Assembly: GCA_026705345.1 (NCBI GenBank)
Contig: JAPPAV010000005.1
Location: forward strand, 1 to 64,000
Direction: 5' to 3'
DNA from: Gammaproteobacteria bacterium
Lineage (GTDB): Bacteria > Pseudomonadota > Gammaproteobacteria > Pseudomonadales > Azotimanducaceae
Length of the DNA stretch: 64,000 nt
In this document: positions 1-64,000 of the stretch, piece by piece
How the letters are laid out: every line of letters begins with the position of its first letter
How positions within the stretch are numbered: position 1 is the stretch's first letter
Notes under the pieces: model-generated
Databases searched by the model: none
What the model was told of the DNA's origin: nothing
What the model saw: only the letters and a program-made list of their open reading frames with translations
Position numbers and translations under genes: made by a program

Positions 1-2
1 CG

Positions 3-293
3 GAGGTTCGCAACGCCCTGGCGTACGTGCTGCTGAACGCGCGCAAGCACTACCGTCAGCGTCGGGGCCGGAAGCCGCCGGTGGTGCTGGACGGGGCGAG
101 TTCGGGACTGTGGTTCGACGGGTGGAAGGGGCGGTCGCCGCCGCGGTTGGGGAAGTACGCGGACGCGCTTCGGCGGTGCGAGGTGGCGGCGGCGCGGACG
201 TGGCTGCTGGAGAAGGGCTGGCGGCGGATCGGGCTGGTGGATCCGGCGGAGGTGCCGGGGACTTGGCGGCGTCGGCGGGCCGCGACCACCTAG
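3..293 (+). CDS. REP-associated tyrosine transposase (Y1/IS200-like), C-terminal fragment
   Basis: The open frame enters from beyond the left edge (EVRNALAYVLLNARKH) and ends at 293, so only about 96 C-terminal residues are visible. The pattern NALAYVLLNARKHY, then SSGLWFDGW, then ARTWLLEKGWRRIGLVDPAEVPG, is what I know from the C-terminus of REP-associated tyrosine transposases (RAYTs). The catalytic Tyr and HUH region would lie upstream, outside the window. RAYTs are associated with short palindromic repeats, and this window is full of such repeats, so this is a candidate mobiliser. The link is inference: no repeat directly abuts this end. Confidence 0.75.
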   Translation, partial: EVRNALAYVLLNARKHYRQRRGRKPPVVLDGASSGLWFDGWKGRSPPRLGKYADALRRCEVAAARTWLLEKGWRRIGLVDPAEVPGTWRRRRAATT

Positions 294-504
294 ACTTTCT
301 TGGGAAAAGACGAGGCGTTTGGTCTCGACGCTTCACTCCGGTCGACCTGCCGGGTTTGTCCGTCAACCCTGGCCGCCGCAGATCGGCTAAAACGCTCGGC
401 CGCGACTTGATGGGCGGGGCGTTCCTCCGCGGCCGCCAACGCGATCCTCCGCACACCAAACCGGCGGTGGTATCGTTGCCGCGCAACATCCAAGGCCGAT
501 TGCA

Positions 505-1209
505 ATGATCAACGCCGACGCGGACGAGATCGCCAAGTTCGAGGCGCTGGCGCATCGCTGGTGGGATACGGACGGCGACTTCAAACCGCTGCACGACATC
601 AACGGTCCGCGCTTGGACTACATCAAGCGGCGGGCGGACGTCGTGTTCGAAGAGTCCCGGGTGCTGGATGTCGGCTGCGGCGGGGGTCTGGTGACCGAGG
701 TGTTTGCGGAACTCGGTGCCGATGTCACGGGGATCGATGCCGGCGAAGCGCCGCTGGCGGTGGCTCGGCTCCATGCCGCGGAACGGGGCGTCGAGGGCAT
801 CCGGTATATCCGCGCGACCGCGGAGACCTTCCTCGAGACTGGACCCGGTGCATTCGATCTCGTGACGTGCCTCGAGACCCTGGAACACGTACCCGACGTT
901 CCTTCGACCATCCAAGCGTTGGCGACACTCACGGCACCGGACGGCGATGTCTTCCTGGCCACCATCAACCGCACGCCCAAGGCCTTCGCCCTGGCCATCG
1001 TCGGTGCCGAGCACGTGCTCAACATTCTCCCGAAGGGAACCCATCACTACGAGAAGCTGATTCGCCCTTCGGAGTTGGCCCGGGCTTGCCGCGATGCCGG
1101 GTTGGAAGTGCTGGACATCACCGGGGTTGCCTACAACCCGTTCACTCGCCGATGCCGATTCGTCAACGACGTGGGCGTCAACTACATGCTGCATGCCCGG
1201 AAAAGCTGA
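505..1209 (+). CDS. ubiG: Ubiquinone biosynthesis O-methyltransferase UbiG
   Basis: This is a 234-residue SAM-dependent methyltransferase of ubiquinone (coenzyme Q) biosynthesis, methylating the polyprenyl catechol and demethylubiquinol intermediates. The N-terminus EIAKFEALAHRWWDTDGDFK followed by LHDINGPRLDYI is typical of UbiG. SAM motif I is LDVGCGGG at residues 54-61, and LETLEHVPD forms the later motif. The membrane-contact segment with HHYEKLIRPSEL is also present. Length matches the family. The ATG at 505 is used; no strong ribosome-binding site is visible. Its last 17 nt overlap the SDR gene, indicating an operon with it. Confidence 0.95.
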   Translation: MINADADEIAKFEALAHRWWDTDGDFKPLHDINGPRLDYIKRRADVVFEESRVLDVGCGGGLVTEVFAELGADVTGIDAGEAPLAVARLHAAERGVEGIRYIRATAETFLETGPGAFDLVTCLETLEHVPDVPSTIQALATLTAPDGDVFLATINRTPKAFALAIVGAEHVLNILPKGTHHYEKLIRPSELARACRDAGLEVLDITGVAYNPFTRRCRFVNDVGVNYMLHARKS

Positions 1210-1966
1210 CGGGGCATACACCCCCCGAGCCGATCTTCTCGCTGGCCGGGTCGTCCTGGTGACGGGTGCCGGCGACGGCATCGGGAGAGCGGCGGCGCTG
1301 GCCTATGCCGAACACGGTGCGGATGTTGTGCTCCTTGGCCGTACTGAACGCAAGCTAGAGGCCGTGTTCGATCTCATCGAGAGCCGCACGGAGACCCGTC
1401 CGGTGGTCGTCCCCGCCGATCTTGAGCACGCCAGCGAAGACGCGGCGACGATTCTGTACCACGCCATACGTCGCGAATACGGGCGATTGGACGGCGTCCT
1501 CCACAACGCCGGGCTGTTGGGACCGCGCACATCCATCGCGGAGTACCCCGTGTCCGACTGGCTCGAGGTCATGCACGTCAACGTCAACGCCGCGTTCATC
1601 GTCACCCGGGCCCTCATGCCGTTGCTTGGGGAATCCGACGATGCGTCGGTCGTGTTTACGTCTTCCGGCGTCGGTCGGCGGGGACGGGCGCAGTGGGGCG
1701 CCTACGCGGTCTCGAAGTTCGCCGTCGAAGGACTCATGGAGGTGCTCGCCGACGAAACGGCGCGTGCCGGCCGAGTTCGGGTTAATTCGCTGAATCCAGG
1801 GGCAACGAGGACCGCGATGCGTGCGGCGGCCTATCCGGACGAAGACCCGCGGGCATTGCCGCCGCCGGTGGACCACATGGGCCTCTATCTCTACCTGATG
1901 GGGCCCGATTCGAGGGGCATCACCGGCCAGCGTTTCGACGCGGCTGCCTGGTCGAGTCCTCGCTGA
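1193..1966 (+). CDS. yciK: YciK-type short-chain dehydrogenase/reductase
   Basis: A 257-residue classical SDR with Rossmann motif TGAGDGIGRAAA, the NNAG-equivalent LHNAGLLG, catalytic Ser in VFTSSGVG and the YxxxK pair in AYAVSKFAVEG. The start LLAGRVVLVTGAGDGIGR resembles E. coli YciK, whose substrate is unsettled. I chose the ATG at 1193, seven codons before the conserved region, because a longer frame from 1094 would run through ubiG. The overlap with ubiG matches the ubiG-yciK neighbourhood known in gammaproteobacteria; the phosphatase gene often found between them is absent here. Confidence 0.88.
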   Translation: MPGKADGAYTPRADLLAGRVVLVTGAGDGIGRAAALAYAEHGADVVLLGRTERKLEAVFDLIESRTETRPVVVPADLEHASEDAATILYHAIRREYGRLDGVLHNAGLLGPRTSIAEYPVSDWLEVMHVNVNAAFIVTRALMPLLGESDDASVVFTSSGVGRRGRAQWGAYAVSKFAVEGLMEVLADETARAGRVRVNSLNPGATRTAMRAAAYPDEDPRALPPPVDHMGLYLYLMGPDSRGITGQRFDAAAWSSPR

Positions 1967-2113
1967 TCGACCGTTGCGCGTAGTACTTGGGTAGACCCCA
2001 GGTGTGAGTCGAAACTTACGCCCATTTCAGCCTTTCCCTACAGATTTCCCGTAGCGCGATCCGCGAACATCGCCGTGTGCTACTGTTCATCTGCGAACCT
2101 ACGGAGACCGCCC

Positions 2114-2848
2114 ATGGCCGAAGGTGCCTTGGCGTTGCCGATGCAGCCCGGTTCGACCTGCGAGCCGCGTTGGCATGCCCAGTTGGAAGCGCTCTTGGCG
2201 CTGGACGAGCGCAGTCTGCCGAGTTCCGACGACGAACCGATGGCTGACAGCGACACGCAGCTTTGGCCGTTGACCTACTCGATTCATGCCATCGCGGCGC
2301 GGTTCGCGGATCGCAGAGATGTCTACGTCAGCGGCGACCTCTTCGTCCACTACCTGGCGCGCAACGAAGCCGGCATGCCGGTGCGGGGTCAGATTGCACC
2401 GGACGTGCTGGTCGTGTTCGGTGCTGAGGATCGCGTGCGGGACTCGTACGTGGTCTGGCGGGAGGGACGGCCGCCGGACTTCGTGATGGAGGTCTCCTCG
2501 AACCGGTCGTGGCGGCGAGACCGTGTGGAGAAGCGCGCCATCTACGAGGCCATGGGGGTGACGGAGTATTTTATCTACGACCCTCGCGAGAAATTCCGGC
2601 CGCCGCGCCTGATCGGGTTGCGGCTCCAGCAAGGTCGCTATCTGGAGATTCCTTTCGAGACCCTGGCGAACGGCGAACCCGGCCTCCGAAGCGCTACGCT
2701 AGGTTTGTACGCGCAGGTGGATGACGATGGCCGGCTGCGTTGGTTCGATTCGACGAACGGCGACTACCTGCGCACGTACGCGGAGCAGGATCGTGAACGG
2801 CGGGAAGCCGAAGCAGAATTGACCCGCTTGCGCGAGCAATTTCGGTAG
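2114..2848 (+). CDS. Uma2 family (DUF820) putative restriction endonuclease
   Basis: A 244-residue Uma2-type protein. Family landmarks are QIAPDVLVVFG (acidic residue), PDFVMEVSSN (catalytic-type E), then RDRVEKRAIYEAMGVTEYFI and YDPRE; together they form a PD-(D/E)xK-like fold. The C-terminus (YAEQDRERREAEAELTRL) is a charged helical tail seen in many Uma2 proteins. The ATG at 2114 is preceded by an ACGGAG ribosome-binding site nine nt upstream, so I prefer it to the upstream start at 2075. Cellular function of Uma2 proteins is unproven; they are numerous in cyanobacteria and some symbionts. It stands alone, 147 nt after yciK. Confidence 0.85.
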   Translation: MAEGALALPMQPGSTCEPRWHAQLEALLALDERSLPSSDDEPMADSDTQLWPLTYSIHAIAARFADRRDVYVSGDLFVHYLARNEAGMPVRGQIAPDVLVVFGAEDRVRDSYVVWREGRPPDFVMEVSSNRSWRRDRVEKRAIYEAMGVTEYFIYDPREKFRPPRLIGLRLQQGRYLEIPFETLANGEPGLRSATLGLYAQVDDDGRLRWFDSTNGDYLRTYAEQDRERREAEAELTRLREQFR

Positions 2849-2957
2849 CATCGGGACAACGAGTGAGTCGTCTTGCAGCATGACCCGCCGCCGTTCTAGC
2901 CGTCTGTTCGGCATGGCGGATGACAATCTATCAACACATTGTTTTGCTTAGATCTTA

Positions 2958-2995
2958 CGGAATGAGTAGTTACGGGCCCCTAGCTACTCATTCCG
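2958..2995. repeat. 12-bp perfect inverted repeat in a 311-bp gene-free stretch
   Basis: The arms CGGAATGAGTAG (2958-2969) and CTACTCATTCCG (2984-2995) are exact reverse complements around a 14-nt spacer. It lies between the 3' ends of convergent genes (2848 plus, 3160 minus). The local sequence is AT-richer than its surroundings and there is no T-run, so a simple intrinsic terminator is not clear. It could be a bidirectional transcript end or an operator. Nothing else is recognisable in 2849-3159. Confidence 0.6.
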
Positions 2996-3159
2996 AAATC
3001 TTATTCCGTTTAGCAGCTAATGCCCTCGTGGGCCCGGCGGAGTCCTGCGTCGATTCCACAAACCGTCACCTTCCCGAGGCGCGCTTCCGTGGTGCTGCGA
3101 GCGGTCCGTGGCAGCGGCCTGAGACCAAACCCTCCACCCGAGCGTTCCCGCGGGCCGCG

Positions 3160-4395
3160 TTACGCTCCCGGCCGCAAAAGTCGTTGCAGTTTCGGATACA
3201 GAGTGCTGACCAGCCGGTCGAGACGGTCCCGCATCCACGCGACGGCCTCGTCGAACTCGCCGGTCCCGTCGCCTTCGGGCGGGAACGGCAACCGCGTCTC
3301 CCGACGGAAACCGATCCGCGGTCGCCCCGCGTCGGTCTCCCAGTGCTGCAAGTCGTCGCCGAGGTCGGCACGAAGCCCATCCAGTTCGGCCACGAGACCG
3401 GCAAAGATTCGCTCCGCAATGTCGATCCCCTTCCGGGACGCCAGGTAGCAGTGGACATCGCCGTTCCTTCGGTAGATGTAGCCCGTGAACCACAATCCCC
3501 AGCCACCGAATCCCGAGTTGGGGACGGACACGTCCAGCTGCGCCCCCTTGGTCACATCCGGCACCTCCACCGCCACGTCCGCGAACGCGTAGTCGCGCAA
3601 CACTGCGGTCCAGAACCGGGCGTTCTCCCGCTCAAGCTCCGTTGGCGGCTCGTCCGCCTCTTCGGGCTCCGGCCTCGCCTGCCCCTCCCCGAACACCTGC
3701 CGCGAGACCACCTCCGTCCGCGCAAGGCAGCGCGGCTGCACGATGATGTGGCTCGCAGTGTCCCGGTAGAGGGCAGCCTCGACCAGGGCGAGGGTGAAGT
3801 GCAAACCGCTGTGGCGCTGTACGAAGTCCACGATGTTCTCCACCCCTTCCCGGATCCCGTCGCCGATGATCAGTAGGAGGAACTCCCCGCGCGCGAGGTG
3901 GCGGCTGACGTTGTCGACGAAGTCCGCCTCGTCGAGGTCGGGCGCCCCGGAGCGGACCAGTTCGTAGAGTACGTTGCCCTTCCGTCCGAGCGACCTCGAC
4001 ACCTCACGCTGCAGATCCTCGTAGCTCCACGCGGCGAACTCCTTGGCGTAGTCTAGGATCTGCCCGATCACCTCGCGCCGTGCCTGCGGATTCCGCCAGA
4101 GTTTGAACTCGGCGAGCACCAGCCGCCCCAGCGTGTTGACGTACATGGCGTCCACGTAACCCGCCGGCGTCGACAGCTCGCGGCAAACAGGCACCGGGTT
4201 CGCGTACGACGCGTCGATCGATCCCACGGGCAGTGCGCCCGGCGACTCGAACAGCAGGTCCCGAAGCGTGGACTCGTCGATGCCCCCAGCGGAGACCGGA
4301 GTCCCGAGTGGAATCCTCCGGAGCGTTTCCTGCCCGCCTTCGCCGGAAAGGTCCATGCGGATCAAATCGCCGTATGCCTGGTCGGACCGGTTCAC
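3160..4395 (-). CDS. Hypothetical protein with PD-(D/E)xK nuclease-like N-terminal half
   Basis: A 411-residue protein I cannot name. In the N-terminal half the series YVDAMYVNTLGRLVLAEFKLW, split as a D followed by an E-x-K, and then IGQILDYAKEF, matches the D...ExK...Q layout of PD-(D/E)xK nucleases such as NucS-like and DUF91 proteins. The C-terminal third (residues about 270-411), with FWTAVLRDYAF and VHCYLASRKGIDIAERIF, resembles DUF4268-type regions found in restriction-like proteins. The frame opens with GTG at 4395; an internal ATG at 4353 is an alternative. It stands alone and may be a defence or repair nuclease, but no partner genes are adjacent. Confidence 0.6.
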   Translation of the reverse strand: MNRSDQAYGDLIRMDLSGEGGQETLRRIPLGTPVSAGGIDESTLRDLLFESPGALPVGSIDASYANPVPVCRELSTPAGYVDAMYVNTLGRLVLAEFKLWRNPQARREVIGQILDYAKEFAAWSYEDLQREVSRSLGRKGNVLYELVRSGAPDLDEADFVDNVSRHLARGEFLLLIIGDGIREGVENIVDFVQRHSGLHFTLALVEAALYRDTASHIIVQPRCLARTEVVSRQVFGEGQARPEPEEADEPPTELERENARFWTAVLRDYAFADVAVEVPDVTKGAQLDVSVPNSGFGGWGLWFTGYIYRRNGDVHCYLASRKGIDIAERIFAGLVAELDGLRADLGDDLQHWETDAGRPRIGFRRETRLPFPPEGDGTGEFDEAVAWMRDRLDRLVSTLYPKLQRLLRPGA

Positions 4396-4721
4396 GTCGC
4401 AATGTGTTGACAGCGTTTCCGTTCAGCGAGCGTAACCAACCGCAGCAGATTCATCCACGGTTCCGTCCCGTTTCCCCATCCACTACCCATCCGCCCACCG
4501 GCGCCCGCTGGGAAGCGACCCGAGCACGGTAGCACGGCGGTACGTCGGTTCACGCCCTAGCGTGGCGTCCGGGGACCGACGCACTTTCCGCGTCGCCACC
4601 ACGGAGAACCCCATGGGACCTCAACTTCCAATCGCTCGGTGGCAGCGCCTCGCGGGGCGCGACGTCGAACAGTCGACGCGCACGCCCTGGGTTTCCGCAC
4701 TCGCTTCGAGACACGCAACAC
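4396..4721. other. Gene-free stretch before rluB 3' end
   Basis: About 330 nt between the start of the nuclease-like gene and the 3' end of rluB. It should hold the promoter of the minus-strand gene starting at 4395. A TTGACA box lies at 4407-4412 on the plus strand, but there is no matching -10 at the usual spacing. A 64-codon plus-strand frame (4562-4756) ends inside a palindromic repeat and has no family features, so it is not called. No RNA gene is recognised. Confidence 0.5.
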
Positions 4722-4747
4722 GGAACGGTACAAGCCCGTCCCCTACG
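4722..4747. repeat. Degenerate family A palindromic element overlapping the rluB stop
   Basis: Read on the minus strand this begins CGTAGGGGACGGGCTTGT, the first part of the family A repeat found about ten more times in the window. The right arm is decayed. The TAG at 4745-4743 that ends rluB is the TAG of the element's own CGTAGGGG start, so the repeat supplies the stop codon. Confidence 0.7.
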
Positions 4748-5540
4748 ACAAGCTAGGATAGGGAATCAGCATCGACCTCGACGGCTGCTTCCGCCGGATG
4801 GGCTTGCCGGGTGCCATACCGATGGTGGCCCGCAACTGCGCGACATCGTCGACCCCCATCTCTTCCCACGCCCCCCTCGGTAGCCACGCTGGCAGGATCA
4901 CCGGCCCGTAGCGCACCCGCTTCAGGCGGTTCACGGTAGCGCCTTGGCTCGCGAACAGGTCGCGCACTTCGCGGTTGCGGCCCTCCATGAGCACGACGTG
5001 ATACCAGTGGTTGGCGCCGGAGCCGTCGTAGTAGCGAATGTCGCTGAAGGATTCGATGCGACCGTCCACGTCAACGCCGTTCCTGAGGCGTTCGAGTGCA
5101 TCGTCATCCAGCCGGCCGGCGACCCGTACGGCGTATTCCCTGTCGATGCCGGTGCTCGGGTGGCTCAGCCGATGCGCCAAGTCGCCGTCGTTGGTGAGCA
5201 GGAGCAGCCCCGTGGTCTGCAGATCCAACCGCCCGACGGAAATCCAGCGACCGGTCCTTAAGCCGGGCAGGTCCTCGAACACCGTTGGTCGGCCTGCGGG
5301 GTCCCGGCGCGACACGATGACGCCGGCGCGCTTGTTGAAAGCGATAACACGGCAGCCGGGACCGGACGCCTTGGCGACCTTGCGTCCGTCGACGACGATG
5401 TCGTCGGTTTCGTCGACGCGCGCGCCGATCTGGGCGAGGTGCCCGTTTACCGTCACCCGGCCGGCGGCTATCCATTGCTCCATCTGTCGACGCGAGCCGA
5501 AGCCGTGGCCGGCGAGTACTTTTTGGAGTTTTTCCGTCAT
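4743..5540 (-). CDS. rluB: 23S rRNA pseudouridine synthase, RluB family
   Basis: RsuA/RluB/RluE-family pseudouridine synthase of about 265 residues, modifying 23S rRNA. The S4 RNA-binding domain is at the N-terminus (KLQKVLAGHGFGSRRQMEQ, then GRVTVNG). The catalytic Asp lies in SVGRLDLQTTGLLLLTNDG, and GRNREVRDLF is the later family motif. I take ATG 5540 (MTEKLQK) as the start because family members begin about there. The frame stays open upstream through two repeat copies, giving in-frame ATGs at 5585 and 5630 that would add MRGASPSRSPAEGSS-type peptides. The stop is provided by a family A repeat. Next to scpB, as in other gammaproteobacteria. Confidence 0.92.
   Translation of the reverse strand: MTEKLQKVLAGHGFGSRRQMEQWIAAGRVTVNGHLAQIGARVDETDDIVVDGRKVAKASGPGCRVIAFNKRAGVIVSRRDPAGRPTVFEDLPGLRTGRWISVGRLDLQTTGLLLLTNDGDLAHRLSHPSTGIDREYAVRVAGRLDDDALERLRNGVDVDGRIESFSDIRYYDGSGANHWYHVVLMEGRNREVRDLFASQGATVNRLKRVRYGPVILPAWLPRGAWEEMGVDDVAQLRATIGMAPGKPIRRKQPSRSMLIPYPSLS
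4762..4787. repeat. 26-bp repeat shared with 31095-31120 at a gene 3' end
   Basis: The segment starting GGAATCA and ending GACGGCTG matches 31095-31120 at 23 of 26 positions. Both copies overlap the 3' ends of minus-strand genes, here inside the last codons of rluB (…QPSRSMLIP) and there across the stop of the alpha/beta hydrolase. Only two copies are seen. Confidence 0.5.
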
Positions 5541-5655
5541 GGAAGAGCCTTCAGCCGGGGAGCGCGAGGGGCTTGCCCCTCGCATGGAAGTGCCTTCAGC
5601 CGGAGAGCGCGAGGGGCTTGCCCCTTCCATGGAAGAACCCTCGGCCGGCGGACGG
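5541..5655. repeat. Family C palindromic repeats, two full copies and one partial, upstream of rluB
   Basis: Two adjacent copies of the 45-bp family C unit (about 5541-5586 and 5587-5632), each with a GCGAGGGGC-type palindrome followed by a Pro-rich-coding tail, then a partial third copy up to about 5655. Read on the minus strand they are open and in frame with rluB, encoding ASPSRSPAEG twice, each copy carrying an ATG. They fill the gap between scpB and rluB. Confidence 0.85.
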
Positions 5656-5660
5656 TCTTG

Positions 5661-6341
5661 TCAGCGATCCGGCGGGTCGACGGGGCGGGGCATTTGAATG
5701 ATCTCGGCCACGGGCCGGGGGCGCGGTGCTTCGCGCTGTTCCTCGTCCGGCTTTTGCTCGACGTCGGGTTCCTCCGACGGAGTGAGGTCGCCGAGTGCCG
5801 GCTTCATCAACGATTCGATCTCGTCCATCGGCGGGAGGTCGTCGAGGCTCTTCAGGTTGAAGTAGTCGAGGAAGGCGCGGGTCGTTCCATAGAGGGCGGG
5901 CCGTCCCGGGGTCTCGCGTTCGCCGACGACGCGAATCCAGCCGCGCTCCAGCAGTGTGCGCATGATGGACTGACTCACGGACACGCCACGGATTCCCTCG
6001 ATGTCGCCTCGCGTGACCGGCTGTCGATAGACGATCAATGCCAGCGTCTCGAACAGTGCCCGGGAGTAACGTGGCGGACGTTCTTCGTAAAGGCGAGAGA
6101 CCCACGGGCTGAATTGTTGCCGTACCTGGAAGCGAAAACCGCTCGCCACGCGGACAAGCTCGAATCCCCGGTCGGCGGTAGCCTCGCCAATCGCGTCGAG
6201 AGCCGCCCGAAGCGCGCCGCGGGAGTTTTCATCCGGCAGTTCGCCGGGCGCGAAGAGTTTGATCAGCCGGTCAATGCTCACCGGTTCGTCCGCCGCGAGC
6301 AGCGCCGCTTCGACGATGCGCTCGATTTGATCGGCCTCCAT
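5661..6341 (-). CDS. scpB: Segregation and condensation protein B
   Basis: ScpB, the winged-helix kleisin-associated subunit of the SMC-ScpAB condensin used in chromosome segregation. About 226 residues. Family features are RIVEAALLAADEPVSIDRL at the N-terminus, ALIVYRQPVTRGDIEGIRG in the first winged helix and LLERGWIRVVGERETPGRP in the second, ending with LDYFNLKSLDDLPP. The C-terminal 45 residues are an acidic Pro-rich tail. ATG 6341 overlaps the scpA stop by one base (TGATG), so the two are translationally coupled. An in-frame GTG at 6344 is an alternative. Confidence 0.95.
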   Translation of the reverse strand: MEADQIERIVEAALLAADEPVSIDRLIKLFAPGELPDENSRGALRAALDAIGEATADRGFELVRVASGFRFQVRQQFSPWVSRLYEERPPRYSRALFETLALIVYRQPVTRGDIEGIRGVSVSQSIMRTLLERGWIRVVGERETPGRPALYGTTRAFLDYFNLKSLDDLPPMDEIESLMKPALGDLTPSEEPDVEQKPDEEQREAPRPRPVAEIIQMPRPVDPPDR

Positions 6342-7276
6342 CACGCGTCTTCTCCTGCGTGGCTGCCCGTCTCCGTCAGCTCTTCGGTTGGGTTGGCCCG
6401 CGGGGCGCGAACGAAAATGGGCCCGAATGGTTCGCCCTGGACCAGGTCGATCAACGCGTCGCGAAGCAGTTCCATGAGCGCGAGGAAGGTCACCACGACG
6501 CCGCTTCGCCCCTCGCCTACGTCGAACAGGGAGGCGAAGGGAACCAGCCCGGGGTCACTGTTGACACGCGCCAGCACGTCGGACATGCGTTCACGCACCG
6601 ATAGTCCACCGCGTGCAATGGTGTGGCGCTTCTGGAACTCGGCGCGTTTGAGCACGTCGGCGAAGGCGACCAGCACCTCCTTCAGGTCGACGTTGGGATG
6701 CGCGTGGCGCTTCACCGGGTCCGGTTTCGCGGCGTGGGCGGTGTGCAGGTCGCGTTCGAGCCTCGGCAGTTCGTCCAGTCGACCGGCGGCCTCCTTGAGG
6801 CGTTCGTAGTCCCTCAAACGTCGGATGAGCGTCTCGCGGGGATCCTCCTCCTCCTCGTCCTCGCCTCCCGGTTGTTGCAGGAGCATGCGCGATTTGATCT
6901 CGGCGAGCGTTGCCGCCATCACCAGGTATTCGCCGGCCAGTTCGAGCTTGAGCACCTTCATCAATTCGATGTGGCGCATGTACTGCTCGGTGATTTCGGA
7001 GACCTGGATGTCCAGGATGTCGATGTTCTGGCGACGGATCAGGTAGAGCAGCAGGTCCATGGGACCCTCGAAGGCCTCGAGAAACACTTCGAGGGCATCC
7101 GGCGGGACGTACAGGTCCGTCGGCAGGTCGCGGTACACCTTGCCCCCGACCAGGGCAACGATCTTGTCGTCTTGCTGTTTGGCGTCGTGCAGCCGGTTCG
7201 CGCCTGGTTGGTCGGCCGCCGGCCCGTGGTCGCCCGAGGTCTCAGGCCGATCCTGGTCGTCGCCGGAGGAGGTCAT
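6341..7276 (-). CDS. scpA: Segregation and condensation protein A (kleisin)
   Basis: ScpA kleisin of about 311 residues that bridges SMC heads together with ScpB. The diagnostic stretch is FEGPMDLLLYLIRRQNIDIL followed by the EITEQYMRHIELMKVLKLEL helix and the EYLVMAATLAEIKSRMLL segment; the C-terminal winged helix contains FLALMELLRDALIDLVQ. I place the start at ATG 7276, which overlaps the trpS stop (ATGA), rather than further upstream inside trpS. The N-terminus has about 40 extra, probably disordered residues (DDQDRPETSGDHGPAADQPG). Confidence 0.94.
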   Translation of the reverse strand: MTSSGDDQDRPETSGDHGPAADQPGANRLHDAKQQDDKIVALVGGKVYRDLPTDLYVPPDALEVFLEAFEGPMDLLLYLIRRQNIDILDIQVSEITEQYMRHIELMKVLKLELAGEYLVMAATLAEIKSRMLLQQPGGEDEEEEDPRETLIRRLRDYERLKEAAGRLDELPRLERDLHTAHAAKPDPVKRHAHPNVDLKEVLVAFADVLKRAEFQKRHTIARGGLSVRERMSDVLARVNSDPGLVPFASLFDVGEGRSGVVVTFLALMELLRDALIDLVQGEPFGPIFVRAPRANPTEELTETGSHAGEDA

Positions 7277-8487
7277 CGATGCGCGATGCCCACGGCGGCC
7301 TTGACCTCCTCCAGGGTTTCCCGCGCCTCCTCCCGCGCGGCTTCGGATCCCTCCAGGAGGACGGTACGGACCAGGTCGGGGTTGTTCTCGAACTGTTCGG
7401 CACGTTCGATGAACGGCGCCTGTTCGCGGTTGATGGCATCGATCAGCGGCCCCTTGCAGTCGATGCAGCCGATTCCGGCGTTTCGACAACCATCGGCCGC
7501 CCAGGTCTTGGTGTCGTCGTCGGAGTAGATCTCGTGCAGTTCGAAAACCGGGCACTTGTCCGGATCGCCCGGATCTTCGCGACGTACGCGCGCCGGGTCG
7601 GTGACCATCGTGCGCACCTTCTGCTCGACCACGTCGGGACTCTCACGCAGCCGGATCGCGTTGTTGTAGGACTTCGACATCTTGCGCCCGTCGACACCGG
7701 GTACCTGCGGCGCCTCGGTCAAGAGCGCTTGCGGCTCCGGCAGGATGATGCGCCCGCTGCCCTCGAGGTAGCCGAACAGGCGCTCGCGATTGCCGATGGA
7801 GAGGTTCTGCTGCTCGGCCAGCAACGCCTGGGCCCGAGCGAGGGCTTCGGTGTCGCCACGTTCGAGATAGTCCTTGCGGGCTTGTCGGTACAGGCGGGCC
7901 GGTTTCTTGCCCATCTGTGCGATCGCCCGCTCGGCGTGCATCTCGAACTGCGGTTCCCGGCCGAAGATGTGGTTGAAGCGGCGGGCGATCTCGCGCGACA
8001 GTTCGAGGTGCGCAACCTGGTCGCCGCCCACCGGCACGTGGCCGGCGCGGTACATCAGTATGTCCGCAGCCTGCAGCACGGGATATCCCAGGAACCCGTA
8101 GGTACCGAGATCCCGGTCGCTGAGATTCGCCAATTGATCCTTGTAGGTCGGCACCCGTTCGAGCCAGGACACGGGCGTGACCATCGATAGCAGGAGATGC
8201 AGTTCCGCGTGTTCGGGAACCTTGCTCTGCACGAAGATCGTCGCCGCTCCGGGGCTCAAACCCACCGCCAGCCAGTCGACCACGGTGTCGAACGTGAACT
8301 GCTCGATGTTCTCCGTGTCCTGGTAGCCGGTGGTCAGGGCGTGGAAGTCCGCCACGAAGAAGTAGCAGTCGTACTGGTGCTGAAGCTGCACCCAGTTCTT
8401 AAGGGCACCGTGGTAGTGGCCGATGTGCATGCGACCGGTCGGCCGCATCCCCGACAATACCCGTTGATCGGAGTCGCTGCTGCTCAC
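7273..8487 (-). CDS. trpS: Tryptophanyl-tRNA synthetase, long form
   Basis: Class I aminoacyl-tRNA synthetase charging tRNA-Trp, 404 residues. HIGH-type motif HIGHYHG at residues 21-27 and KMSKS at 269-273. Between about residues 182 and 246 is an insertion (QMGKKPARLYRQARKDYLER, then EEQQNLSIGN-type sequence) that makes it longer than the about 335-residue enzyme; pseudomonad TrpRS has a similar insertion. The last 4 nt overlap scpA. The C-terminal DKCPVFELHEIYSD and CIDCKGPL segments are family-typical. Confidence 0.96.
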   Translation of the reverse strand: MSSSDSDQRVLSGMRPTGRMHIGHYHGALKNWVQLQHQYDCYFFVADFHALTTGYQDTENIEQFTFDTVVDWLAVGLSPGAATIFVQSKVPEHAELHLLLSMVTPVSWLERVPTYKDQLANLSDRDLGTYGFLGYPVLQAADILMYRAGHVPVGGDQVAHLELSREIARRFNHIFGREPQFEMHAERAIAQMGKKPARLYRQARKDYLERGDTEALARAQALLAEQQNLSIGNRERLFGYLEGSGRIILPEPQALLTEAPQVPGVDGRKMSKSYNNAIRLRESPDVVEQKVRTMVTDPARVRREDPGDPDKCPVFELHEIYSDDDTKTWAADGCRNAGIGCIDCKGPLIDAINREQAPFIERAEQFENNPDLVRTVLLEGSEAAREEARETLEEVKAAVGIAHR

Positions 8488-8515
8488 GTTCTCTTGGTTG
8501 CCTCTTCAACAACTT

Positions 8516-8575
8516 CGTAGGGGACCGACTTGCCCCGTCCTACCGGACTGTGGGGGCGGGGCTTGTCCCGCCCGC
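8516..8575. repeat. Two family A-type palindromic elements between trpS and yciO
   Basis: A first element at 8516-8545 opens CGTAGGGGACCGACTTG and has a partly diverged right arm. A second at 8550-8575 reads GTGGGGGCGGGGCTTGTCCC and then its complement, giving a strong stem with a CTTGT loop. Both lie in the trpS 5' region on the minus strand, so they would be in the trpS leader RNA if transcription started further right. Confidence 0.75.
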
Positions 8576-8672
8576 GTCGGTTGCGAGGGTATGGGTTCGC
8601 CGATGTCTTGGAATCCTGCTGACATCAACCGGTCGCCCGGCGGATTGGTCCATCGGAAGCAGTATAGCGTGG

Positions 8673-9287
8673 TCAGATGTCCAGCGTGCCGACGCCTTCG
8701 CGAACGACCTCGGCGCCGCCCGACGTGAGATCCACAACGGTCGTTGGCCGCACACCGCCGATGCCGCCGTCGACGATGATGTCGACAGCATGTTCGAGCC
8801 TTTCCCGTTCGAGCTCCATGTCGGTCAGCGGCAGGCTGTCCCCGGGCAAGAGCGCGGTGGTCGACATGATCGGCTCGCCGAGGGCGGTCAGGATGGCCTG
8901 GGCGATGACGTTGTCGGGCACGCGCAGGCCGATGGTGCGCCGTTGCCGGTGCACCAGCCGACGTGGCACCTCGCGCGTCGCGCCCAGTACGAAGGTCATC
9001 GGGCCCGGCAGGTGACGCTTGACGATTCGATAGCTGGTGTTGTCGACCCGGGCATAGCTCGCCAATTCCGAAAGGTCCCGGCACACGAGGGTGAGGTAGT
9101 GGTCCTTGGGCAACTGCCTAAGGGCACGGATTCGGTCGGCGGCTTCCTTGTCGCCGAGGCGGCAGCCGAGCGCATACGTGGAGTCCGTCGGGTAGACGAT
9201 GACCCCACCGTTCTCAACGATCTCGGCGGCGCGGGTCACCAGCCGCGGCTGCGGATGGGTGGGATGGACGACGAGGTATTGACTCAA
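8673..9287 (-). CDS. yciO: YciO, Sua5/TsaC-like protein
   Basis: A 204-residue member of the Sua5/YciO/YrdC superfamily, whose TsaC members make threonylcarbamoyl-AMP for tRNA t6A; the YciO branch is less well defined. The sequence runs parallel to E. coli YciO: MSQYLVVHPTHPQPRL, GGVIVYPTDSTYALGC, LTLVCRDLSELASYARVDN, TIGLRVP, and REGVG near the end. KEVPRRL-type residues are present as EVPRRLV. Located next to trpS in the conserved neighbourhood, separated by two repeats. The ATG at 9287 matches the YciO N-terminus. Confidence 0.92.
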   Translation of the reverse strand: MSQYLVVHPTHPQPRLVTRAAEIVENGGVIVYPTDSTYALGCRLGDKEAADRIRALRQLPKDHYLTLVCRDLSELASYARVDNTSYRIVKRHLPGPMTFVLGATREVPRRLVHRQRRTIGLRVPDNVIAQAILTALGEPIMSTTALLPGDSLPLTDMELERERLEHAVDIIVDGGIGGVRPTTVVDLTSGGAEVVREGVGTLDI

Positions 9288-9423
9288 GATTCGGTCGTGG
9301 CTGCGTTATGATGGCGGCGCATGATACGACAGTGCGGTGTGCCTTTGGCCGCCATCGACGTCCTTAGCCAGTCCAGGTTGAGACAACCGCCGCCTACCCA
9401 ACAACCAATCCTTCCGTAGCACC

Positions 9424-11274
9424 GTGCTCCAGTTCATCGACGTAACGTTGCGCCGCGGCGACAAGATGCTGTTCGACGGCCTCGATCTTACGATCCACGC
9501 TGGCCACAAGGCCGGGGTTGTGGGGCGCAACGGCATCGGCAAGTCGACGCTGTTCGATTTGGTTCGGCGTCGGCTTCTCCCGGAGGAAGGCGAGATCCTC
9601 TGGCCGGCGTCCTGGCGGCTCTCGTGCCTCGAACAGTCCACCGAGCCGTCTTCCCGTTCGGCCCTTGAATTCGTGCTCGACGGCGACACGCGGTTGCGTG
9701 CCATCGAGAGATCCATCGCGAAGGCGGAACGCGCGGAAGACAACCATGCGCTCGGCCACCTCTACTCGGACTTCGAGGATGTCGGCGGCTACGATGCCCC
9801 CGCCCGCGCCGGTGAAATCCTCTCCGGTCTCGGCTTTGACGCGACCGACTTCGGCAAGCCCCATGCGGCGTTCTCCGGCGGCTGGCGCATCAGCCTCAAC
9901 CTCGCCCGGGCGTTGATGACGCCCTCGGAGTTGTTGTTGCTGGACGAGCCGACCAACCACTTGGATCTTGACGCGACGCTGTGGCTCGAGACCTGGGTGC
10001 GCAAGTACGAGGGAACGCTGCTTTTGATCGCCCACGACCGGGACTTCCTCGACCGCAGCATGGGCGAGATCGTCCACTTGGACGACGGCAAGGCCACGAC
10101 CTACTCGGGCAACTACAGCGCCTTCGAACGCCAGCGTGCCGAAGCACTGGAACGCCAGGCGGCGACCTACAAGAAGCAGCAGCGGCGCGTGGCCGAGATT
10201 CACGCCTTCGTCGACCGGTTCCGCGCCAAGGCTAGCAAGGCGCGCCAGGCGCAGAGCCGGCTGAAGGAGCTCGAACGCATGGACCTCCTCGCGCCCGTTC
10301 ACGCCGAACTTCCGTATCGATTCGACTTTACGCAGCCGAAGAAGATCTCCAACCCGACGCTCATGCTCGACGACGCGGCGGTGGGATACGACGGAAAGCC
10401 GGTGCTCAACGGCGTCACGTTGCGCGTCTATCCTAGTGACCGCATCGGCGTGCTCGGCGCCAACGGGGCCGGCAAGACCACCCTCTTGCGCTGTCTTGCG
10501 GGCGAGTTGGCACCGATGGCCGGGACGTCGAGCCGTGGCCAGCACGCAGCCGTCGGCTACTTTGCGCAACACCAGTTGGAGTCACTGGACCTCGACGCTT
10601 CGCCGCTCGATCATTTCGCCGATCCCGAGGACAGCGACGTGCCGGCCTGGACGGACCAGCGGATCAGGGACTATCTCGGCGGCTGGGGTTTCCGGGGCGA
10701 TGACGTGGGACGGCGGGCGCGGACGTTCTCGGGCGGCGAGAAGGCGCGGCTGGTGCTGGCATTGCTTGCCTGTCGGCAGCCCGCGGTTCTGGTGCTCGAC
10801 GAACCCACCAACCACCTGGATCTCGAAATGCGCCAGGCGCTCGCCATCGCCCTGCAGGACTACCGTGGCGCCGTACTGCTGGTCTCCCATGACCGACACC
10901 TGCTAAGGCAATGCGCCGACGATTTCTGGCTGGTCGCCGACGGTGCGGTCAAGCGATTCCGGGATGACCTCGATGCGTACACAGCGCTGCGACGGAGACG
11001 TTCGGCGGTCAAGCGTCCGGCAAGTCGCGACACGCAACCCCGCGGCAGCAGCGGTTCGTTGAGCCGTGAACAGGCCCGCCTCGAACGGCACCTTGAGCAA
11101 CTGAACCGCCGCCTCGAGGACATCGACGCGGGTCTCGGCGAGCCGAACTTGCATGAACGGCCCGACGAACTGGCGCGGCTGGTTGCCGAACGTCGCCGCG
11201 CCGCAGAGGAGGTCGAACGGGCAGAGGCGGCTTGGTTAACCGTTCAGGGGGAAATCGACCGGCTGAAGTGGTAG
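9424..11274 (+). CDS. yheS: ABC-F ATPase, YheS-like
   Basis: A 616-residue ABC-F protein with two ATPase cassettes and no membrane segments; this class acts on ribosomes. Cassette 1: Walker A GRNGIGKST, signature FSGGWRISLNLARAL, Walker B LLLLDEPTNHLD. Cassette 2: Walker A GANGAGKTTL, signature FSGGEKARLVLALL, Walker B VLVLDEPTNHLD. The inter-cassette linker FRAKASKARQAQSRLKELER is the ribosome-interacting arm region. Residues about 530-616 form a charged coiled-coil. The match to E. coli YheS is close through most of its length. It uses a GTG start at 9424. The upstream 136 nt divergent from yciO should contain promoters. Confidence 0.93.
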   Translation: MLQFIDVTLRRGDKMLFDGLDLTIHAGHKAGVVGRNGIGKSTLFDLVRRRLLPEEGEILWPASWRLSCLEQSTEPSSRSALEFVLDGDTRLRAIERSIAKAERAEDNHALGHLYSDFEDVGGYDAPARAGEILSGLGFDATDFGKPHAAFSGGWRISLNLARALMTPSELLLLDEPTNHLDLDATLWLETWVRKYEGTLLLIAHDRDFLDRSMGEIVHLDDGKATTYSGNYSAFERQRAEALERQAATYKKQQRRVAEIHAFVDRFRAKASKARQAQSRLKELERMDLLAPVHAELPYRFDFTQPKKISNPTLMLDDAAVGYDGKPVLNGVTLRVYPSDRIGVLGANGAGKTTLLRCLAGELAPMAGTSSRGQHAAVGYFAQHQLESLDLDASPLDHFADPEDSDVPAWTDQRIRDYLGGWGFRGDDVGRRARTFSGGEKARLVLALLACRQPAVLVLDEPTNHLDLEMRQALAIALQDYRGAVLLVSHDRHLLRQCADDFWLVADGAVKRFRDDLDAYTALRRRRSAVKRPASRDTQPRGSSGSLSREQARLERHLEQLNRRLEDIDAGLGEPNLHERPDELARLVAERRRAAEEVERAEAAWLTVQGEIDRLKW

Positions 11275-11346
11275 TCCCTTGTCTGACGGCTTTCCAAAGT
11301 GACGGTCTTTGTAGACCTTCAACAAACTGCCATCAGTACCATGAGT

Positions 11347-12690
11347 CTACATTGGGTGACTTGCTTCAGGAGCCGTACCGTGAATGTCGCCGTGCCGATG
11401 TCGGGGGCAGCCCAGACCTTGGGACATCTGCGCGTAGCTGGTGAGTGGCACCGCGCACATCCGATTCCAGTCGGCCTGGTCGATGACCGACTGGTTTACC
11501 AGGTCGATCATGTCGTCGAATTGCTGAAGCGCGTCGCAATCGACTACCTTGGAATCCGCCGCCTTGCGGTGTTGCGGCCAGGTGTGGTCACGGGCGTAGC
11601 GCCAGAATTCACTGTCGTACTTCGAGCCGCAGGAGTAGTGCCAACCCACGAACAGTCCGTAGCAGAGCATGTTCTTGACAAGGAATCGATTGACCACCGG
11701 CGAATCGCGCTCAAGATGCTCTAAAGGGCGGTTCAGCCGTACCTGCAGGACCATCCCGATCTGCAACTGCGCGGACACGATCGCCGTCGCCTCCAACGGT
11801 TCCATGAAGGCGGCCGCGTTTCCTACCCGGGCGATGGCACCGTCGAAGATGCGGCGGTGGACGAAATTGGGGAAGCGAAGCACGGCCCGTTGCTCGAACT
11901 CCGATACGCCGTCAGCGTCAAGGAAAGCGTCGAAGTCGGACTCGACCTCCGCGAGGTCGGTTACGTCGCGGTTGAAGATGTAGCCGTAGGATGTATGGGC
12001 GGTTGGGGGAATGACGAATACCCAACCGTGCGGGCGGGCAACGGCACGGGTATAGGTATGTTGTACGACCGGGCCCTCCTGCGGCTCCTCGATAATCGTC
12101 GGACAGCGGCGGATGACGGCTGTGTTGGTGGGGATAAAGGAAATGTCGATGTGCTCCTGGGGATGCAGTTCCCTGGGAAACCCGCGTGCATCGAAGACCA
12201 AGTCGTAGTGTTCCGATGCCCGGCCTTCGAACTCCACCTCCGCGCCGTCATCCACCCTGGTGATGTCGAGCACCTTCGCGTCGACATGCTGTGCGCGTGT
12301 GCTGTCGTGCAGCAATTCGCCCATCAAATCTGCGGACAGGTGGTAGGCATAGGACACCTGCTGCGGCGTGAAGTAGTGCGTGAAGTCTCGATCGCGCCGC
12401 CCCCATCCCTCGAAGGCGACGCCGTACTTGCGAGTTCCCTTCAGACGCTGCTGGACGGTCTCGTGGGGCAAATCGGTCAGCTTGTGCAACTCCTGGACGA
12501 GGCTCGGCCAACTGCCTTCGCCCACGCCGATGACCGGGATGCGCGAGTCGTAGATGTGGTGCAGTTCGTGAGCGCTGTCGGGGTGTAGGCGCGTGACGCT
12601 CGCGGCGGCGAGCGACCCGGCGGTTCCGCGCCCGACCACGGCGATCTTTCGTAGGGACTTGCTGCCTGGCTGAATCACCCCAAGGGCCAT
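11347..12690 (-). CDS. Flavin-dependent tryptophan-halogenase-like protein
   Basis: A 447-residue FAD-dependent protein of the tryptophan halogenase family. Residues about 15-27 (KIAVVGRGTAGSLAA) form the FAD-binding GxGxxG, followed by VIGVGEGSWPSL, matching the GVGEAT-type motif of PrnA/RebH relatives. The WxWxIP signature appears as WVFVIP, so the second Trp is Phe. GNAAAFMEPLEATAIVSAQL corresponds to the GDAAGFIDPLTSTG segment. It is the last gene of a leftward series after the LolA-like and barrel genes, in the RiPP locus whose precursor ends in Trp. Halogenation of that Trp is inference; the family also includes non-halogenating members. Confidence 0.8.
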   Translation of the reverse strand: MALGVIQPGSKSLRKIAVVGRGTAGSLAAASVTRLHPDSAHELHHIYDSRIPVIGVGEGSWPSLVQELHKLTDLPHETVQQRLKGTRKYGVAFEGWGRRDRDFTHYFTPQQVSYAYHLSADLMGELLHDSTRAQHVDAKVLDITRVDDGAEVEFEGRASEHYDLVFDARGFPRELHPQEHIDISFIPTNTAVIRRCPTIIEEPQEGPVVQHTYTRAVARPHGWVFVIPPTAHTSYGYIFNRDVTDLAEVESDFDAFLDADGVSEFEQRAVLRFPNFVHRRIFDGAIARVGNAAAFMEPLEATAIVSAQLQIGMVLQVRLNRPLEHLERDSPVVNRFLVKNMLCYGLFVGWHYSCGSKYDSEFWRYARDHTWPQHRKAADSKVVDCDALQQFDDMIDLVNQSVIDQADWNRMCAVPLTSYAQMSQGLGCPRHRHGDIHGTAPEASHPM

Positions 12691-12723
12691 CTGTTGTAGG
12701 TCAACTTGGTGTCTTTCATGGGA

Positions 12724-13944
12724 TCAGAAGCTGAACGTGAAATCCACGCCCAGGAAGCTGTCGCGTCGCCCATCGTAGGTCAAGTCCCGCGGATCGGCGC
12801 GCAGATTCGCGATCGCTTCCAAGCGCATCGACCACCCATCGGACAGGCGGCGTTTCAGTTCCAGGTTCAACGCTCGATAGTCATGGTGGAGGTCGGCGAG
12901 GATGCCGGCTGCGAGCTCCGTTCCCGGCACATCGTTGAGTGCCAGGAAGCCCGCCACGAACAGGTCGTTCTGCCAGACGCTCGTGGCACGGCGCTTGCGC
13001 CCGTCGTGGTGCCATTCGGCGAGGATGGTCAAGTCGGCCCGGGAACCGAACAGCGCATCGAGACCGCGTTCCAGTCCGAAGACAACGGCTTCGTAGTCCT
13101 CTTCTTGGCCGAGCAGATTCCGCGTTCCGCTGCGGCGAATGGCTTCCATCTTGTAGAGGAAAGGCCCGGTGGTCAGCTGCGCCTCGAGCCCAAGTTGCCG
13201 AATCTGCTCGTAGTAGGGGAGCAAAGTTGCGGCCGGCGAAGGCTCGGACTGGTGGCCCGGGAGAAACAAAGGCTCGCGGCTGGTCCCAACGAAGGCGCTC
13301 AGGCCGAAATCAAGCAAGCCCACGGTGTGGCTGTATCGGAACGCAAGATCCACATGGCGTTCCTCGGCGCCACTCTCGTAGGCGGCGTCCTGGTCGATGA
13401 GGTAACGCGCACGGAGACGCCCGGAGCGCCCCGGGAACGACCGTTTGCGGTGGTACGGCAGCAGAAACGATTCGGCGATGCCCCAGTCTCCGGACACCGT
13501 CAGGTGCGCCATGGGCTGACCTAGCTTGGGCCGGTTTCGCGGGTGCTCAACGAGATCCAACTGGTTGACGATGTCCACGAGATTGTGCAGCTCGGCCACG
13601 CCCCAGAAAACCCGGTCCAGTCCCAGCCGCAGCTCCCAGAAATTGTCGCCCCAGTCGCCGTGCATGAGCAGGTAGGCCTCGCGGACGTCGCCATGCGTGC
13701 GCCGTGAGTCGGCGCTGTCGTAACGGTAGAGCGGGGTTACGGTGAAGCTCCTTGTCGGTGTGATCTCTCCATAGAGGGTCGATTCAACGACCAGCCCGCC
13801 GGTGCTTGAACGTTGACCGGGGAAGGCCGGCGATTGCGGATACCATCGCGCCTGCAGGCTTGCCTCCCCGGAGAGGTCGACCTGTGCCTCGGCACCCGCA
13901 GCGGCTATGGCCGCGAGGGCCGCAATGACACCGCCGAGTCGCAT
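12724..13944 (-). CDS. Outer-membrane beta-barrel protein, MMPL-export associated
   Basis: A 406-residue protein with a signal peptide (MRLGGVIAALAAIAAAGAEA) followed by alternating, aromatic-rich strands typical of an outer-membrane barrel, ending in VDFTFSF with a C-terminal Phe as required for Bam insertion. Such DUF1302-like barrels commonly accompany a LolA-like periplasmic protein and an MMPL/RND pump; both occur here. Its ATG overlaps the TAA of the LolA-like gene by one base (TAATG), so the two are coupled. It may form the outer-membrane step of export for the locus product. Confidence 0.75.
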   Translation of the reverse strand: MRLGGVIAALAAIAAAGAEAQVDLSGEASLQARWYPQSPAFPGQRSSTGGLVVESTLYGEITPTRSFTVTPLYRYDSADSRRTHGDVREAYLLMHGDWGDNFWELRLGLDRVFWGVAELHNLVDIVNQLDLVEHPRNRPKLGQPMAHLTVSGDWGIAESFLLPYHRKRSFPGRSGRLRARYLIDQDAAYESGAEERHVDLAFRYSHTVGLLDFGLSAFVGTSREPLFLPGHQSEPSPAATLLPYYEQIRQLGLEAQLTTGPFLYKMEAIRRSGTRNLLGQEEDYEAVVFGLERGLDALFGSRADLTILAEWHHDGRKRRATSVWQNDLFVAGFLALNDVPGTELAAGILADLHHDYRALNLELKRRLSDGWSMRLEAIANLRADPRDLTYDGRRDSFLGVDFTFSF

Positions 13945-14807
13945 TAGCGCACGCGTCGAAGGGCCGTTTGGGTGAACTCGCTCTCGTCAATGCCCCTACC
14001 GAACTGAAAGTCCGTCCATCTAAGCACCGTGCTTGCGCCGGTCAGGTGATTCACCATCGTCTGTTCTTCCGCCCGCCAGTACCGATCCAGGTACTGCTGA
14101 TAGTTCACGAACGTGAGCGTTTTGAGATGGGAGTCCCTCCGGTCGTAGAGCTCCATTTTCCAGACTCTTAGTTCGCCGATGTCCTGCCAGGTGACCTTGC
14201 GGCTGTAGCCGGATTTCTCATCCAGGGGAATCTGTTCCGTCACCGTACACATGAGGTCGCCGCAGGGCTCGTCGCGCAGGTACTTGTAGGTGTATTCGTC
14301 CACCTCCGGACTGCTCATGTCCTCGTAGGAAAACTCGCTACCCATGAACGAGCCGGAACGCCGTGATGCGCTGATGCGTTTCACCCGCTTCAGGGCGGGC
14401 AGATACAGCCATTGATCGTCCTGCGTATTGACGTGAGCGTGGGTCAAGAGCGCGGTTCCCTGTACGTCTCGCGGCTGGTCGAACACGAACAGGCTCCGGT
14501 CGCCATCCCCCGGCACCTCGAGCACCTTGAAGCGCATCTGACGGACGCTCTCCCGACCTTGTCGGTCGCGCAGCACCATCGTCATCGCGGCGGTGAAGTC
14601 CCCGAAGCCGTCGTTGCGGGCGCTCGACTCGCGGGCAATGCGCAAACCCTTCTCCTCGGGCGTTTCTTCCTCGGCGACGGCGCCCACACTCGGCAAGCAA
14701 AGGCACGCTAGGGCGAAAGCCAGGCCGCCACCCCGGCGGCAGGGACGGTCGTTCTTCCGACCGTGGACGCTAGGCCATCCTGTTGCGGTTTCGTGGTCCG
14801 GGAACAC
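13944..14807 (-). CDS. LolA-like outer-membrane lipoprotein-sorting family protein
   Basis: Periplasmic protein of about 287 residues in the LolA-like family of RND/MMPL operons. The segment KRVKRISASRRSGSFMGSEF followed by SYEDM is diagnostic. LPALKR and DRYWRAEEQTMVNHLTGAST are further family features. A signal peptide is visible as GGGLAFALACLCLPSVGAVA. The start is uncertain: no ATG precedes the signal peptide, so I use GTG 14807; the frame also opens with TTG at 14933. It runs divergently from the RiPP precursor gene, so 14808-14983 must hold both promoters. Its likely role is carrying a hydrophobic cargo between the membranes. Confidence 0.82.
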   Translation of the reverse strand: MFPDHETATGWPSVHGRKNDRPCRRGGGLAFALACLCLPSVGAVAEEETPEEKGLRIARESSARNDGFGDFTAAMTMVLRDRQGRESVRQMRFKVLEVPGDGDRSLFVFDQPRDVQGTALLTHAHVNTQDDQWLYLPALKRVKRISASRRSGSFMGSEFSYEDMSSPEVDEYTYKYLRDEPCGDLMCTVTEQIPLDEKSGYSRKVTWQDIGELRVWKMELYDRRDSHLKTLTFVNYQQYLDRYWRAEEQTMVNHLTGASTVLRWTDFQFGRGIDESEFTQTALRRVR

Positions 14808-14970
14808 TCGCGTTACGTCGGGTTGTGGACGACTCGCATTGTACCTTGCCTCCCCGGGAGAACCGGAGTTCGAATCGAGCTTAAATTTCAAATTGAGACA
14901 CTCGTGGCGTGGTTGTACGCGCGGTCTCGCCAATGCTAGTGTGGATCGCTACTGACGCGAACGTCATCCA

Positions 14971-14978
14971 AAGGAGGG
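14971..14978 (+). promoter_or_regulatory. Strong ribosome-binding site of the RiPP precursor
   Basis: AAGGAGGG lies six bases before the ATG at 14984. It is the best Shine-Dalgarno match I saw in the window and decides the precursor start over upstream in-frame codons. A weak promoter-like pair upstream (TTGTAC 14913-14918, TGCTAGT 14934-14940) is possible but unconvincing. Confidence 0.75.
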
Positions 14979-14983
14979 TTGTT

Positions 14984-15235
14984 ATGCGAAGCGGCGATGA
15001 GATGCTGCAGCAGATTGTCGAGAAGTCTGCCTTGGACGCGAACTTCAGGGAACAGCTTCTCGCAGATCCAAAGACCACGATCAGCGCGGAATTGGGCGTG
15101 ACGATTCCCGAGTCGATGACAATCAAGGTCCACGAAAGCGACATGCAGACCGTGCATCTTGCGTTGCCACCGGACCCGAACATCACCGAGGAGCAACTCG
15201 AAGCGGTCTCGGCCGGCCTCTGCTGCTGCTGGTAG
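14984..15235 (+). CDS. NHLP-type RiPP precursor peptide with predicted core LCCCW
   Basis: An 83-residue peptide with a nitrile-hydratase-alpha-like leader (NHLP family): LDANFREQLLADPKTTISAE, LGVTIPESMTIKVHE, then VHLALPPDPNITEEQLEAVS. The leader ends AVSAG at residues 74-78, the usual double-glycine-type processing site, leaving L79-C80-C81-C82-W83 as the core. Three adjacent Cys suit the azoline-forming YcaO enzyme nearby. The adjacent NHLM C39 exporter fits leader removal. It is on the plus strand alone, flanked by minus-strand genes. Five 45-bp repeats start at the base after its stop, then a terminator. A five-residue core is unusually short, so the cleavage position is the least certain point. 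Confidence 0.88.
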   Translation: MRSGDEMLQQIVEKSALDANFREQLLADPKTTISAELGVTIPESMTIKVHESDMQTVHLALPPDPNITEEQLEAVSAGLCCCW

Positions 15236-15468
15236 GGTTCTTTACTGCGAGGGGCACGCCCCTCGCGCACCCCGGCTGAGGGCTCTTTATTGCGAGGGGC
15301 AAGCCCCTCGCGCACCCCGGCTGAGGGCTCTTTATTGCGAGGGGCAAGCCCCTCGCGCACCCCGGCTGAGGGCTCTTTATTGCGAGGGGCAAGCCCCTCG
15401 CGCACCCCGGCTGACGGCTCCTTCCTGCGAGGGGCACGCCCCTCGCGCACCCCGGCTGAGGGCTCCTG
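15236..15468 (+). repeat. Five tandem 45-bp family C repeats directly after the precursor stop
   Basis: Copies at 15236-15280, 15281-15325, 15326-15370, 15371-15415 and 15416-15460 have an exact 45-bp period, followed by an 8-nt start of a sixth. Each holds the palindrome GCGAGGGGC-AA-GCCCCTCGC (AC in copies 1 and 5). Copies 2 and 3 are identical. Continuing the precursor frame past its TAG gives an uninterrupted 15-residue repeat (GSLLRGASPSRTPAE type) five times, ended by TGA at 15467-15469. There are no unique spacers, so it is not a CRISPR array. Confidence 0.93.
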
Positions 15469-15497
15469 ACCAAAGCCGGCATTCTGCAGCCTCAAAC

Positions 15498-15531
15498 AAC
15501 CCATCGTCGCGGCCAGGGGCGGTGGGTTTTT
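15498..15531 (+). terminator. Rho-independent terminator after the precursor and repeat array
   Basis: Arms AACCCATCG (15498-15506) and CGGTGGGTT (15520-15528) pair over nine positions with one G-U, and the downstream strand runs TTTTT at 15527-15531. This would end the precursor transcript before the opposing 373-residue gene. Confidence 0.65.
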
Positions 15532-15547
15532 CGCATGTCCGTGGCCC

Positions 15548-16669
15548 TCAGAGAGGGACACCGGCGGAAAGCACCATGAACACGTAGGCTTTCGCTTTTT
15601 GGAGCTGGTCTCCGGCGATGACCAGCTTGATGTGGTGAATGCCGCGTAGCAGCACGAAACGGCCGGACTTCCCGAATAGCGTCGTCGGTTTCGAAACCCA
15701 GGCGCCAAGCGCGGCAAGCTTCTCTGGCACGACTAGGTCTTCATGGCCCAGGGCATCAAGGAACGGATCCCAATCGGTCAGGCCGTCGAGCCAATAGCGC
15801 GAGTCCTTCGTATATCTCTGTTTGACGATGAGGGTAAGGCCGAGCGTCGGGCCAAGACCCTCTTCCCGCACGTCGATGTTCGCCCCGGTCCGCACAATGT
15901 CGGCGCGCTCCTTGAAGCGTGAGATCACGGCATCGACCGCCGAGGTGGCCCCTGGCCATCCCGTGTCCTGCAAATAGGAACAGATCTGCTGCGGCGATCT
16001 GAAACCCATGATGGCCAAGCGGATCGACCGTGAACGGGACGGAAAGACACCGAACGAATCCATGCGCGTGTCTTCCGGCTGCGCCAGGTAGGCGCGTTCG
16101 ACGTTCTTCCGCTCGGCCTTGTTCGACTCCCAGCCCACGCAGGCGACGAGCGCATCGACCACTTCGCCAACGTCGTCGGCCTGACCGCACGCGCCCCTAA
16201 TCGGGCGTTCGCCGGGACGGAGGAACATGCCCGGAAACGAACCCATCCCGTCTCCTGCCGAGCCGATGTCGTACTCGAGCATCAACTTGCGTCCGACAAT
16301 CTCGCGCAAAGGCGAGCCGTCGGCATCCATTTGCCTGAACAGGCGCACGATCGCTCGCGCAGTCTCATCCGCCCTGTCGGTTCGTGCCTTCCTTTGAAAA
16401 AACTCTGCGGGCGGGGTTCCGCTGGCCAGGGACGCGCCGAAGTCCGCCACGGGTTCGGGTTCATGTAGCGGCAGTTCGAAGCCGAACGGCAGTGCGGCCA
16501 TTGTGATGGGCAGTTTCCCGGCACATTCGAGTACGCGCTCCCATTGGTGGTCTCCGATGAGAACGCCCGCGATCCTATTTCGAAAATGCCCAAGCAGATC
16601 ACCCATGGTGCCGCCCTCGTCGGCGAGACGGTCCTGGGTAAGGGTGATTGCCTCGTCGATGTCCATCAC
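15548..16669 (-). CDS. Unrecognised 373-residue protein of the RiPP locus
   Basis: I do not recognise a family. It is soluble-looking, without signal peptide or membrane segments. Notable stretches are GMFLRPGERPIRGACGQADD, FPSRSRSIRLAIMGF, GLTLIVKQRYTKDSRYWLDG and, near the end, RGIHHIKLVIAGDQLQKAKA. The start codons ATG-ATG at 16669/16666 overlap the stop of the YcaO gene, so it is translated with the cyclodehydratase. Position and coupling suggest a modification enzyme or recognition partner for the LCCCW peptide. No dehydrogenase of the SagB type is present in the locus, and this protein does not look like one. Confidence 0.7.
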   Translation of the reverse strand: MMDIDEAITLTQDRLADEGGTMGDLLGHFRNRIAGVLIGDHQWERVLECAGKLPITMAALPFGFELPLHEPEPVADFGASLASGTPPAEFFQRKARTDRADETARAIVRLFRQMDADGSPLREIVGRKLMLEYDIGSAGDGMGSFPGMFLRPGERPIRGACGQADDVGEVVDALVACVGWESNKAERKNVERAYLAQPEDTRMDSFGVFPSRSRSIRLAIMGFRSPQQICSYLQDTGWPGATSAVDAVISRFKERADIVRTGANIDVREEGLGPTLGLTLIVKQRYTKDSRYWLDGLTDWDPFLDALGHEDLVVPEKLAALGAWVSKPTTLFGKSGRFVLLRGIHHIKLVIAGDQLQKAKAYVFMVLSAGVPL

Positions 16670-18975
16670 GCGATGACCGGCGCGGGATTCAGATCGGCTT
16701 CGGCGATCGGGGACTCGCGCAAACCCATGCCGACCGGCACCTCGTACAGACGCCCGGGCGCGAATCTCGCCCAGAAGTGACGCATGCCGGGCACGATGAC
16801 CCGCGCCACGGGCATGCCGATGTCGGGCCGAGTCTGGTCCAGTACGAGGAACTCCATGCCCCGAGTTTCGACGAGCGTGCGGCAGTATTCCACGTCCTCG
16901 CGGGTGTCCGCCGATTCGATCACCCGATACTGCGAAGCCTTCCTAAGCGGCTCCTCGGCCCGGGGCGCCAGCCAGGAACAATCGGCTAGCCGGGCCGTCC
17001 TCCACCACCAAAGGGCCATCGGATCATCGATCATCGGTCGAGAATCGGCGACGCCGGGACGTGGCAGCCAGGTGAGGCACTGGTTCAGTTCGCAAATCGC
17101 GCGCAGGGCCGCTATGCGCGGGTCGGCGTGGGTACCGGCGCCGTAGATGATGTCCTCGGTTGGGGCGTCCGGACGGCGGGAGAGGGCAACGAACGTGGGA
17201 ATGCCGATGTCGGAGGTGACGTCGAGCATCCACACCTCCCGCTCGTAGGTGGCGTAGTGGCCCGGGGCCGAGGCGAGATAGTCGTCGTCGAAACTCGCAA
17301 GATCGACCGCAGGCATTTGCAGCCGGTTGTACCACCAGATGGCGAACGCATCGCGCTCGGCCAGTTCATAGAATCCCTGCAGGATGGCTTCTTCCAACGT
17401 ATTGCCGGCGGCGCAACCGTTTGAATCGGCGATCCGGTCCGCGGAGCCGCGCTGTTCGGCCGACATGCTGTAGAGCATCGAGGTCGGCAGGTAGCGATGC
17501 CGCTCGTTTGTGAGCGACCACACCGGCGTCCAGTCGATTTCCGCCTCGGGGTCGAATCGTGGCGGGACGACATTGTATGGATGGCCTTTCGCATTGATGC
17601 CCGAGGCGTTGTCGAACTGGTTTTCGCTGAAAAGCTGCGCATCGTTGGGGTGGATCGCTTCTTCTTGCCCGTCGAACTCGACGAACCGCTTGCGGATGCG
17701 GATCTCGTCGCCGTGGTAGGCACCCGAGTAGCGCTCGACGGCCTCGCAGAGCGCGCTGACCTCGGATTGCTCGCGGGTGCTGCCCTTGCCCGCGCTCTTG
17801 CTGCGCAGGCTGCGCCGCAAGGAACTCAAGCTCCGGCTTCGCATGCCCAGGTTGCTGCCGGCCCAATAGACATGCAGCCAGGAATCGTCCTCGTCGGTGG
17901 TGCGCCTGAGCCACGTCACCACACCGCTGATCGGACTCACCAAGTGGCGGTACCTGGCCAAGGTGACTTCCGGTGCCACGGTGCGCGAGCCGCCGCTCGT
18001 GCTGTGCGCTTTGGGACTTGCGCCGAGACAGATGGGAACCGGCGCTCGGTCCGGTCGATGCAACGCTTCGTCGCCGCAGGCGGGGCACTGGGGTCGGCGT
18101 ATTACCCGGTGCCGCGAACTGGCGAATGTGCCGACGTTCAGCGTGATCGCGTGGTCGTGGATCGGGGACGTATCGCCGAGCACCACCCATTTGACGATCT
18201 CCGCCGCGATCAGACCGACTATGGCTTCCGCCACCGAGGGCTCTGCGGCGAAAGGCTTGAATGCGGCCTCCTCGCCGGCAATGTTGCGCAGGAAACTGTG
18301 GACTTCCTGGTGGCTACGCAGGCGGTAGGCCAAGCAGTCCCAGCAGGGCCCATCGGCGCGAAAGACGGGGCCGAACAGTGCTTCCATGCCGTGCGGTCGC
18401 ACCAGTACCCAGGGCTCCCCCGCTTCAAGCTGGCGCCGATTCACTTGGGCAAGACGTGCTTCGAGATAGTCTTGTGAAACGACAACGGTGATATTCGGTT
18501 GCCGAGTACCCACAAGGGTGCCGCTACGCTCCAGAAGCCGCGTTAGTCGACCGTCATCGCCTTCGACCGCGATCTCCGACTCCTTGAGCCGCTGTTCGAC
18601 CCAGCATGGCGATGCGCCGAGCGATGACCAGTAGGCCGCCCGGCGACGCTCCATGCCGTGATCCGCCGATACGACGTAGCCTTTCGCCGAGAGCGAAGCC
18701 AGTGTGGTCAGAACATCGCCGGCAGCATGGGTGCTCTCGAGGGTCGCGACGATCTCGTCTAGTGGATGTCGACCGAGGAGCGGCAGCAAATCCTGATTGA
18801 GCTTCCCGTGCAGCAGCGTATTGAACGACTCGGAGAACAGCAGCGTCTGCTCCACGCCGATGTCGTGGAATTGCAGGTGCGGCGATAGCGCGGGAAGTTT
18901 GACGAGACCTTGGTCCGCCGGAGTCGTCCTGGTCAATATTCCCCGTCGGGGATTCGGTTGCGTCTCGCTTGGCAT
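16666..18975 (-). CDS. TOMM cyclodehydratase, ThiF-like and YcaO fusion
   Basis: A 769-residue fusion. The N-terminal half (to about residue 330) is the E1/ThiF-like leader-binding partner with zinc pairs CWDC and CPAC. The C-terminal half is YcaO, with EQSEVSALCEAVERYSGAY, SNGCAAGNTLEEAILQGFYE, LAERDAFAIWWYNRL and RAICELNQCL carrying the ATP-binding Glu residues. The C-terminus is Pro-bearing (NPAPVIA), near the PxPxP tail of azoline-forming YcaOs. Such enzymes turn Cys, Ser or Thr side chains into azolines with ATP; here the three core Cys are the obvious targets. It starts 31 nt after the AlkB-GlnE gene. Confidence 0.92.
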   Translation of the reverse strand: MPSETQPNPRRGILTRTTPADQGLVKLPALSPHLQFHDIGVEQTLLFSESFNTLLHGKLNQDLLPLLGRHPLDEIVATLESTHAAGDVLTTLASLSAKGYVVSADHGMERRRAAYWSSLGASPCWVEQRLKESEIAVEGDDGRLTRLLERSGTLVGTRQPNITVVVSQDYLEARLAQVNRRQLEAGEPWVLVRPHGMEALFGPVFRADGPCWDCLAYRLRSHQEVHSFLRNIAGEEAAFKPFAAEPSVAEAIVGLIAAEIVKWVVLGDTSPIHDHAITLNVGTFASSRHRVIRRPQCPACGDEALHRPDRAPVPICLGASPKAHSTSGGSRTVAPEVTLARYRHLVSPISGVVTWLRRTTDEDDSWLHVYWAGSNLGMRSRSLSSLRRSLRSKSAGKGSTREQSEVSALCEAVERYSGAYHGDEIRIRKRFVEFDGQEEAIHPNDAQLFSENQFDNASGINAKGHPYNVVPPRFDPEAEIDWTPVWSLTNERHRYLPTSMLYSMSAEQRGSADRIADSNGCAAGNTLEEAILQGFYELAERDAFAIWWYNRLQMPAVDLASFDDDYLASAPGHYATYEREVWMLDVTSDIGIPTFVALSRRPDAPTEDIIYGAGTHADPRIAALRAICELNQCLTWLPRPGVADSRPMIDDPMALWWWRTARLADCSWLAPRAEEPLRKASQYRVIESADTREDVEYCRTLVETRGMEFLVLDQTRPDIGMPVARVIVPGMRHFWARFAPGRLYEVPVGMGLRESPIAEADLNPAPVIA

Positions 18976-19006
18976 CTGGCATTACATGCCGGGACAACCG
19001 GCACCG

Positions 19007-21403
19007 CTATGCGGATGCGAGAAGCGTATCGATTTGCACGGCAGCACGGGTCGCGGTTTCGGTGACGGCCGCCTCCAGCGCACCGAAATCCTCGTGCCCG
19101 CAGGCGCTCGCAACCAAGGCTCTGACTCTTGGCCCCGCCGCGGTCGCGTCGAATCCCTCCTCGCCGATGAGCCGCATGATGCCCTGTAGGTCCCGCCACA
19201 TGTCCGCAGCCTGCGCCAGTGACTCGGTGCCCGCGCCAGTGAACACCTGGGCCGCCGTTGGTGCGGAGTCGCCTTGGCCGGTTCCGGTGGCCGTCAACTG
19301 CAGGAATCGCGCGGTCCGCTCGACATCCACTAGGCCGCCACGCATGCGGGCGAACGTAGAGACGCCGGTTTCGGCGCGATCATCCGGTGGACTGCGCAAC
19401 TGGGCGACGAGGGTGTTGTTCGCACTCCATTCGGCGAGGACTTCGCGCCAGGCTTCCTCGATCCGTTGCCCGATTTCCGAATCGCCGCATTCGAACACGC
19501 AGCGCGTCCTGGCGACGACCGGGATCTGCCCGGGCGGAGGATTGCGACAACTCTCGGCTAGTTCGGATAGCGGCAGCGCCAGGAGGAAGTCCGCATCGGG
19601 CGGGATCGGCGAGAACAACAGGCTGTCCTGCGCCAAGTCGGTCAGCGTCTCCCGGAACCGCCGACACAGGCGTTCGTTTTCGCCGAACTGCCAGCCGTCG
19701 TGGACAAACAGCATCTCTATTTCCGCACCCGGATAGACCTCACGGCTAGCGAGGTCGCCCAAACACATCGCAGCGACCCCGCCCGCCCGCAAAGGTCCCA
19801 TCCGTTCGACGAAGTCCTCGACCACGGCCGCAAGCACGGCGGAAATCGACGCGTCGGCAAGATTCGACAACGCGATCTTCGCCTCGGCCGGCGACAGGTT
19901 TCCACGCAACACGTGCATACCGATCTGAAACGCCTTGTCGTTCGACCAGTTCCGTACGATCTCAGCGGAATCACCTGCATCGGCCGTAGGCAGCTCCGCA
20001 ATCAGGTCTTTCATTTCCTGGACGCCCATCTCATGCGTCCAATAGAGTCTCGCAAGTCCACGCCGTGCAATCGACTCGGTTTCCTCGTCTATTCCGAATC
20101 CCTTCGGCAGATCCAGATCGGTGAATTCTCGGTCCTGAAGGTTGTCGAGAAGCTCCGGGTTGCGTTCGATCCACTTGGCGAGCCGGGGAGCAGCGCCGAA
20201 AATTTCGACGATTGCCTCGAAGGCGTCGGGTCGCGCGGCGGTGATCGGGCTGTCGTAGGCGCTCCAGTCGTCGATCCCCGGATAGAAATGCTTGCGCCAT
20301 TGATCTACCAATGGGTCCATCTTCTCGAACCATCGCTTCGGTCGCAGCACGATGTTCATCATGTCGGCGTAGGTTCCGGGCAGTTCCGGGGATTCGGCGG
20401 AATCACGAATCTGGAGCAGCGGATAATGCCGGCTCGCCATCGCGTGATGATCCGCATGGCGCTGCATGTTGAAGAACATCCAGTTGCTGAACTTCCAGTC
20501 GGCGCTCCAGGAATGACGTGGCATCACCTTTTCCCAACGACCGTTGGGCAGGCGAACCCGGCGCAGGCCGTAGTGCTGGAAATAGTTGCTGATCTTCATC
20601 GAGAACACGCAGCAGAGACCGAGGAAGGCAAAGACCAGAACCGCCCAGATCCCGCTCATCCAGAACACCAGTGCATACCAGAACGCGACGAAAATCCCGT
20701 ACCGCCAGAACGGGTTGCTGTAGTGCCACACCGGCAGACGGCGCCTTGCCAAGCGTTCGGCGGCGGACTTCCAGGAATGCGTCAGATTGCTCACGACCTC
20801 CCGGGGGAAATACCGCCAGAAACTCTCTCCCTTCGGAGCGGATCCCACGTCATGCGGCGTGCCGACCTTGGCATGGTGGATATAGAGATGCTCCGTGGCG
20901 TATTGCGGATAGGAGGCCGACGCAAGAAGGAATTCGCCGAGGCGCCTCTCCCAGCTCGTACGTCGGTGAATCAGTTCGTGGCCGACGACAAATACTGCCT
21001 GGGCTTCCATAGTCAGAAGAATGACCAGGACGACGTCTTCCCAGATTGCGAACTGATTTGCGACGAGGATTTGCCACATGCCGAAAATCAACGTCGGCGG
21101 CCACAGAAACGCCCAGGTCCAGACCGGAAGGTTGTGCCACAACAGGCGGCGTTCCGGCGTTTTGGCCGGATCCATGTTGCGTCCGTCGAGTCCTAGTACC
21201 TTGTCGAGCGGGCCTGCGACACTCATGAAGAGGAATGCCGGCAGCAACCACCAGCCGCCATGGATCACGGCGAGGAGAAGCAAAGGGAAAATGCCCAATG
21301 GCAGATAGTGCGGAAGGGCGTTTCGAATCGACGGCTGGATGTACTGCGGGGTATCAGCCTTGTTCGGGTCTATGCCACCACTTACGGCTGAGTCTTCCGA
21401 CAT
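19007..21403 (-). CDS. AlkB-type di-iron hydroxylase fused to a GlnE-like nucleotidyltransferase domain
   Basis: A 798-residue fusion. Residues 1 to about 390 are a membrane alkane-monooxygenase-like domain with HELIH (142-146), HLYIHH (172-177), NYFQHYG (His 277) and RHADHH (315-320), plus transmembrane stretches at about 35-75, 95-140 and 235-265. From about 390 it resembles the adenylyltransferase GlnE: IFGAAPRLAKWIERNPELLD, AFQIGMHVLRGNLSP, LGDLASREVYPGAEIEMLFV and FARMRGGLVDVERTA. The catalytic Asp pair of GlnE appears as E561 and E563, so activity may be lost. I use ATG 21403, which excludes 26 upstream residues without support. Substrate unknown; the locus suggests the peptide or a lipid. 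Confidence 0.85.
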   Translation of the reverse strand: MSEDSAVSGGIDPNKADTPQYIQPSIRNALPHYLPLGIFPLLLLAVIHGGWWLLPAFLFMSVAGPLDKVLGLDGRNMDPAKTPERRLLWHNLPVWTWAFLWPPTLIFGMWQILVANQFAIWEDVVLVILLTMEAQAVFVVGHELIHRRTSWERRLGEFLLASASYPQYATEHLYIHHAKVGTPHDVGSAPKGESFWRYFPREVVSNLTHSWKSAAERLARRRLPVWHYSNPFWRYGIFVAFWYALVFWMSGIWAVLVFAFLGLCCVFSMKISNYFQHYGLRRVRLPNGRWEKVMPRHSWSADWKFSNWMFFNMQRHADHHAMASRHYPLLQIRDSAESPELPGTYADMMNIVLRPKRWFEKMDPLVDQWRKHFYPGIDDWSAYDSPITAARPDAFEAIVEIFGAAPRLAKWIERNPELLDNLQDREFTDLDLPKGFGIDEETESIARRGLARLYWTHEMGVQEMKDLIAELPTADAGDSAEIVRNWSNDKAFQIGMHVLRGNLSPAEAKIALSNLADASISAVLAAVVEDFVERMGPLRAGGVAAMCLGDLASREVYPGAEIEMLFVHDGWQFGENERLCRRFRETLTDLAQDSLLFSPIPPDADFLLALPLSELAESCRNPPPGQIPVVARTRCVFECGDSEIGQRIEEAWREVLAEWSANNTLVAQLRSPPDDRAETGVSTFARMRGGLVDVERTARFLQLTATGTGQGDSAPTAAQVFTGAGTESLAQAADMWRDLQGIMRLIGEEGFDATAAGPRVRALVASACGHEDFGALEAAVTETATRAAVQIDTLLASA

Positions 21404-21488
21404 GGAAGCTTCTCTGGGTTGTCCGTTGATCGCTCGAATCGATGCTAGCACCGGGCAGGGGGACCCGCAAACTAGCTGCAATGCGCCC

Positions 21489-22802
21489 TCAGCCTGGAGC
21501 GTTCGCTTGAAAAAGCCCGGCGAGACGCTCTAGGGCCTCGACGCAGAATGCAGTGGTGATGGCCTCGCCGCCATGTCCGATCTGCCCGAATTGGCCCCAC
21601 TTCAAGGATTGGTCGCCGAACGCGAGAAACTCCGGCCAGCTCCCGTCGTCACGTTGGGAACATAGGAGTCGTTCCAGTTGGCGTTTCGCATCGATGCGTT
21701 CTAGGGCGCCGATGTTGTCGAGCGCCGACACGGCCTGGGCGGTCTGCAGGATGTTGCCAAAGTCACCGTTCTCGTCGCGCAGATCCAGGATGCCGTCGGC
21801 AAGTACGGGGCGGAGTCCCGGGAGCGCGCCTTGAGCGCTAACCATGGTGCGGGCGATTGCGTAGCAGATCGCGACGGTGTCGGGATACCACTTGGACGAG
21901 CCGTCGAGACGTCCTTCGCGGACTAGGGCCGCAAGCCACCGCTGTGCACCCTTGGTGTCGGGCCGGTCGCCTAGGTAGGCGATGGCATTCGCGTTGACGA
22001 CTGGATCGGCTTCGATTCGGAACGGCGCCACGACATCGGGTTCATCTTCGTCCAGTACCCAGGTCATGAACCGCCCTTCCTCGTCCCGGTTTGCCAGCAT
22101 TCGCGGGACGTTCCTTCCGAGCAGAACCCAGGGTTGGGTCCTGACCACCAATGAACACAGGGCGCTGCTGTCCAGATCCTGGGGTAGATGGCGGTAGTAG
22201 CGCCACAGGCCGGGGTATTCGATCGTTTCGGCAAGATACGCCTTGGTGGCGGTGCGGATCGCCTCGGCACGGGCGTCGTGGGAACGTTCGAGTGCGAGTA
22301 CGCAAAGCGCCGAAACAAACGGCGGTCTCTCGAAATGCCGGGGGATGTCGGAATCCGCGACATTGAACCGAATGCAGTGCCAGGCGCCATCTTCGCCGAT
22401 AGTAGATTCTAGGAAACCAAGACTGCGGCCAATGCTCTCCCTAGCCGCCTCGACGACGGCCTCCGAGGCAACCGCGCTAGCTCGCGCAGCGACGGGGGGA
22501 CGCATTGGCGGTGCGGGGTCGTGCATCGTCTTCTTGAGAAACTCGAGAGAGGTCGCCCCGGCTCTCGCCTCCTCGCGTTCGGCGTCGCTGAGTTTGCTGC
22601 GCGGCGGAAGTACGACATGGGTTGCAGCATGGGTTTCCTCGTGTACGTGGAGCTCATGGTCTTGGGGCAATGCCACGCCGAATTCGCTCTCGATGGTCTC
22701 TTTGGGGTTGACGAGAAGACGTTCGCGAAAATCGCTGTCCCTGCCGGCCCGATTCGCCACGACATCGGCAAGATCGATGGGTTTCTTCATTGCTCTTGGC
22801 AT
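21489..22802 (-). CDS. NHLP-type leader fused to an alpha/alpha-toroid (terpene cyclase/prenyltransferase-like) domain
   Basis: A 437-residue protein. Residues 22-67 (SDFRERLLVNPKETIESEFG, VALPQDHELHVHEE, THVVLPP) align with the NHLP leader of the precursor at 14984. A possible processing site EEARAG ends at residue 82. The rest is a helical repeat domain with QW-like motifs (GEDGAWH, SQRDDGSWPEF, HGGEAITTAFCVEALERL) as in squalene-hopene cyclases and prenyltransferase beta subunits. An acidic DEDE cluster (WVLDEDEPD) recalls the DxDD of class II cyclases, unproven. The start overlaps the ABC gene stop (TGATG). Either an enzyme docked to the leader-binding machinery or an exported cargo. Confidence 0.82.
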   Translation of the reverse strand: MPRAMKKPIDLADVVANRAGRDSDFRERLLVNPKETIESEFGVALPQDHELHVHEETHAATHVVLPPRSKLSDAEREEARAGATSLEFLKKTMHDPAPPMRPPVAARASAVASEAVVEAARESIGRSLGFLESTIGEDGAWHCIRFNVADSDIPRHFERPPFVSALCVLALERSHDARAEAIRTATKAYLAETIEYPGLWRYYRHLPQDLDSSALCSLVVRTQPWVLLGRNVPRMLANRDEEGRFMTWVLDEDEPDVVAPFRIEADPVVNANAIAYLGDRPDTKGAQRWLAALVREGRLDGSSKWYPDTVAICYAIARTMVSAQGALPGLRPVLADGILDLRDENGDFGNILQTAQAVSALDNIGALERIDAKRQLERLLCSQRDDGSWPEFLAFGDQSLKWGQFGQIGHGGEAITTAFCVEALERLAGLFQANAPG

Positions 22803-25800
22803 CAAGCGATCTGCCTTCTGACGAGTTCCCGAAAAACCCCCTCGACCTCCATGAGTTCCGTGAACGAGCCGCTCTGTACGACCTTCCCGGCCTCCAACAC
22901 GTAGATGCGGTCAGCCTGTTCCAGCGTTGATAGACGGTGGGCGATGACGATCCGGGTGGAGGTCAGCGCGGTGAGATTCCGCATGACCTTGGCTTGGCTT
23001 TCGTTGTCCAGCCAGTTGGTCGCCTCGTCGAACATCATGATCCGGGGACCGCCGATCACTGAGCGAGCGATCGTGATCCGCTGACTCTCGCCGCCTGATA
23101 GGACGCTGCCGCTGGTGCCCACCATGGTCATCATGCCCATGGGCATGGCCTTGATCTCCGCCTCCATTTCAGCGAGCCGCACCGCCTTCCATACGTCCTC
23201 GGTCGGCACGCCGTCGTGGTGACTGACCAGGTTGTCCCAGAGATCCTGGGGATGGAGTCCCACCGACTGCGGCACGGCGCCGATCTGCCGACGCAGCTGC
23301 TTCAGGTTCAGGTGGCGAAGGTCCCGTCCGTCGTAGTACACCGCACCGGCGGTGGGCCGGTCGATGCCAAGGGCGAGCCGGAACAAGGTGCTCTTGCCGG
23401 CCCCGGACTCGCCGGCAATGGCGACGAACTCGCCGGGACGGGCGCGGATCGTGACGTCGTCGAGTATCAGCGGGCCGTCGGGGTCGTAGCGGAAGGAAAT
23501 ACGGTCGAAGAGCACTTCGCCCCCGAGATAGTCCACGGGCTCTTTCATGCGCGGGGCAAGCCCCTCGCGCTCCCCCGCTGAAGGCTCTCCTTCGACCTCG
23601 GCCTCAGCCACCGCGGCCAGCAGCGGGCGCATCTGGTCGAACGCGGGTAGCGTGGCGGCAACGGTGCCGAAGGACTCGCCGAGCCTGGCGACGGCTGACT
23701 GGAATGCGATGAAGACGGTGTAGACGACGAGGAAATCGCCGACGGGGACAGTGCGATCGCCCACCGTTACCACCGCGAAGAGGAGTACGCCCCCGGCTAG
23801 GAAGGGGAGTGCGGCCCCAAATGCCCGGGAATGGCCCTCCAGTGCACCGAGGTCGAGTTCCGCGCGCTTCTGCTCGCGGTAGTCCCGCGCCCAGATGGCG
23901 AACGCCGATCCTTCCGCATTCTCCACCCGCAGCTTGGTGATACCGGCCACGATCTGGAACAGACGGCCGGCGACTCGACGCCCGGCGCTGATCATCCGCC
24001 CATGGGGGGAAATCTGGCGCATCCCGAGGATCACCGTGACAAGCAGCGAAACGAGGCTGAAGACCAGTGCGCCGACCCCGAGGGCGGCATCGTAGAAGAA
24101 GATGACGGCAAAGACCGGAAGCAGGAAAACCACCGACAGCAGGCTGTCGGCGACCACTCCCTGCAAGCCATCGCGGAGATTCTGGAATGTCATTCCCGAC
24201 ATGGCCAGATCCCCGGACGGATGGCGATGCAATGAGCTCGGCGGCAGGCGCATGAGGCGGTCCCAGAAGGCGGCTTCGACCCGCGATGCAGAGCGTCCCT
24301 CGAGTCGCATCATGGCCGTGCTTTGAAGCAGGTGCAGCGTGGCCCCGAGCAGGCCGAAGCCGGCCACCGCCACGGCCACGGCGTAGAGCGCGCCGGCGCT
24401 TCCTCCTCCCGCCACATGGTTCGCAACGAAGCCAAGCGCAAGTGCCGGCAGTAGCTTGATCAGACCGCCGGGAAGCCCGGCGATCACCAGCCTTACCAGA
24501 TCCGTGGCGGATCCATGCAGAGCGATCCTGAGCAGGTCCGCCGGTTTTGCGTGCCCTGCGGGCAGTGGCCGGTAGAACACCCAAGCTTCGTTCGCCAGTG
24601 CGTTGGCACCCGTTGCCGTAATCCGGGTGCTCCGTTTGCTTACCGGGTCGACCTCCCGGTAGGGACCGAACGTTCCCGGCAGTAGCGCGACCGGCTGGCC
24701 GTCCTTTTCGCGGAATGCCAGCATCGCGTTGCTGTCCCCGAGCCACCAGTTGTCCTGGGCGTTGAGCCGCACGCGCCGGGCGCGCACCCCCGATGCATCA
24801 AGAACGTCGCGGAGACCGATGGGCGCGTCGTAGGGGCGACCCTTGTGGTCGCCCGCGCCGTGCGTGCCCGAGGGTGCCGGGATTTTGAAGTCGATGCCTT
24901 CATGGCGGCCGATGACTTGGAGCGCGTCGGTCAGGGCCGTGTCCTCGATGTCGGCGTCCCGGCCAACGGGCAGGTCGTAGATATTGAAGAGCCGCTGCCG
25001 CGCAACTTTCTCGGCGGCGCGCCGGCTCATCGTACGCGCGCGTTCGAGATTCGCCTCATCGACCACGGCCAGTCGGCGGTTGAGGCGTTCCAAGGTAAAC
25101 GCAACCCCGTGAAACGCGGCGAGTGCCGGCAGCAGAAGGCTTTCCCGGGCCAGCGACTCCGTCGACTTGCCCGAGAGCGTTGTTTCGTCGAACACGGAGA
25201 GCCAGCTTGTCCGTGTCAGCGGTATGACCGCATCGCCACCTCGGCCTGCCTCGGCCTGCTCCGCCAGGTCGACGATATCCATGAACGTGCTTGCGCCGGG
25301 GGGCGGTTGGGGAACCCACACCACGCCGCGCCGGACCGACAGCGTGCAGGGCGGTGCCAGGTCAAGCGTCAGGCCGGGCTCGGCCAGCGCCGTTGGACGT
25401 GGAATGCGACCGACGAACCGCGAGAGCGCATCGGTTATCGCGGTGAGCCAGGTATCGGTCTGTTCCGCCAGTTCCGCGGGGTCGACCTCACCGAGCCTGG
25501 AGGCCGGCAGCCGCCGGAGCAGGGTGCCCGGCAATCCCTTGGCGACGAGGCTCAGGGTCGTGCCTTCATCGCCGTCCTGTTCGTCCGCTGCGACACCAGG
25601 CAGCAACCAGCCGGATTCGCGGCGCAGCAAATGCCGGGGCGGCGCCTGCTCCACCCCGTCCTTGAACTCGACCAGGAACAGATTGACGGCGCCCTGATCG
25701 ATGAACCAGGCGCTGTCCGGATCGTCGAGTTCCACCGGTAGGTTGCCGGCGCAGGGCACGGACGTACCGGAACCAGCCGCGAGTTCGGCCAGCGATGTGA

Positions 25801-25822
25801 ATTGGCGCTTCGTGTCGTCCAT
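22802..25822 (-). CDS. NHLM-type ABC transporter without peptidase domain
   Basis: A 1006-residue NHLM ABC protein: N-terminal cytoplasmic domain of about 400 residues, transmembrane domain (about 420-720) and C-terminal ATPase with Walker A GESGAGKSTL, signature LSGGESQRITIARS and Walker B IMMFDEATNWLD. The DEATNWLD form is typical of this NHLM subunit. Two palindromic elements are inserted in frame: a B element near residues 323-331 (GDHKGRPYDAP) and a C element near 745-762 (EPSAGEREGLAPRMKEP), both outside the core folds. It overlaps both neighbours by a few bases. It should pair with the C39 transporter to export leader-bearing products. Confidence 0.92.
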   Translation of the reverse strand: MDDTKRQFTSLAELAAGSGTSVPCAGNLPVELDDPDSAWFIDQGAVNLFLVEFKDGVEQAPPRHLLRRESGWLLPGVAADEQDGDEGTTLSLVAKGLPGTLLRRLPASRLGEVDPAELAEQTDTWLTAITDALSRFVGRIPRPTALAEPGLTLDLAPPCTLSVRRGVVWVPQPPPGASTFMDIVDLAEQAEAGRGGDAVIPLTRTSWLSVFDETTLSGKSTESLARESLLLPALAAFHGVAFTLERLNRRLAVVDEANLERARTMSRRAAEKVARQRLFNIYDLPVGRDADIEDTALTDALQVIGRHEGIDFKIPAPSGTHGAGDHKGRPYDAPIGLRDVLDASGVRARRVRLNAQDNWWLGDSNAMLAFREKDGQPVALLPGTFGPYREVDPVSKRSTRITATGANALANEAWVFYRPLPAGHAKPADLLRIALHGSATDLVRLVIAGLPGGLIKLLPALALGFVANHVAGGGSAGALYAVAVAVAGFGLLGATLHLLQSTAMMRLEGRSASRVEAAFWDRLMRLPPSSLHRHPSGDLAMSGMTFQNLRDGLQGVVADSLLSVVFLLPVFAVIFFYDAALGVGALVFSLVSLLVTVILGMRQISPHGRMISAGRRVAGRLFQIVAGITKLRVENAEGSAFAIWARDYREQKRAELDLGALEGHSRAFGAALPFLAGGVLLFAVVTVGDRTVPVGDFLVVYTVFIAFQSAVARLGESFGTVAATLPAFDQMRPLLAAVAEAEVEGEPSAGEREGLAPRMKEPVDYLGGEVLFDRISFRYDPDGPLILDDVTIRARPGEFVAIAGESGAGKSTLFRLALGIDRPTAGAVYYDGRDLRHLNLKQLRRQIGAVPQSVGLHPQDLWDNLVSHHDGVPTEDVWKAVRLAEMEAEIKAMPMGMMTMVGTSGSVLSGGESQRITIARSVIGGPRIMMFDEATNWLDNESQAKVMRNLTALTSTRIVIAHRLSTLEQADRIYVLEAGKVVQSGSFTELMEVEGVFRELVRRQIA
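23537..23590. repeat. Family C element in frame inside the NHLM ABC transporter
   Basis: One copy with palindrome GCGGGGCAAGCCCCTCGC, in the opposite reading sense to the rluB and gspD copies. In the transporter it encodes PSAGEREGLAPRMKEP, between the transmembrane and ATPase domains, without breaking the frame. Confidence 0.88.
24829..24855. repeat. Family B element in frame inside the NHLM ABC transporter
   Basis: The plus strand starts CGTAGGGGCGACCCTTG and continues with GTGGTCGCCCG, a palindrome around CTTGT. Read on the minus strand as coding sequence it gives GDHKGRPYDA within the N-terminal cytoplasmic domain. Confidence 0.85.
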
Positions 25823-28044
25823 CAACCCGACTTCACCAGCTTGAAGTAGGTGCCGTCCTCGTCCTCGATTAGCGCGTCGTGGGTGCCACGCTGCACTTGG
25901 ACGCCCGCCTCAAGCACGATGATCTCGTCGCAATCCCGGACGGTGGAGAGCCGATGGGCCACGATCAGGCAGGTGACGCCCCGCCGTCGCAGCGCATCGT
26001 CGACGAATTCCTCCGTCGCGGCGTCGAGAGCGCTGGTTGCCTCGTCCAGAATGATCACGGTGGGATTGCCGACCAGCGCCCGGGCGATCTCCAGCCGTTG
26101 CCGCTGGCCGCCGCTGAAGTTCGCGCCGCCTTCCTCGACCAGCGTCGCGTAGCCCTGCGGCCTGAGCAGGATTTCGTGGTGGATACTGGCATCTCGCGTG
26201 GCGGCGAAGATGGCCTCGTCCGGAACGGCCGGGTTCCATAGGGTGATGTTGTCCCGCAGGGAAGCGGAAAAGAGGACGACGTCCTGGTCGACCATGGAAA
26301 TGGACCGTCTCAGCACGTCCTCGGGAATATCGTCCCGCCGATGGCCATCGAAGAGGATTTCGCCGGACCAGGGTTGATAGATCCCGGAAACCAGCCGTGC
26401 CAGGGTCGACTTGCCGGACCCGCTGGGTCCGACCACGGCAACCCGCTGACCTGGCGTGATCACGAGGTTGAAGTCCTTGATGAGGGGCGGTTTGCTCTTG
26501 TTGAACCCGAATGTGACGTCTCGGAGTTCCAGCCGGCCGGCCAGTTGGAGCCGGCCTTTGAACGTGGGGATCGACGCCGATTCCGGACTTCGACGGGCGA
26601 AAACGGGGTCTTCGGCGGTGTTGGAGATGTCTTCGAGGCGTTGCAGGTCCGTTTCGAGCGCCTGGCGTTTGTCGGCGAATTCCAGGAAGCGCCCGATTGG
26701 GGCCAGGAACATCTCCGCCAGGATATAGAACGCAGCGAGCGTACCGAGGCTCATGGCTTCCATCATGACGAAAGTTCCTCCTAGACCGAGGATCACCGCA
26801 CTGCGAAGTGCGGCGATCAGGCCCGGGAGCGCCGTGTTGACGGAGCCCAGTTCGGAATAGAGTTGGCGGGCCTCAAGTTCGCGAGCCTGCTGACCACTCC
26901 AGCGCGAGAAAAACCGGTCGTCGGCGCCCGTCATTCGCAGGTTGTCCGCCGACTGAAGCATCTGCATGCCGACGCCAATCAGCAAACCTTGTTCACGCCT
27001 CATCGCCTGGCTCCGAACGGCTCGGAGCCGGTTGAGAAAGTGGGCCAGCGCACCGTGAAGGAGGGCGAGGGCCAGCACGGCCAGCGTGAGGATGGGGTCG
27101 TAGGCCACCAAGGCGGCCAGCAGCACCGCGCTCATCGCCATGTCGACGACGAGGACGAGAAACTCCTCCGTGAAGTTCTTGGCGACTCGGTCGGTGGACG
27201 AGACGCGGTCGGTCAGATCGCCCACCAGCCGGTGTTCGAAGAACTCCACCGGCAACCGCAGCAGCCTTGACAGCCCTTGGCTGTAGCCAATCACCGAGAT
27301 ACGTATCGAGAGGCGTTTTAGGAATCGGTGCTTGAGCAGGGACAGGATGTATACCAGGACGCCGGCGCCAAGCAGCGCTGCCACTAATCCGCCCCAAGGT
27401 CCATGGCTACTGAGAACATCGTCCACGAACGCACCCAAGGATGCGGGTACAACCAGGGAGAGCAACGTCAACATGAGCCCGCAGGCAATCATCCCGGTGA
27501 GCACGCGCCAAGATCCTGCGAACAAGCCGCCCAATTGACTGAACAAGCCGGGTCGCTCGCCGCCGGACTTGAAATCGTCGCCGGGCTTGAAACGCAACGC
27601 GATGCCGCTGTAGCCCTTGTTGAACTCTTCCGCGGAAATCCTGCGCCGCCCCGTCGACGGGTCATTGAGATAGAAATGCCGTGAATCGAAGCCTTCGACG
27701 ATGAGAAAATGACTGAACTGCCAAAACACGATCACCGGCAGATCCAGCTTCTTCAGTGCCTCGGCGCGCACGCTGAGTCCACTGCATTCGAGACCGTAGT
27801 ATCTCGATGCGCGCATGATGCTCGCGGCGCTGCTGCCGTCGCGGCTCACCTCGCATTTCTCACGCAATTCGGTGAGCGGCGCCCAGCGCCCGAAGTAGCC
27901 CAATAGGCTGCCGAGGCAGGCGGCGCCGCACTCCGATGCGTGCATCTGCAGGAGAATCGGTGTGCTTACCCGTTGTTTCGTGGGTGCGCCGTCCCGGTGC
28001 CCGGGACGCTTTTGCTTGGCCCCGTTCGAGGCGCGCCGTGGCAT
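25822..28044 (-). CDS. NHLM-type ABC transporter with C39 peptidase domain
   Basis: A 740-residue peptidase-containing ABC exporter. The N-terminal C39 domain has the catalytic Cys in QMHASECGAACL, His in FSHFLIVEGF and Asp in NDPSTG. A six-helix transmembrane domain spans about 165-450. The ATPase has Walker A GPSGSGKST, signature FSGGQRQRLEIARAL and Walker B VIILDEATSALD. It should cut after the double-glycine-type site of NHLP leaders and export the core. Its stop overlaps the start of the partner ABC gene, and it begins one base after the HlyD-like gene, so the three form one transcript. Confidence 0.95.
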   Translation of the reverse strand: MPRRASNGAKQKRPGHRDGAPTKQRVSTPILLQMHASECGAACLGSLLGYFGRWAPLTELREKCEVSRDGSSAASIMRASRYYGLECSGLSVRAEALKKLDLPVIVFWQFSHFLIVEGFDSRHFYLNDPSTGRRRISAEEFNKGYSGIALRFKPGDDFKSGGERPGLFSQLGGLFAGSWRVLTGMIACGLMLTLLSLVVPASLGAFVDDVLSSHGPWGGLVAALLGAGVLVYILSLLKHRFLKRLSIRISVIGYSQGLSRLLRLPVEFFEHRLVGDLTDRVSSTDRVAKNFTEEFLVLVVDMAMSAVLLAALVAYDPILTLAVLALALLHGALAHFLNRLRAVRSQAMRREQGLLIGVGMQMLQSADNLRMTGADDRFFSRWSGQQARELEARQLYSELGSVNTALPGLIAALRSAVILGLGGTFVMMEAMSLGTLAAFYILAEMFLAPIGRFLEFADKRQALETDLQRLEDISNTAEDPVFARRSPESASIPTFKGRLQLAGRLELRDVTFGFNKSKPPLIKDFNLVITPGQRVAVVGPSGSGKSTLARLVSGIYQPWSGEILFDGHRRDDIPEDVLRRSISMVDQDVVLFSASLRDNITLWNPAVPDEAIFAATRDASIHHEILLRPQGYATLVEEGGANFSGGQRQRLEIARALVGNPTVIILDEATSALDAATEEFVDDALRRRGVTCLIVAHRLSTVRDCDEIIVLEAGVQVQRGTHDALIEDEDGTYFKLVKSG

Positions 28045-28045
28045 C

Positions 28046-28588
28046 CTACGATTGCCTCAATCCGAAGAGCGCGAGCGGCGATTGCCTACCGAGTTCGATG
28101 GCCACCCGGCATTCCCTGGCCGTGAGGGATCCGAAATCAAGGCGGTCATCGAGGGCTATTTCGACGCGGTGAACCGTCACGGGTGCCGAGGATCCAAACG
28201 CCGGTATCTCGGATAGCGGGACCGCCGTGATTGCCACGATCTTGCCGCCGAGTGTGCCGGCCTCTCCATCTTCCACGGCGAGCTCTATCAACGCTGGCAT
28301 GCCCGCCGCGATGTCCGGCGCGACCTCGGGTCGAACCCAGACGAACGCCTGCACGGATTTCCCCTCGGACGTTTCGGTCGGCTCTACCAGTAGACCGTCC
28401 AAGGCAAGGCTACGGTGTACGCTGCCGAAGAAGAGCCATGCCGCGAGGATGACCAACAACGCCGCGATCGCCGCGACGAGCAGACGTTCCCGGGGTGTGG
28501 AAACCGTCAGCAGCCGGTCGAGTTGCTCGCGCTCATCCTTTGCTTCGGCAACGGTATTGTGAAACGAGTCGAACGGGTTATTGAACAC
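28046..28588 (-). CDS. Short HlyD-like protein of the NHLM export system
   Basis: A 180-residue protein with a GTG start at 28588. A cytoplasmic N-terminus (NPFDSFHNTVAEAKDEREQL) leads to one membrane segment (LLVAAIAALLVILAAWLFFG), then a beta-rich periplasmic part with SEGKSVQAFVWVRPEVAPDI. It sits where NHLM operons carry their HlyD-family membrane-fusion gene, but is much shorter than the usual 400 or so residues and lacks the coiled-coil hairpin. It may anchor another periplasmic partner. Confidence 0.7.
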   Translation of the reverse strand: MFNNPFDSFHNTVAEAKDEREQLDRLLTVSTPRERLLVAAIAALLVILAAWLFFGSVHRSLALDGLLVEPTETSEGKSVQAFVWVRPEVAPDIAAGMPALIELAVEDGEAGTLGGKIVAITAVPLSEIPAFGSSAPVTVHRVEIALDDRLDFGSLTARECRVAIELGRQSPLALFGLRQS

Positions 28589-28651
28589 GACCCAGCTTCA
28601 GCCTCCTCGTAGACAGGCCCAACTCATTATGTTTTTTTCCTCGTTGCTCCG

Positions 28652-30970
28652 CTATGCGGAATCTCGGTCCGTCGTCGACAACAGCGCCGGCAGAAGCGTC
28701 AGGTCGGCAATCAGCGCAAAGCCGATGATCATCGCGGTCAGGAGCCCGACTTGCGCAGTCGGCACGAACGGAGAGAACGCGAATATCAGGAACCCGGCTA
28801 CGAGCACGACCGTGGTTGTGAGCAGGGCGCGGCCGGCCGTGTCGAAGGCATAGCGGATCGCCTGTTCGGTATTCCGTCCGTATTCGCGCCGTGCCCGGCG
28901 GTACTTGCTCAGGAAATGCACCGTATCGTCGACGACGATCCCGATGGTCATGGCCACCACCACGGATAGCGAAAGCCCGACCTGTCCCACCGTCAGCCCC
29001 CAGACCCCGAAACCCAGGATCGCGGGAAGCAGATTGGGAACAATGCTGATCAACCCCAGCCGCAGTGATCGTAGGGCGATGAGCAGAATGGCGGAAATGG
29101 CCAGCAGCACGATCACCGTCCCGATCAGCATCGCTCGAATGTTGCGCTGCCCGATATAGGCGAACAGCGTTGCGGGTCCCGTGCTGAGAACACCGTCTAC
29201 ATGTGACGCGTTTTCGGCGAGCCAGGCCTCGGCGCGGGCATTCAGTTCAAGCACCTCCTGCGAATAGAGCGTCTCCGCCGATACGGACACACGGGTGGCC
29301 GATCGGGATCGGTCGATCTGATTGTTCACATCGAGCCCTTGCGGAAGCGACAGCTCGTAGAGCAACAGGTATTGGGCCGCTAGCTCTTGGCTTTCGGGAA
29401 TACCGTATGCGGCTGGATCGTCGCCGTGCATGCTCTTGTTGAGTTGCTGGAAGGTATCGGTGATGACCGCCACGTGGCGAACCGGGGGCTGCTCGCGGTA
29501 CCACTCGGCGAAGTCGGAGACCTCGGCAAGGAAAAGGGGATCGGTGGCCCCGCCCTGGGCCGATGCGTGGAGCGAGTATTCGAGCAGGGTGTTGCCGCTC
29601 AAGTGCTCGTCCATGAAATCCGTGTCTTGGCGAAACTCGACGCTCTCGTCGAAGAAATGGACCAGCACATCGTTTAGCTCGTTGCGTGGAATGGCGAGGA
29701 TCATTAGGGGCACGACCACTACCCATCCCCAAAGCAGCGCCTTCTTGTGGCGTAGCGCGAAGTCCGCGAGGAGCTTCACCCCGGTTCCGCTCAAATGCCG
29801 CTCCTTGGCTGCACGAACCGGGAACAGCGAAAGCAGAACCGGCATGAAGGTGACGGAGAGAACGAAGGAAGCGGCAATACCGAATGCGACGAAGTCGCCC
29901 AGATGACGGTAGGGCGGCACCTCGGAGAAGTTCATGCTCAGGAATCCGAGTGCCGTCGTGAGGCTTGCCAGGAACACGGGGTGCAGGTTGAGCCTCAAGG
30001 ACTCGACGATGGCGTCGTGCTTGGAGTCTCCGGCACGCAGCCGCTGCTGCAAGGCCACCAAGACATGCACGCAGTTCGCCACCACGATCATCAGCACGAT
30101 GGTCGGCGCCGGCGAGATGGGCGGGGAAAACGGTAGCCCGACCCATCCGCCGAGCCCCATCGCCGCGAGAATCGAAAAGACGATGACGATCCCCGTCGCA
30201 GCCACCCCGACCCAGCTCCGGGTGAGGACGCCTAGGATCACCGCCATGAGTGCGAGGCTCGCGGGCAGGAAGATGAACTGGCTCGTCATCGCGGCTTCCA
30301 GGAAAGTCTGGTTGACGATGACCGTGCCGACGGTGCGAAGGTCTATGCCGGGAAATCGTTGTTCTGCCTCGTGGGCGATCGATCTCGCGAATTCGGCGAC
30401 TTCCGCCACGGCCTGCAACAGACCCTCGGCGGGTAGTTCGATGGTGACATTTACGACGCTGACATCACCGGCAAGCCCCAGGATGCTGCCAGCGATGCGT
30501 GGGTCGGACAGAGCGATGTCGCGGATTCGCGACCGCGTCTCGGCTTGGGCCAGCTCGTCGGGATCCACCAGGTCGCGCACATAGAGGTCGTCGCCGTCGG
30601 CGGTCGTGTATTGGAAATTCGCGAGCGAGTCGACGCGCCTCGAGTAAGGCGTCCGCCAGGCCGCTTCGGTGAGCCACACGGCGGCCGACAGCGCGTCTTC
30701 GGATGTGGCGTCGCCGTCGTCGGGAACGATCAGGAAGGCGATGTTCTCGCTCTTCCCGTAGGTATTCTCCAGCTCCTCCAGTGCCACCAGCTGCGGATTG
30801 TCTTCGTCGAAGAAGACGCGGAAGTCGCCGGAGAATTCGAGCCGGGCAATGCCGCTTGACGCGACGGCAACCAGGATCAGCGTCGTTGCGAGGACCGCCC
30901 TCGGGGACGCGAGCATCCGTTCGGCAAATCGCTTTGCGAATGGCTCTGTTGCTATGCCGCGCGTGTCCAT
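28652..30970 (-). CDS. MMPL/RND family exporter (HAE3-like)
   Basis: A 772-residue RND protein of the two-repeat MMPL type. After an N-terminal helix (AVLATTLILVAVASSGIARL) comes FSGDFRVFFDEDNPQLVALE, characteristic of this group. Each half has a periplasmic loop and about five further membrane helices; VVAMTIGIVVDDTVHFLSKY and VLMIVVANCVHVLVAL are the conserved helix-4 regions, the first with the proton-relay-type Asp pair. ATG 30970 is preferred to 31015 by alignment to the first helix. Together with the LolA-like and barrel genes it makes the usual three-part set for moving hydrophobic cargo to the outer membrane. Confidence 0.9.
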   Translation of the reverse strand: MDTRGIATEPFAKRFAERMLASPRAVLATTLILVAVASSGIARLEFSGDFRVFFDEDNPQLVALEELENTYGKSENIAFLIVPDDGDATSEDALSAAVWLTEAAWRTPYSRRVDSLANFQYTTADGDDLYVRDLVDPDELAQAETRSRIRDIALSDPRIAGSILGLAGDVSVVNVTIELPAEGLLQAVAEVAEFARSIAHEAEQRFPGIDLRTVGTVIVNQTFLEAAMTSQFIFLPASLALMAVILGVLTRSWVGVAATGIVIVFSILAAMGLGGWVGLPFSPPISPAPTIVLMIVVANCVHVLVALQQRLRAGDSKHDAIVESLRLNLHPVFLASLTTALGFLSMNFSEVPPYRHLGDFVAFGIAASFVLSVTFMPVLLSLFPVRAAKERHLSGTGVKLLADFALRHKKALLWGWVVVVPLMILAIPRNELNDVLVHFFDESVEFRQDTDFMDEHLSGNTLLEYSLHASAQGGATDPLFLAEVSDFAEWYREQPPVRHVAVITDTFQQLNKSMHGDDPAAYGIPESQELAAQYLLLYELSLPQGLDVNNQIDRSRSATRVSVSAETLYSQEVLELNARAEAWLAENASHVDGVLSTGPATLFAYIGQRNIRAMLIGTVIVLLAISAILLIALRSLRLGLISIVPNLLPAILGFGVWGLTVGQVGLSLSVVVAMTIGIVVDDTVHFLSKYRRARREYGRNTEQAIRYAFDTAGRALLTTTVVLVAGFLIFAFSPFVPTAQVGLLTAMIIGFALIADLTLLPALLSTTDRDSA

Positions 30971-31094
30971 GGGGCTGCTAGTCACGAGTGCCCTTGGGAG
31001 CACGCGGCGCGCCAAGCTTCATGTCCGGCAACATAGAGTTCGGCGGGACGCCATGTCAACGACGAAGCCCCTGCTCCTCCGTCGGCTCGGAGGC

Positions 31095-31120
31095 GGAATC
31101 AACATCGAGCGCGACGGCTG
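31095..31120. repeat. 26-bp repeat, second copy, across the hydrolase stop
   Basis: Matches 4762-4787 at 23 of 26 positions. The TGA at 31101-31099 that ends the alpha/beta hydrolase gene lies inside it. Confidence 0.5.
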
Positions 31121-31995
31121 TGCAGGGAGAACTCGACCGACGCGAGCGACGCGATCTGCTCGGCCACGAGAACCGGCGCCTGCATGGGCATGAAGTGGGA
31201 CAGTTCGGGATAGTGGACGTCGCGCCCGTTGGGGAATGCCGCTGCCAGTCCGGGCCACGTCGGCGATCGCGAGAAATCCATTGCACCGCCGTCCTGACCG
31301 GGCGGCGTCCGTCCCTTCGCCCGCAGGACCACCACCGGTTGGCTCAAGGTGCCGATGACGGCGCGGATGTCTCGACCGGCGCTCCCCATGTAGATGGACG
31401 CTTCGACCTCCGGCGGACAACCGAGTACGAATCCCTCGTCGTTGGGCTCGAGGCCGAACCGGCAATAGTCCATCAGCATATCGGGTTGCCACAGGCTGAA
31501 GGGGTGCCTGTCCTTGAATCGTTCGAACATCTCGGCCGGCGACGTCCAGCGATGCCGCCGCCGGGACACCGGGTGCTCGAGGGCCGAGCGGAACGGTGCC
31601 GGTCTCGCGTACGACCCCGGATCCAGGATCACCGGATCGACGAGCAGCAACGCCCGGAAACGGTCCGGGTGCATACCGGCTGCTTGGACGATGGCGTGGC
31701 CACCCATGGAGTGGCCGACGCCAATGATGTCGTCGAGATCGAGTGCCTCGACAACGGCCGCGGCGTCGGAACCGAACTCGGCCCAGTTGTACGGTGGTGT
31801 TTTGGCCGACCGCCCATGCCCGCGCTGATCCACGGCGATGACGTGCATGGACTCTCCCATGGCGCGGATGACCCCATCCCAGCAGCGGGCATGGAATCCC
31901 GTCGCATGCAGCATGAGCACGGTGGGCCCGGCCCGCCGCCCCCATTCGAAGTAGGCGAGTTCGATGTCGCGGACGGCGAGTCGTCCTTCCCTCAC
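31099..31995 (-). CDS. Alpha/beta hydrolase
   Basis: A 298-residue alpha/beta-fold hydrolase. The oxyanion region is LMLHATGFHARCWDGVI, the nucleophile elbow GVGHSMGGHA and the catalytic His LSHFMPMQ near the C-terminus. RGHGRSAKTP is also family-typical. The GTG start at 31995 overlaps the stop of the DUF418 gene (GTGA), so the pair is co-translated. A much longer frame extends upstream but runs through DUF418 and has no protein-like features. Substrate not predictable. It ends 128 nt before the RND start on the same strand and could be in the same transcript. Confidence 0.88.
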   Translation of the reverse strand: MREGRLAVRDIELAYFEWGRRAGPTVLMLHATGFHARCWDGVIRAMGESMHVIAVDQRGHGRSAKTPPYNWAEFGSDAAAVVEALDLDDIIGVGHSMGGHAIVQAAGMHPDRFRALLLVDPVILDPGSYARPAPFRSALEHPVSRRRHRWTSPAEMFERFKDRHPFSLWQPDMLMDYCRFGLEPNDEGFVLGCPPEVEASIYMGSAGRDIRAVIGTLSQPVVVLRAKGRTPPGQDGGAMDFSRSPTWPGLAAAFPNGRDVHYPELSHFMPMQAPVLVAEQIASLASVEFSLHSRRARC

Positions 31996-33269
31996 GAGAT
32001 CGACATCGGCTGCCGGCGTCCGTAGGTCAGGGTCCGCCACAGCCACTCCAGGGGGCCGAAGCGGTAGCGCTTCAGCCACCACACGCTGAACGCGATCATG
32101 GCCGCCCATTGCCCGAACACCACGTAGTAGAGCTGGTGCCGGTCGAGATCGTTCCAGAGCCCGAAGCCCATGTCGTGGAAGATCACCAGGCCGAAGATGC
32201 TCTGCAGGATGTAGTTCGACAACGCCATCCGCCCCACGGCCGCGAGCCACCGGCGAAGCCTTGCGAAGTAGCCCCGGGCGTTCGCGATCATGACCAGGGA
32301 GACGAAACCCAATGCCATGCACACGCGCCCCAGGTCGTTGGTGGGAACGGACGCGCCCGAGACCCACTCGTAGGCGTAGTCGGTGGCGATCTTCATGACC
32401 ATCTCGAAGCCGTTGACGGCTAGGCCAACACCGATACCCAGCATGGCGGTCGCGACGTAGAAGCGTTGACTTCGTTTTCCGGTCAAGAAACCGATCTTGA
32501 AGAGCGCCATGCCGAGGAGCATGCAGGCGATGGCGTCCCAGATGATGAAGTAGGGCAGCGCGAACACGTAGAGGCCGACCACTTCGGCCGCGTTCGCCGC
32601 CACGGATTGCCAATACGTTCCTTGGAACCTGAGCCTCTCCCGCTCCAGGAGAGCGGGTGTCGGTTCGACGTTGACTTCCAGTTCGCGCCATCCATCGAGC
32701 ATGGCCTGTTCTTCGGAGGAAACAGTCTCCCCGGCATCCAGCCGGACCTGCACGGCGTCGGCCTGTTCGGGCACGACGGTGAGCATCGCGTAGAAACCGG
32801 CGTAGCAGATCACCAGGTAGGCGAAGACGATGCCGGCGGCGATGAAGAGGTTCCGGGGACGCCAGTTCCGCGCGACGTAGAGGACCATCCCCGCCAGCGC
32901 GTAGGGCACGAGGATGTCGCCCATCCAGAGCAGCACGAACGCGTCGATCACGCCAAAGCCCAAGAGCAGCAACTGACGCCGGTAGTGGATTGCCGCGCCC
33001 TTGCCGCTTGCCGCCAGCATCGCGATGCCGGCGCCGAACAGCATGGAGAACAACGCCCGCATGGCGCCCTCGAAGACGAATCCCATGGTGAAGTAGGCCG
33101 CGAAGTCGATGCCGGTGGTGGCGCCGTCCACGGTGGGATCGAACACGGCGCGAAACGGTAGCCCGAAAGCCAGGATGTTGATGATCAGGATGCCAAGGAG
33201 CGCCAAGCCGCGGATGGTGTCGATGGCCTCGATACGCTCGGTCGGCGCGGCCGGGGCAGAGTCGGTCAT
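31992..33269 (-). CDS. DUF418 family membrane protein
   Basis: A 425-residue polytopic membrane protein. The N-terminus ERIEAIDTIRGLALLGILII and GMALSNYILQSIFGLVIF-like segments (as GRMALSNYILQSIFG) are diagnostic of DUF418, often annotated YeiB-like. About ten membrane helices alternate with charged loops, with a soluble segment at about 165-215 (QVRLDAGETVSSEEQAMLDG). The biochemical role of the family is unknown; acyltransferase-3-like topology has been noted. First gene of the pair with the alpha/beta hydrolase. Confidence 0.9.
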   Translation of the reverse strand: MTDSAPAAPTERIEAIDTIRGLALLGILIINILAFGLPFRAVFDPTVDGATTGIDFAAYFTMGFVFEGAMRALFSMLFGAGIAMLAASGKGAAIHYRRQLLLLGFGVIDAFVLLWMGDILVPYALAGMVLYVARNWRPRNLFIAAGIVFAYLVICYAGFYAMLTVVPEQADAVQVRLDAGETVSSEEQAMLDGWRELEVNVEPTPALLERERLRFQGTYWQSVAANAAEVVGLYVFALPYFIIWDAIACMLLGMALFKIGFLTGKRSQRFYVATAMLGIGVGLAVNGFEMVMKIATDYAYEWVSGASVPTNDLGRVCMALGFVSLVMIANARGYFARLRRWLAAVGRMALSNYILQSIFGLVIFHDMGFGLWNDLDRHQLYYVVFGQWAAMIAFSVWWLKRYRFGPLEWLWRTLTYGRRQPMSIS

Positions 33270-33354
33270 GGGCGGACTATACAGGGTGGGCGAGGGTGGG
33301 CTCCTGCAACGTTCCCGACGGTGCCGAGCACGCCGCGATGCCCGGGTTCTACCG

Positions 33355-34077
33355 CTACTCGACCGCGCGCGGCTTCATTCGCGGAGCCGCGTGGCGCGTC
33401 GCCCGGTCGAACCAATCGTCGGCGGAGGCGTCGTTGTAGGCACGAAGCTGCGTTTTGATTCGCGCCAAGGCGCCGTCGGGGTAGGCGGCCACTTCCTCCA
33501 CCAGTCGGATCGCCGTCGCTACGACGACGTCGTCGGGCGCCACCGCGTAGGCGACGCCCAACGCAACAAGCTCCGAACCCGTGAACCGCCGCCCGGTGAG
33601 CGTCAACTGCGCGGCGACGCTCTCGCTGTGGCGGAACCGGAGCCAGGCCAGGTTGTACGGCGCGGCCATCCCTTGGCGGACCTCGCCGACGTGCAGAAAG
33701 GCGTTCTCGCCGGCGACGAGAAGATCCGCAGCGAGAGCCAGGGCCGCGCCACCGTTGATGGCGAACCGTTCAAGTGCCGCAACGACGGGTTTCCGGCATT
33801 CGAAAATGGCCTTGTGCGCACCCCGCCAGATCGTGGAGAAACGCGGCATCCAGTCTGGCGGCGGCTCGGCGTTGAAGGCCTTGAGGTCGAGGCCGGAGCA
33901 GAAAGCGCCCTCGGCGCCCCGGAGCAGTATGGCTTGCACGCCATCGTCGGCGTCCGCGCGCCGTATCGCCGACGTCAACGCCTCGCCCAAGGGGCCGTTG
34001 ATGGCGTTGCGGCGTTCCGGGCGGTTCAGAATAACCTCTGCCCAGCGCCCGTGATCGACGACCTCCACTACCGCCAT
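33355..34077 (-). CDS. Enoyl-CoA hydratase/isomerase family protein
   Basis: A 240-residue crotonase-fold protein. ILNRPERRNAINGPLGEAL is the N-terminal motif, AFCSGLDLKAFN the first oxyanion-hole segment and INGGAALALAADLLVAGENA the second, followed by EVRQGMAAP. The ATG at 34077 gives the standard family start (VVEVVDHGRWAEVILNRP); the open frame upstream is not protein-like. Exact reaction (hydratase, isomerase or other acyl-CoA conversion) cannot be told. Divergent from the M28-like gene with a 101-nt gap. Confidence 0.88.
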   Translation of the reverse strand: MAVVEVVDHGRWAEVILNRPERRNAINGPLGEALTSAIRRADADDGVQAILLRGAEGAFCSGLDLKAFNAEPPPDWMPRFSTIWRGAHKAIFECRKPVVAALERFAINGGAALALAADLLVAGENAFLHVGEVRQGMAAPYNLAWLRFRHSESVAAQLTLTGRRFTGSELVALGVAYAVAPDDVVVATAIRLVEEVAAYPDGALARIKTQLRAYNDASADDWFDRATRHAAPRMKPRAVE

Positions 34078-34178
34078 CCCAAGACCCCGTGATCGTTGTA
34101 TTGACGCCGAAGCATACTCCAAGGTTATGGTCGGCCCCGGCAAGGGCTTGTACGGTTCGGGCCTTGAACGGAGGAGCC

Positions 34179-35333
34179 ATGGAAGACAACGCGCAGGTTG
34201 CGGCGGACATCCAAGGTTGGGACGCCATCGACGACCATCGGACCGGAACGACGGGGGATCGCCAGACGTCCGATTGGTTGATGGCGCAGGCGCGTGACGC
34301 AGGCCTGGTGGCACAGCGCGAGGATTTCGGCCTGTCACGCTGGATCCCCGAGAGCTGCACGCTACGCCATGGCGACGTCGTCGTCGAGGGTGTCCCGATG
34401 TTCGACGGCGGCACGACGGGAGCGGAAGGCGTTGGCGGGCGGCTGAGCCTGCTGACGAACGGCGAGGTTGCGCCCGGATCCGCCACCATCGGACTTGGGT
34501 CGTTCGGCAATGCCGCCGGTGCCGCCAACCGCGCACTCGCCGAGGCCCGGAACTCGGACTCCCATCAAGCCGTGGTGGCGGTTTCGAACATGGACTCGGT
34601 GGTCACGGGCTTGGCGCTGCAGAACGCCGACCGATTCCAGACCCCCTTCGGGCCACCGGTCCTGCAAGTGGCGACCGAATACGGACCCGGTCTGCACGAG
34701 GCCGCGGTGCGCGGCGAGACGGTGACGGTAACGGCCCATGTGGGCTTCGAGACGGCAACGGGTTCGAACGTCGTGTGCCGGCTGCCGGGACGCGAACCGG
34801 ATCTTGCGCCGTTGGTGGTATTGACGCCGAAGAGCGCCTGGTGGGTCTGCACCGCGGAACGCGGCGGCGGCATCGCCGTGTGGCTTGCGCTGCTCCGGCA
34901 CCTGGCCGCGAACCGGCCGAGGCGCGACGTGCTGTTCGTCGCGACGAGCGGGCACGAACTCGGCCACCTGGGACTCGATCATTTCCTCACCGCGAACGAC
35001 CCCCCGAACGCCCGTGCCTGGATTCATCTCGGGGCCAATTTCGCCGCCGTGGACTCGCGCATCCGCCTGCAGGCATCGGATGCCGATCTGCTGGGCATGG
35101 CACGCAGCGAACTTACCGGCGCCGACGTGCCGGTGGCGACAACGACCCCCCTCGGCGAACGCCCCGGGGGCGAAGCCCGCAACGTCCACGATTTGGGAGC
35201 GCGCTACGTGTCGCTACTCGGAAGCAACGCCTGGTTCCACCATCCGGCGGACCGTTGGCCGGTCACCGTCGACCTGGATCGAACCCGGCGCATCATCGGG
35301 GCGGGTCGCGCAATCGTCGACCGCTTGAACTGA
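34179..35333 (+). CDS. M28-like aminopeptidase homologue with degenerate metal sites
   Basis: A 384-residue protein resembling M28 zinc aminopeptidases: DHRTGTTGDRQTSDWLMAQA, then GSNVVCRLPGREPDLAPLVV, GGGIAVWLALLRHLA and VLFVATSGHELGHLGLDHFL. The expected metal ligands look replaced: the HxD position reads VVLTPKSAWW and the D of the GxDDxxSG loop is missing (ERGGGIAVW). The Glu-bearing SGHELG is kept. It may be non-peptidic or inactive. ATG 34179 follows a clear GGAGG at 34170, so I reject the longer start at 34089. No signal peptide is visible. Confidence 0.7.
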   Translation: MEDNAQVAADIQGWDAIDDHRTGTTGDRQTSDWLMAQARDAGLVAQREDFGLSRWIPESCTLRHGDVVVEGVPMFDGGTTGAEGVGGRLSLLTNGEVAPGSATIGLGSFGNAAGAANRALAEARNSDSHQAVVAVSNMDSVVTGLALQNADRFQTPFGPPVLQVATEYGPGLHEAAVRGETVTVTAHVGFETATGSNVVCRLPGREPDLAPLVVLTPKSAWWVCTAERGGGIAVWLALLRHLAANRPRRDVLFVATSGHELGHLGLDHFLTANDPPNARAWIHLGANFAAVDSRIRLQASDADLLGMARSELTGADVPVATTTPLGERPGGEARNVHDLGARYVSLLGSNAWFHHPADRWPVTVDLDRTRRIIGAGRAIVDRLN

Positions 35334-35397
35334 ACGGGCAGCCGGAATCCGCGACATCCGGTTGTCCGGAGGCGGTCGTTCGATTCCTCAATGGCAG

Positions 35398-35428
35398 GTG
35401 ACCCGCCGCCATGTCGGCGGCGGGTCAC
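35398..35428. terminator. 13-bp perfect hairpin between convergent genes
   Basis: GTGACCCGCCGCC (35398-35410) and GGCGGCGGGTCAC (35416-35428) pair exactly around ATGTC. It lies between the 3' ends of the M28-like gene (plus) and the subtilase gene (minus), so it likely marks the end of both transcripts. No T-run follows in either direction. Confidence 0.65.
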
Positions 35429-35448
35429 GAGCCCGGCAGGCCCCCTCC

Positions 35449-38400
35449 TCAGTCTCCGTGCACGCGTTCGAAGATCAGCAAGTGATTCCTATCCTCGAAG
35501 AAGAAACCGATGTTGGGATCGAAGCCGAAGATGGACACCGAGCCCGCCACGTAGAGGTGGCGGCCGTCGGGACTGGCGGCGAAGGAATGGACGTCGTCGT
35601 TCTCGGGCACCGGGTTCCCGAAGGAATCGGTGCCGAGTCCGCGGGCGTGGTCCGATCCGAACACCGCGCCGTCGCTGTCGACCTGCACGGTGAAGTACTC
35701 GTTGCCGCAGGCGACATCCACCGCCGTGGCGCCGTCCCGTACGTGCCTGTGCGTACAGGTCGCGAAGAAGCTCCTCGTGAACGACTCCTGGCCGCCCAGG
35801 AACACGGGGTTGGCGCGATCGGCGAGATCGAACGCGAGCGTATCGCTACCGCCCCTGCCTGCCGAGACGAACAGGTGGGAGCCGTGAACGGCAAGCCCTG
35901 CCACGTTGGCGAACCCCTCGACCACGGCTTCGCCGTCGATCCCGGTGGGACTTCCTTCCTCGATGATCGTGGAGATGCGGAGCGAACCGGTTTCGGAATC
36001 GCGTTCGATGGCGACCAGCGAATAGTCGCCCCCGTCATTGGCGAGGGCGTAGATGTTCTCGCCGTCCGCCGTCATCACGGCGCTCTCCACGTCCGGGATC
36101 ATGTTGATGCCCGCGGCAGTCAGGGCGTCGTGTCCCTCGTCGAACCGGAACGTCTCGATCAGGTACGGTGCCATCACGTGATGCACCAGGTCCCCGTCGA
36201 CCAGCACGGAGCCGGCCGGACACGGCGCACCCTCGACACTGCCGACATGCTCGATCCCGCCGCCCTCGGCGGCGGTGAACTTTTGCCAGCCGTCGCAGGT
36301 GGCGACGAGCAGAGCCTCGCCGGCCCCGTCCCAGATCATCAGAGTGTCCGGATCCTCGACCGGATGGTCCTCGAGGGTGTCCATCATCGACAGTTCGCCG
36401 GTTGCGGGATCCCGTCCGAAGACGGCGATTCCGGCAGCCGTGCCTAGGTACAGTTCCGTCCCGTCGCCGTTCAAGGCCTGGCCGCCGAGCCCGTCGAGTG
36501 CGATTTCGGAGCCGTCGTCGGCAATCTGTCCTTCCTCGACGGCGTCGACGTAGCGCAGCAGGGCGGGCGCATCCGCCGGGCCCCAGGCGAGTTCGAACTC
36601 CCCCCGTCGGGCGCCGCCGAAACCCTCCGCATCGTAGTAGTAGGTGCCGTAGCGGAGGACGTAACGTTCGCCCGCCTCGACGCGCACCGTGGCCGAGACC
36701 GCTCCGAGGTCCCGGCTGACCCGGAGCAGTTCCATGTTGCCATCGGCACCGACCCGGTAGATCGCGAGCTTCGATCCATTGGGGCCGTCCAATGCGAACC
36801 GGACCCAGGCGCTTTCCGCCGGCTCGAAGCTCCACCACAGCGACGAGTCGCCCAGCGTGCCGGTGACCTCGAAGCTCTCGTTGGTCGCGAACTCGTTGGA
36901 GCCGCTGACGGAGCCGCTCATGCCGGCCAGCGCGGCGGCGTTGGCGAGGTCGTCGTTCTCCGGCGTTGGGCCCCACTCCATCAGCATCAGTGCCGGCGGC
37001 AGGGGCGTCTGTGCCGCGTCCCGGGGGAGTCCGAGGGCGACCCGGTAGGCCGTGTCCGCGCGGGCGTCGAACGCCAGCTGCAGTTCCAGCCCCTCGCCGC
37101 CGTCGTCCACCGCGACGGTCTCGAGCGAGCCCAGTTCGCTGCCGGCGAACACCGCCATCTGCAGGGGCGCGTGGTCGTTGATGAAACCGCCGCCGAGGCG
37201 GTTGGCCAGCCACGTGTAGCGTCCGTCCGCCGCCGGCTGCCAGCTCCACCAGGCCGTGCGGACGCCCGACGCCGCCGGTTCGCCGTGCTCCACGGTCATG
37301 TTGTCGAACACGACGGAGCCGATTGCGAAGTCGCCGAACGACGGCGCGGCGGCAGCGAAGTCGTCGTTGCCGGGCAGCTCCCGCGCACCGGGACCCCAGG
37401 AAAGCTCGAACTCGGCACCGGCCCAATAGGCGTTGCCGGTGGCAACGCCGATGCGGTACTCGACGCCCTCGGTTGCCGGGAAGGCGATTGCCTCCTCCGC
37501 ATCCCCACCCTGCGCCGGAACGCCGGACACCATCCGTGTCGCCGCCAGCGTGTCGCCAACGAATGCGGCGACGACCTGGGACGTGCGGTTGACCGAGAAG
37601 CGGAAGTCGCCGGTCGAGGGCGCCGTCCAGCGGTACCAGACGCTCCCGGTCCAACCGCGGGGATCCGCCGACGAGGTCGGGCTGGAATTGCCCATCAACT
37701 CCGCTGGCTCCGTGGTCGCCCCTTGGTTGGAGCCGCTCATTGTGCCGCTCTCGCCGTCGAGGTCGGCAGCGAGCGCGTAGTCGTCGTTCGCCGGACGGCT
37801 CCCGGGGCCCCATTTGAGAACGAGGTCGGGCAGTTTGGAACGCCGGTCCGCGAGTAGCAATGCGTGCGTGTTGAGCCGGATGCGGTAGGTCTCCCCCGCT
37901 TTCGCGAAGAACGTGCTGCCCCCGCCCAGTTGCGGACGGGCGAGGGGATCCAGGCCAGCCATCGGGCCGTCCTCGAAGACCTCCACGACCACGTTGTCGG
38001 AATGGTCGCCTGGCACGGACTGCGCGACCGCGAACCGGGCTAGGCCGGTCTCGGGCGCCGTCCAGACGTACCAGAGCGACCGCGCGCGTTGCGGATGGCC
38101 GAGTAGGAAGTCGAACGCCGGCTCGCCGGGGTCGGGCGTGGCGGCGGCAACGTCGAAGGTCGTCTCGCCGCCCATGCCGTCGAGTTCAATGGCCATCGCG
38201 AAGTCGTCGTTTGCCGGCCGCGCGACCGGTGCCGGCATCTCCGAGTCGCCGACCACCACCGCCACGGACGCATCGCCGCTCTCCGCGTTCCAGCCGCTTG
38301 CCGTCAGGTGCAGCCTGAAGCTGCCTTCGGGTTGGCCGTCGAAGCGTAGCGACACCGTCTGCTCCTCGTCCGGTCCGACCTCGCCGACCACGACGCTGAC

Positions 38401-40908
38401 GGTATCCCGGGCGAGATTGCGTTGCAGCCCATCCTCCCGGTGCACGGTGCTGTCCCGGTCGACATAGGACAGTTCGTCGCAGGCTGTCGAGCCCACCGCC
38501 GTTCGGCACTCGATGCGCAGGTTCGCGCCGGCCGCCACGTAGGCGTCCGTGGAAACGGTCACCTCGACCTCGAACGGCACGTCCGGGGCGACCTCGACGT
38601 GGTCGCGGTCCGCCGCGACCGCCAGCCGCGGCGACGAGTCGCCGCGGACCACGGTCCAGGCGAGGCCGGCCCGGGGTGCCGGGCCGTAGATCCGGTTCGG
38701 CAGCACCTTCAGGCGGTAGATCCCCGGCTGGGGATTGGGGACGATGATCCACTCGACGTTGTCGACACGGGACCGTGACGAGTAGTCGCCGCAGGCGGCG
38801 ATGTCCTGGCAGGACGCGCCCCGGTCGACCCACAGGTCGAGGTCGTGCAGCACGGAATTCGTGATCGTGTCCGCCGGCGGCTCGTCCCAGGTCATGACGA
38901 TGTCCAGCCGGCTGGCGCCTTCCGGCACCACGATGTCGTGGTAGGCGTGGCTCGACGCGTCGACGTCGAACGCGGTGCTGCCGCCGGTCCAGCCGTCGTC
39001 GTCGTCGCGGCTCAGCACCGCGGTGCGCGCGGACACCTTGCCGAGGCCGTAGACGTTGTTCATGGATCCGGGCCCGTTCGTGTTGTCGTACGGGAACGAG
39101 GCCGCGCCCAGGAAGGCGTCGGGCTTGATCGCGCTCGCCATGAGCCGCGCCCTGAGCGCCGCAGGTTCCTCCTTCAGTTCCGGCACGGCGTCCATGACCA
39201 GCGTGGCCACCCCGACCACGGACGGCGACGACATGCTGGTGCCTGAGATCGTGCGGTACCCTTGGCGGGCGCCGCGGCCGAGTGCCGAGGCGACCGACAC
39301 CCCCGTGCCGACGATCTGCGGCAGCAGCCGGCCGTCGGAGGTCGGCCCCCGGCTGCTGAAGGAGGCGATGTCGCCGATGTTCTGCGCCGCGCCGACCGCC
39401 AGCGAGTTCTTCGCGTTCGCCATGTTCGTGGACACGACATCCCCGCCGTTGCCCGCCGACGTGACGAACAGATACCGGGCCGTCCAGACGGAGGCGTCGA
39501 TCTTGCGCTCGACAGCGGAGCGGCCCTCCCAGATGTCGGAACTGGACCCCACGCTGGAGTTGATGACCAGCGCCTTGCGTGGGACGCCGTCGCCGCCGCA
39601 CGCGGTCGGCTTCGCGAACCAGTCCATGGAGCGGTTGTATGCCAATGCGGATCCACCGCCGAGACTGTGCAACGTCTTGACGAAGCGAATGTCCTGGACC
39701 AGCGGGGCCATGCCGACGCGGTTGGGTTCGTCGGCGCCGTTGCCGAACACGATGCCCGCGACGTGGGATCCGTGTTGTCGTAAGTCGTACCACAGATCCT
39801 GGTCCTCCTCGCGGGCGTCGAACAGGTTCGCGAGGTTGACGCCGCAGATGCTCCGGCGGTTCGATGTGAGATCCGGGTGGTCGGCATTGAACCCCGTGTC
39901 CATGATGCCCACCGGGACCGATGCGCCGCCGGGGCCGACAAAGGTTCCGGCGGCGGCGTCGTAGCTGCGCACGGCGTCGGCGCCCATGGACGGCGACGCG
40001 ATCTCCAGCGTCGGGAAGACCCGGCCGATCGACTCGACGGCCAGCACGAAGTCGGCTTCGGAAATCGGTCCGAGGGCGGTCAGGGGGATCGTGGCGGCGT
40101 AGGTCCGGATCGACGGATCGAACCGGCCGACCTCGGCGCCGAACCGCTTCAGCGCGCCGCGCCATCGGCCGTCGGGGTCGTCCGACATCAGGGTGATCCA
40201 CACCGGCACGTCCTCGTGCACGTTGGCTGCGGCGCGTTCGGCGAGCGTGTCGGTCACCTTCCGTTCGGCCGGAACCGCCCCCAGGCCAGCCACCGACTCC
40301 GCGGCGGTGATCGTGCGCAGGCTCGATGCGTCAGCCGGCAAGCGGGCGCGAATGAGGTCGCCCGCTTGCCCGAGCGCCTCGCCACCGTGCGCCCGGAGCA
40401 GCGCTTCGAGTTCCGGGTAGTCTGCTCCCTCGGCCAGCTTGACCCAGCCGAACGACCAGTCGCGACCGGCGGACGCGGCCTTCTCGGCCAGCGCGTCCTC
40501 GCTGTAGGTCATCCAATCGGGCGGAGCGGCCGGCGGCTGTGAGCGGTCGATGTCGGCCGCCGTCATGGGCCCGCGCGACACCTCGCGGTAGGCGCTGAAA
40601 GAATAGCCCTCGGGGGGCGCGGGTTCGTGGACGACCGGCGCGGGCACGAAGCCGGGCGGGGCGGTCGCCTGCGGGATGGGATCGATGCCTTCGCGCGCGG
40701 TGTCCGCGCCGGGTGCGTCGATGGATGCGCTTTCGGCGGCGATCTGCGACATCGCGGCGTTGATCGCCAGCTGGTTTTGTGTTTCCTCGTCGAGTTCGGC
40801 CCCCGCGCTTTGCGGATCTACAGGCCGTTCGCCAAGGGTCAAGCCCAGGTAGACGACAACGGCGACGGCGGCGATAGCCAAACCGATGGAGGTTAGTTTT
40901 TTGGCCAT
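35449..40908 (-). CDS. Giant subtilisin-like (S8) protease with Ig/PPC-like and propeller-like regions
   Basis: A 1819-residue envelope or secreted protein. An N-terminal hydrophobic segment (residues 7-24, SIGLAIAAVAVVVYLGLT) acts as signal or anchor. The S8 triad is D337 (IMDTGFNADHPDL), H379 (QHGSHVAGI) and S558 (SGTSMSSPSV), with oxyanion Asn in TSAGNGGD. About 900-1470 holds four repeats, each closing with WGP and opening with NDDFA or NDDYA, around SLWYVWTAPETG-like strands, resembling PPC domains. The last 340 residues have short repeats (GENIYALAND, GRHLYVAGSVSIFGFD) as in lactonase-type propellers. ATG 40908 is chosen because the signal segment follows directly. Possible type II secretion substrate. 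Confidence 0.88.
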   Translation of the reverse strand: MAKKLTSIGLAIAAVAVVVYLGLTLGERPVDPQSAGAELDEETQNQLAINAAMSQIAAESASIDAPGADTAREGIDPIPQATAPPGFVPAPVVHEPAPPEGYSFSAYREVSRGPMTAADIDRSQPPAAPPDWMTYSEDALAEKAASAGRDWSFGWVKLAEGADYPELEALLRAHGGEALGQAGDLIRARLPADASSLRTITAAESVAGLGAVPAERKVTDTLAERAAANVHEDVPVWITLMSDDPDGRWRGALKRFGAEVGRFDPSIRTYAATIPLTALGPISEADFVLAVESIGRVFPTLEIASPSMGADAVRSYDAAAGTFVGPGGASVPVGIMDTGFNADHPDLTSNRRSICGVNLANLFDAREEDQDLWYDLRQHGSHVAGIVFGNGADEPNRVGMAPLVQDIRFVKTLHSLGGGSALAYNRSMDWFAKPTACGGDGVPRKALVINSSVGSSSDIWEGRSAVERKIDASVWTARYLFVTSAGNGGDVVSTNMANAKNSLAVGAAQNIGDIASFSSRGPTSDGRLLPQIVGTGVSVASALGRGARQGYRTISGTSMSSPSVVGVATLVMDAVPELKEEPAALRARLMASAIKPDAFLGAASFPYDNTNGPGSMNNVYGLGKVSARTAVLSRDDDDGWTGGSTAFDVDASSHAYHDIVVPEGASRLDIVMTWDEPPADTITNSVLHDLDLWVDRGASCQDIAACGDYSSRSRVDNVEWIIVPNPQPGIYRLKVLPNRIYGPAPRAGLAWTVVRGDSSPRLAVAADRDHVEVAPDVPFEVEVTVSTDAYVAAGANLRIECRTAVGSTACDELSYVDRDSTVHREDGLQRNLARDTVSVVVGEVGPDEEQTVSLRFDGQPEGSFRLHLTASGWNAESGDASVAVVVGDSEMPAPVARPANDDFAMAIELDGMGGETTFDVAAATPDPGEPAFDFLLGHPQRARSLWYVWTAPETGLARFAVAQSVPGDHSDNVVVEVFEDGPMAGLDPLARPQLGGGSTFFAKAGETYRIRLNTHALLLADRRSKLPDLVLKWGPGSRPANDDYALAADLDGESGTMSGSNQGATTEPAELMGNSSPTSSADPRGWTGSVWYRWTAPSTGDFRFSVNRTSQVVAAFVGDTLAATRMVSGVPAQGGDAEEAIAFPATEGVEYRIGVATGNAYWAGAEFELSWGPGARELPGNDDFAAAAPSFGDFAIGSVVFDNMTVEHGEPAASGVRTAWWSWQPAADGRYTWLANRLGGGFINDHAPLQMAVFAGSELGSLETVAVDDGGEGLELQLAFDARADTAYRVALGLPRDAAQTPLPPALMLMEWGPTPENDDLANAAALAGMSGSVSGSNEFATNESFEVTGTLGDSSLWWSFEPAESAWVRFALDGPNGSKLAIYRVGADGNMELLRVSRDLGAVSATVRVEAGERYVLRYGTYYYDAEGFGGARRGEFELAWGPADAPALLRYVDAVEEGQIADDGSEIALDGLGGQALNGDGTELYLGTAAGIAVFGRDPATGELSMMDTLEDHPVEDPDTLMIWDGAGEALLVATCDGWQKFTAAEGGGIEHVGSVEGAPCPAGSVLVDGDLVHHVMAPYLIETFRFDEGHDALTAAGINMIPDVESAVMTADGENIYALANDGGDYSLVAIERDSETGSLRISTIIEEGSPTGIDGEAVVEGFANVAGLAVHGSHLFVSAGRGGSDTLAFDLADRANPVFLGGQESFTRSFFATCTHRHVRDGATAVDVACGNEYFTVQVDSDGAVFGSDHARGLGTDSFGNPVPENDDVHSFAASPDGRHLYVAGSVSIFGFDPNIGFFFEDRNHLLIFERVHGD

Positions 40909-41122
40909 AATTCCACTGCTCCAGAATGAGTTGAACGGGGCGGTGTTCCAGGAGGTCGTCGGAAATGGGGCGTGACGCTTCGCTGCGACGGACGTTCCCG
41001 CAGTGCATTGCACATAGCCACGGCGACCAACCAAGAACTACATGGTCCAAACACCCAATATGGGGGAGATCGTGCATCGGCACCGCAGGTCGGTCAATGC
41101 TGTGCGACCATCCAGTGACGGA

Positions 41123-41545
41123 CTATTGAACGCGAAGCACCATGAAGTCGACGGCGGCCTCGAGTTCCTCGTCCGAACACGCCGGGCAACCGGCACGGGG
41201 CGGCATGCCGGGCGGCATGCCGGCCTTGACGTTTTCGACCAGTTCGGCGCGCGTTTTCTCAAGGCGTGCTGCCCACGCGTCCTTGTCCCCGAGCTTGGGG
41301 GCGTCGGCGATGCCCGCCTGGTGGCACGCGTAGCAATAGCGCTGGTAGATGGCCTTGCCGGGGTGTTCCGCCTCGTCGGGTTTGGAACCGCAGCCTGCGG
41401 TCAGCAATACCAGGATGGCGACGCAGGCGACGCCCTTGCGGCGTCCCGGCACGGGTGAGTCGAAGGCGTGGGAGAACAGGCCGCGGGCGACGACAAGCGT
41501 CGCGCCTGCGAGTCTCCGCCACGGAACCACAGTGCGTGTCATCAT
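41123..41545 (-). CDS. Lipoprotein c-type cytochrome (cytochrome c5-like)
   Basis: A 140-residue monohaem cytochrome. The signal region ends with VACVAILVLLTAGC, a lipobox. The haem site is YCYACH, and the distal Met is likely in KAGMPPGMPPRAGC, with the cytochrome c5-type CPAC pair nearby. The N-region before the hydrophobic core is about 40 residues long and contains LAGATLVVARGLF, the peptide made by a degenerate family B element, so the signal sequence appears lengthened by insertion. Its ATG overlaps the stop of the amidase gene. Probable electron carrier at the inner membrane's periplasmic face. Confidence 0.85.
   Translation of the reverse strand: MMTRTVVPWRRLAGATLVVARGLFSHAFDSPVPGRRKGVACVAILVLLTAGCGSKPDEAEHPGKAIYQRYCYACHQAGIADAPKLGDKDAWAARLEKTRAELVENVKAGMPPGMPPRAGCPACSDEELEAAVDFMVLRVQ
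41485..41511. repeat. Degenerate family B element in the cytochrome signal region
   Basis: GGGCGACGACAAGCGTCGCG resembles the family B palindrome with several substitutions. On the coding strand it reads GATLVVAR, the same peptide encoded by better-kept family B copies at 49406 and 53080 in that sense. Confidence 0.6.
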
Positions 41546-42327
41546 GGCGCAACCTCGAAGGTGTCGGCGTCCCGCCAGGCGGGGAACCGATCCCGGTACT
41601 CCCGCAAGGCGTCGAGATCGAGCAGGGCCGACAGGATCCCCGACTCGTCCTGGGCTTCGGCCAGCACGGCGCCTTCGCAGTCGTACACCGCGCTGCCGCC
41701 GCGGTAGACGACACCGTTGCCGTCCACGCCGACCCGGTTGACGCCGACGGCGTAGCACTGGTTCTCGATCGCGCGGGCGCGAAGCAACGCAGCCCAAGCG
41801 GGCTGGCGCGCGGCGGGCCAATTGGCGACGCACAGCAAGACGTCGTAGTCGTTGCGCGACCGGAGCCAGACGGGGAAACGGAGGTCGTAGCAAACGCAGA
41901 GGCGGATCCGCCAGGGACCCATCTCGACCACGACCGTCTCGGTACCCGGCGCGTAGTGCCTGTGCTCGTCGGCCATGCGGAACAGGTGGCGCTTGTCGTA
42001 GACGGTCTCCCGTCCGTCCGGGGGCATCCACACCTGGCGGTTGAACCGTTGTCCATCCTCGATGACGACGCTGCCGGTGAGGGTGACGCCGCGCTCGGCC
42101 GCCTGTCCGCGAAGCCACGCGACGGTGTCTCCGTCCATGGTCTCGGACATCGTCTCGGAGCACATGGTGAAGCCCGTGCTGAACATCTCCGGCAGGACGA
42201 CTAGATCGACAGGCGCTTCGATGGTCCCGATCAAGGCGTCGAAAAGTTCACGGTTCGCCGCGGGGTCGTGCCAGGCGGGCGCCGCCTGGACGAGCGCGAC
42301 GCGTAGTCTCGTTCCTATAGTCGGCAC
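41542..42327 (-). CDS. yafV: YafV-like omega-amidase of the nitrilase superfamily
   Basis: A 261-residue C-N hydrolase. The triad is Glu in VVLPEMFSTGF, Lys in YDKRHLFRMADEH and Cys in LCVCYDLRFP. The match to E. coli YafV continues through LLRARAIENQ and REYRDRFPAWRDADTF. YafV is a 2-oxoglutaramate/2-oxosuccinamate-type omega-amidase linked to glutamine-transaminase pathways. I take GTG 42327, which puts RLRVALVQAAPAWHD at the N-terminus and overlaps the aminotransferase stop by 13 nt. The pairing with a KAT/MtnE-like aminotransferase supports a transaminase plus amidase unit. Confidence 0.88.
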   Translation of the reverse strand: MPTIGTRLRVALVQAAPAWHDPAANRELFDALIGTIEAPVDLVVLPEMFSTGFTMCSETMSETMDGDTVAWLRGQAAERGVTLTGSVVIEDGQRFNRQVWMPPDGRETVYDKRHLFRMADEHRHYAPGTETVVVEMGPWRIRLCVCYDLRFPVWLRSRNDYDVLLCVANWPAARQPAWAALLRARAIENQCYAVGVNRVGVDGNGVVYRGGSAVYDCEGAVLAEAQDESGILSALLDLDALREYRDRFPAWRDADTFEVAP

Positions 42328-43505
42328 AGGATCTGGGCAGCCTTCTCGAGCGTCGCGTCGTCCTTGGCGAAGCAAAACCGCAGGAGTTCCTGGTTCGGCG
42401 GCTCGTCGTAGAAAATGGAAATCGGAATCGACGCGACTTTCTCTTCGATGGTCCATCTTTTCGCCAATTGCGCGTCGGGTTCGTTGGTGATGGCGCCGTA
42501 GTCGAGAAGCTGGAAGAACGTCCCGGCGGATGGCGTCAGCTTGAATCGCGACTCGGCGAGAAGACTGCAGAACAAATCGCGCTTGGCCTGGTAGAAGGCG
42601 GCGAGGTTCTCGTGGTGTTCCGGGCACTGCGACAAAAAGTCGGCGATGCCGTATTGCAGCGGCGTGGCGGTGGTGAAGGTCACGAACTGGTGGATCCGTC
42701 GAAACTCCGCACTAAGCTCGGCCGGTGCCACGCAATAGGCCACTTTCCATCCGGTTGCGTGGTATGTCTTGCCGAACGACGACACCACGAAGCTGCGGTC
42801 GAACACCTCGGGATAGCGGGCGAGGCTCACATGGGGGCGGCCGTCGAAGATGATGTGTTCGTAGACCTCGTCCGCAACGACGTAGAGATCACCCCTTGCC
42901 AGGACGTTGCGCAGTCCGTCGATATCGCGCTCGTCCCAGACCGCGCCCGTCGGATTGTGCGGTGTATTGGCCATGATCAGTCGCGTCCTGGGCCCGAGGG
43001 CGTCGGCCACGCGATCCCAGTCGATGCGGAAATCCGGGGCGTAGAGGGGGATGTGGCGGCAGGTGCCGCCCGCCAGCGTCACGGCGGGCTCGTAGGAGTC
43101 GTAGCAGGGATCGAAAACGATGGCCTCGTCACCGGGCTGGATCACGGCGGTTACCGCACAGAACAGCGCCTCCGTCGCGCCGGAGGTCACGGTCACCTCG
43201 GTTTCGGGGTCGAGTGTTGCCCCGTAGAGGGCGTTCACCTTGTGGGCGATGGCCTCCCGGAGCGGCTCGACACCCGCCATCGGCGGGTACTGGTTGTAGC
43301 CGTTGTTCAGGTAGTGGCCGACGCGTTCAAGCAGCAAGGGCGGACCATCGAAGTCGGGATAGCCCTGGGAGAGATTGATGGCGCCCTCGTCGGCGGCGAG
43401 CTTGGACATGACGGTGAAGATAGTCGTGCCGACGCCGGGAAGCTTGCTGGTCAGGGACAATTCGCACCCTGCGCTCGATCTCAAGGGCAAGGGATTCTGC
43501 CACAT
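42315..43505 (-). CDS. Methionine/kynurenine-type aminotransferase (PLP-dependent)
   Basis: A 396-residue fold-type I aminotransferase close to YbdL and MtnE-like enzymes. GYPDFDGPPLLLERVGHYL, NQYPPMAGVEPLREAI, TSGATEALFCAV and MANTPHNPTGAVW are family motifs. The PLP Lys lies in SSFGKTYHATGWKVAY. ATG 43505 is preferred because it gives the usual N-terminus (LTSKLPGVGTTIFTVMSKLA). Members use methionine, glutamine or kynurenine with 2-oxo acids; the amidase downstream would remove the omega-amide product. Divergent from gspE. Confidence 0.9.
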   Translation of the reverse strand: MWQNPLPLRSSAGCELSLTSKLPGVGTTIFTVMSKLAADEGAINLSQGYPDFDGPPLLLERVGHYLNNGYNQYPPMAGVEPLREAIAHKVNALYGATLDPETEVTVTSGATEALFCAVTAVIQPGDEAIVFDPCYDSYEPAVTLAGGTCRHIPLYAPDFRIDWDRVADALGPRTRLIMANTPHNPTGAVWDERDIDGLRNVLARGDLYVVADEVYEHIIFDGRPHVSLARYPEVFDRSFVVSSFGKTYHATGWKVAYCVAPAELSAEFRRIHQFVTFTTATPLQYGIADFLSQCPEHHENLAAFYQAKRDLFCSLLAESRFKLTPSAGTFFQLLDYGAITNEPDAQLAKRWTIEEKVASIPISIFYDEPPNQELLRFCFAKDDATLEKAAQILCRL

Positions 43506-43656
43506 CGTGCCGTGAGCATTTGACCATCGCCCTCCCGCGCGGAACTTTCCGCCGCCACCCCCATCCAACCCAAGCAGCAAGGGAGATCAGGCCTTTATCC
43601 CACCCCCTTGCAGCCGATCCTTAAATCCGGACGAGGACACACCCGATTCTTGTCCT

Positions 43657-45435
43657 ATGCGCAATAGCACGACGATGTCAGAGATCGAGACCCCAACCGC
43701 AGTCGCCGAATACGGACCCTCCACTGTTTCCCTCCCCGCCGCCGAGTATCATGGCCGCATGAAACGCTTGGGCGAGATGCTCGTCGACCGGGGCGCCATC
43801 CAGCCGGCAGACCTGGACAAAGCGCTCTACATCCAGAAAACCGCTGGCGGGAAGCTCGGTGCGCTGTTGGTCCGAACCGGGGCGATCTCGGAGGATGTGC
43901 TGCTTGCGACCCTCTCGGATCAACTCGGCGCCGTCTATCTCCGCGACGTCGACGAATTCCCCGAGCAACTCGACGTCTACCGCGCGATGGCCGAGTCGCC
44001 CATCAAGCTCGATTGGTTCCTGGACCACGCGACGCTGCTCTGGGAACGGGATGGCGCGATCTGTTGCACGGCCAAGGACATCCGCGATCGCGCCTTGGAG
44101 GAAACCTTCAACTATTTCTATCCCGGCGAGGGGATCACCTACTACCTGGCCCCAAACCACCAGATCGACCGGATATTGGATGGCGTGCGCAAGGAGCGCG
44201 CCATTGAGGACCTGTTCTCCGGTGACGATGCCAAGGCATTGCGCGAAATGGCGGAAGAGGCGCCGGTCATCGAGTTGGTCAACAACCTTCTGTCCTCCGC
44301 GGTGGATCTTGGCGCCTCCGACATTCACGTCGAGCCCACGGAGGAAGTGTTCGTCGTGCGCATGCGGGTCGACGGCGTTCTGCACACCCGGGTGACCCAA
44401 CCCATCGACCGTTTCCCGGCCGTGGCATCGCGCATCAAGCTCGTCGCCGGAATCGACATCGCCCAACGCCGTCTCCCCCAGGACGGGGGCATCCGAGAGC
44501 GCATCTCCGGTCGGAACATGGACATTCGTGTCTCCACCGTTCCGTGCACGTTCGGCGAGTCCATTGTGCTGCGCCTGCTCGACCAGGAGCGTGGCGACCA
44601 GGCGCTCGAGAACCTCGGCATGGAGCCCGACCACCTCACCCTGTTCCGTGGCTGGCTACGCGCCAGCAACGGCATCGTGCTGGTCACCGGTCCGACCGGC
44701 TCCGGCAAGTCCACCACCCTGGCCGCGGCGATCGAGGACATCGACGACGGCATCAAGAAGATCATCACGGTGGAGGATCCGGTCGAATACCAGATGCCGA
44801 GGATCACCCAGATTCAGGTTCACGCCGAGATTGGCTACACCTTCGGGACGGCTCTCCGCCACATCCTGCGTCAGGATCCTGACGTCATCATGATCGGCGA
44901 GATCCGCGACCTCGAGACTGCCGAGATCGCCATCCGTTCGGCACTGACCGGCCACGTCGTCCTCTCGACGGTGCACACCAACGACGCCGTGTCGAGCTTC
45001 ACCCGCCTCATCGACATGGGTGTCGAACGATTCCTGGTCGCCTCGCCGACCAACGGCGTTCAAGCCCAGCGGCTCGTCCGCCGCGTCTGTTCCCACTGCG
45101 CCGAACCCATCGACGAACCCTCCCTGGCCATGGAACTGGTGCACGCCGCGACCGCTGATCAACTCGGTGACCAGTGGGTGCGCGCCGTCGGGTGCGATGC
45201 CTGTCAGCACACCGGCTACCGCGGCCGAATGGGCATCTACGAACTGGTACCGATCACCACCGAGCTACAGGACATGATCGTCTCGGGCACCCCGCTCGTC
45301 GAATTGAAGCGTTTCGCCCACGACGAGCAGGGCCACCGCACCTTGCTGCAGGACGGTTTGCTCAAGGCCTCCCAGGGTCGGACCACGGTGGAAGAGGTTC
45401 TCCGCCAGACCTTGGCAGGCGTCGAAGACGGCTAG
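43657..45435 (+). CDS. gspE: Type II secretion ATPase GspE
   Basis: A 592-residue secretion ATPase powering pseudopilus assembly. The N-terminal MshEN-like region spans about 30-190 (KRLGEMLVDRGAI, KLGALLVRTGAISEDVL). Walker A is GPTGSGKST, the Asp boxes follow (ITVEDPVEYQ), Walker B is DPDVIMIGEIRD and the His box LSTVHTNDA. Zinc Cys pairs CSHC and CDAC are kept. ATG 43657 gives a short extra N-terminus; 43675 is an alternative. First gene of the secretion operon, reading away from the aminotransferase. Confidence 0.94.
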   Translation: MRNSTTMSEIETPTAVAEYGPSTVSLPAAEYHGRMKRLGEMLVDRGAIQPADLDKALYIQKTAGGKLGALLVRTGAISEDVLLATLSDQLGAVYLRDVDEFPEQLDVYRAMAESPIKLDWFLDHATLLWERDGAICCTAKDIRDRALEETFNYFYPGEGITYYLAPNHQIDRILDGVRKERAIEDLFSGDDAKALREMAEEAPVIELVNNLLSSAVDLGASDIHVEPTEEVFVVRMRVDGVLHTRVTQPIDRFPAVASRIKLVAGIDIAQRRLPQDGGIRERISGRNMDIRVSTVPCTFGESIVLRLLDQERGDQALENLGMEPDHLTLFRGWLRASNGIVLVTGPTGSGKSTTLAAAIEDIDDGIKKIITVEDPVEYQMPRITQIQVHAEIGYTFGTALRHILRQDPDVIMIGEIRDLETAEIAIRSALTGHVVLSTVHTNDAVSSFTRLIDMGVERFLVASPTNGVQAQRLVRRVCSHCAEPIDEPSLAMELVHAATADQLGDQWVRAVGCDACQHTGYRGRMGIYELVPITTELQDMIVSGTPLVELKRFAHDEQGHRTLLQDGLLKASQGRTTVEEVLRQTLAGVEDG

Positions 45436-45884
45436 GACGCATCCCACGGCCGCCCGAAGGTGTCCCTGCCACGCCCGGGGAGCCGACCGACGGACAAGCC
45501 GGACGACCCTCTCGACTCGCACACAAATGTACGCTCCGGATTCCCTCCGGATGCGGACACACGCGAATCGGGACTCACAGGTGATATTACGCTGCTATCA
45601 AATCCCGACGCCGCAAATGCCGCCGTTTGAGCGTCCGGCACCCACTGTGCTACGTTGCCGCGCACGTCGCGGCCGAATCCGAGGATGGACCCATGGGCGA
45701 AGCCACCTACTCCGACGCACAGAACTCTCTGCGCCTTGACGCCGAGGCACGAAGCTGCCCCCGGCGGAACTCCCCAGCGGACCCGTTGTCTACGTACCCA
45801 TTCCCGTGCCGGCATCCTTAGGGGGACTCAAGCCGGACGCCAATCAACCCGGAGCGCATTGAACGACGCGGCTCCGCCATCGGT
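45436..45884. other. 449-bp gene-free gap between gspE and gspF
   Basis: An unusual gap inside an otherwise overlapping operon. Around 45552-45575 is GGACACACGCGAATCGGGAC then TCAC, a partial copy of the start of the blocks at 57496 and 58361. An AT-richer stretch (45580-45602, GTGATATTACGCTGC...) could hold a promoter for gspF onward. Small frames here (45527-45739, 45627-45821) have no ribosome-binding site or family features. Confidence 0.5.
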
Positions 45885-47081
45885 ATGCCCCAGTACGACT
45901 ACGAGATCGTCAACGGCGAAGGCGAACTGACCAAGGGCCAGATTGACGCCGCGTCGCCTGCGGAAGTCGCCCGAGCTTTGAGCCGTGACGGCCACACGCT
46001 CGTTGGCGTCACCGAAACGCCGCCGACCACGTTGCCGACGCTGCGCCGCCGCCTGCGCACCGTCGACCTGGTCATTGCGTTCCGCGAACTCGCCACCCTG
46101 CTTTCCTCCGGTGTGTCTCTCGGCGACGCGGTGATCTCCCAGAGCAAGGGCAGCTACCACCCCGAACTCGTCACCGCGTTCAACGTCGTTTCCCGCGAAC
46201 TCATGCGCGGCGCCAACTTCCTCGGTGCCCTCCGGGCCGCTAAGCTGCCGCTGCCCGACCACCTCTACCACCTCGTCGAAGCCGGCGAGATGAGCGGTCG
46301 CCTGGCCGAATCGCTGACCCGTGCGGTCGAGCAGATGGAATACGACCGTCACGTCGCCGCCGAATTGCGCAGCGCGCTCACCTACCCCGCGGTCCTCGTC
46401 GCATCCTGCACCGCGGCCGTGCTCGCCGTGTTCCTCTTCGTGGTTCCGGAGTTCGTCCACCTCCTCGAGGAAGACGTCCCGATGCCGCTCGTTTCGCAGT
46501 TCGTCCTCGGCGCCGGCGCGTGGTTCAACGACAACGGCTGGCTGCTCGGGGCGATCTTCGTCGCCGTCGCATTCACCGTGGTGGCGCTGTTCAGGAACCC
46601 GGCCGTGCGCCAGGGATTCGTGGACGCCCTGTCCCGTCTGCCCCTGCTTGGCCAGTGGTATTCGGAGACGGACACCGCCAAGTGGGCGATGGTGATGAGC
46701 GCCATGCTGACCAGCCGGGTTGAATTGGTCGGCGCCCTAGGGCTCGCATCGCGCGGCGTGCGCGTCTCCCGACGCCGGGGGATGCTCGACCGCGCGTTGG
46801 CGGACGTGCGCGGCGGCGAGGCGCTTTCCGCCGCCCTCGAGAAGCAGGAGGCGCTCACCGCCACCGGCTACAACCTGATCCGCGTCGGCGAGCAGTCGGG
46901 CCAGCTTCCCGAGATGATGCGATCGCTGGCGACTCTCTACGAAGAGAACAGTTCGCGCCGCATGAAGCGCTTCCTCACCCTCATCGAGCCCGTGGCGATT
47001 CTCGCCATCGGCGCGTTCATCGGCACCATCTTCATCGGCGTAATCCTGGCAATCACGGCGGTCAACAATGTCCCATTCTGA
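45885..47081 (+). CDS. gspF: Type II secretion inner-membrane protein GspF
   Basis: A 398-residue platform protein with two GspF domains. Domain 1: FRELATLLSSGVSLGDAVIS and LYHLVEAGEMSGRL, followed by a membrane helix (VLVASCTAAVLAVFLFVVPE). Domain 2: WAMVMSAMLTSRVELVGAL and NLIRVGEQSGQLPEMMRSL, with the last helix LAIGAFIGTIFIGVILAI at the C-terminus. Ends 14 nt inside gspG. Confidence 0.94.
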   Translation: MPQYDYEIVNGEGELTKGQIDAASPAEVARALSRDGHTLVGVTETPPTTLPTLRRRLRTVDLVIAFRELATLLSSGVSLGDAVISQSKGSYHPELVTAFNVVSRELMRGANFLGALRAAKLPLPDHLYHLVEAGEMSGRLAESLTRAVEQMEYDRHVAAELRSALTYPAVLVASCTAAVLAVFLFVVPEFVHLLEEDVPMPLVSQFVLGAGAWFNDNGWLLGAIFVAVAFTVVALFRNPAVRQGFVDALSRLPLLGQWYSETDTAKWAMVMSAMLTSRVELVGALGLASRGVRVSRRRGMLDRALADVRGGEALSAALEKQEALTATGYNLIRVGEQSGQLPEMMRSLATLYEENSSRRMKRFLTLIEPVAILAIGAFIGTIFIGVILAITAVNNVPF

Positions 47082-47616
47082 TCACTCCCATGGAACGAAC
47101 CCCGTCCGGACGACCCTAACGCGCCCCAGCGGTTGCGTCGACGCGAGACGGGACAAGCCGGTCCCCTACGGGTTCCTTGGCCGCCGAAAGACCCATCGCG
47201 GCTTCTCGCTCGTCGAACTCCTGGTCGTGCTGGTGATCCTCGGCCTGCTGATCGGCCTGGTGGCCCCGGCCTTCATGGGCCGTGCCGAGAAGAGCCGCGG
47301 CGAGGTGGCCAAGGTACAGATCGAGTACCTGCACAGCGCCCTCAAGACCTACCGCCTGGACATCGGACGCTACCCCTCCACCGAGAACGGCCTGGCGTCG
47401 TTGATCCAGGCGCCTACCGAAGTCGCCGACTACTGGCACGGCCCCTACCTCGACGACGAACTGCCACTCGATCCCTGGCGGAACCCCTACCAATACCGCT
47501 ATCCCGCGGAAAACCTCCAGGGTCTCGCGCTCTATTCGCTGGGCGCGGACGGCGTCGAAGGCGGGGAGGGCGACAACGCCGACGTCGGCTACCTGCCGAC
47601 CGCGGTTTCCGAGTAG
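47068..47616 (+). CDS. gspG: Type II secretion major pseudopilin GspG with a long leader
   Basis: A 182-residue major pseudopilin. The prepilin site is THRG|FSLVELLVVLVILGLL with Glu at +5. The mature domain has TYRLDIGRYPSTENGLASLI and WHGPYLDDELPLDPW, typical of GspG with its calcium-binding C-terminus (YSLGADGVEGGEGDNADVG). The leader before the cleaved Gly is 45 residues, far above the usual 6-10, and contains RRDKPVPYG, which is a family A element in frame (47147-47170). No nearer start codon exists. ATG 47068 overlaps gspF. Confidence 0.93.
   Translation: MSHSDHSHGTNPVRTTLTRPSGCVDARRDKPVPYGFLGRRKTHRGFSLVELLVVLVILGLLIGLVAPAFMGRAEKSRGEVAKVQIEYLHSALKTYRLDIGRYPSTENGLASLIQAPTEVADYWHGPYLDDELPLDPWRNPYQYRYPAENLQGLALYSLGADGVEGGEGDNADVGYLPTAVSE
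47147..47170. repeat. Family A element inside the gspG leader
   Basis: GACGGGACAAGCCGGTCCCC followed by TACG: reverse orientation of the family A palindrome with one change in the stem. In frame it supplies RRDKPVPYG of the GspG leader. Confidence 0.85.
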
Positions 47617-47657
47617 GCGCGCCGGATCCTGGTGGTCGGCGGGTCATACCTTTATAT

Positions 47658-48170
47658 ATGGACATTCGCACCGAACAGACCCTTGCCGCATTGGCCGTGC
47701 GGTTAACCCGGGACGGGACGAGCCCGTCCCCCACGGGGACCTCGTTGCCGGGCGCCCAGCGAGGCATCACCCTCGTCGAACTGCTCGTCGTCCTGGCGCT
47801 GTTGGCCGTTCTCGCCGCCGTGGCGCTCCCCAATCTCGAACGCCTGACCGCGAGCATGACCCGCGACACCCAGCTCGAGCACATCAAGAACCAGATCGCC
47901 ACCCTCGGCGCCACCGCCATGCTCGACGGGCGCGACTACGTCGTCCTCGGCACCGACCCGGAGGCCGCCACGGACTTCGCGGCCCACCTGATCGGCCGGA
48001 CCCCCTACCCGCTCGACGTCCCGGACGGGTGGGTAGTCGTCATCGAGGAACCGATCCTGGTCCGCGCCAGCGGCGTCTGCCTCGGCGGCCGGGTGACCCT
48101 GACCCACCAGGAGCTCGAGCCGGTCCACGTCGACCTCGAAGCGCCGTTCTGCCGTGTCGATGCGTCCTGA
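47658..48170 (+). CDS. gspH: Type II secretion minor pseudopilin GspH
   Basis: A 170-residue GspH-like pseudopilin with AQRG|ITLVELLVVLALLAVL. Mature part ends in PVHVDLEAPFCRVDAS, as is common in GspH. The 36-residue leader contains TRDGTSPSPTG, which is a family A element in frame. ATG 47658 follows an AT-rich TTTATAT and lies 41 nt after gspG; the longer open frame upstream overlaps gspG and is rejected. Overlaps gspI. Confidence 0.88.
   Translation: MDIRTEQTLAALAVRLTRDGTSPSPTGTSLPGAQRGITLVELLVVLALLAVLAAVALPNLERLTASMTRDTQLEHIKNQIATLGATAMLDGRDYVVLGTDPEAATDFAAHLIGRTPYPLDVPDGWVVVIEEPILVRASGVCLGGRVTLTHQELEPVHVDLEAPFCRVDAS
47709..47737. repeat. Family A element inside the gspH leader
   Basis: CGGGACGGGACGAGCCCGTC followed by CCCCACGGG: a family A palindrome in reverse orientation, encoding RDGTSPSPTG in the GspH leader. 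Confidence 0.82.
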
Positions 48171-48660
48171 ACGCTCAACCCCGCGCCGACCGCGTGCCGC
48201 CGGTACTGCCCCAGCCGCCGCGGTCCTGCGTACCGCCAAGCACCTCGCCGGCTTCACCCTGCTCGAGAGCATCGTCGCGCTGGCCATCTTCGCGGCGTCC
48301 GGCATGGCCCTGTACGGCCTCTTCAACACCAACCTGATCGCCCTGAACCGCACGGCTGACGTCTCCCGCCAGGTCGCCGTGGTCCGCACCGCCATGGACT
48401 ACCTGTCGTCCATCGATCCCGGCCAACGAGGCGAGGGCGAGGTGGAACTGGGCGACATCGACGTCTCCTGGACATCGACCCTCGTCGAACCCGTGCGTCA
48501 GGGACAGAACGTCATCGGCGGCCGGGCCAGCTTCGACATCGGCCTGTACGACGTCGAGTTCGCCGTCCACCACGAAGGCCGCCCACTCGGCACCTGGAAG
48601 ATGCGCGTCGCCGGCTATGAAAAGGTACGTGGCCTTCGTCCGGGCGAGTTGCCGTTCTGA
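48160..48660 (+). CDS. gspI: Type II secretion minor pseudopilin GspI
   Basis: A pseudopilin of about 166 residues with HLAG|FTLLESIVALAIFAAS, Glu at +5 and a short mature domain with FAVHHEGRPLGTWKMRVAGY. The leader is about 31 residues and shows no repeat. Start at ATG 48160 (a GTG lies two codons upstream) inside the end of gspH. Its stop TGA shares one base with the gspJ ATG. Confidence 0.88.
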   Translation: MRPERSTPRRPRAAGTAPAAAVLRTAKHLAGFTLLESIVALAIFAASGMALYGLFNTNLIALNRTADVSRQVAVVRTAMDYLSSIDPGQRGEGEVELGDIDVSWTSTLVEPVRQGQNVIGGRASFDIGLYDVEFAVHHEGRPLGTWKMRVAGYEKVRGLRPGELPF

Positions 48661-49328
48661 TGTTCCCGAAGACCCGACGCACAATACGGCGTACGCCTTC
48701 GACCCCACCGGCACGCTCGGCGGGTCTGACCCTCGTGGAAACGCTGGTGACCTTCGTCATCTTCGGCTTCCTCACCACGCTGATTCTCCAGGCCGTCGGC
48801 TTCTTCGGAGCTCGCTACGAGGGCGTCCAGCGCGTCCACCGCGCTTCCGCCCTCGAGACGCTGCAGCAGAACTACTTCGCCACCACGGTCCGGGGACTCG
48901 TGCCCTACGGCGTGGACTCGCGCCGGTTCCAGGGCGATGCGACGTTCTTCGAAGGCACCACCCTGGAGCCCCTGAACGCCGAACCCGGCGTGCCGGTGAT
49001 CGCCCGCTGGTCGATCGCCGACGACTCCGTCGGCTATGCCGAGTCGGCCGCGCCGGGCGAGGACGGCATCGCCTGGACCGTGCGAACCGCGGCGGACAGC
49101 CACGCCTTCGAGTACGCCGACACGCAGGGGAACTGGTACGACCATTGGCCCCCGTCGGTCGAACGATTGCCGCGGCCGGGCGAGGCCCCGCTGCCCGTCA
49201 TCGACGATCCCGCCTACGACTGGACGCCGACCCTGATCCGCCTGGTGTCCCCGGATACCGCAACGGTTTGGCTCGCGCGCGTGGAACCCTCGCGCCGACC
49301 GGTCCTCACCGAGGCCCTGTACCGATGA
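48660..49328 (+). CDS. gspJ: Type II secretion minor pseudopilin GspJ
   Basis: A 222-residue pseudopilin with RSAG|LTLVETLVTFVIFGFL and a mature domain containing RASALETLQQNYFATTVRGL and DWTPTLIRLV. GspJ forms the pseudopilus tip with GspI and GspK; gene order supports this name. Coupled to gspI (TGATG) and to gspK (ATGA). Confidence 0.86.
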   Translation: MFPKTRRTIRRTPSTPPARSAGLTLVETLVTFVIFGFLTTLILQAVGFFGARYEGVQRVHRASALETLQQNYFATTVRGLVPYGVDSRRFQGDATFFEGTTLEPLNAEPGVPVIARWSIADDSVGYAESAAPGEDGIAWTVRTAADSHAFEYADTQGNWYDHWPPSVERLPRPGEAPLPVIDDPAYDWTPTLIRLVSPDTATVWLARVEPSRRPVLTEALYR

Positions 49329-50482
49329 AACTCTCCACCCCGGCATCGCACCGTAGGGGACGGGCTTGTCCCGTCCCGCGCCGGCCGTTCGCCGCGTTGC
49401 GATGCGGGCGACCACAAGGGTCGCCCCTACGGGATTGTTCGGGTCGCGGACGCGCGGGGAACGCGGCAATGGCCGGCTTCATCCTGGCCGCCACGCTCTG
49501 GGCGCTGGTGGCGCTGGCGGTCGTTGCCGCCTACATCAACGGCTTCACCGAAACCAACATCGACAACGCCCACCGCACCAAGCTGATGCTTCAGGCCGAA
49601 CTGGACCGCCGGAGCACCGAGGCGACCCTGCTCTACCTGCTCGCCACCAACCGGATGAGTCCGCGCAGCCTGCTGATCGAGTACGAGCAACGCTTCTCGG
49701 ACCTCGACACGCGGCTCGACGACGAGGCCGACAGCGAGTTGAGCGTGGCCGGCGTGCGCTACGCGGGCCTGGGCGACACCGCCTTCTCGATCCAGGACGA
49801 AAACGGCCTGGTCTCGGTCAACTCGCCCCGCGACCCGAAGTTCGCCGCCATGATGAAAAGCGTCGGCGTGTCCGCGCCGGACCTTGCCCGCCTGATCCCC
49901 CGCATCGCCGACTACATCGACCGCGACGACCGGCTGTCCCTCGACGGCGCCGAGACGAATGCCTACCGGGAGGCCGAACAGCCGCCCCCGCCGAACTGGT
50001 TCCTGCAGACGCCCATGGAGTTGAGCCGCGTGCTCGGCGCCGCAGACCTGGTCGACCACGGGCAATGGCGGCGGCTGCGCAACATGGCCACGCCGCGTCT
50101 CTTGGTCAGCGTCAACTTCAACACCATGCCGGAAGACGTCGTGGCGGCGGTCTTGGGCGTCGAACGCGAGGCACTGGACGGCTTCTTCGCCGAACGTGCC
50201 GAAAACCGCATCCGGAGCGTCGATCAACTGCTGGAACTGACCGGCACCCGGCCGGCGTTCAATCCCGGTCTGATGGCTACCACGCCGTCCTATTTCCTCA
50301 GGCTCACGACCTGGTGGGTCGGCGGCGGCCCGCGCACCGTGGTCGGCATCACGCTGACGCCGGGATCCATGATCACGCCGTGGCGCACGGAATACCGCTA
50401 CTCCGAACCTGTCGATCGCGCCGCATCGCTCGAGGAAACCCAAGTCCCGTTGCTCGGCGGCACCGCCCCGGATCCGGTCTGA
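49325..50482 (+). CDS. gspK: Type II secretion minor pseudopilin GspK with a long leader
   Basis: A 385-residue GspK: hydrophobic segment MAG|FILAATLWALVALAVVAAY, then a large domain with LGDTAFSIQDENGLVSVNSP, YIDRDDRLSLDGAETNAYRE and SVDQLLELTGTRPAFNP (helix-hairpin-helix-like). The leader is about 51 residues and holds an A element (RRGRACPVPRRP) and a B element (RCGRPQGSPLRDCSG), both in frame. ATG 49325 overlaps the gspJ stop. GspK normally lacks Glu +5, as here. Confidence 0.9.
   Translation: MKLSTPASHRRGRACPVPRRPFAALRCGRPQGSPLRDCSGRGRAGNAAMAGFILAATLWALVALAVVAAYINGFTETNIDNAHRTKLMLQAELDRRSTEATLLYLLATNRMSPRSLLIEYEQRFSDLDTRLDDEADSELSVAGVRYAGLGDTAFSIQDENGLVSVNSPRDPKFAAMMKSVGVSAPDLARLIPRIADYIDRDDRLSLDGAETNAYREAEQPPPPNWFLQTPMELSRVLGAADLVDHGQWRRLRNMATPRLLVSVNFNTMPEDVVAAVLGVEREALDGFFAERAENRIRSVDQLLELTGTRPAFNPGLMATTPSYFLRLTTWWVGGGPRTVVGITLTPGSMITPWRTEYRYSEPVDRAASLEETQVPLLGGTAPDPV
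49352..49433. repeat. Family A plus family B elements inside the gspK leader
   Basis: Family A at 49352-49379 (CGTAGGGGACGGGCTTGTCC then CGTCCCG) and family B at 49406-49433 (GGGCGACCACAAGGGTCGCC then CCTACGGG), in opposite orientation. Both are near-perfect palindromes and keep the gspK frame open. Confidence 0.92.
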
Positions 50483-50490
50483 CGCACGCC

Positions 50491-51684
50491 ATGAACACCG
50501 ATCCGCCAACTCCCGCGACACCCGAGGCCAACGCCGTCCGCGGGTCGCCGATCTTCGCGGCGATGGGCGATGCCGTACGCCGTCTGCGGCAACGGTTCGC
50601 CCGCCGCCGCAGCGCCGTGCAGACCCGGGCCGGCGTCGCACTCGTGGACGGCAAGTCCGTGCAGTCGCGGTGGATCGTCGCGCGGAGCCTCTGCATGTAC
50701 CGCTCGGAGGACTTCGCCGACGTCCCCCGCAACCGCCGCGATGCGGCCGTCGCCCTCAAAATCCCCATGTGGAGCCCCTTCGAGCATGTCGGCCACTACT
50801 GCGCCTGGTCGGGCACCACGGCGATGGTCTGGTTCTGGAACGCCGCCGCCGTCGAAACCGACGCCGCGCTGCTCGGTCTGCGGACACCTGACAGTACATC
50901 GCCGGGCGCGCCCCCGTCGGATGTCCGCATGCTTCCAGAGACCGTGCTCTACGCGAAGCGGCCCGACGGCGTCCATCTACAGGCCTGCCGGGAAGGCTTC
51001 GATCTGCAGTACTGGCGCGAGGGCGCCCTGGTGGACTCGCTTTGGCTGGCCGAGCAGCCGGATGCCGGTCGCGTCGACGCCTTCGCGGCGCAGCATGTCC
51101 ACGACGGCGACCCCGAGGACCCCGGCTTGGCCGGCGTCGTCGACGTGCCCCCCGCGTCCCCGGCGACCCTCTCCCCCGATCCCTGGATTGCGCCGCCCAA
51201 TCCCCGCGCCTGGCTCATCGCCAACGAACGCGCCTTGGTGATGGCCGCGCTCACCGTTTTCGCGGCGGTGACGGCGTTCCAGGAGGCCCGCTACTGGCGC
51301 TACCACCTGGCGCACGCCGCCGACGCCGCCGAACTTCGCGCCATCGACGATGAACTGGCCCCGGTGCTTGATGCCCGGGACAAACTCGTGGCCCTGAACG
51401 GCCGCAATGCCTTCCTGGCCCGCGCGCTGAACCAGCCCTCGCAGGCGTTGCTGATGTTGCAGGTGGACCGCGCCCTGCCGTCGGGGGCCATCCAGTACCG
51501 CTCCTGGCGCTACCAGCAGCAGGATCTCGCGATGGTGCTCTCGGGCAACGCCACCGTCGATCCCGTCGCCGTCATCGCCAACCTGCAGGCGGTCCCGTCG
51601 TTCGCGGACGTCCGACCGGGACGTTCCGATCAGGAGGGCTTGGAAGTCCGCCTGCGGATCGCTCCCGAGGAACAACCGCCATGA
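50491..51684 (+). CDS. gspL: Type II secretion protein GspL-like
   Basis: A 397-residue protein in the gspL position. A cytoplasmic N-terminal part of about 240 residues is weakly conserved. A membrane helix (ALVMAALTVFAAVTAFQEAR) is followed by a coiled-coil and a ferredoxin-like periplasmic domain (GAIQYRSWRYQQQDLAMVLS), as in GspL/PilN. GspL recruits GspE to the membrane. Starts 8 nt after gspK and overlaps gspM by 4 nt. The actin-like motifs usual for GspL are not obvious. Confidence 0.75.
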   Translation: MNTDPPTPATPEANAVRGSPIFAAMGDAVRRLRQRFARRRSAVQTRAGVALVDGKSVQSRWIVARSLCMYRSEDFADVPRNRRDAAVALKIPMWSPFEHVGHYCAWSGTTAMVWFWNAAAVETDAALLGLRTPDSTSPGAPPSDVRMLPETVLYAKRPDGVHLQACREGFDLQYWREGALVDSLWLAEQPDAGRVDAFAAQHVHDGDPEDPGLAGVVDVPPASPATLSPDPWIAPPNPRAWLIANERALVMAALTVFAAVTAFQEARYWRYHLAHAADAAELRAIDDELAPVLDARDKLVALNGRNAFLARALNQPSQALLMLQVDRALPSGAIQYRSWRYQQQDLAMVLSGNATVDPVAVIANLQAVPSFADVRPGRSDQEGLEVRLRIAPEEQPP

Positions 51685-52334
51685 GCGCCATCGGCACAAC
51701 CATCGACCGGGTCCGGGCGGAACTGGCCGCCAGTCCGAGGCTTCGTGCCGGGGTGTGGTCCATCGTCGCCATCCTCCTCGGCTACTGGGTCTTCGTTCCC
51801 CACGCCGCCCGCTTGGACGAAGCCGCCAGCGCGTACGCCGGGGAGCACGCCCGCCTGGTGCGCGCCCGCGACCTGCTTGCCCAGGAGGACTGGCAGCAGC
51901 GCCTCGAAGCGGCGGCTGCCACCGAGGTTCAACTCGGCGAGCGGTTCTGGCACGCCGACAACGAGGGTCTCGCCCAGGCCCAGTTGCGCACCGCCATCGA
52001 GGACATGGCCCGGCGGGTCAGACTCGCTCCCCGCATCGACGTGGGCCTGAGCCAACCGGTCGCCGGCGTGCCGGATCTCTGGCAGGTGCAGGTCCAGATC
52101 ACCGGCACGGTCAGTCTTGAAGGCGCGCTGCGCCTGGCCCACGCCTTCGCCCGGCATCCCCAGGTGCTCGTCGAGGAGAGGCTGTCTTTCATTCGCGTTC
52201 GCATCCAGCGGCAGGACCAGATCCGCATCGACGGCCTGCTCTCCGCCTACTTCATCCTCGGCAACCCCGAAAACCCGCAAACCGCCACCGCGGGCTCGCC
52301 CCCCCGAAACCAAAAGGACCGCGCAGATGTTTGA
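51681..52334 (+). CDS. gspM: Type II secretion protein GspM-like
   Basis: A 217-residue bitopic protein: short N-terminus, membrane helix GVWSIVAILLGYWVFVPHAA, coiled-coil (AYAGEHARLVRARDLLAQED) and a small periplasmic domain. This matches GspM, partner of GspL. Overlaps gspL (ATGA) and the next gene by 8 nt. Confidence 0.78.
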   Translation: MSAIGTTIDRVRAELAASPRLRAGVWSIVAILLGYWVFVPHAARLDEAASAYAGEHARLVRARDLLAQEDWQQRLEAAAATEVQLGERFWHADNEGLAQAQLRTAIEDMARRVRLAPRIDVGLSQPVAGVPDLWQVQVQITGTVSLEGALRLAHAFARHPQVLVEERLSFIRVRIQRQDQIRIDGLLSAYFILGNPENPQTATAGSPPRNQKDRADV

Positions 52335-52917
52335 TCGACTCGCCAACAGGATTGGGTTCGGCGTCTCGCCAGGCGCATCCAGCTTCCTGCGTCGCGCGGC
52401 CCCGGTCGCCCTCGGCGCCGTGCTGTTCGCGGCGATTGGCCTCGCCTGGCCGCTCGGCGGATCGTCGATCCCGCCGGCGTTCTCGTCGTCGCCGGCCATC
52501 GGTGCCGACGCGTCGGCGGATGGCGGCGAACTCGTCGACTTTCTCGCGATGGCCCGGTGGGGTAGACCCGCCTACGATCCCGAGGCCGCTCGCCTAGCCG
52601 AGGAAGCCGCTCGCCTGGCCGCGGAAAGAGCCGCCGCTGCGGGCGGCATCAACCCCAAACTCGCGGAGCTCGGCGTCATCGGTATCAGCACGACCGTGGA
52701 CAGCCGCGCCGTCCTCTTGACGAAACCCGGTGGCGATCACGAGCGCCTGACCGTCGGCGAGATGTTGCCCGACGGCCGCACCCTGGTCTCGGTGGCGGCC
52801 AATGCCGTCGTCCTCGAGGATGCCGCCGGTGGCCGGGAGTCGCTACTCCTTTTCCTGCGGCATGGCGGCATCGTGGTCGCCGGCGAAGTACCCGCGGACG
52901 AGGAGGGCGCTCCCTGA
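52327..52917 (+). CDS. GspC-like inner-membrane protein of the secretion operon
   Basis: A 196-residue protein with a membrane segment (AAPVALGAVLFAAIGLAWPL), an Ala/Glu-rich helix (EAARLAEEAARLAAERAAAA) and a beta-rich homology region (LAELGVIGISTTVDSRAVLL, GEMLPDGRTLVSVAANAVVL). That architecture fits GspC, which links the platform to the secretin, without a PDZ domain; GspN-type naming is also possible. It lies before gspD after a repeat array. Confidence 0.68.
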   Translation: MFDRLANRIGFGVSPGASSFLRRAAPVALGAVLFAAIGLAWPLGGSSIPPAFSSSPAIGADASADGGELVDFLAMARWGRPAYDPEAARLAEEAARLAAERAAAAGGINPKLAELGVIGISTTVDSRAVLLTKPGGDHERLTVGEMLPDGRTLVSVAANAVVLEDAAGGRESLLLFLRHGGIVVAGEVPADEEGAP

Positions 52918-52994
52918 TGGGTCGCCCGAACCATTTGGCCTCTCCCGTGGTCTCAATACGACACTCGCTGTCACGTCGTCCCGGCGTGCCCACG

Positions 52995-53105
52995 CGTAGG
53001 GGACGGGCTTGTCCCGTCCCGTGCCGGGAAACCCCGCGACGTAGGGGACGGGCTTGTCCCGTCCCGTCCCACGAAACCGGGCGACCACAAGGGTCGCCCC
53101 TACGA
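52995..53105. repeat. Two family A and one family B element between gspC-like gene and gspD
   Basis: Family A at 52995-53021 and 53040-53065, both opening CGTAGGGGACGGGCTTGTCC; family B at 53080-53105 in the opposite orientation. Each forms an 8-bp or longer stem. They occupy most of the 220-bp gap before gspD and would be hairpins in the gspD leader RNA. Confidence 0.93.
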
Positions 53106-53137
53106 AGGGGTTGGTTCCATGAGAAACGGAGGATTCG

Positions 53138-55243
53138 ATGACCGACAAGCAGCCTGAAGGACGGTCGCGCCCCGCATACATCCCGGCCTCTCTCTTGCGA
53201 GGGGCAGGCCCCTCGCGCTCCCCCGCTGAAGGCTCCTGGCGAGCAGCCATCACCGCCGCATCCGTCGCGACCGGGCTCGCCCTGGCCGGGTGCTCGTCCA
53301 TGCGCGTGCCGCCGCTGCCGGAACCGATGCGTACCGCCGTGCCGGTGGCGGAAACGGAGGCCATGGACCTCCCCGGCGAGTCCGGGCAGGACCGGACCGC
53401 GCTGAAGGTCACACCCGCGCCGGGCGTGTCCGTCGGCCCGCGCATCGCCGAAGGCACCGTGGACCGCCTGGGCGCGGACCTAACCGGCGACTCCATCACC
53501 GTGGCGTTCAACGAGGCACCGTTGCCGGTGTTCATCGACGAAGTCTTCAACGAGCACCTGGGCCTGTCCTACCACATCGCGCCGGAGCTGGCCGGCAAGA
53601 CGGACCTCGTGACGCTCCGCGTCAGCGACCCCATGACCCCCAGCGAGTTGTTCACCCACGCTCGCCGCGTCCTGGAGGAGCACTACGGCGTGCGCATCCG
53701 CGAGGAGGACGACGGCACGCTGTCCTTCGTCGCCGCCGAGGAGATCACCACCAGCGGCATCCCGCTCCTGATCAGCGGCCGGACCCGCCCGGAAGTGCCG
53801 GCGACCCAGCGCGTGATCTTCCAGATCGTGGTCATGAAGGCGATGCGGCCCATCGAGATGGTGAGCCTCCTGGATCGGCTGCTGAAGGGCGTCGATCTCG
53901 AGTTCGAGGAGCTAGGGGAACTCAACGCCGTGCTCCTGAAGGGCAAGGTCTCCCTCGTCGACCGCGCCGTCGCCATGATCGAGGTGCTCGACCAGCCCAT
54001 CCTGTCGAGCCGCAAAGGCATCGTCATCGAGCCCGTCTTCCTCGACGTCAACGTCATGGCCTCGGAACTGATCGAGATCCTCGAAGCCCAGGGCTATACC
54101 GCGAACGAGGGCCGCGACGAGATCGGGGCGAGCGTCATCCTGCTGCCCCTGGACAATGCCAACAAGCTGGTGGTGTTCGCCGTCGACCCCGTGGTTCTCG
54201 ACCGCGTGGAGGAGTGGGCGGTGGTGATGGACGCCCAGCGCGAGGCGTCGGTGGAGGACGGCTGGTTCCACTACGAGTTCCGGAACACCCAGGCCGAGGA
54301 CCTGATCGCCACACTGAACGAGATCATGAGCGCCGAGGCGGCAAGCCCGGACGGCGGGGCGGCGGGCGGCAACGCTCCCCAGTCCGCCCGCAAGCTCGTC
54401 TTCATCAAGAGCACCAACACCGTCCTCTACCGGGGCAACGGCAAGGACTGGTCGCGCATCCGCGCCTTCATCGACCAGTTGGACCGGCCCGTGCCGCAGG
54501 TGCTGATCGAGGTGCTGCTCGCCGAGATCACTTTGACAGGAAAAGAGGAGTCGGGCATCCAGTACCTCGTCAACGCGGGCTTCGGCAGCCGCGGCGTGGA
54601 CATCCAACTTGCCTCGGGCGGCGTCACGCTGACCCTGGACGGCGCCGGCCAGACACGGGCGCTGTTGAGTCTCGCCTACGAGGACAGCCGCGTCTCCATC
54701 CGCTCCCGGCCCTGGCTGGTGGCCAAGAGCGGCGAGTCCGCCAACATCTTCGGCGGCTCCCAGGTGCCGGTCATCTCCCAGCGCGCCGAGGGGCCCCAGG
54801 AGGGGGGATCCGCCAGCGTCGTCCAGCAGATCGCCTACCGCGACACCGGCGTCACGCTCAACATCACCCCCATCGTCCAGGCCAACGGCCTCGTGGACCT
54901 CACCATCAGCCAGAGCCTCTCGGAGCAGCGCGCCACGAGTGCTGCGTCCCTCACGCCCACCATCCTCACCCGCGATATCAGCACCAGTCTCACCCTGCGC
55001 GACGGCCAGTCGCTGCTCATGGGCGGCCTGATTTCCGAGGGCCAGAGCCAGGGCCGCTCGGGAATGCCGGGACTGGCGCGGGTGCCGGTCGTCGGACGGC
55101 TCTTTCGCGCGGATTCCTATCAAAAAGACCGTACCGAACTCATCGTGATGGTGATACCCTACGTCATCGCTGACCATAGGCAGGGCCGGGAACTGACCGA
55201 TCAGATCAGGTCGCAGCTTGAACTGCATCGGCGTTTCCTGTAG
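53138..55243 (+). CDS. gspD: Type II secretion secretin GspD, lipoprotein form
   Basis: A 701-residue secretin. The signal region ends TGLALAGC, a lipobox. N-domains follow (ITVAFNEAPLPVFIDEVFNE), then the C-terminal pore domain with VPQVLIEVLLAEITLTGKEE, VPVISQRAE, YRDTGVTLNITPIVQANGLV and MPGLARVPVVGRLF. Before the hydrophobic signal core is an in-frame family C element (LLRGAGPSRSPAEGS), lengthening the n-region to about 37 residues. Being last in the operon is unusual; gspD is more often near the front. Confidence 0.93.
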   Translation: MTDKQPEGRSRPAYIPASLLRGAGPSRSPAEGSWRAAITAASVATGLALAGCSSMRVPPLPEPMRTAVPVAETEAMDLPGESGQDRTALKVTPAPGVSVGPRIAEGTVDRLGADLTGDSITVAFNEAPLPVFIDEVFNEHLGLSYHIAPELAGKTDLVTLRVSDPMTPSELFTHARRVLEEHYGVRIREEDDGTLSFVAAEEITTSGIPLLISGRTRPEVPATQRVIFQIVVMKAMRPIEMVSLLDRLLKGVDLEFEELGELNAVLLKGKVSLVDRAVAMIEVLDQPILSSRKGIVIEPVFLDVNVMASELIEILEAQGYTANEGRDEIGASVILLPLDNANKLVVFAVDPVVLDRVEEWAVVMDAQREASVEDGWFHYEFRNTQAEDLIATLNEIMSAEAASPDGGAAGGNAPQSARKLVFIKSTNTVLYRGNGKDWSRIRAFIDQLDRPVPQVLIEVLLAEITLTGKEESGIQYLVNAGFGSRGVDIQLASGGVTLTLDGAGQTRALLSLAYEDSRVSIRSRPWLVAKSGESANIFGGSQVPVISQRAEGPQEGGSASVVQQIAYRDTGVTLNITPIVQANGLVDLTISQSLSEQRATSAASLTPTILTRDISTSLTLRDGQSLLMGGLISEGQSQGRSGMPGLARVPVVGRLFRADSYQKDRTELIVMVIPYVIADHRQGRELTDQIRSQLELHRRFL
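53190..53238. repeat. Family C element inside the gspD signal region
   Basis: Palindrome GCGAGGGGCAGGCCCCTCGC followed by the usual Pro-coding tail. It is read in the same frame as the array copies at 15236 and those upstream of rluB. Confidence 0.9.
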
Positions 55244-55408
55244 AAACGGCGCGGTTAGGGCGTTTGAGCGGTGCAATTGGCGAAAAAAAGTGTTGCCAAT
55301 GCGCCCAAGGCGTGGCTAAATCTCGCTAGCTCAGTGGCGTGGGGGGGGTTCCCCGCCCGGGTCATAGGCTCTATGGCAGTGAATGTTAGGAAGACTTTGG
55401 AGTAAACA

Positions 55409-57271
55409 ATGCTCTGCAAAACAACCATGAGGGCTGCTATGGCCCATGTGCTCGCGACGGTGGGCATCCTCGGCGCCTTCGGTGCCGGTGCCGCGCCGGA
55501 CCTTCCCTACGCGACCGAGTCGCTGGGGGAAGAGGGGCCTTTTACGGTCAAGGCGACGGTCGGCGAGATCCTGCTGGATATCGAGATCGACACCTTGCTC
55601 GAGGCAGACAACAACTATTATCTGGTGCTCAACTTCTGGAGCGCGCAGATCACCGGTCAATTTGCCGAGGGGTACACGGCGACGCAAGGTGACACGGTCG
55701 GTACGGCGGGCGAAGCGAGGCCTGGGGAAACGGCGGCTGCTGCTGTCCAGCCGATGGTCGGACATGGCACGGGCTTCCGTTTTTACACGATCTCGGAAAG
55801 CACCACCACGACGGCCACGGTCACTGGCGTAGCTGGGGCGGTCGCGCCCACTCCGAGCGTCGGATCAGAGGGTGGTTCTCTTCTTACGGACGCTCAAATT
55901 ACCCGAGCTTCCAGAGGTGACGAAGACGATACCGCAGGGATGTATTTGCTTGATCTCCCCGACACGGCTATCCAAATCGGAACTCGTTTCCGGTTGGAAC
56001 TCGGTCAGGACAACCTGAAGGTCCCTGGACCGGGGACGTACTACGGCGACGTGTACATCTACGATAACCGTGGGGAAGCGCGGGCCGCCACGTTGGCCAG
56101 TTCTCCGTCCGATGCTCCCAACACCTACCTGGTCCATGAGCAGCAGAAGCTGTTCGAGATTAGAAGCACGATCGCGGCACCCGACGTCACGCCGATGCTT
56201 GCGACCGCGGATGTCGGGTACGATAGGGCACCAACGCTGGATGACGACGACAACGTGGTCGTGTCCAACGGCGGGCCGTTCCGCGGATTCGAGGCCGATA
56301 TGAGCGCGACTCCGCCGAAAATGGCCAACGTAGGCGTTCTGGCGATGATCGAGCTCAACACGGTAGAGGACTCCCTTCCAGGCTCGATGAACCCGGGGGA
56401 CCAAGGCTTCCTGGATGTGTCCACTGGTGGGGCATATGACGTCGCCTCCAATGCGGGCGGTGCGAGCTTTGTCGTCAAGGCAGCCGCAGGCGCTTTCGGG
56501 TTCGGCAACGGTGCCGGACAGAATCTTGTCGGCGACCGGGGCGAGGCACCGATCATGGGCGACAACCCGGCCACGGAGGATGTAACCGAGACCGACCATA
56601 CGATCAACCGAGGCGGCGCACCGACGGCCTTTAGGATTGCCACGGCCATGGACTGCACGGGTGGCAGCGCGCTTGCGTTGTACGCTCCCGACGCCGACGG
56701 CGACCCGGCGCGGATCGACCCCAGGGCGACCAGCAACCCGACGTTCTCCGCGGAAGCGACCGAAGGTCGCGCGTCGGTGAGTAGTGGTGATACGTTCTAC
56801 CTCTGCGTCAACGTCAGCACGAACGAGATTCCGATTCCCGTTGTCGGCGACGACAGGGAGTTGGATGGCTACAAGATCACGGTGACGCCGGCCGGAAGTT
56901 CCGCGACCACGGCGGATGCTAACGGCGGTGCCATTGATCGCAACGGTGCGTCCATCAACATCACCTACCTGAGTCTGGATCCGTCCTACAACCAGCGTCT
57001 GGTGATCGTGAACCGCACCGGTCGGGAAGCGACCTTCTGGATGGACGAATTCCAGACCGAGGAAGGCACGATGATCATGGGCGAGATTCGGGGAACCGTC
57101 GGGGCCATGTCCAGGATGGTGGTCGACGTTCAGAACGAGTTGATGCACAACATGGGCGGCCAGGACCGCGCGTCGGGCACCCTGAACCTCACGGCGCCGA
57201 CCGGCAACGTCGATGTCATGACCGTCCAGGTCCATCCCGGCACTGGCCAGATCGACACCACGATCTACTAG
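55409..57271 (+). CDS. Secreted protein of unknown function, possible type II substrate
   Basis: A 620-residue protein with signal peptide MAHVLATVGILGAFGAGAAP after a short N-region. It is acidic, beta-rich and Thr/Gly/Asp-rich, with stretches such as GLQNLKVPGPGTYYGDVYIY-like sequence (DNLKVPGPGTYYGDVYIYDN). Two Cys (DCTGG, YLCVN) could pair. I do not recognise a family; the C-terminal part (RLVIVNRTGREATFWMDEFQ) recalls the beta-domains of the 1256-residue protein downstream. ATG 55409 has a good ribosome-binding site (TTTGGAG). It directly follows gspD and ends at a strong terminator. Confidence 0.82.
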   Translation: MLCKTTMRAAMAHVLATVGILGAFGAGAAPDLPYATESLGEEGPFTVKATVGEILLDIEIDTLLEADNNYYLVLNFWSAQITGQFAEGYTATQGDTVGTAGEARPGETAAAAVQPMVGHGTGFRFYTISESTTTTATVTGVAGAVAPTPSVGSEGGSLLTDAQITRASRGDEDDTAGMYLLDLPDTAIQIGTRFRLELGQDNLKVPGPGTYYGDVYIYDNRGEARAATLASSPSDAPNTYLVHEQQKLFEIRSTIAAPDVTPMLATADVGYDRAPTLDDDDNVVVSNGGPFRGFEADMSATPPKMANVGVLAMIELNTVEDSLPGSMNPGDQGFLDVSTGGAYDVASNAGGASFVVKAAAGAFGFGNGAGQNLVGDRGEAPIMGDNPATEDVTETDHTINRGGAPTAFRIATAMDCTGGSALALYAPDADGDPARIDPRATSNPTFSAEATEGRASVSSGDTFYLCVNVSTNEIPIPVVGDDRELDGYKITVTPAGSSATTADANGGAIDRNGASINITYLSLDPSYNQRLVIVNRTGREATFWMDEFQTEEGTMIMGEIRGTVGAMSRMVVDVQNELMHNMGGQDRASGTLNLTAPTGNVDVMTVQVHPGTGQIDTTIY

Positions 57272-57298
57272 GTCGGACTAGAACGGAGCATTGGGCTT

Positions 57299-57330
57299 CG
57301 CCCCGCCGGTCCTTAACGAACGGCGGGGCG
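57299..57330. repeat. 10-bp perfect hairpin after the secreted-protein gene
   Basis: CGCCCCGCCG (57299-57308) pairs with CGGCGGGGCG (57321-57330) around a 12-nt loop. No T-run. Confidence 0.6.
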
Positions 57331-57357
57331 GGGAACCTCAAGGATGAGGTTCCTACG
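57331..57357. repeat. Palindromic element of another family (E)
   Basis: GGAACCTCA and TGAGGTTCC form a 9-bp stem around AGGA, followed by CTACG as in the reverse-oriented family A and B elements. Single copy in the window. Confidence 0.65.
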
Positions 57358-57376
57358 CTAAGCAACTCCAACCTAT

Positions 57377-57405
57377 GGAGGGCGTTTCACGCCCTCCTTT
57401 TTTTT
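57377..57405 (+). terminator. Rho-independent terminator
   Basis: GGAGGGCGT (57377-57385) and ACGCCCTCC (57389-57397) form a perfect 9-bp stem with loop TTC, followed by eight T. The clearest intrinsic terminator in the window; it ends the gspD/secreted-protein transcript. Confidence 0.92.
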
Positions 57406-57433
57406 GGTGGACCAGTTGGCTGGACCACCAGAT

Positions 57434-57460
57434 CGTAGGGGACGGGCTTGTCCCGTCCCG
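57434..57460. repeat. Family A palindromic element
   Basis: A perfect copy (CGTAGGGGACGGGCTTGTCC then CGTCCCG). It sits 864 bp before another copy at 58298, at the same place in the two halves of a tandem duplication. Confidence 0.92.
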
Positions 57461-57495
57461 ACAATCGTGCGAGCCATCCGTGTCCGCCACGGCAA

Positions 57496-57837
57496 GTAGG
57501 TTCGGACACACGCGATTTCGGTCTCACGTAGTCTAGGAGACCTCGCACAACTCCCGCCGTCAGACTCCGCGTCTGCTTTCAGCCAATTCGCACAGCGTCA
57601 TTGGCGATCGACGTACATCGCCCGCCGCGCCCGTGGCGGAGAATCTCCAGAAGGCATTCGCGACTACGGGATCGGTTGACCGCAAGGCCGGTCGACCGTG
57701 GCCATCGGGTGGATCGGGCAGATCGGATGTATAGTAGGTCCACTTCGACACACCCAGCGGGTCAAGGTTCGGGTCGCGGCCCCAGGGATCCGAAAGATCG
57801 CGGATCCGACCTTGGTTCGACACGGGAGTAACAGGCA
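57496..57837. repeat. Upstream block of duplicated unit, copy 1
   Basis: This gene-free block begins GTTCGGACACACGCGATTTC and runs to the start of the first coiled-coil gene. It corresponds to 58361-58690 over its whole length, with scattered substitutions; the stretch before the gene (CACTTCGACACACCCAGCGG) is nearly identical. A TATAGT box at 57730-57735 is kept in the second copy (GTATAGTAG) and may be the -10 of each gene. Confidence 0.8.
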
Positions 57838-58185
57838 GTGGGTAGTGAAGTAATCCAGGGTGCCACGTTCGTGGCGGTTTTGGCGATGACCGGCTTTCTC
57901 TGGCGTGTCTTCGGCAACCGGTTCGACACTTTCGCCGCCGACGTGAAAGACCGGTTCGACAAGATCGACGTCAAGTTCGACAAGGTCGACGGGAAGTTCG
58001 AAAAGGTCCACGAGCGACTCGGCACCCTTGAGGGTCGGTTCGACGGTCTTGAAGGCCGGTTCGGTACGCTGGAGGCGAGGGTCGAAGGGCTGGCCACGGA
58101 CCATCAGAGGCTGTCCGAGCAGATCGCCGAATTCCGCGGCGAGATGCGCGCCCGCTTCCCCTTGCCGCCGATCGGCGAGCCGTAG
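57838..58185 (+). CDS. Small membrane-anchored coiled-coil protein, copy 1
   Basis: A 115-residue protein with GTG start. One N-terminal membrane helix (VIQGATFVAVLAMTGFLWRV) is followed by a heptad-like coiled-coil with repeated RFDKIDVKFDKVDGKFEKV-type units and ends LATDHQRLSEQIAEFRGEMR then ARFPLPPIGEP. It is clearly paralogous to the gene at 58691. Function unknown; proteins of this shape are common as small helical membrane proteins of mobile or variable regions. Confidence 0.78.
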   Translation: MGSEVIQGATFVAVLAMTGFLWRVFGNRFDTFAADVKDRFDKIDVKFDKVDGKFEKVHERLGTLEGRFDGLEGRFGTLEARVEGLATDHQRLSEQIAEFRGEMRARFPLPPIGEP

Positions 58186-58297
58186 CGAACTCAAAGGCCG
58201 CGGGTCACGGGTCAGCCGGTCGGTTTTCGATCGCGCCCGGCGTTTACATGAAAGTTTCCACCCCGGGGCCGGGGCGCCGACGTGCAGGGAACACGGT

Positions 58298-58324
58298 CGT
58301 AGGGGACGGGCTTGTCCCGTCCCG
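58298..58324. repeat. Family A palindromic element within the duplicated unit
   Basis: Same sequence as the copy at 57434-57460 and at the same relative position, so the element was probably present before the duplication. Confidence 0.92.
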
Positions 58325-58360
58325 TGGCGGAAGCAACGGCACATTCAGCGGGTAACCAGT

Positions 58361-58690
58361 AGCTTCGGACACACGCCATTCCGGTCTCACGTCGTTTAGG
58401 AGACGTCGCACAGGTTTGACGGCCAGACTCCGCGTCTGATTTCGGTCAATTCGCACATCCTGATGGGCGATTGGCGTACGTCGCCGTCGCCTTCCCTGGC
58501 GGAGAATCTCCGGAAGGTGCTCGCGATGCAGATCGGTTGACCACAGGGACAGCCGAGACGTGGCCATCGGGTGGTTCGGGTGTATAGTAGATCCACTTCG
58601 ACACACCCAGCGGGTCAAGGTTCGGGTCGCGGCCCGGGGTCCGGAAAGATCGCGGATCCCGACCTTGGTTCGACATAGGAGTAGCAGGCA
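58361..58690. repeat. Upstream block of duplicated unit, copy 2
   Basis: Begins GCTTCGGACACACGCCATTC and aligns with 57496-57837. With the genes included, the tandem unit is about 855-865 bp. Confidence 0.8.
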
Positions 58691-59071
58691 ATGGGTAGTG
58701 AAGTAATCCAAGGTGCCACGTTCGTGGCGGTTTTGGCGATGGCCGGTTTCCTCTGGCGGGTCTTCGACAAACGGTTCGAGACCTTCGCCATCGAAGTGAA
58801 CGGCCGGTTCGACCGGTACGCCGCTGAAATGAACGACCGGTTCGACAAGGTCGACGAAAAGTTCGACGGAGTCCACGACCGACTCGGTGCCCTTGAGGGT
58901 CGGTTCGCCGGTCTCGATGGGCGTTTCGACGGTCTCGAGGTCCGGTTCGGTTCGCTGGAGGCGAGAGTGGAAGGGCTGGCCACGGATCATCAGAGGCTGT
59001 CCGAGCAGATCGCCGAGTCCCGCGGCGAGATGCGTGCTCGCTTCCCCCTGCCGCCGCTCGGCGAGCCGTAG
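58691..59071 (+). CDS. Small membrane-anchored coiled-coil protein, copy 2
   Basis: A 126-residue paralogue of the protein at 57838 with an ATG start. The membrane helix (VIQGATFVAVLAMAGFLWRV) and the C-terminus (LATDHQRLSEQIAESRGEMR) are nearly identical, while the middle coiled-coil has one extra 11-residue unit (RYAAEMNDRFD). This unit gain suggests the repeat region is the evolving part. Confidence 0.8.
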   Translation: MGSEVIQGATFVAVLAMAGFLWRVFDKRFETFAIEVNGRFDRYAAEMNDRFDKVDEKFDGVHDRLGALEGRFAGLDGRFDGLEVRFGSLEARVEGLATDHQRLSEQIAESRGEMRARFPLPPLGEP

Positions 59072-59410
59072 CGAGGCTCAAGAGGCCGCGAATCACCCGG
59101 TCAGCCAGGGTGCACTACCATCGCCTTCAACCCGACGCGCGACTTCCGGCACTCCGTGGTTGGACCGCCAGGCGTCTACGGGAATGACGCAGTGCTCTTT
59201 TTGACCCCGCGGCTGATCCGCCGGACGCGGCCGGTGCCAAGCCTTCCCTCGGTCGACCGCTTGTTGGACAGGCGGCTCGATTGGGTGCGCCAGGCACAAC
59301 CCGGAAACGGGTGTGAACTGATCCCCTCGTGGCCCGCTAAGCCCCTAGGTTGTGTGCTGTTCTCGATCCGATGAACTCTGTGCGAAACACCTGTGTCCAA
59401 TGCTCCAGCG
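59072..59410. other. 339-bp gene-free stretch before the propeller protein
   Basis: No credible gene. The 72-codon frame at 59156-59374 has no ribosome-binding site and no family features. The stretch must contain the promoter for the gene at 59411, but I see no convincing -35/-10 pair. Confidence 0.45.
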
Positions 59411-62400
59411 ATGAACGAACGTACTAGTGTCCCGGGCGTGAGTGTCCGTCGACCATGTCGAAGCGGCGTCATCGACTTCGGTGTACGCAGCTTTCGGCAC
59501 CTCGGCGGCAGGTTGGTCGCGGTCGTCGTCGCCGCGGTTGCGATTTCGGTCGATGCAGCCCACGACGTGCCCTGGTTCCCCTCGGCCGCCGATCGTGGTC
59601 GCCAAGGCTTCGTGCGCATCATCAACCACGCGTCCCGCGAGGGCACTATTCGGTTCTTCGCCGTCGACGACGACGGCAACCGGATCGGCCCTCGGGAGCT
59701 GTCCATCGATGCCAACGAGGTCCTCCACTTCACCTCCGACGACCTGGAGACCGGCAATGCCGAGAAGGGCCTCGACGTCGGCACCGGATCCGGCAACGGC
59801 GACTGGCGCCTGGAATTCGCCAGCGATCTGGACATCGAGGTACTCGCCTACGTCCGTTCCGGCGACGGACTTCTCGCCTCCATGCACGAGGTAGTCGGCA
59901 CCGGCGACGACGACCGACACCGCTTGGCCCTGTTCAACCCCGCCGGGACCGCGAACCCGGCGAGCCGCTTGCGGATCGTAAACGCCGGCGATCCGCTCCA
60001 GGTAACGATCAACGGGATCGACGATGAAGGAAGTCCCTCCGGCGAAGTCGTCGTCTCGGTTTCGGGTGGGGCCTCCCGAACGCTTGCCGCCCATGAGTTG
60101 GAATCCGGCGGCATGTTCGACGGAGCGCTGGGCGACGGCGAGGGCCAGTGGCGGCTCAGCGTATCCGCCGACGGTCCGATCACGGTGATGAACCTGTTGG
60201 AAGGCGCGACGGGGCAGCTCGTGAATCTCGGTTCCACGCCGATCACCCCGGACGCGTCCGGTGTTCACCGGGTCCCGTTATTTCCGGGCACGTCCGACGC
60301 GTCTGGCCGGCGTGGCCTGGTCCGCGTCATCAACCGCTCGGACCGGTCCGGGTCGGTGGCAGTCGACGCCGTCGACGATTCCGGCGCGGACTACGAACCG
60401 GTCACGTTGATGCTCGGTCCCCACGCGGCCGTGCAGTTCGACGCCAACGACTTGGAGACGGGCAATCCTGACCTCGGGTTTACCGCCGCTATCGGACCGG
60501 GCAGCGGCGACTGGCGGCTCAACCTGTCTAGCGACCTTGCCATCGAGGTTCTGTCCTTTGTCCGGACCGATCACGACGGGTTCCTGACGCCCATGCACCC
60601 TGTCGCGCCCGCGCCCGGTTACCGGCATCGCGTAGCGATCTTCAATCCCGCCAGCAACCCGAACGAGGTCAGCCGGTTGCGATTGGAGAACTCGGGTCCC
60701 GGCGTCGCGTCCTTGACGATCACGGGCGTCGACGACCTCGGCACGTCGCCGGGCAGGGGTGTCGGGCTCACCGTCCCGGCCGGGCAGACCAGGACGTTGA
60801 CGGCACAGGAACTCGAACCCGGCAGCGATGCCTTCGAAGGCGAACTCGGCGACGGCACCGGCAAATGGCGGCTCTCGATCGAAGCCGATGGGCCGATCCA
60901 GGTCATGAACTTGCTGGCGAGTTCAACGGGCCACCTGACGAGCCTCGCCACGGTACCAACGAACTTCGCGCCCGCCAACGCCTCCGCGTTCGACGACCGC
61001 GTCGTTGGCAAGCGACTGGTCGAAGCGGGCGGCGATAGCTACATCGACTTCGTATCCACCGGGCGCTACCGCGAGACCCGGGACGGGCAGGCCGTACTCG
61101 GCGGCTATGTCTACGAACGCTCAGGCGCGGCAGCGGCGACCATCGAAATCGATCCGGACGACGGCGAAGCGTGCACCATCGAACTCACCTTCGAATCGCG
61201 AATTGCCGGTCGGATAAGCCCCTGTGATGCCGCCACGGCATCGCCTTGGCGGCTGCTCGTGCCAAGCCGGCCCGCCAACGGCGGCGTTGCCTACGAAATC
61301 ACCGCCATGATTGCCACCCTGCCGCCGGGCACTTGGACACCCGATGTCGCTCGCGACGCGGAGGTCATCCTCGCCGACGACGCTGTACGCATCGAATTCG
61401 CCAACGGCGGCTATGTGGATGTGGGCGAGCACCGCTACACCTGTTGGGACGTCGCCGGCTGCGTCATCGAGGACGGGATTCTCCGGTCCGGCAGGATCCG
61501 GCAGACATCGTCGGTTCCGCTCTGGGACTTCGAACTGCTCGAGGACAACCAGTCCGCCACCGGGCTTGCCTATGCGAACGGCGCCGTCTACGTGCTCGAC
61601 TCCGCAGATCGCAAGGTCTACGCCTACGACGGGTCGGGCCACATCCCGGCGCTCAGCTTCGATCTTGCTGCCGACACCCACACGGCGGTCGGCATTACCT
61701 TCGGCGACGACAGGTTCTACGTCGTCGACGAACTGGATTTCTTCGAGCAAGCACCGCGCAAGGTGTTCGTCTACGACTGGTTGGGACTTCATCTCGAGGA
61801 TGCCGACTTCGAGTTGGACACCGCCATCCGGGAGCCCCGCGGCCTCGGGTACGCCAACCGCAGGCTTTTCTTCGCCGATGCGTGGACCCGCAAGGTCTAT
61901 GCCTACTCGACGACAGGCGAGCGCGACCCGGACGCCGACTTCGACCTGGACGCCGACAACCGCTTGCCACGCGGAATCGCCCACGACGGCGATCGGTTCT
62001 ACGTCGTCGACATCTTCGACGACAAGGTCTATGCCTACCGGGAGAACGGCGACCGCGATGCGGATCGGGATTTCGAACTGGCTGGCGGCAACGGCTTCGC
62101 CCGGGGCATCGAGGTCATCGCGGACGAGTTCTACGTCGTCGACTCGCCGTGGGTGTTCGTCTATCCGGCCGATCGACCCGATCTCGTTGTCGACGGGGTC
62201 TCGGTCGACGATGCGAGGCCGGGACCGGGCGAGTCGCTCGATCTGGGCGCAACCGTACGCAATATCGGCCACCGGCGGTCTGCGCCAACGACGTTCAGTT
62301 TCTACCTTTCGACCGACGCCCATATCGGCAGCGCCGATCAGGTGGTCGGCGAGGCCGAGGTCGAGGGTCTGGGGCCTGGCACCACCGTTCGCGCCGTCGG

Positions 62401-63181
62401 GGAGTTCAAGGCCCCGACGACATCGGGTCGGCACTACTACGGCGCATGCGTGGTGCCGCATGCTGGCGAAATCGACTTGAGCAACTGTTCCGGTGCCGTC
62501 CTGGTGACCGTTCCCATCGACAGCGGCGGCGCGACCGAAGGCTTCATCCTGGACGCGGACAACGAGAACGCGACGGGCATCGCCTATGTCGACGGTCGTT
62601 TCTTCGTCGTCGATTCGGAAGATCACAAGGTCTACGCCTACCGGACGAACGCACAGCGGGACGCCGCCCGCGACTTCGAGCTGGATGCCGACAACACCGG
62701 CGCCGAGGCGATCGTCTACGCAAACGAGAAGTACTACGTCGCCGACCGACTGGACGACAAGGTGTACGTGTACACGGCGACCGGCGAACGCGAAGCGGAT
62801 GCCGATTTCGATCTCGCCGACGACAACGCGAACCCGAACGGGATCGCCTACGGCAACGACCGGTTCTACATTGCGGATCTGACCGACAAGAAGGTCTACG
62901 TCTACCGAACGTCGGGTGAGCGGGTCCGGTCCGAAGACTTCCTCCTCGCCCGGTTCAACGACACGCCCTGGGCCATGGAGTTCGTCGACGACCGCCTGTA
63001 CGTCGTCGACAACACCGACGATCGGGTCTACGTCTACGACCTATCTGGAGACCGGCACCTCGCGCTCGAGTTTCCCCTGGCCTTCGACAACGCCTCGCCG
63101 GAGGGCATCGTCCTTTTCGACAACAGGTTCTACGTCCCCGACCACTGGGACGACAAGGTCTACGGCTACGCGAAGCCCTGA
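59411..63181 (+). CDS. Large secreted repeat protein with propeller-like repeats and a CARDB-like domain
   Basis: A 1256-residue protein with signal sequence GGRLVAVVVAAVAISVDAA. The first 530 residues carry related modules (GLVRVINRSDRSGSVAVDAV, DANDLETGNPDLGF, GSGDWRLNLSSDLAIEVLSF). From about 690 come units of roughly 42 residues of the form GIAYGNDRFYIADLTDKKVY, each including a D-DN motif, in two groups. Between the groups is a CARDB-like domain (PDLVVDGVSVDDARPGPGES, then LGATVRNIGH). This predicts two propeller-like assemblies. No catalytic motif is visible; adhesion or surface binding is plausible. ATG 59411 is used; GTG 59393 is an alternative. Confidence 0.82.
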   Translation: MNERTSVPGVSVRRPCRSGVIDFGVRSFRHLGGRLVAVVVAAVAISVDAAHDVPWFPSAADRGRQGFVRIINHASREGTIRFFAVDDDGNRIGPRELSIDANEVLHFTSDDLETGNAEKGLDVGTGSGNGDWRLEFASDLDIEVLAYVRSGDGLLASMHEVVGTGDDDRHRLALFNPAGTANPASRLRIVNAGDPLQVTINGIDDEGSPSGEVVVSVSGGASRTLAAHELESGGMFDGALGDGEGQWRLSVSADGPITVMNLLEGATGQLVNLGSTPITPDASGVHRVPLFPGTSDASGRRGLVRVINRSDRSGSVAVDAVDDSGADYEPVTLMLGPHAAVQFDANDLETGNPDLGFTAAIGPGSGDWRLNLSSDLAIEVLSFVRTDHDGFLTPMHPVAPAPGYRHRVAIFNPASNPNEVSRLRLENSGPGVASLTITGVDDLGTSPGRGVGLTVPAGQTRTLTAQELEPGSDAFEGELGDGTGKWRLSIEADGPIQVMNLLASSTGHLTSLATVPTNFAPANASAFDDRVVGKRLVEAGGDSYIDFVSTGRYRETRDGQAVLGGYVYERSGAAAATIEIDPDDGEACTIELTFESRIAGRISPCDAATASPWRLLVPSRPANGGVAYEITAMIATLPPGTWTPDVARDAEVILADDAVRIEFANGGYVDVGEHRYTCWDVAGCVIEDGILRSGRIRQTSSVPLWDFELLEDNQSATGLAYANGAVYVLDSADRKVYAYDGSGHIPALSFDLAADTHTAVGITFGDDRFYVVDELDFFEQAPRKVFVYDWLGLHLEDADFELDTAIREPRGLGYANRRLFFADAWTRKVYAYSTTGERDPDADFDLDADNRLPRGIAHDGDRFYVVDIFDDKVYAYRENGDRDADRDFELAGGNGFARGIEVIADEFYVVDSPWVFVYPADRPDLVVDGVSVDDARPGPGESLDLGATVRNIGHRRSAPTTFSFYLSTDAHIGSADQVVGEAEVEGLGPGTTVRAVGEFKAPTTSGRHYYGACVVPHAGEIDLSNCSGAVLVTVPIDSGGATEGFILDADNENATGIAYVDGRFFVVDSEDHKVYAYRTNAQRDAARDFELDADNTGAEAIVYANEKYYVADRLDDKVYVYTATGEREADADFDLADDNANPNGIAYGNDRFYIADLTDKKVYVYRTSGERVRSEDFLLARFNDTPWAMEFVDDRLYVVDNTDDRVYVYDLSGDRHLALEFPLAFDNASPEGIVLFDNRFYVPDHWDDKVYGYAKP

Positions 63182-63219
63182 GCCCGGCGCGGACCACACA
63201 GGCGCAAGGAACCACGGCC

Positions 63220-63245
63220 CGTAGGGGATGGGCTTGTCCCATCCC
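63220..63245. repeat. Family A palindromic element with compensatory changes
   Basis: GTAGGGGATGGGCTTGTCCC then ATCCCG. Relative to the consensus both stem arms changed (ACGGG to ATGGG and CCCGT to CCCAT), preserving pairing. Confidence 0.9.
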
Positions 63246-63471
63246 GCCGCCGAGGCGCGGCCCGCGGTGCGTGGCCTGCTGGCGCTGGAGCCGCCGCCAC
63301 AGGCGGGAGCGCTAGAGTCGGCTAGTACTCTGCGGTGTGCTCGAGGCACCGGAACCCTGTCTTCGACGCCCGCCAAGGCCCGAAGTACCTGAAAACTGAC
63401 CCCAATGTTGGGGATGCGAAAGCGCGAACCGCTCCTTATGTTTGTGTTTGACGCTTTGCACGAGGGAGTCC

Positions 63472-64000
63472 GTGTCAGGCATCGCCGTCGAAGCCCGACG
63501 ATGCGTCGATGTCCGAGGATCGCTGGGTGCCTTGGTGCTGATGATGTTGGCGATCCAGGCAAGCGCGGTGTCGCCACAATCGGTCGACGGCGGCGACACC
63601 GCACCCAACATCGTCCTCTTCCTCTCCGACGACATGGGTTGGGGACAGCCGGGATTCAACGGCGGCGAGGAGGTGGAGACCCCCAGCATCGACCGCATCG
63701 CCGAGGAAGGGATCCAGCTCACCCAGTTCTACGTCGCGCCGGTATGCACGGCGACGCGGGGCGCGTTGCTCACCGGACGGTACTCCTGGAAGAACGGTAC
63801 GTCCGTCCGTTTCAACGGCCGGACAGGCAAGGGCATGCGCCTCGACGAGCGCACCCTCGCCGAAGCCCTGCGCGACGCAGGCTACGCAACCTGGCTGGTC
63901 GGCAAGTGGCACCTCGGGCAATGGCAGCACAAGCATCTGCCGCGCCAGCGCGGGTTCGACCACCACTACGGGCTCTACGGGGCGGAAATAGACTCCTTCT
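63472..64000 (+). CDS. Sulfatase, 5' part (runs off the window)
   Basis: An open frame from GTG 63472, after a GAGGGAG ribosome-binding site, to the window end (176 codons). A signal peptide (LGALVLMMLAIQASA) precedes the sulfatase start APNIVLFLSDDMGWGQPGFN with the metal-binding Asp pair. The formylglycine motif is CTATR in VCTATRGALLTGRYSWKNG, the C-x-(P/A)-x-R pattern. WLVGKWHLGQW is the GKWHLG signature. It is probably an exported arylsulfatase-type enzyme acting on sulfated glycans or esters. C-terminal half not visible. Confidence 0.92.
   Translation, partial: MSGIAVEARRCVDVRGSLGALVLMMLAIQASAVSPQSVDGGDTAPNIVLFLSDDMGWGQPGFNGGEEVETPSIDRIAEEGIQLTQFYVAPVCTATRGALLTGRYSWKNGTSVRFNGRTGKGMRLDERTLAEALRDAGYATWLVGKWHLGQWQHKHLPRQRGFDHHYGLYGAEIDSF

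Follow-up and report, generated by a model that had tools for sequence, protein, structure and literature searches.

An LCCCW proteusin precursor in a gammaproteobacterial genome: very probably SrpE of the published srp system

Introduction

What would a peptide precursor yield whose leader is of full NHLP length and whose core amounts to five residues? This question is raised by an open reading frame in the window, the term we use for the whole stretch of DNA analysed (64,000 nucleotides of contig JAPPAV010000005.1, assembly GCA_026705345.1, a member of the Gammaproteobacteria). An initial annotation, made from the letters alone, had seen in it a product with a core shorter than those of known NHLP products. 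We conclude that the precursor is real, but that it is already known, as the srp system of marine-sponge bacteria has been published. The comparisons presented below leave us nearly certain that the locus corresponds to the srp biosynthetic gene cluster and the reading frame to its SrpE precursor. The primary paper on srp, a sponge-derived RiPP proteusin, is reportedly that of Nguyen et al. (JACS, 2021), and its title is said to describe the system as highly distributed in sponge microbiomes.

The Precursor and Its Conservation

The reading frame, at 14984..15235 on the forward strand, is intact, with an ATG start, a TAG stop, and 83 codons, just as it had been read initially. The encoded peptide ends in ...EEQLEAVSAGLCCCW, with a leader (residues 1-78) closing on AVSAG and a core (residues 79-83) of LCCCW, followed by the stop. 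The NHLP leader model TIGR03793 matches residues 6-78 (E = 3e-19) with 68.6 bits, above the curated cut-off of 50.9, placing the precursor among the NHLP peptides, or proteusins, and bearing out the leader type first proposed, which is also stated for SrpE in the published passages. This match, along with the LCCCW-stop ends of the relatives and the published SrpE core, underlies our designation of the 83-aa product as an srpE-type NHLP precursor. Its best relative among the solved structures is an NHLP chimera, PDB 8TB1 (5e-11), identified in the relevant part of PMC12455567 as an MprE7 chimera.

A scan of a collection of species genomes produced 162 relatives, the best 80 of which were analysed; chosen as the most similar, they are biased toward the window's own LCCCW core. 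All of these 80 possess 83 codons and end in LCCCW, and the core is directly followed by a stop (TAG in 45, TAA in 32, TGA in 3). The results named at the outset as damaging, a conserved processing site upstream or a frameshift extending the core, are absent from the best 80 of 162: no frameshift or longer core was found, and Trp is followed by the stop in 80/80. The 81 precursor DNA sequences (80 relatives and the window) all differ from one another, and synonymous variation is seen in the core codons of the best 80 of 162, with TGC/TGT at 71/9, 76/4, and 78/2 for the three Cys. In the same set 39 of the 83 positions are invariant, SAGLCCCW among them, and leader segments 60-65 and 69-74 are likewise invariant. 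When the 80 relatives are compared to the window, the median pN is 0.06 versus a median pS of 0.49; dN/dS, computed for 75 of the 80 pairs (the other 5 lacked a finite dS and were dropped), has a median of about 0.07. The precursor is under strong purifying selection, and the conservation of its LCCCW-stop end is far beyond chance. In the family to which the window belongs, a match to the precursor at E up to 0.001 is present in 55 of 206 genomes, a count that also takes in matches to the NHLP-fused protein described below and further weak, partial ones. The match spans residues 1-83 in 35 genomes, and in all 30 of them whose loci were read the peptide ends in LCCCW.

That the gene is a precursor in decay, a vestige, or a product of faulty MAG assembly is hardly conceivable in the light of these data. 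Some of the relatives do reside on short contigs or are split, one example being genome G033, matching on two contigs, but this notion is contradicted by the dN/dS of about 0.07, by a length and stop intact in 80/80 (best 80 of 162), and by the window's neighboring genes, which translate without internal stops. As to the processing site, the boundary initially drawn between AG and LCCCW is the one stated for SrpE in the published work, in the part that describes the precursor. A true cleavage site further upstream, resulting in a product longer than LCCCW, is unlikely. It would fit the invariance of segments 60-65 and 69-74 in the best 80 of 162, and the published passages on SrpE show no isolated natural mature product. 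However, it is in these segments that the Pro-rich and L(X)4L elements lie, which, according to the pertinent passages of PMC10858898, serve enzyme binding in the SrpE leader. Moreover, the invariant SAG stands directly before the core in 80/80 of the best 80 of 162, the TIGR03793 match ends at residue 78, and relatives possessing other cores diverge directly after AG or GG. The 80-locus comparison backs both the core LCCCW and its processing boundary by conservation.

Beginning at the stop codon of the precursor is a repeat array (15234-15465) of approximately five tandem copies, 45 bp each, GC-rich, and with a palindromic core GAGGGGCAAGCCCCTC. A similar repeat is found at 5538-5648, and another lies near 23550-23600, inside the ABC2 gene described below, where it is read through in frame (EPSAGEREGLAPRMKEP); given these further copies, the element looks like a dispersed palindromic repeat. 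The genome of the window also encodes a second, distinct NHLP precursor (G000:C82:5236-5457; loci L002 and L139), with the C-terminal end GDTDWQNHPIFRD, near which ABC transporter matches 36-45% identical to ABC2/ABC1 are found.

The Gene Cluster

The neighbors of the precursor, all on the reverse strand, are of the kinds initially described (YcaO/ThiF-like, NHLM C39 exporter, AlkB-like, and halogenase), as judged by NCBIfam and Pfam models. A putative SrpI-type flavin-dependent peptidyl Trp brominase is encoded at 11347..12690 (PF04820 tryptophan halogenase, 6e-45). A conserved 373-aa protein (15548..16669), whose gene overlaps the YcaO gene by a few bases, has no NCBIfam or Pfam match and no sequence relative in the PDB; a profile search assigned it to no Pfam family convincingly, the one match, weak and chance-like, being confined to one of 27 members. 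This protein is found in 66 of the 80 related loci (best 80 of 162), and the 26 of its 59 complete orthologues that were aligned are 65-81% identical to the window's. The predicted SrpC-type cyclodehydratase, a fusion of leader-binding/ThiF-like and YcaO parts (16666..18975; TIGR03604 2e-83, TIGR03882 2e-41, PF02624 8e-96), is the sole YcaO match found in the window's genome, and its presence parallels that of SrpC in srp. Next are a fusion of an AlkB/fatty-acid-desaturase-like membrane protein with a GlnE-like region (19007..21481; PF00487 2e-27, PF03710 1e-7), and a fusion of an NHLP leader with a terpene-cyclase-like, probably alpha-toroid, protein (21489..22805; TIGR03793 3e-13, PF13243 6e-4). 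Two transporter genes follow, one for an NHLM export ABC transporter permease/ATPase subunit, ABC2 (22802..25825; TIGR03797 5e-193, below the curated cut-off), and one for an NHLM export ABC transporter with a C39 peptidase, ABC1 (25822..28044; TIGR03796 4e-248, slightly below the curated cut-off; PF03412 2.5e-33), the presumed leader-removing exporter. No azoline dehydrogenase or oxidase was detected by NCBIfam and Pfam models among the eight cluster proteins scanned, as had been remarked at the start, and this agrees with the thiazolines reported for SrpC.

The gene content was counted in the 40 of the 80 loci that possess the full 20,249 bases, using matches of more than 45% identity, as ABC1 and ABC2, and also the NHLP-toroid and the precursor, cross-match at lower identity; simple counting over all 80 loci overstates ABC1 and the toroid. 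Of these 40 loci, whose fixed flanks exclude some genes, 38 contain YcaO and 38 ABC2; the NHLP-fused protein is encoded in 37, the 373-aa protein in 35, and AlkB-GlnE in 33, with lower counts for the halogenase (26) and ABC1 (20). Both a YcaO and a halogenase are present in 38 of the 80 loci (best 80 of 162), many of which are incomplete contigs. A filter for orthologues (complete reading frame, length near that of the window's protein) retained 29 of 45 matches for the halogenase, 54 of 65 for YcaO, 59 of 66 for the 373-aa protein, and 32 of 60 for the toroid.

Relation to the Published srp System

Identity with srp was judged by core, motif, and residue numbering. The core of SrpE is given as LCCCW in the passages of PMC10286304 and PMC10858898 that deal with it, identical to the core in the window. 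The passages on srp in PMC10286304 describe the YcaO protein SrpC as turning the three Cys of SrpE into thiazolines, and SrpI as brominating the C-terminal Trp at indole-6, with the leader required, so that both the three thiazolines and the terminal Trp of the initial proposal were already in print. The same passages report that purification of SrpC was unsuccessful and that partially modified product mixtures were obtained, and describe thiazol(in)es for the foreign MprC/MprD pair; LCCCW was brominated in vitro behind a chimeric leader after MprC/MprD had installed the rings, and trithiazoline SrpE is considered by the authors the likely physiological substrate (PMC10286304). The srp sequences are stated there to be deposited under BioProject PRJNA694437.

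SrpE carries a motif, NLTEEQL, of the L(X)4L type, at residues 66-72, and both Leu67 and Leu72 mattered for SrpI, according to the portion of PMC10858898 on leader recognition. The window possesses NITEEQL at exactly 66-72, in the same numbering; the difference is Ile67 versus Leu67, and this position is I or L among the relatives (best 80 of 162). For SrpI, Lys84 is named as the catalytic residue (PMC10858898), and Tyr102 and Tyr110 as self-brominated, with LysC peptides of 81-135 and 85-135 (PMC10286304, PMC10858898, in the passages on SrpI). The halogenase of the window has the corresponding residues, K88, Y106, and Y114, at a constant offset of +4, and K84 and K139 at +4 relative to the LysC sites that these peptides imply. 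Across 29 halogenase orthologues of nearly full length, K88 and Y114 are each kept in 29/29 and Y106 in 24/29, while the LysC-site lysines are poorly kept (K84 in 14/29, K139 in 18/29). What the window and srp, as far as published passages describe it, have in common are thus the gene kinds (an NHLP leader, a YcaO cyclodehydratase, and a flavin halogenase acting on a C-terminal Trp), the core, and the key residues, along with a wide spread over phyla. With the core identical, and the numbering of motif and halogenase matching, there is little doubt that the window's cluster is srp, and the window contributes one further intact srp locus.

Two elements of the initial annotation need revision on this basis. 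The statement that known NHLP products have longer cores does not hold, as LCCCW is exactly the published SrpE core, and novelty of the core is thereby ruled out. The halogenase was correctly noticed, but its role was under-read: as an SrpI-type enzyme, for which bromination of Trp at position 6 is obligate, it has a central tailoring function rather than being an optional addition. The idea that went with these elements, of a novel class of NHLP product whose core would be short without precedent and which would chelate metals, appears very improbable. The three adjacent Cys and the very short core are truly present, and metals could, as a matter of general knowledge, be bound by adjacent thiazolines, a purely chemical argument for chelation. 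However, a system with this core, cyclodehydratase, and brominase is already in print, the published passages on SrpE contain no chelation data, and no receptor or metal-uptake family was found among the eight cluster proteins scanned.

For the srp-type pathway, maturation in this organism may be envisaged as follows. The YcaO protein would bind the leader (residues 1-78) through its leader-binding domain and cyclodehydrate C80-C82 into three adjacent thiazolines. The SrpI-type brominase would bind the L(X)4L-like motif of the leader (I67...L72) and brominate the C-terminal W83 at indole-6, after which the C39 ABC exporter would cleave following Ala-Gly and export a five-residue bromotryptophan trithiazoline. 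Thiazoline formation and leader-dependent bromination have been reported for SrpE/SrpC/SrpI of other clusters and would apply here by analogy; cleavage and export are suggested by the likeness of the transporter to NHLM C39 exporters, and any further tailoring may involve the AlkB-GlnE, 373-aa, and NHLP-toroid proteins.

Other known systems resemble srp in part, as far as the published descriptions go. The brominated lanthipeptides of MppI/MppE (PMC11791876, in part) also involve Trp halogenation in a RiPP, with a leader-dependent MppI, but the substrates are lanthipeptides and the leader of MppE is Nif11-like. MibH, of NAI-107, likewise halogenates Trp in a RiPP, but its substrate is a lanthipeptide, and it is described as acting after leader removal. 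We take NstC and NstD to be the enzymes linked to nostatin. Azole proteusins of the nostatin A type (PMC11583998), compared by partial description only, share an NHLP precursor and azoline/azole formation, but lead to another product. The mpr system (MprE1-10/MprC/MprD), in the passages of PMC12455567 that describe it, shares an NHLP leader with a YcaO cyclodehydratase, but differs by ten precursors, by an azoline oxidase, MprD, and by two to six rings, and the SrpE leader is not accepted by MprC.

Distribution

The best 80 of 162 loci belong, by the submitters' titles, to Pseudomonadota (48), Acidobacteriota (19), Gemmatimonadota (8), and, with one locus each, Rhodothermota, Binatota, Myxococcota, and Nitrospirota, with one further locus without a phylum. 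This spread over seven named phyla agrees with the wide distribution in sponge microbiomes that the title of the primary paper announces. In a quick tree of YcaO (55 rows: the window, along with 54 of the 65 loci in which YcaO was matched), phyla are interleaved, with 7 phylum changes versus a least possible 4; shuffles give a mean of 16.7, far above the count found, so that phylum and tree agree in good part. The remaining mixing fits horizontal spread, though mis-binned contigs could give a similar picture. The relatives are MAGs of mostly uncultured lineages, with no sponge named in their titles, and no link to sponges was found in the literature for one named relative, 'Versatilivorator'; for the window, a sponge origin is something that we only infer. 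On viral contigs, none of 20 pattern matches to the precursor was confirmed, and five plasmid records carry precursor matches, all below 60% identity.

A Fusion of an NHLP Leader and a Terpene-Cyclase-Like Protein

The NHLP-fused protein (21489-22805) scores 49.3 bits with TIGR03793, just below the cut-off of 50.9, and its PF13243 match is also below the respective cut-off. With its profile, a match to a drimenol synthase chain is obtained (7e-7, over positions 207-426), suggesting that the protein is probably a terpene-cyclase-like toroid, docked via its own leader. The protein is found in 60 of the 80 related loci (best 80 of 162), some cross-matches included. In an alignment of the window's protein with 23 of 32 complete orthologues, an AG-like boundary is followed by a conserved segment, SLEFLxKTMxDPAPP, where a core would stand. 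The toroid may perhaps dock on the shared modification and export machinery, as a leader-guided enzyme or as a client.

Other Short Cysteine Cores on Related Leaders

Less similar precursors with the same type of leader carry other very short Cys cores. One example is LCCCL (L018/L133, G003), whose contig also bears an LCCCW cluster with a halogenase (L132). Other examples are MCCCL (L015/L134, G005), MCCCGI, carried by a second precursor in both L119 and L130, and RCCC (L142), from another family of the window's order. Locus L131 (G202:C21) encodes three NHLP precursors, with cores GGECIC (5423-5677), VCQC (9958-10206), and LCACM (17373-17621), and G202, its genome, also carries an LCCCW precursor. 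Alongside the three precursors, this locus encodes a homologue of the 373-aa srp protein (34% identical) and an MNIO (MbnB/TglH/ChrH) enzyme (PF05114, 2e-92) whose partner is of the DUF2063/NGO1945 type. No SrpI-like halogenase was detected at 1e-10 in the stretches L131, L133, and L134, and in L133 and L134 a FAD_binding_4 oxidase adjoins the precursor. In a set of papers other than the primary srp paper, a search for the four Trp-less cores returned nothing relevant by title.

Taken jointly, these observations allow a tentative proposal, which we hold to be possible rather than probable, that SrpE is a member of a wider family of ultra-short Cys cores in which bromination is optional, and to which the NHLP-toroid of srp may add a leader-docked enzyme or client. 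In such a family, one type of NHLP leader would be combined with a Cys pattern serving as a constant handle, with the Trp-less cores LCCCL, MCCCL, MCCCGI, and RCCC in genomes where LCCCW may or may not be detected as well, and with VCQC, GGECIC, and LCACM beside an MNIO enzyme in place of YcaO. Compared with srp itself, the NHLP-toroid fusion may be less familiar, and so may the ultra-short Cys cores that lack Trp or are associated with an MNIO. Tandem arrays of NHLP precursors are also observed, in L135 (G204) and L136 (G205), with 13 and 16 matches per whole genome, respectively, and with variable, His-rich C-termini, ending, for example, in PLPHFHP or PPPHTH.
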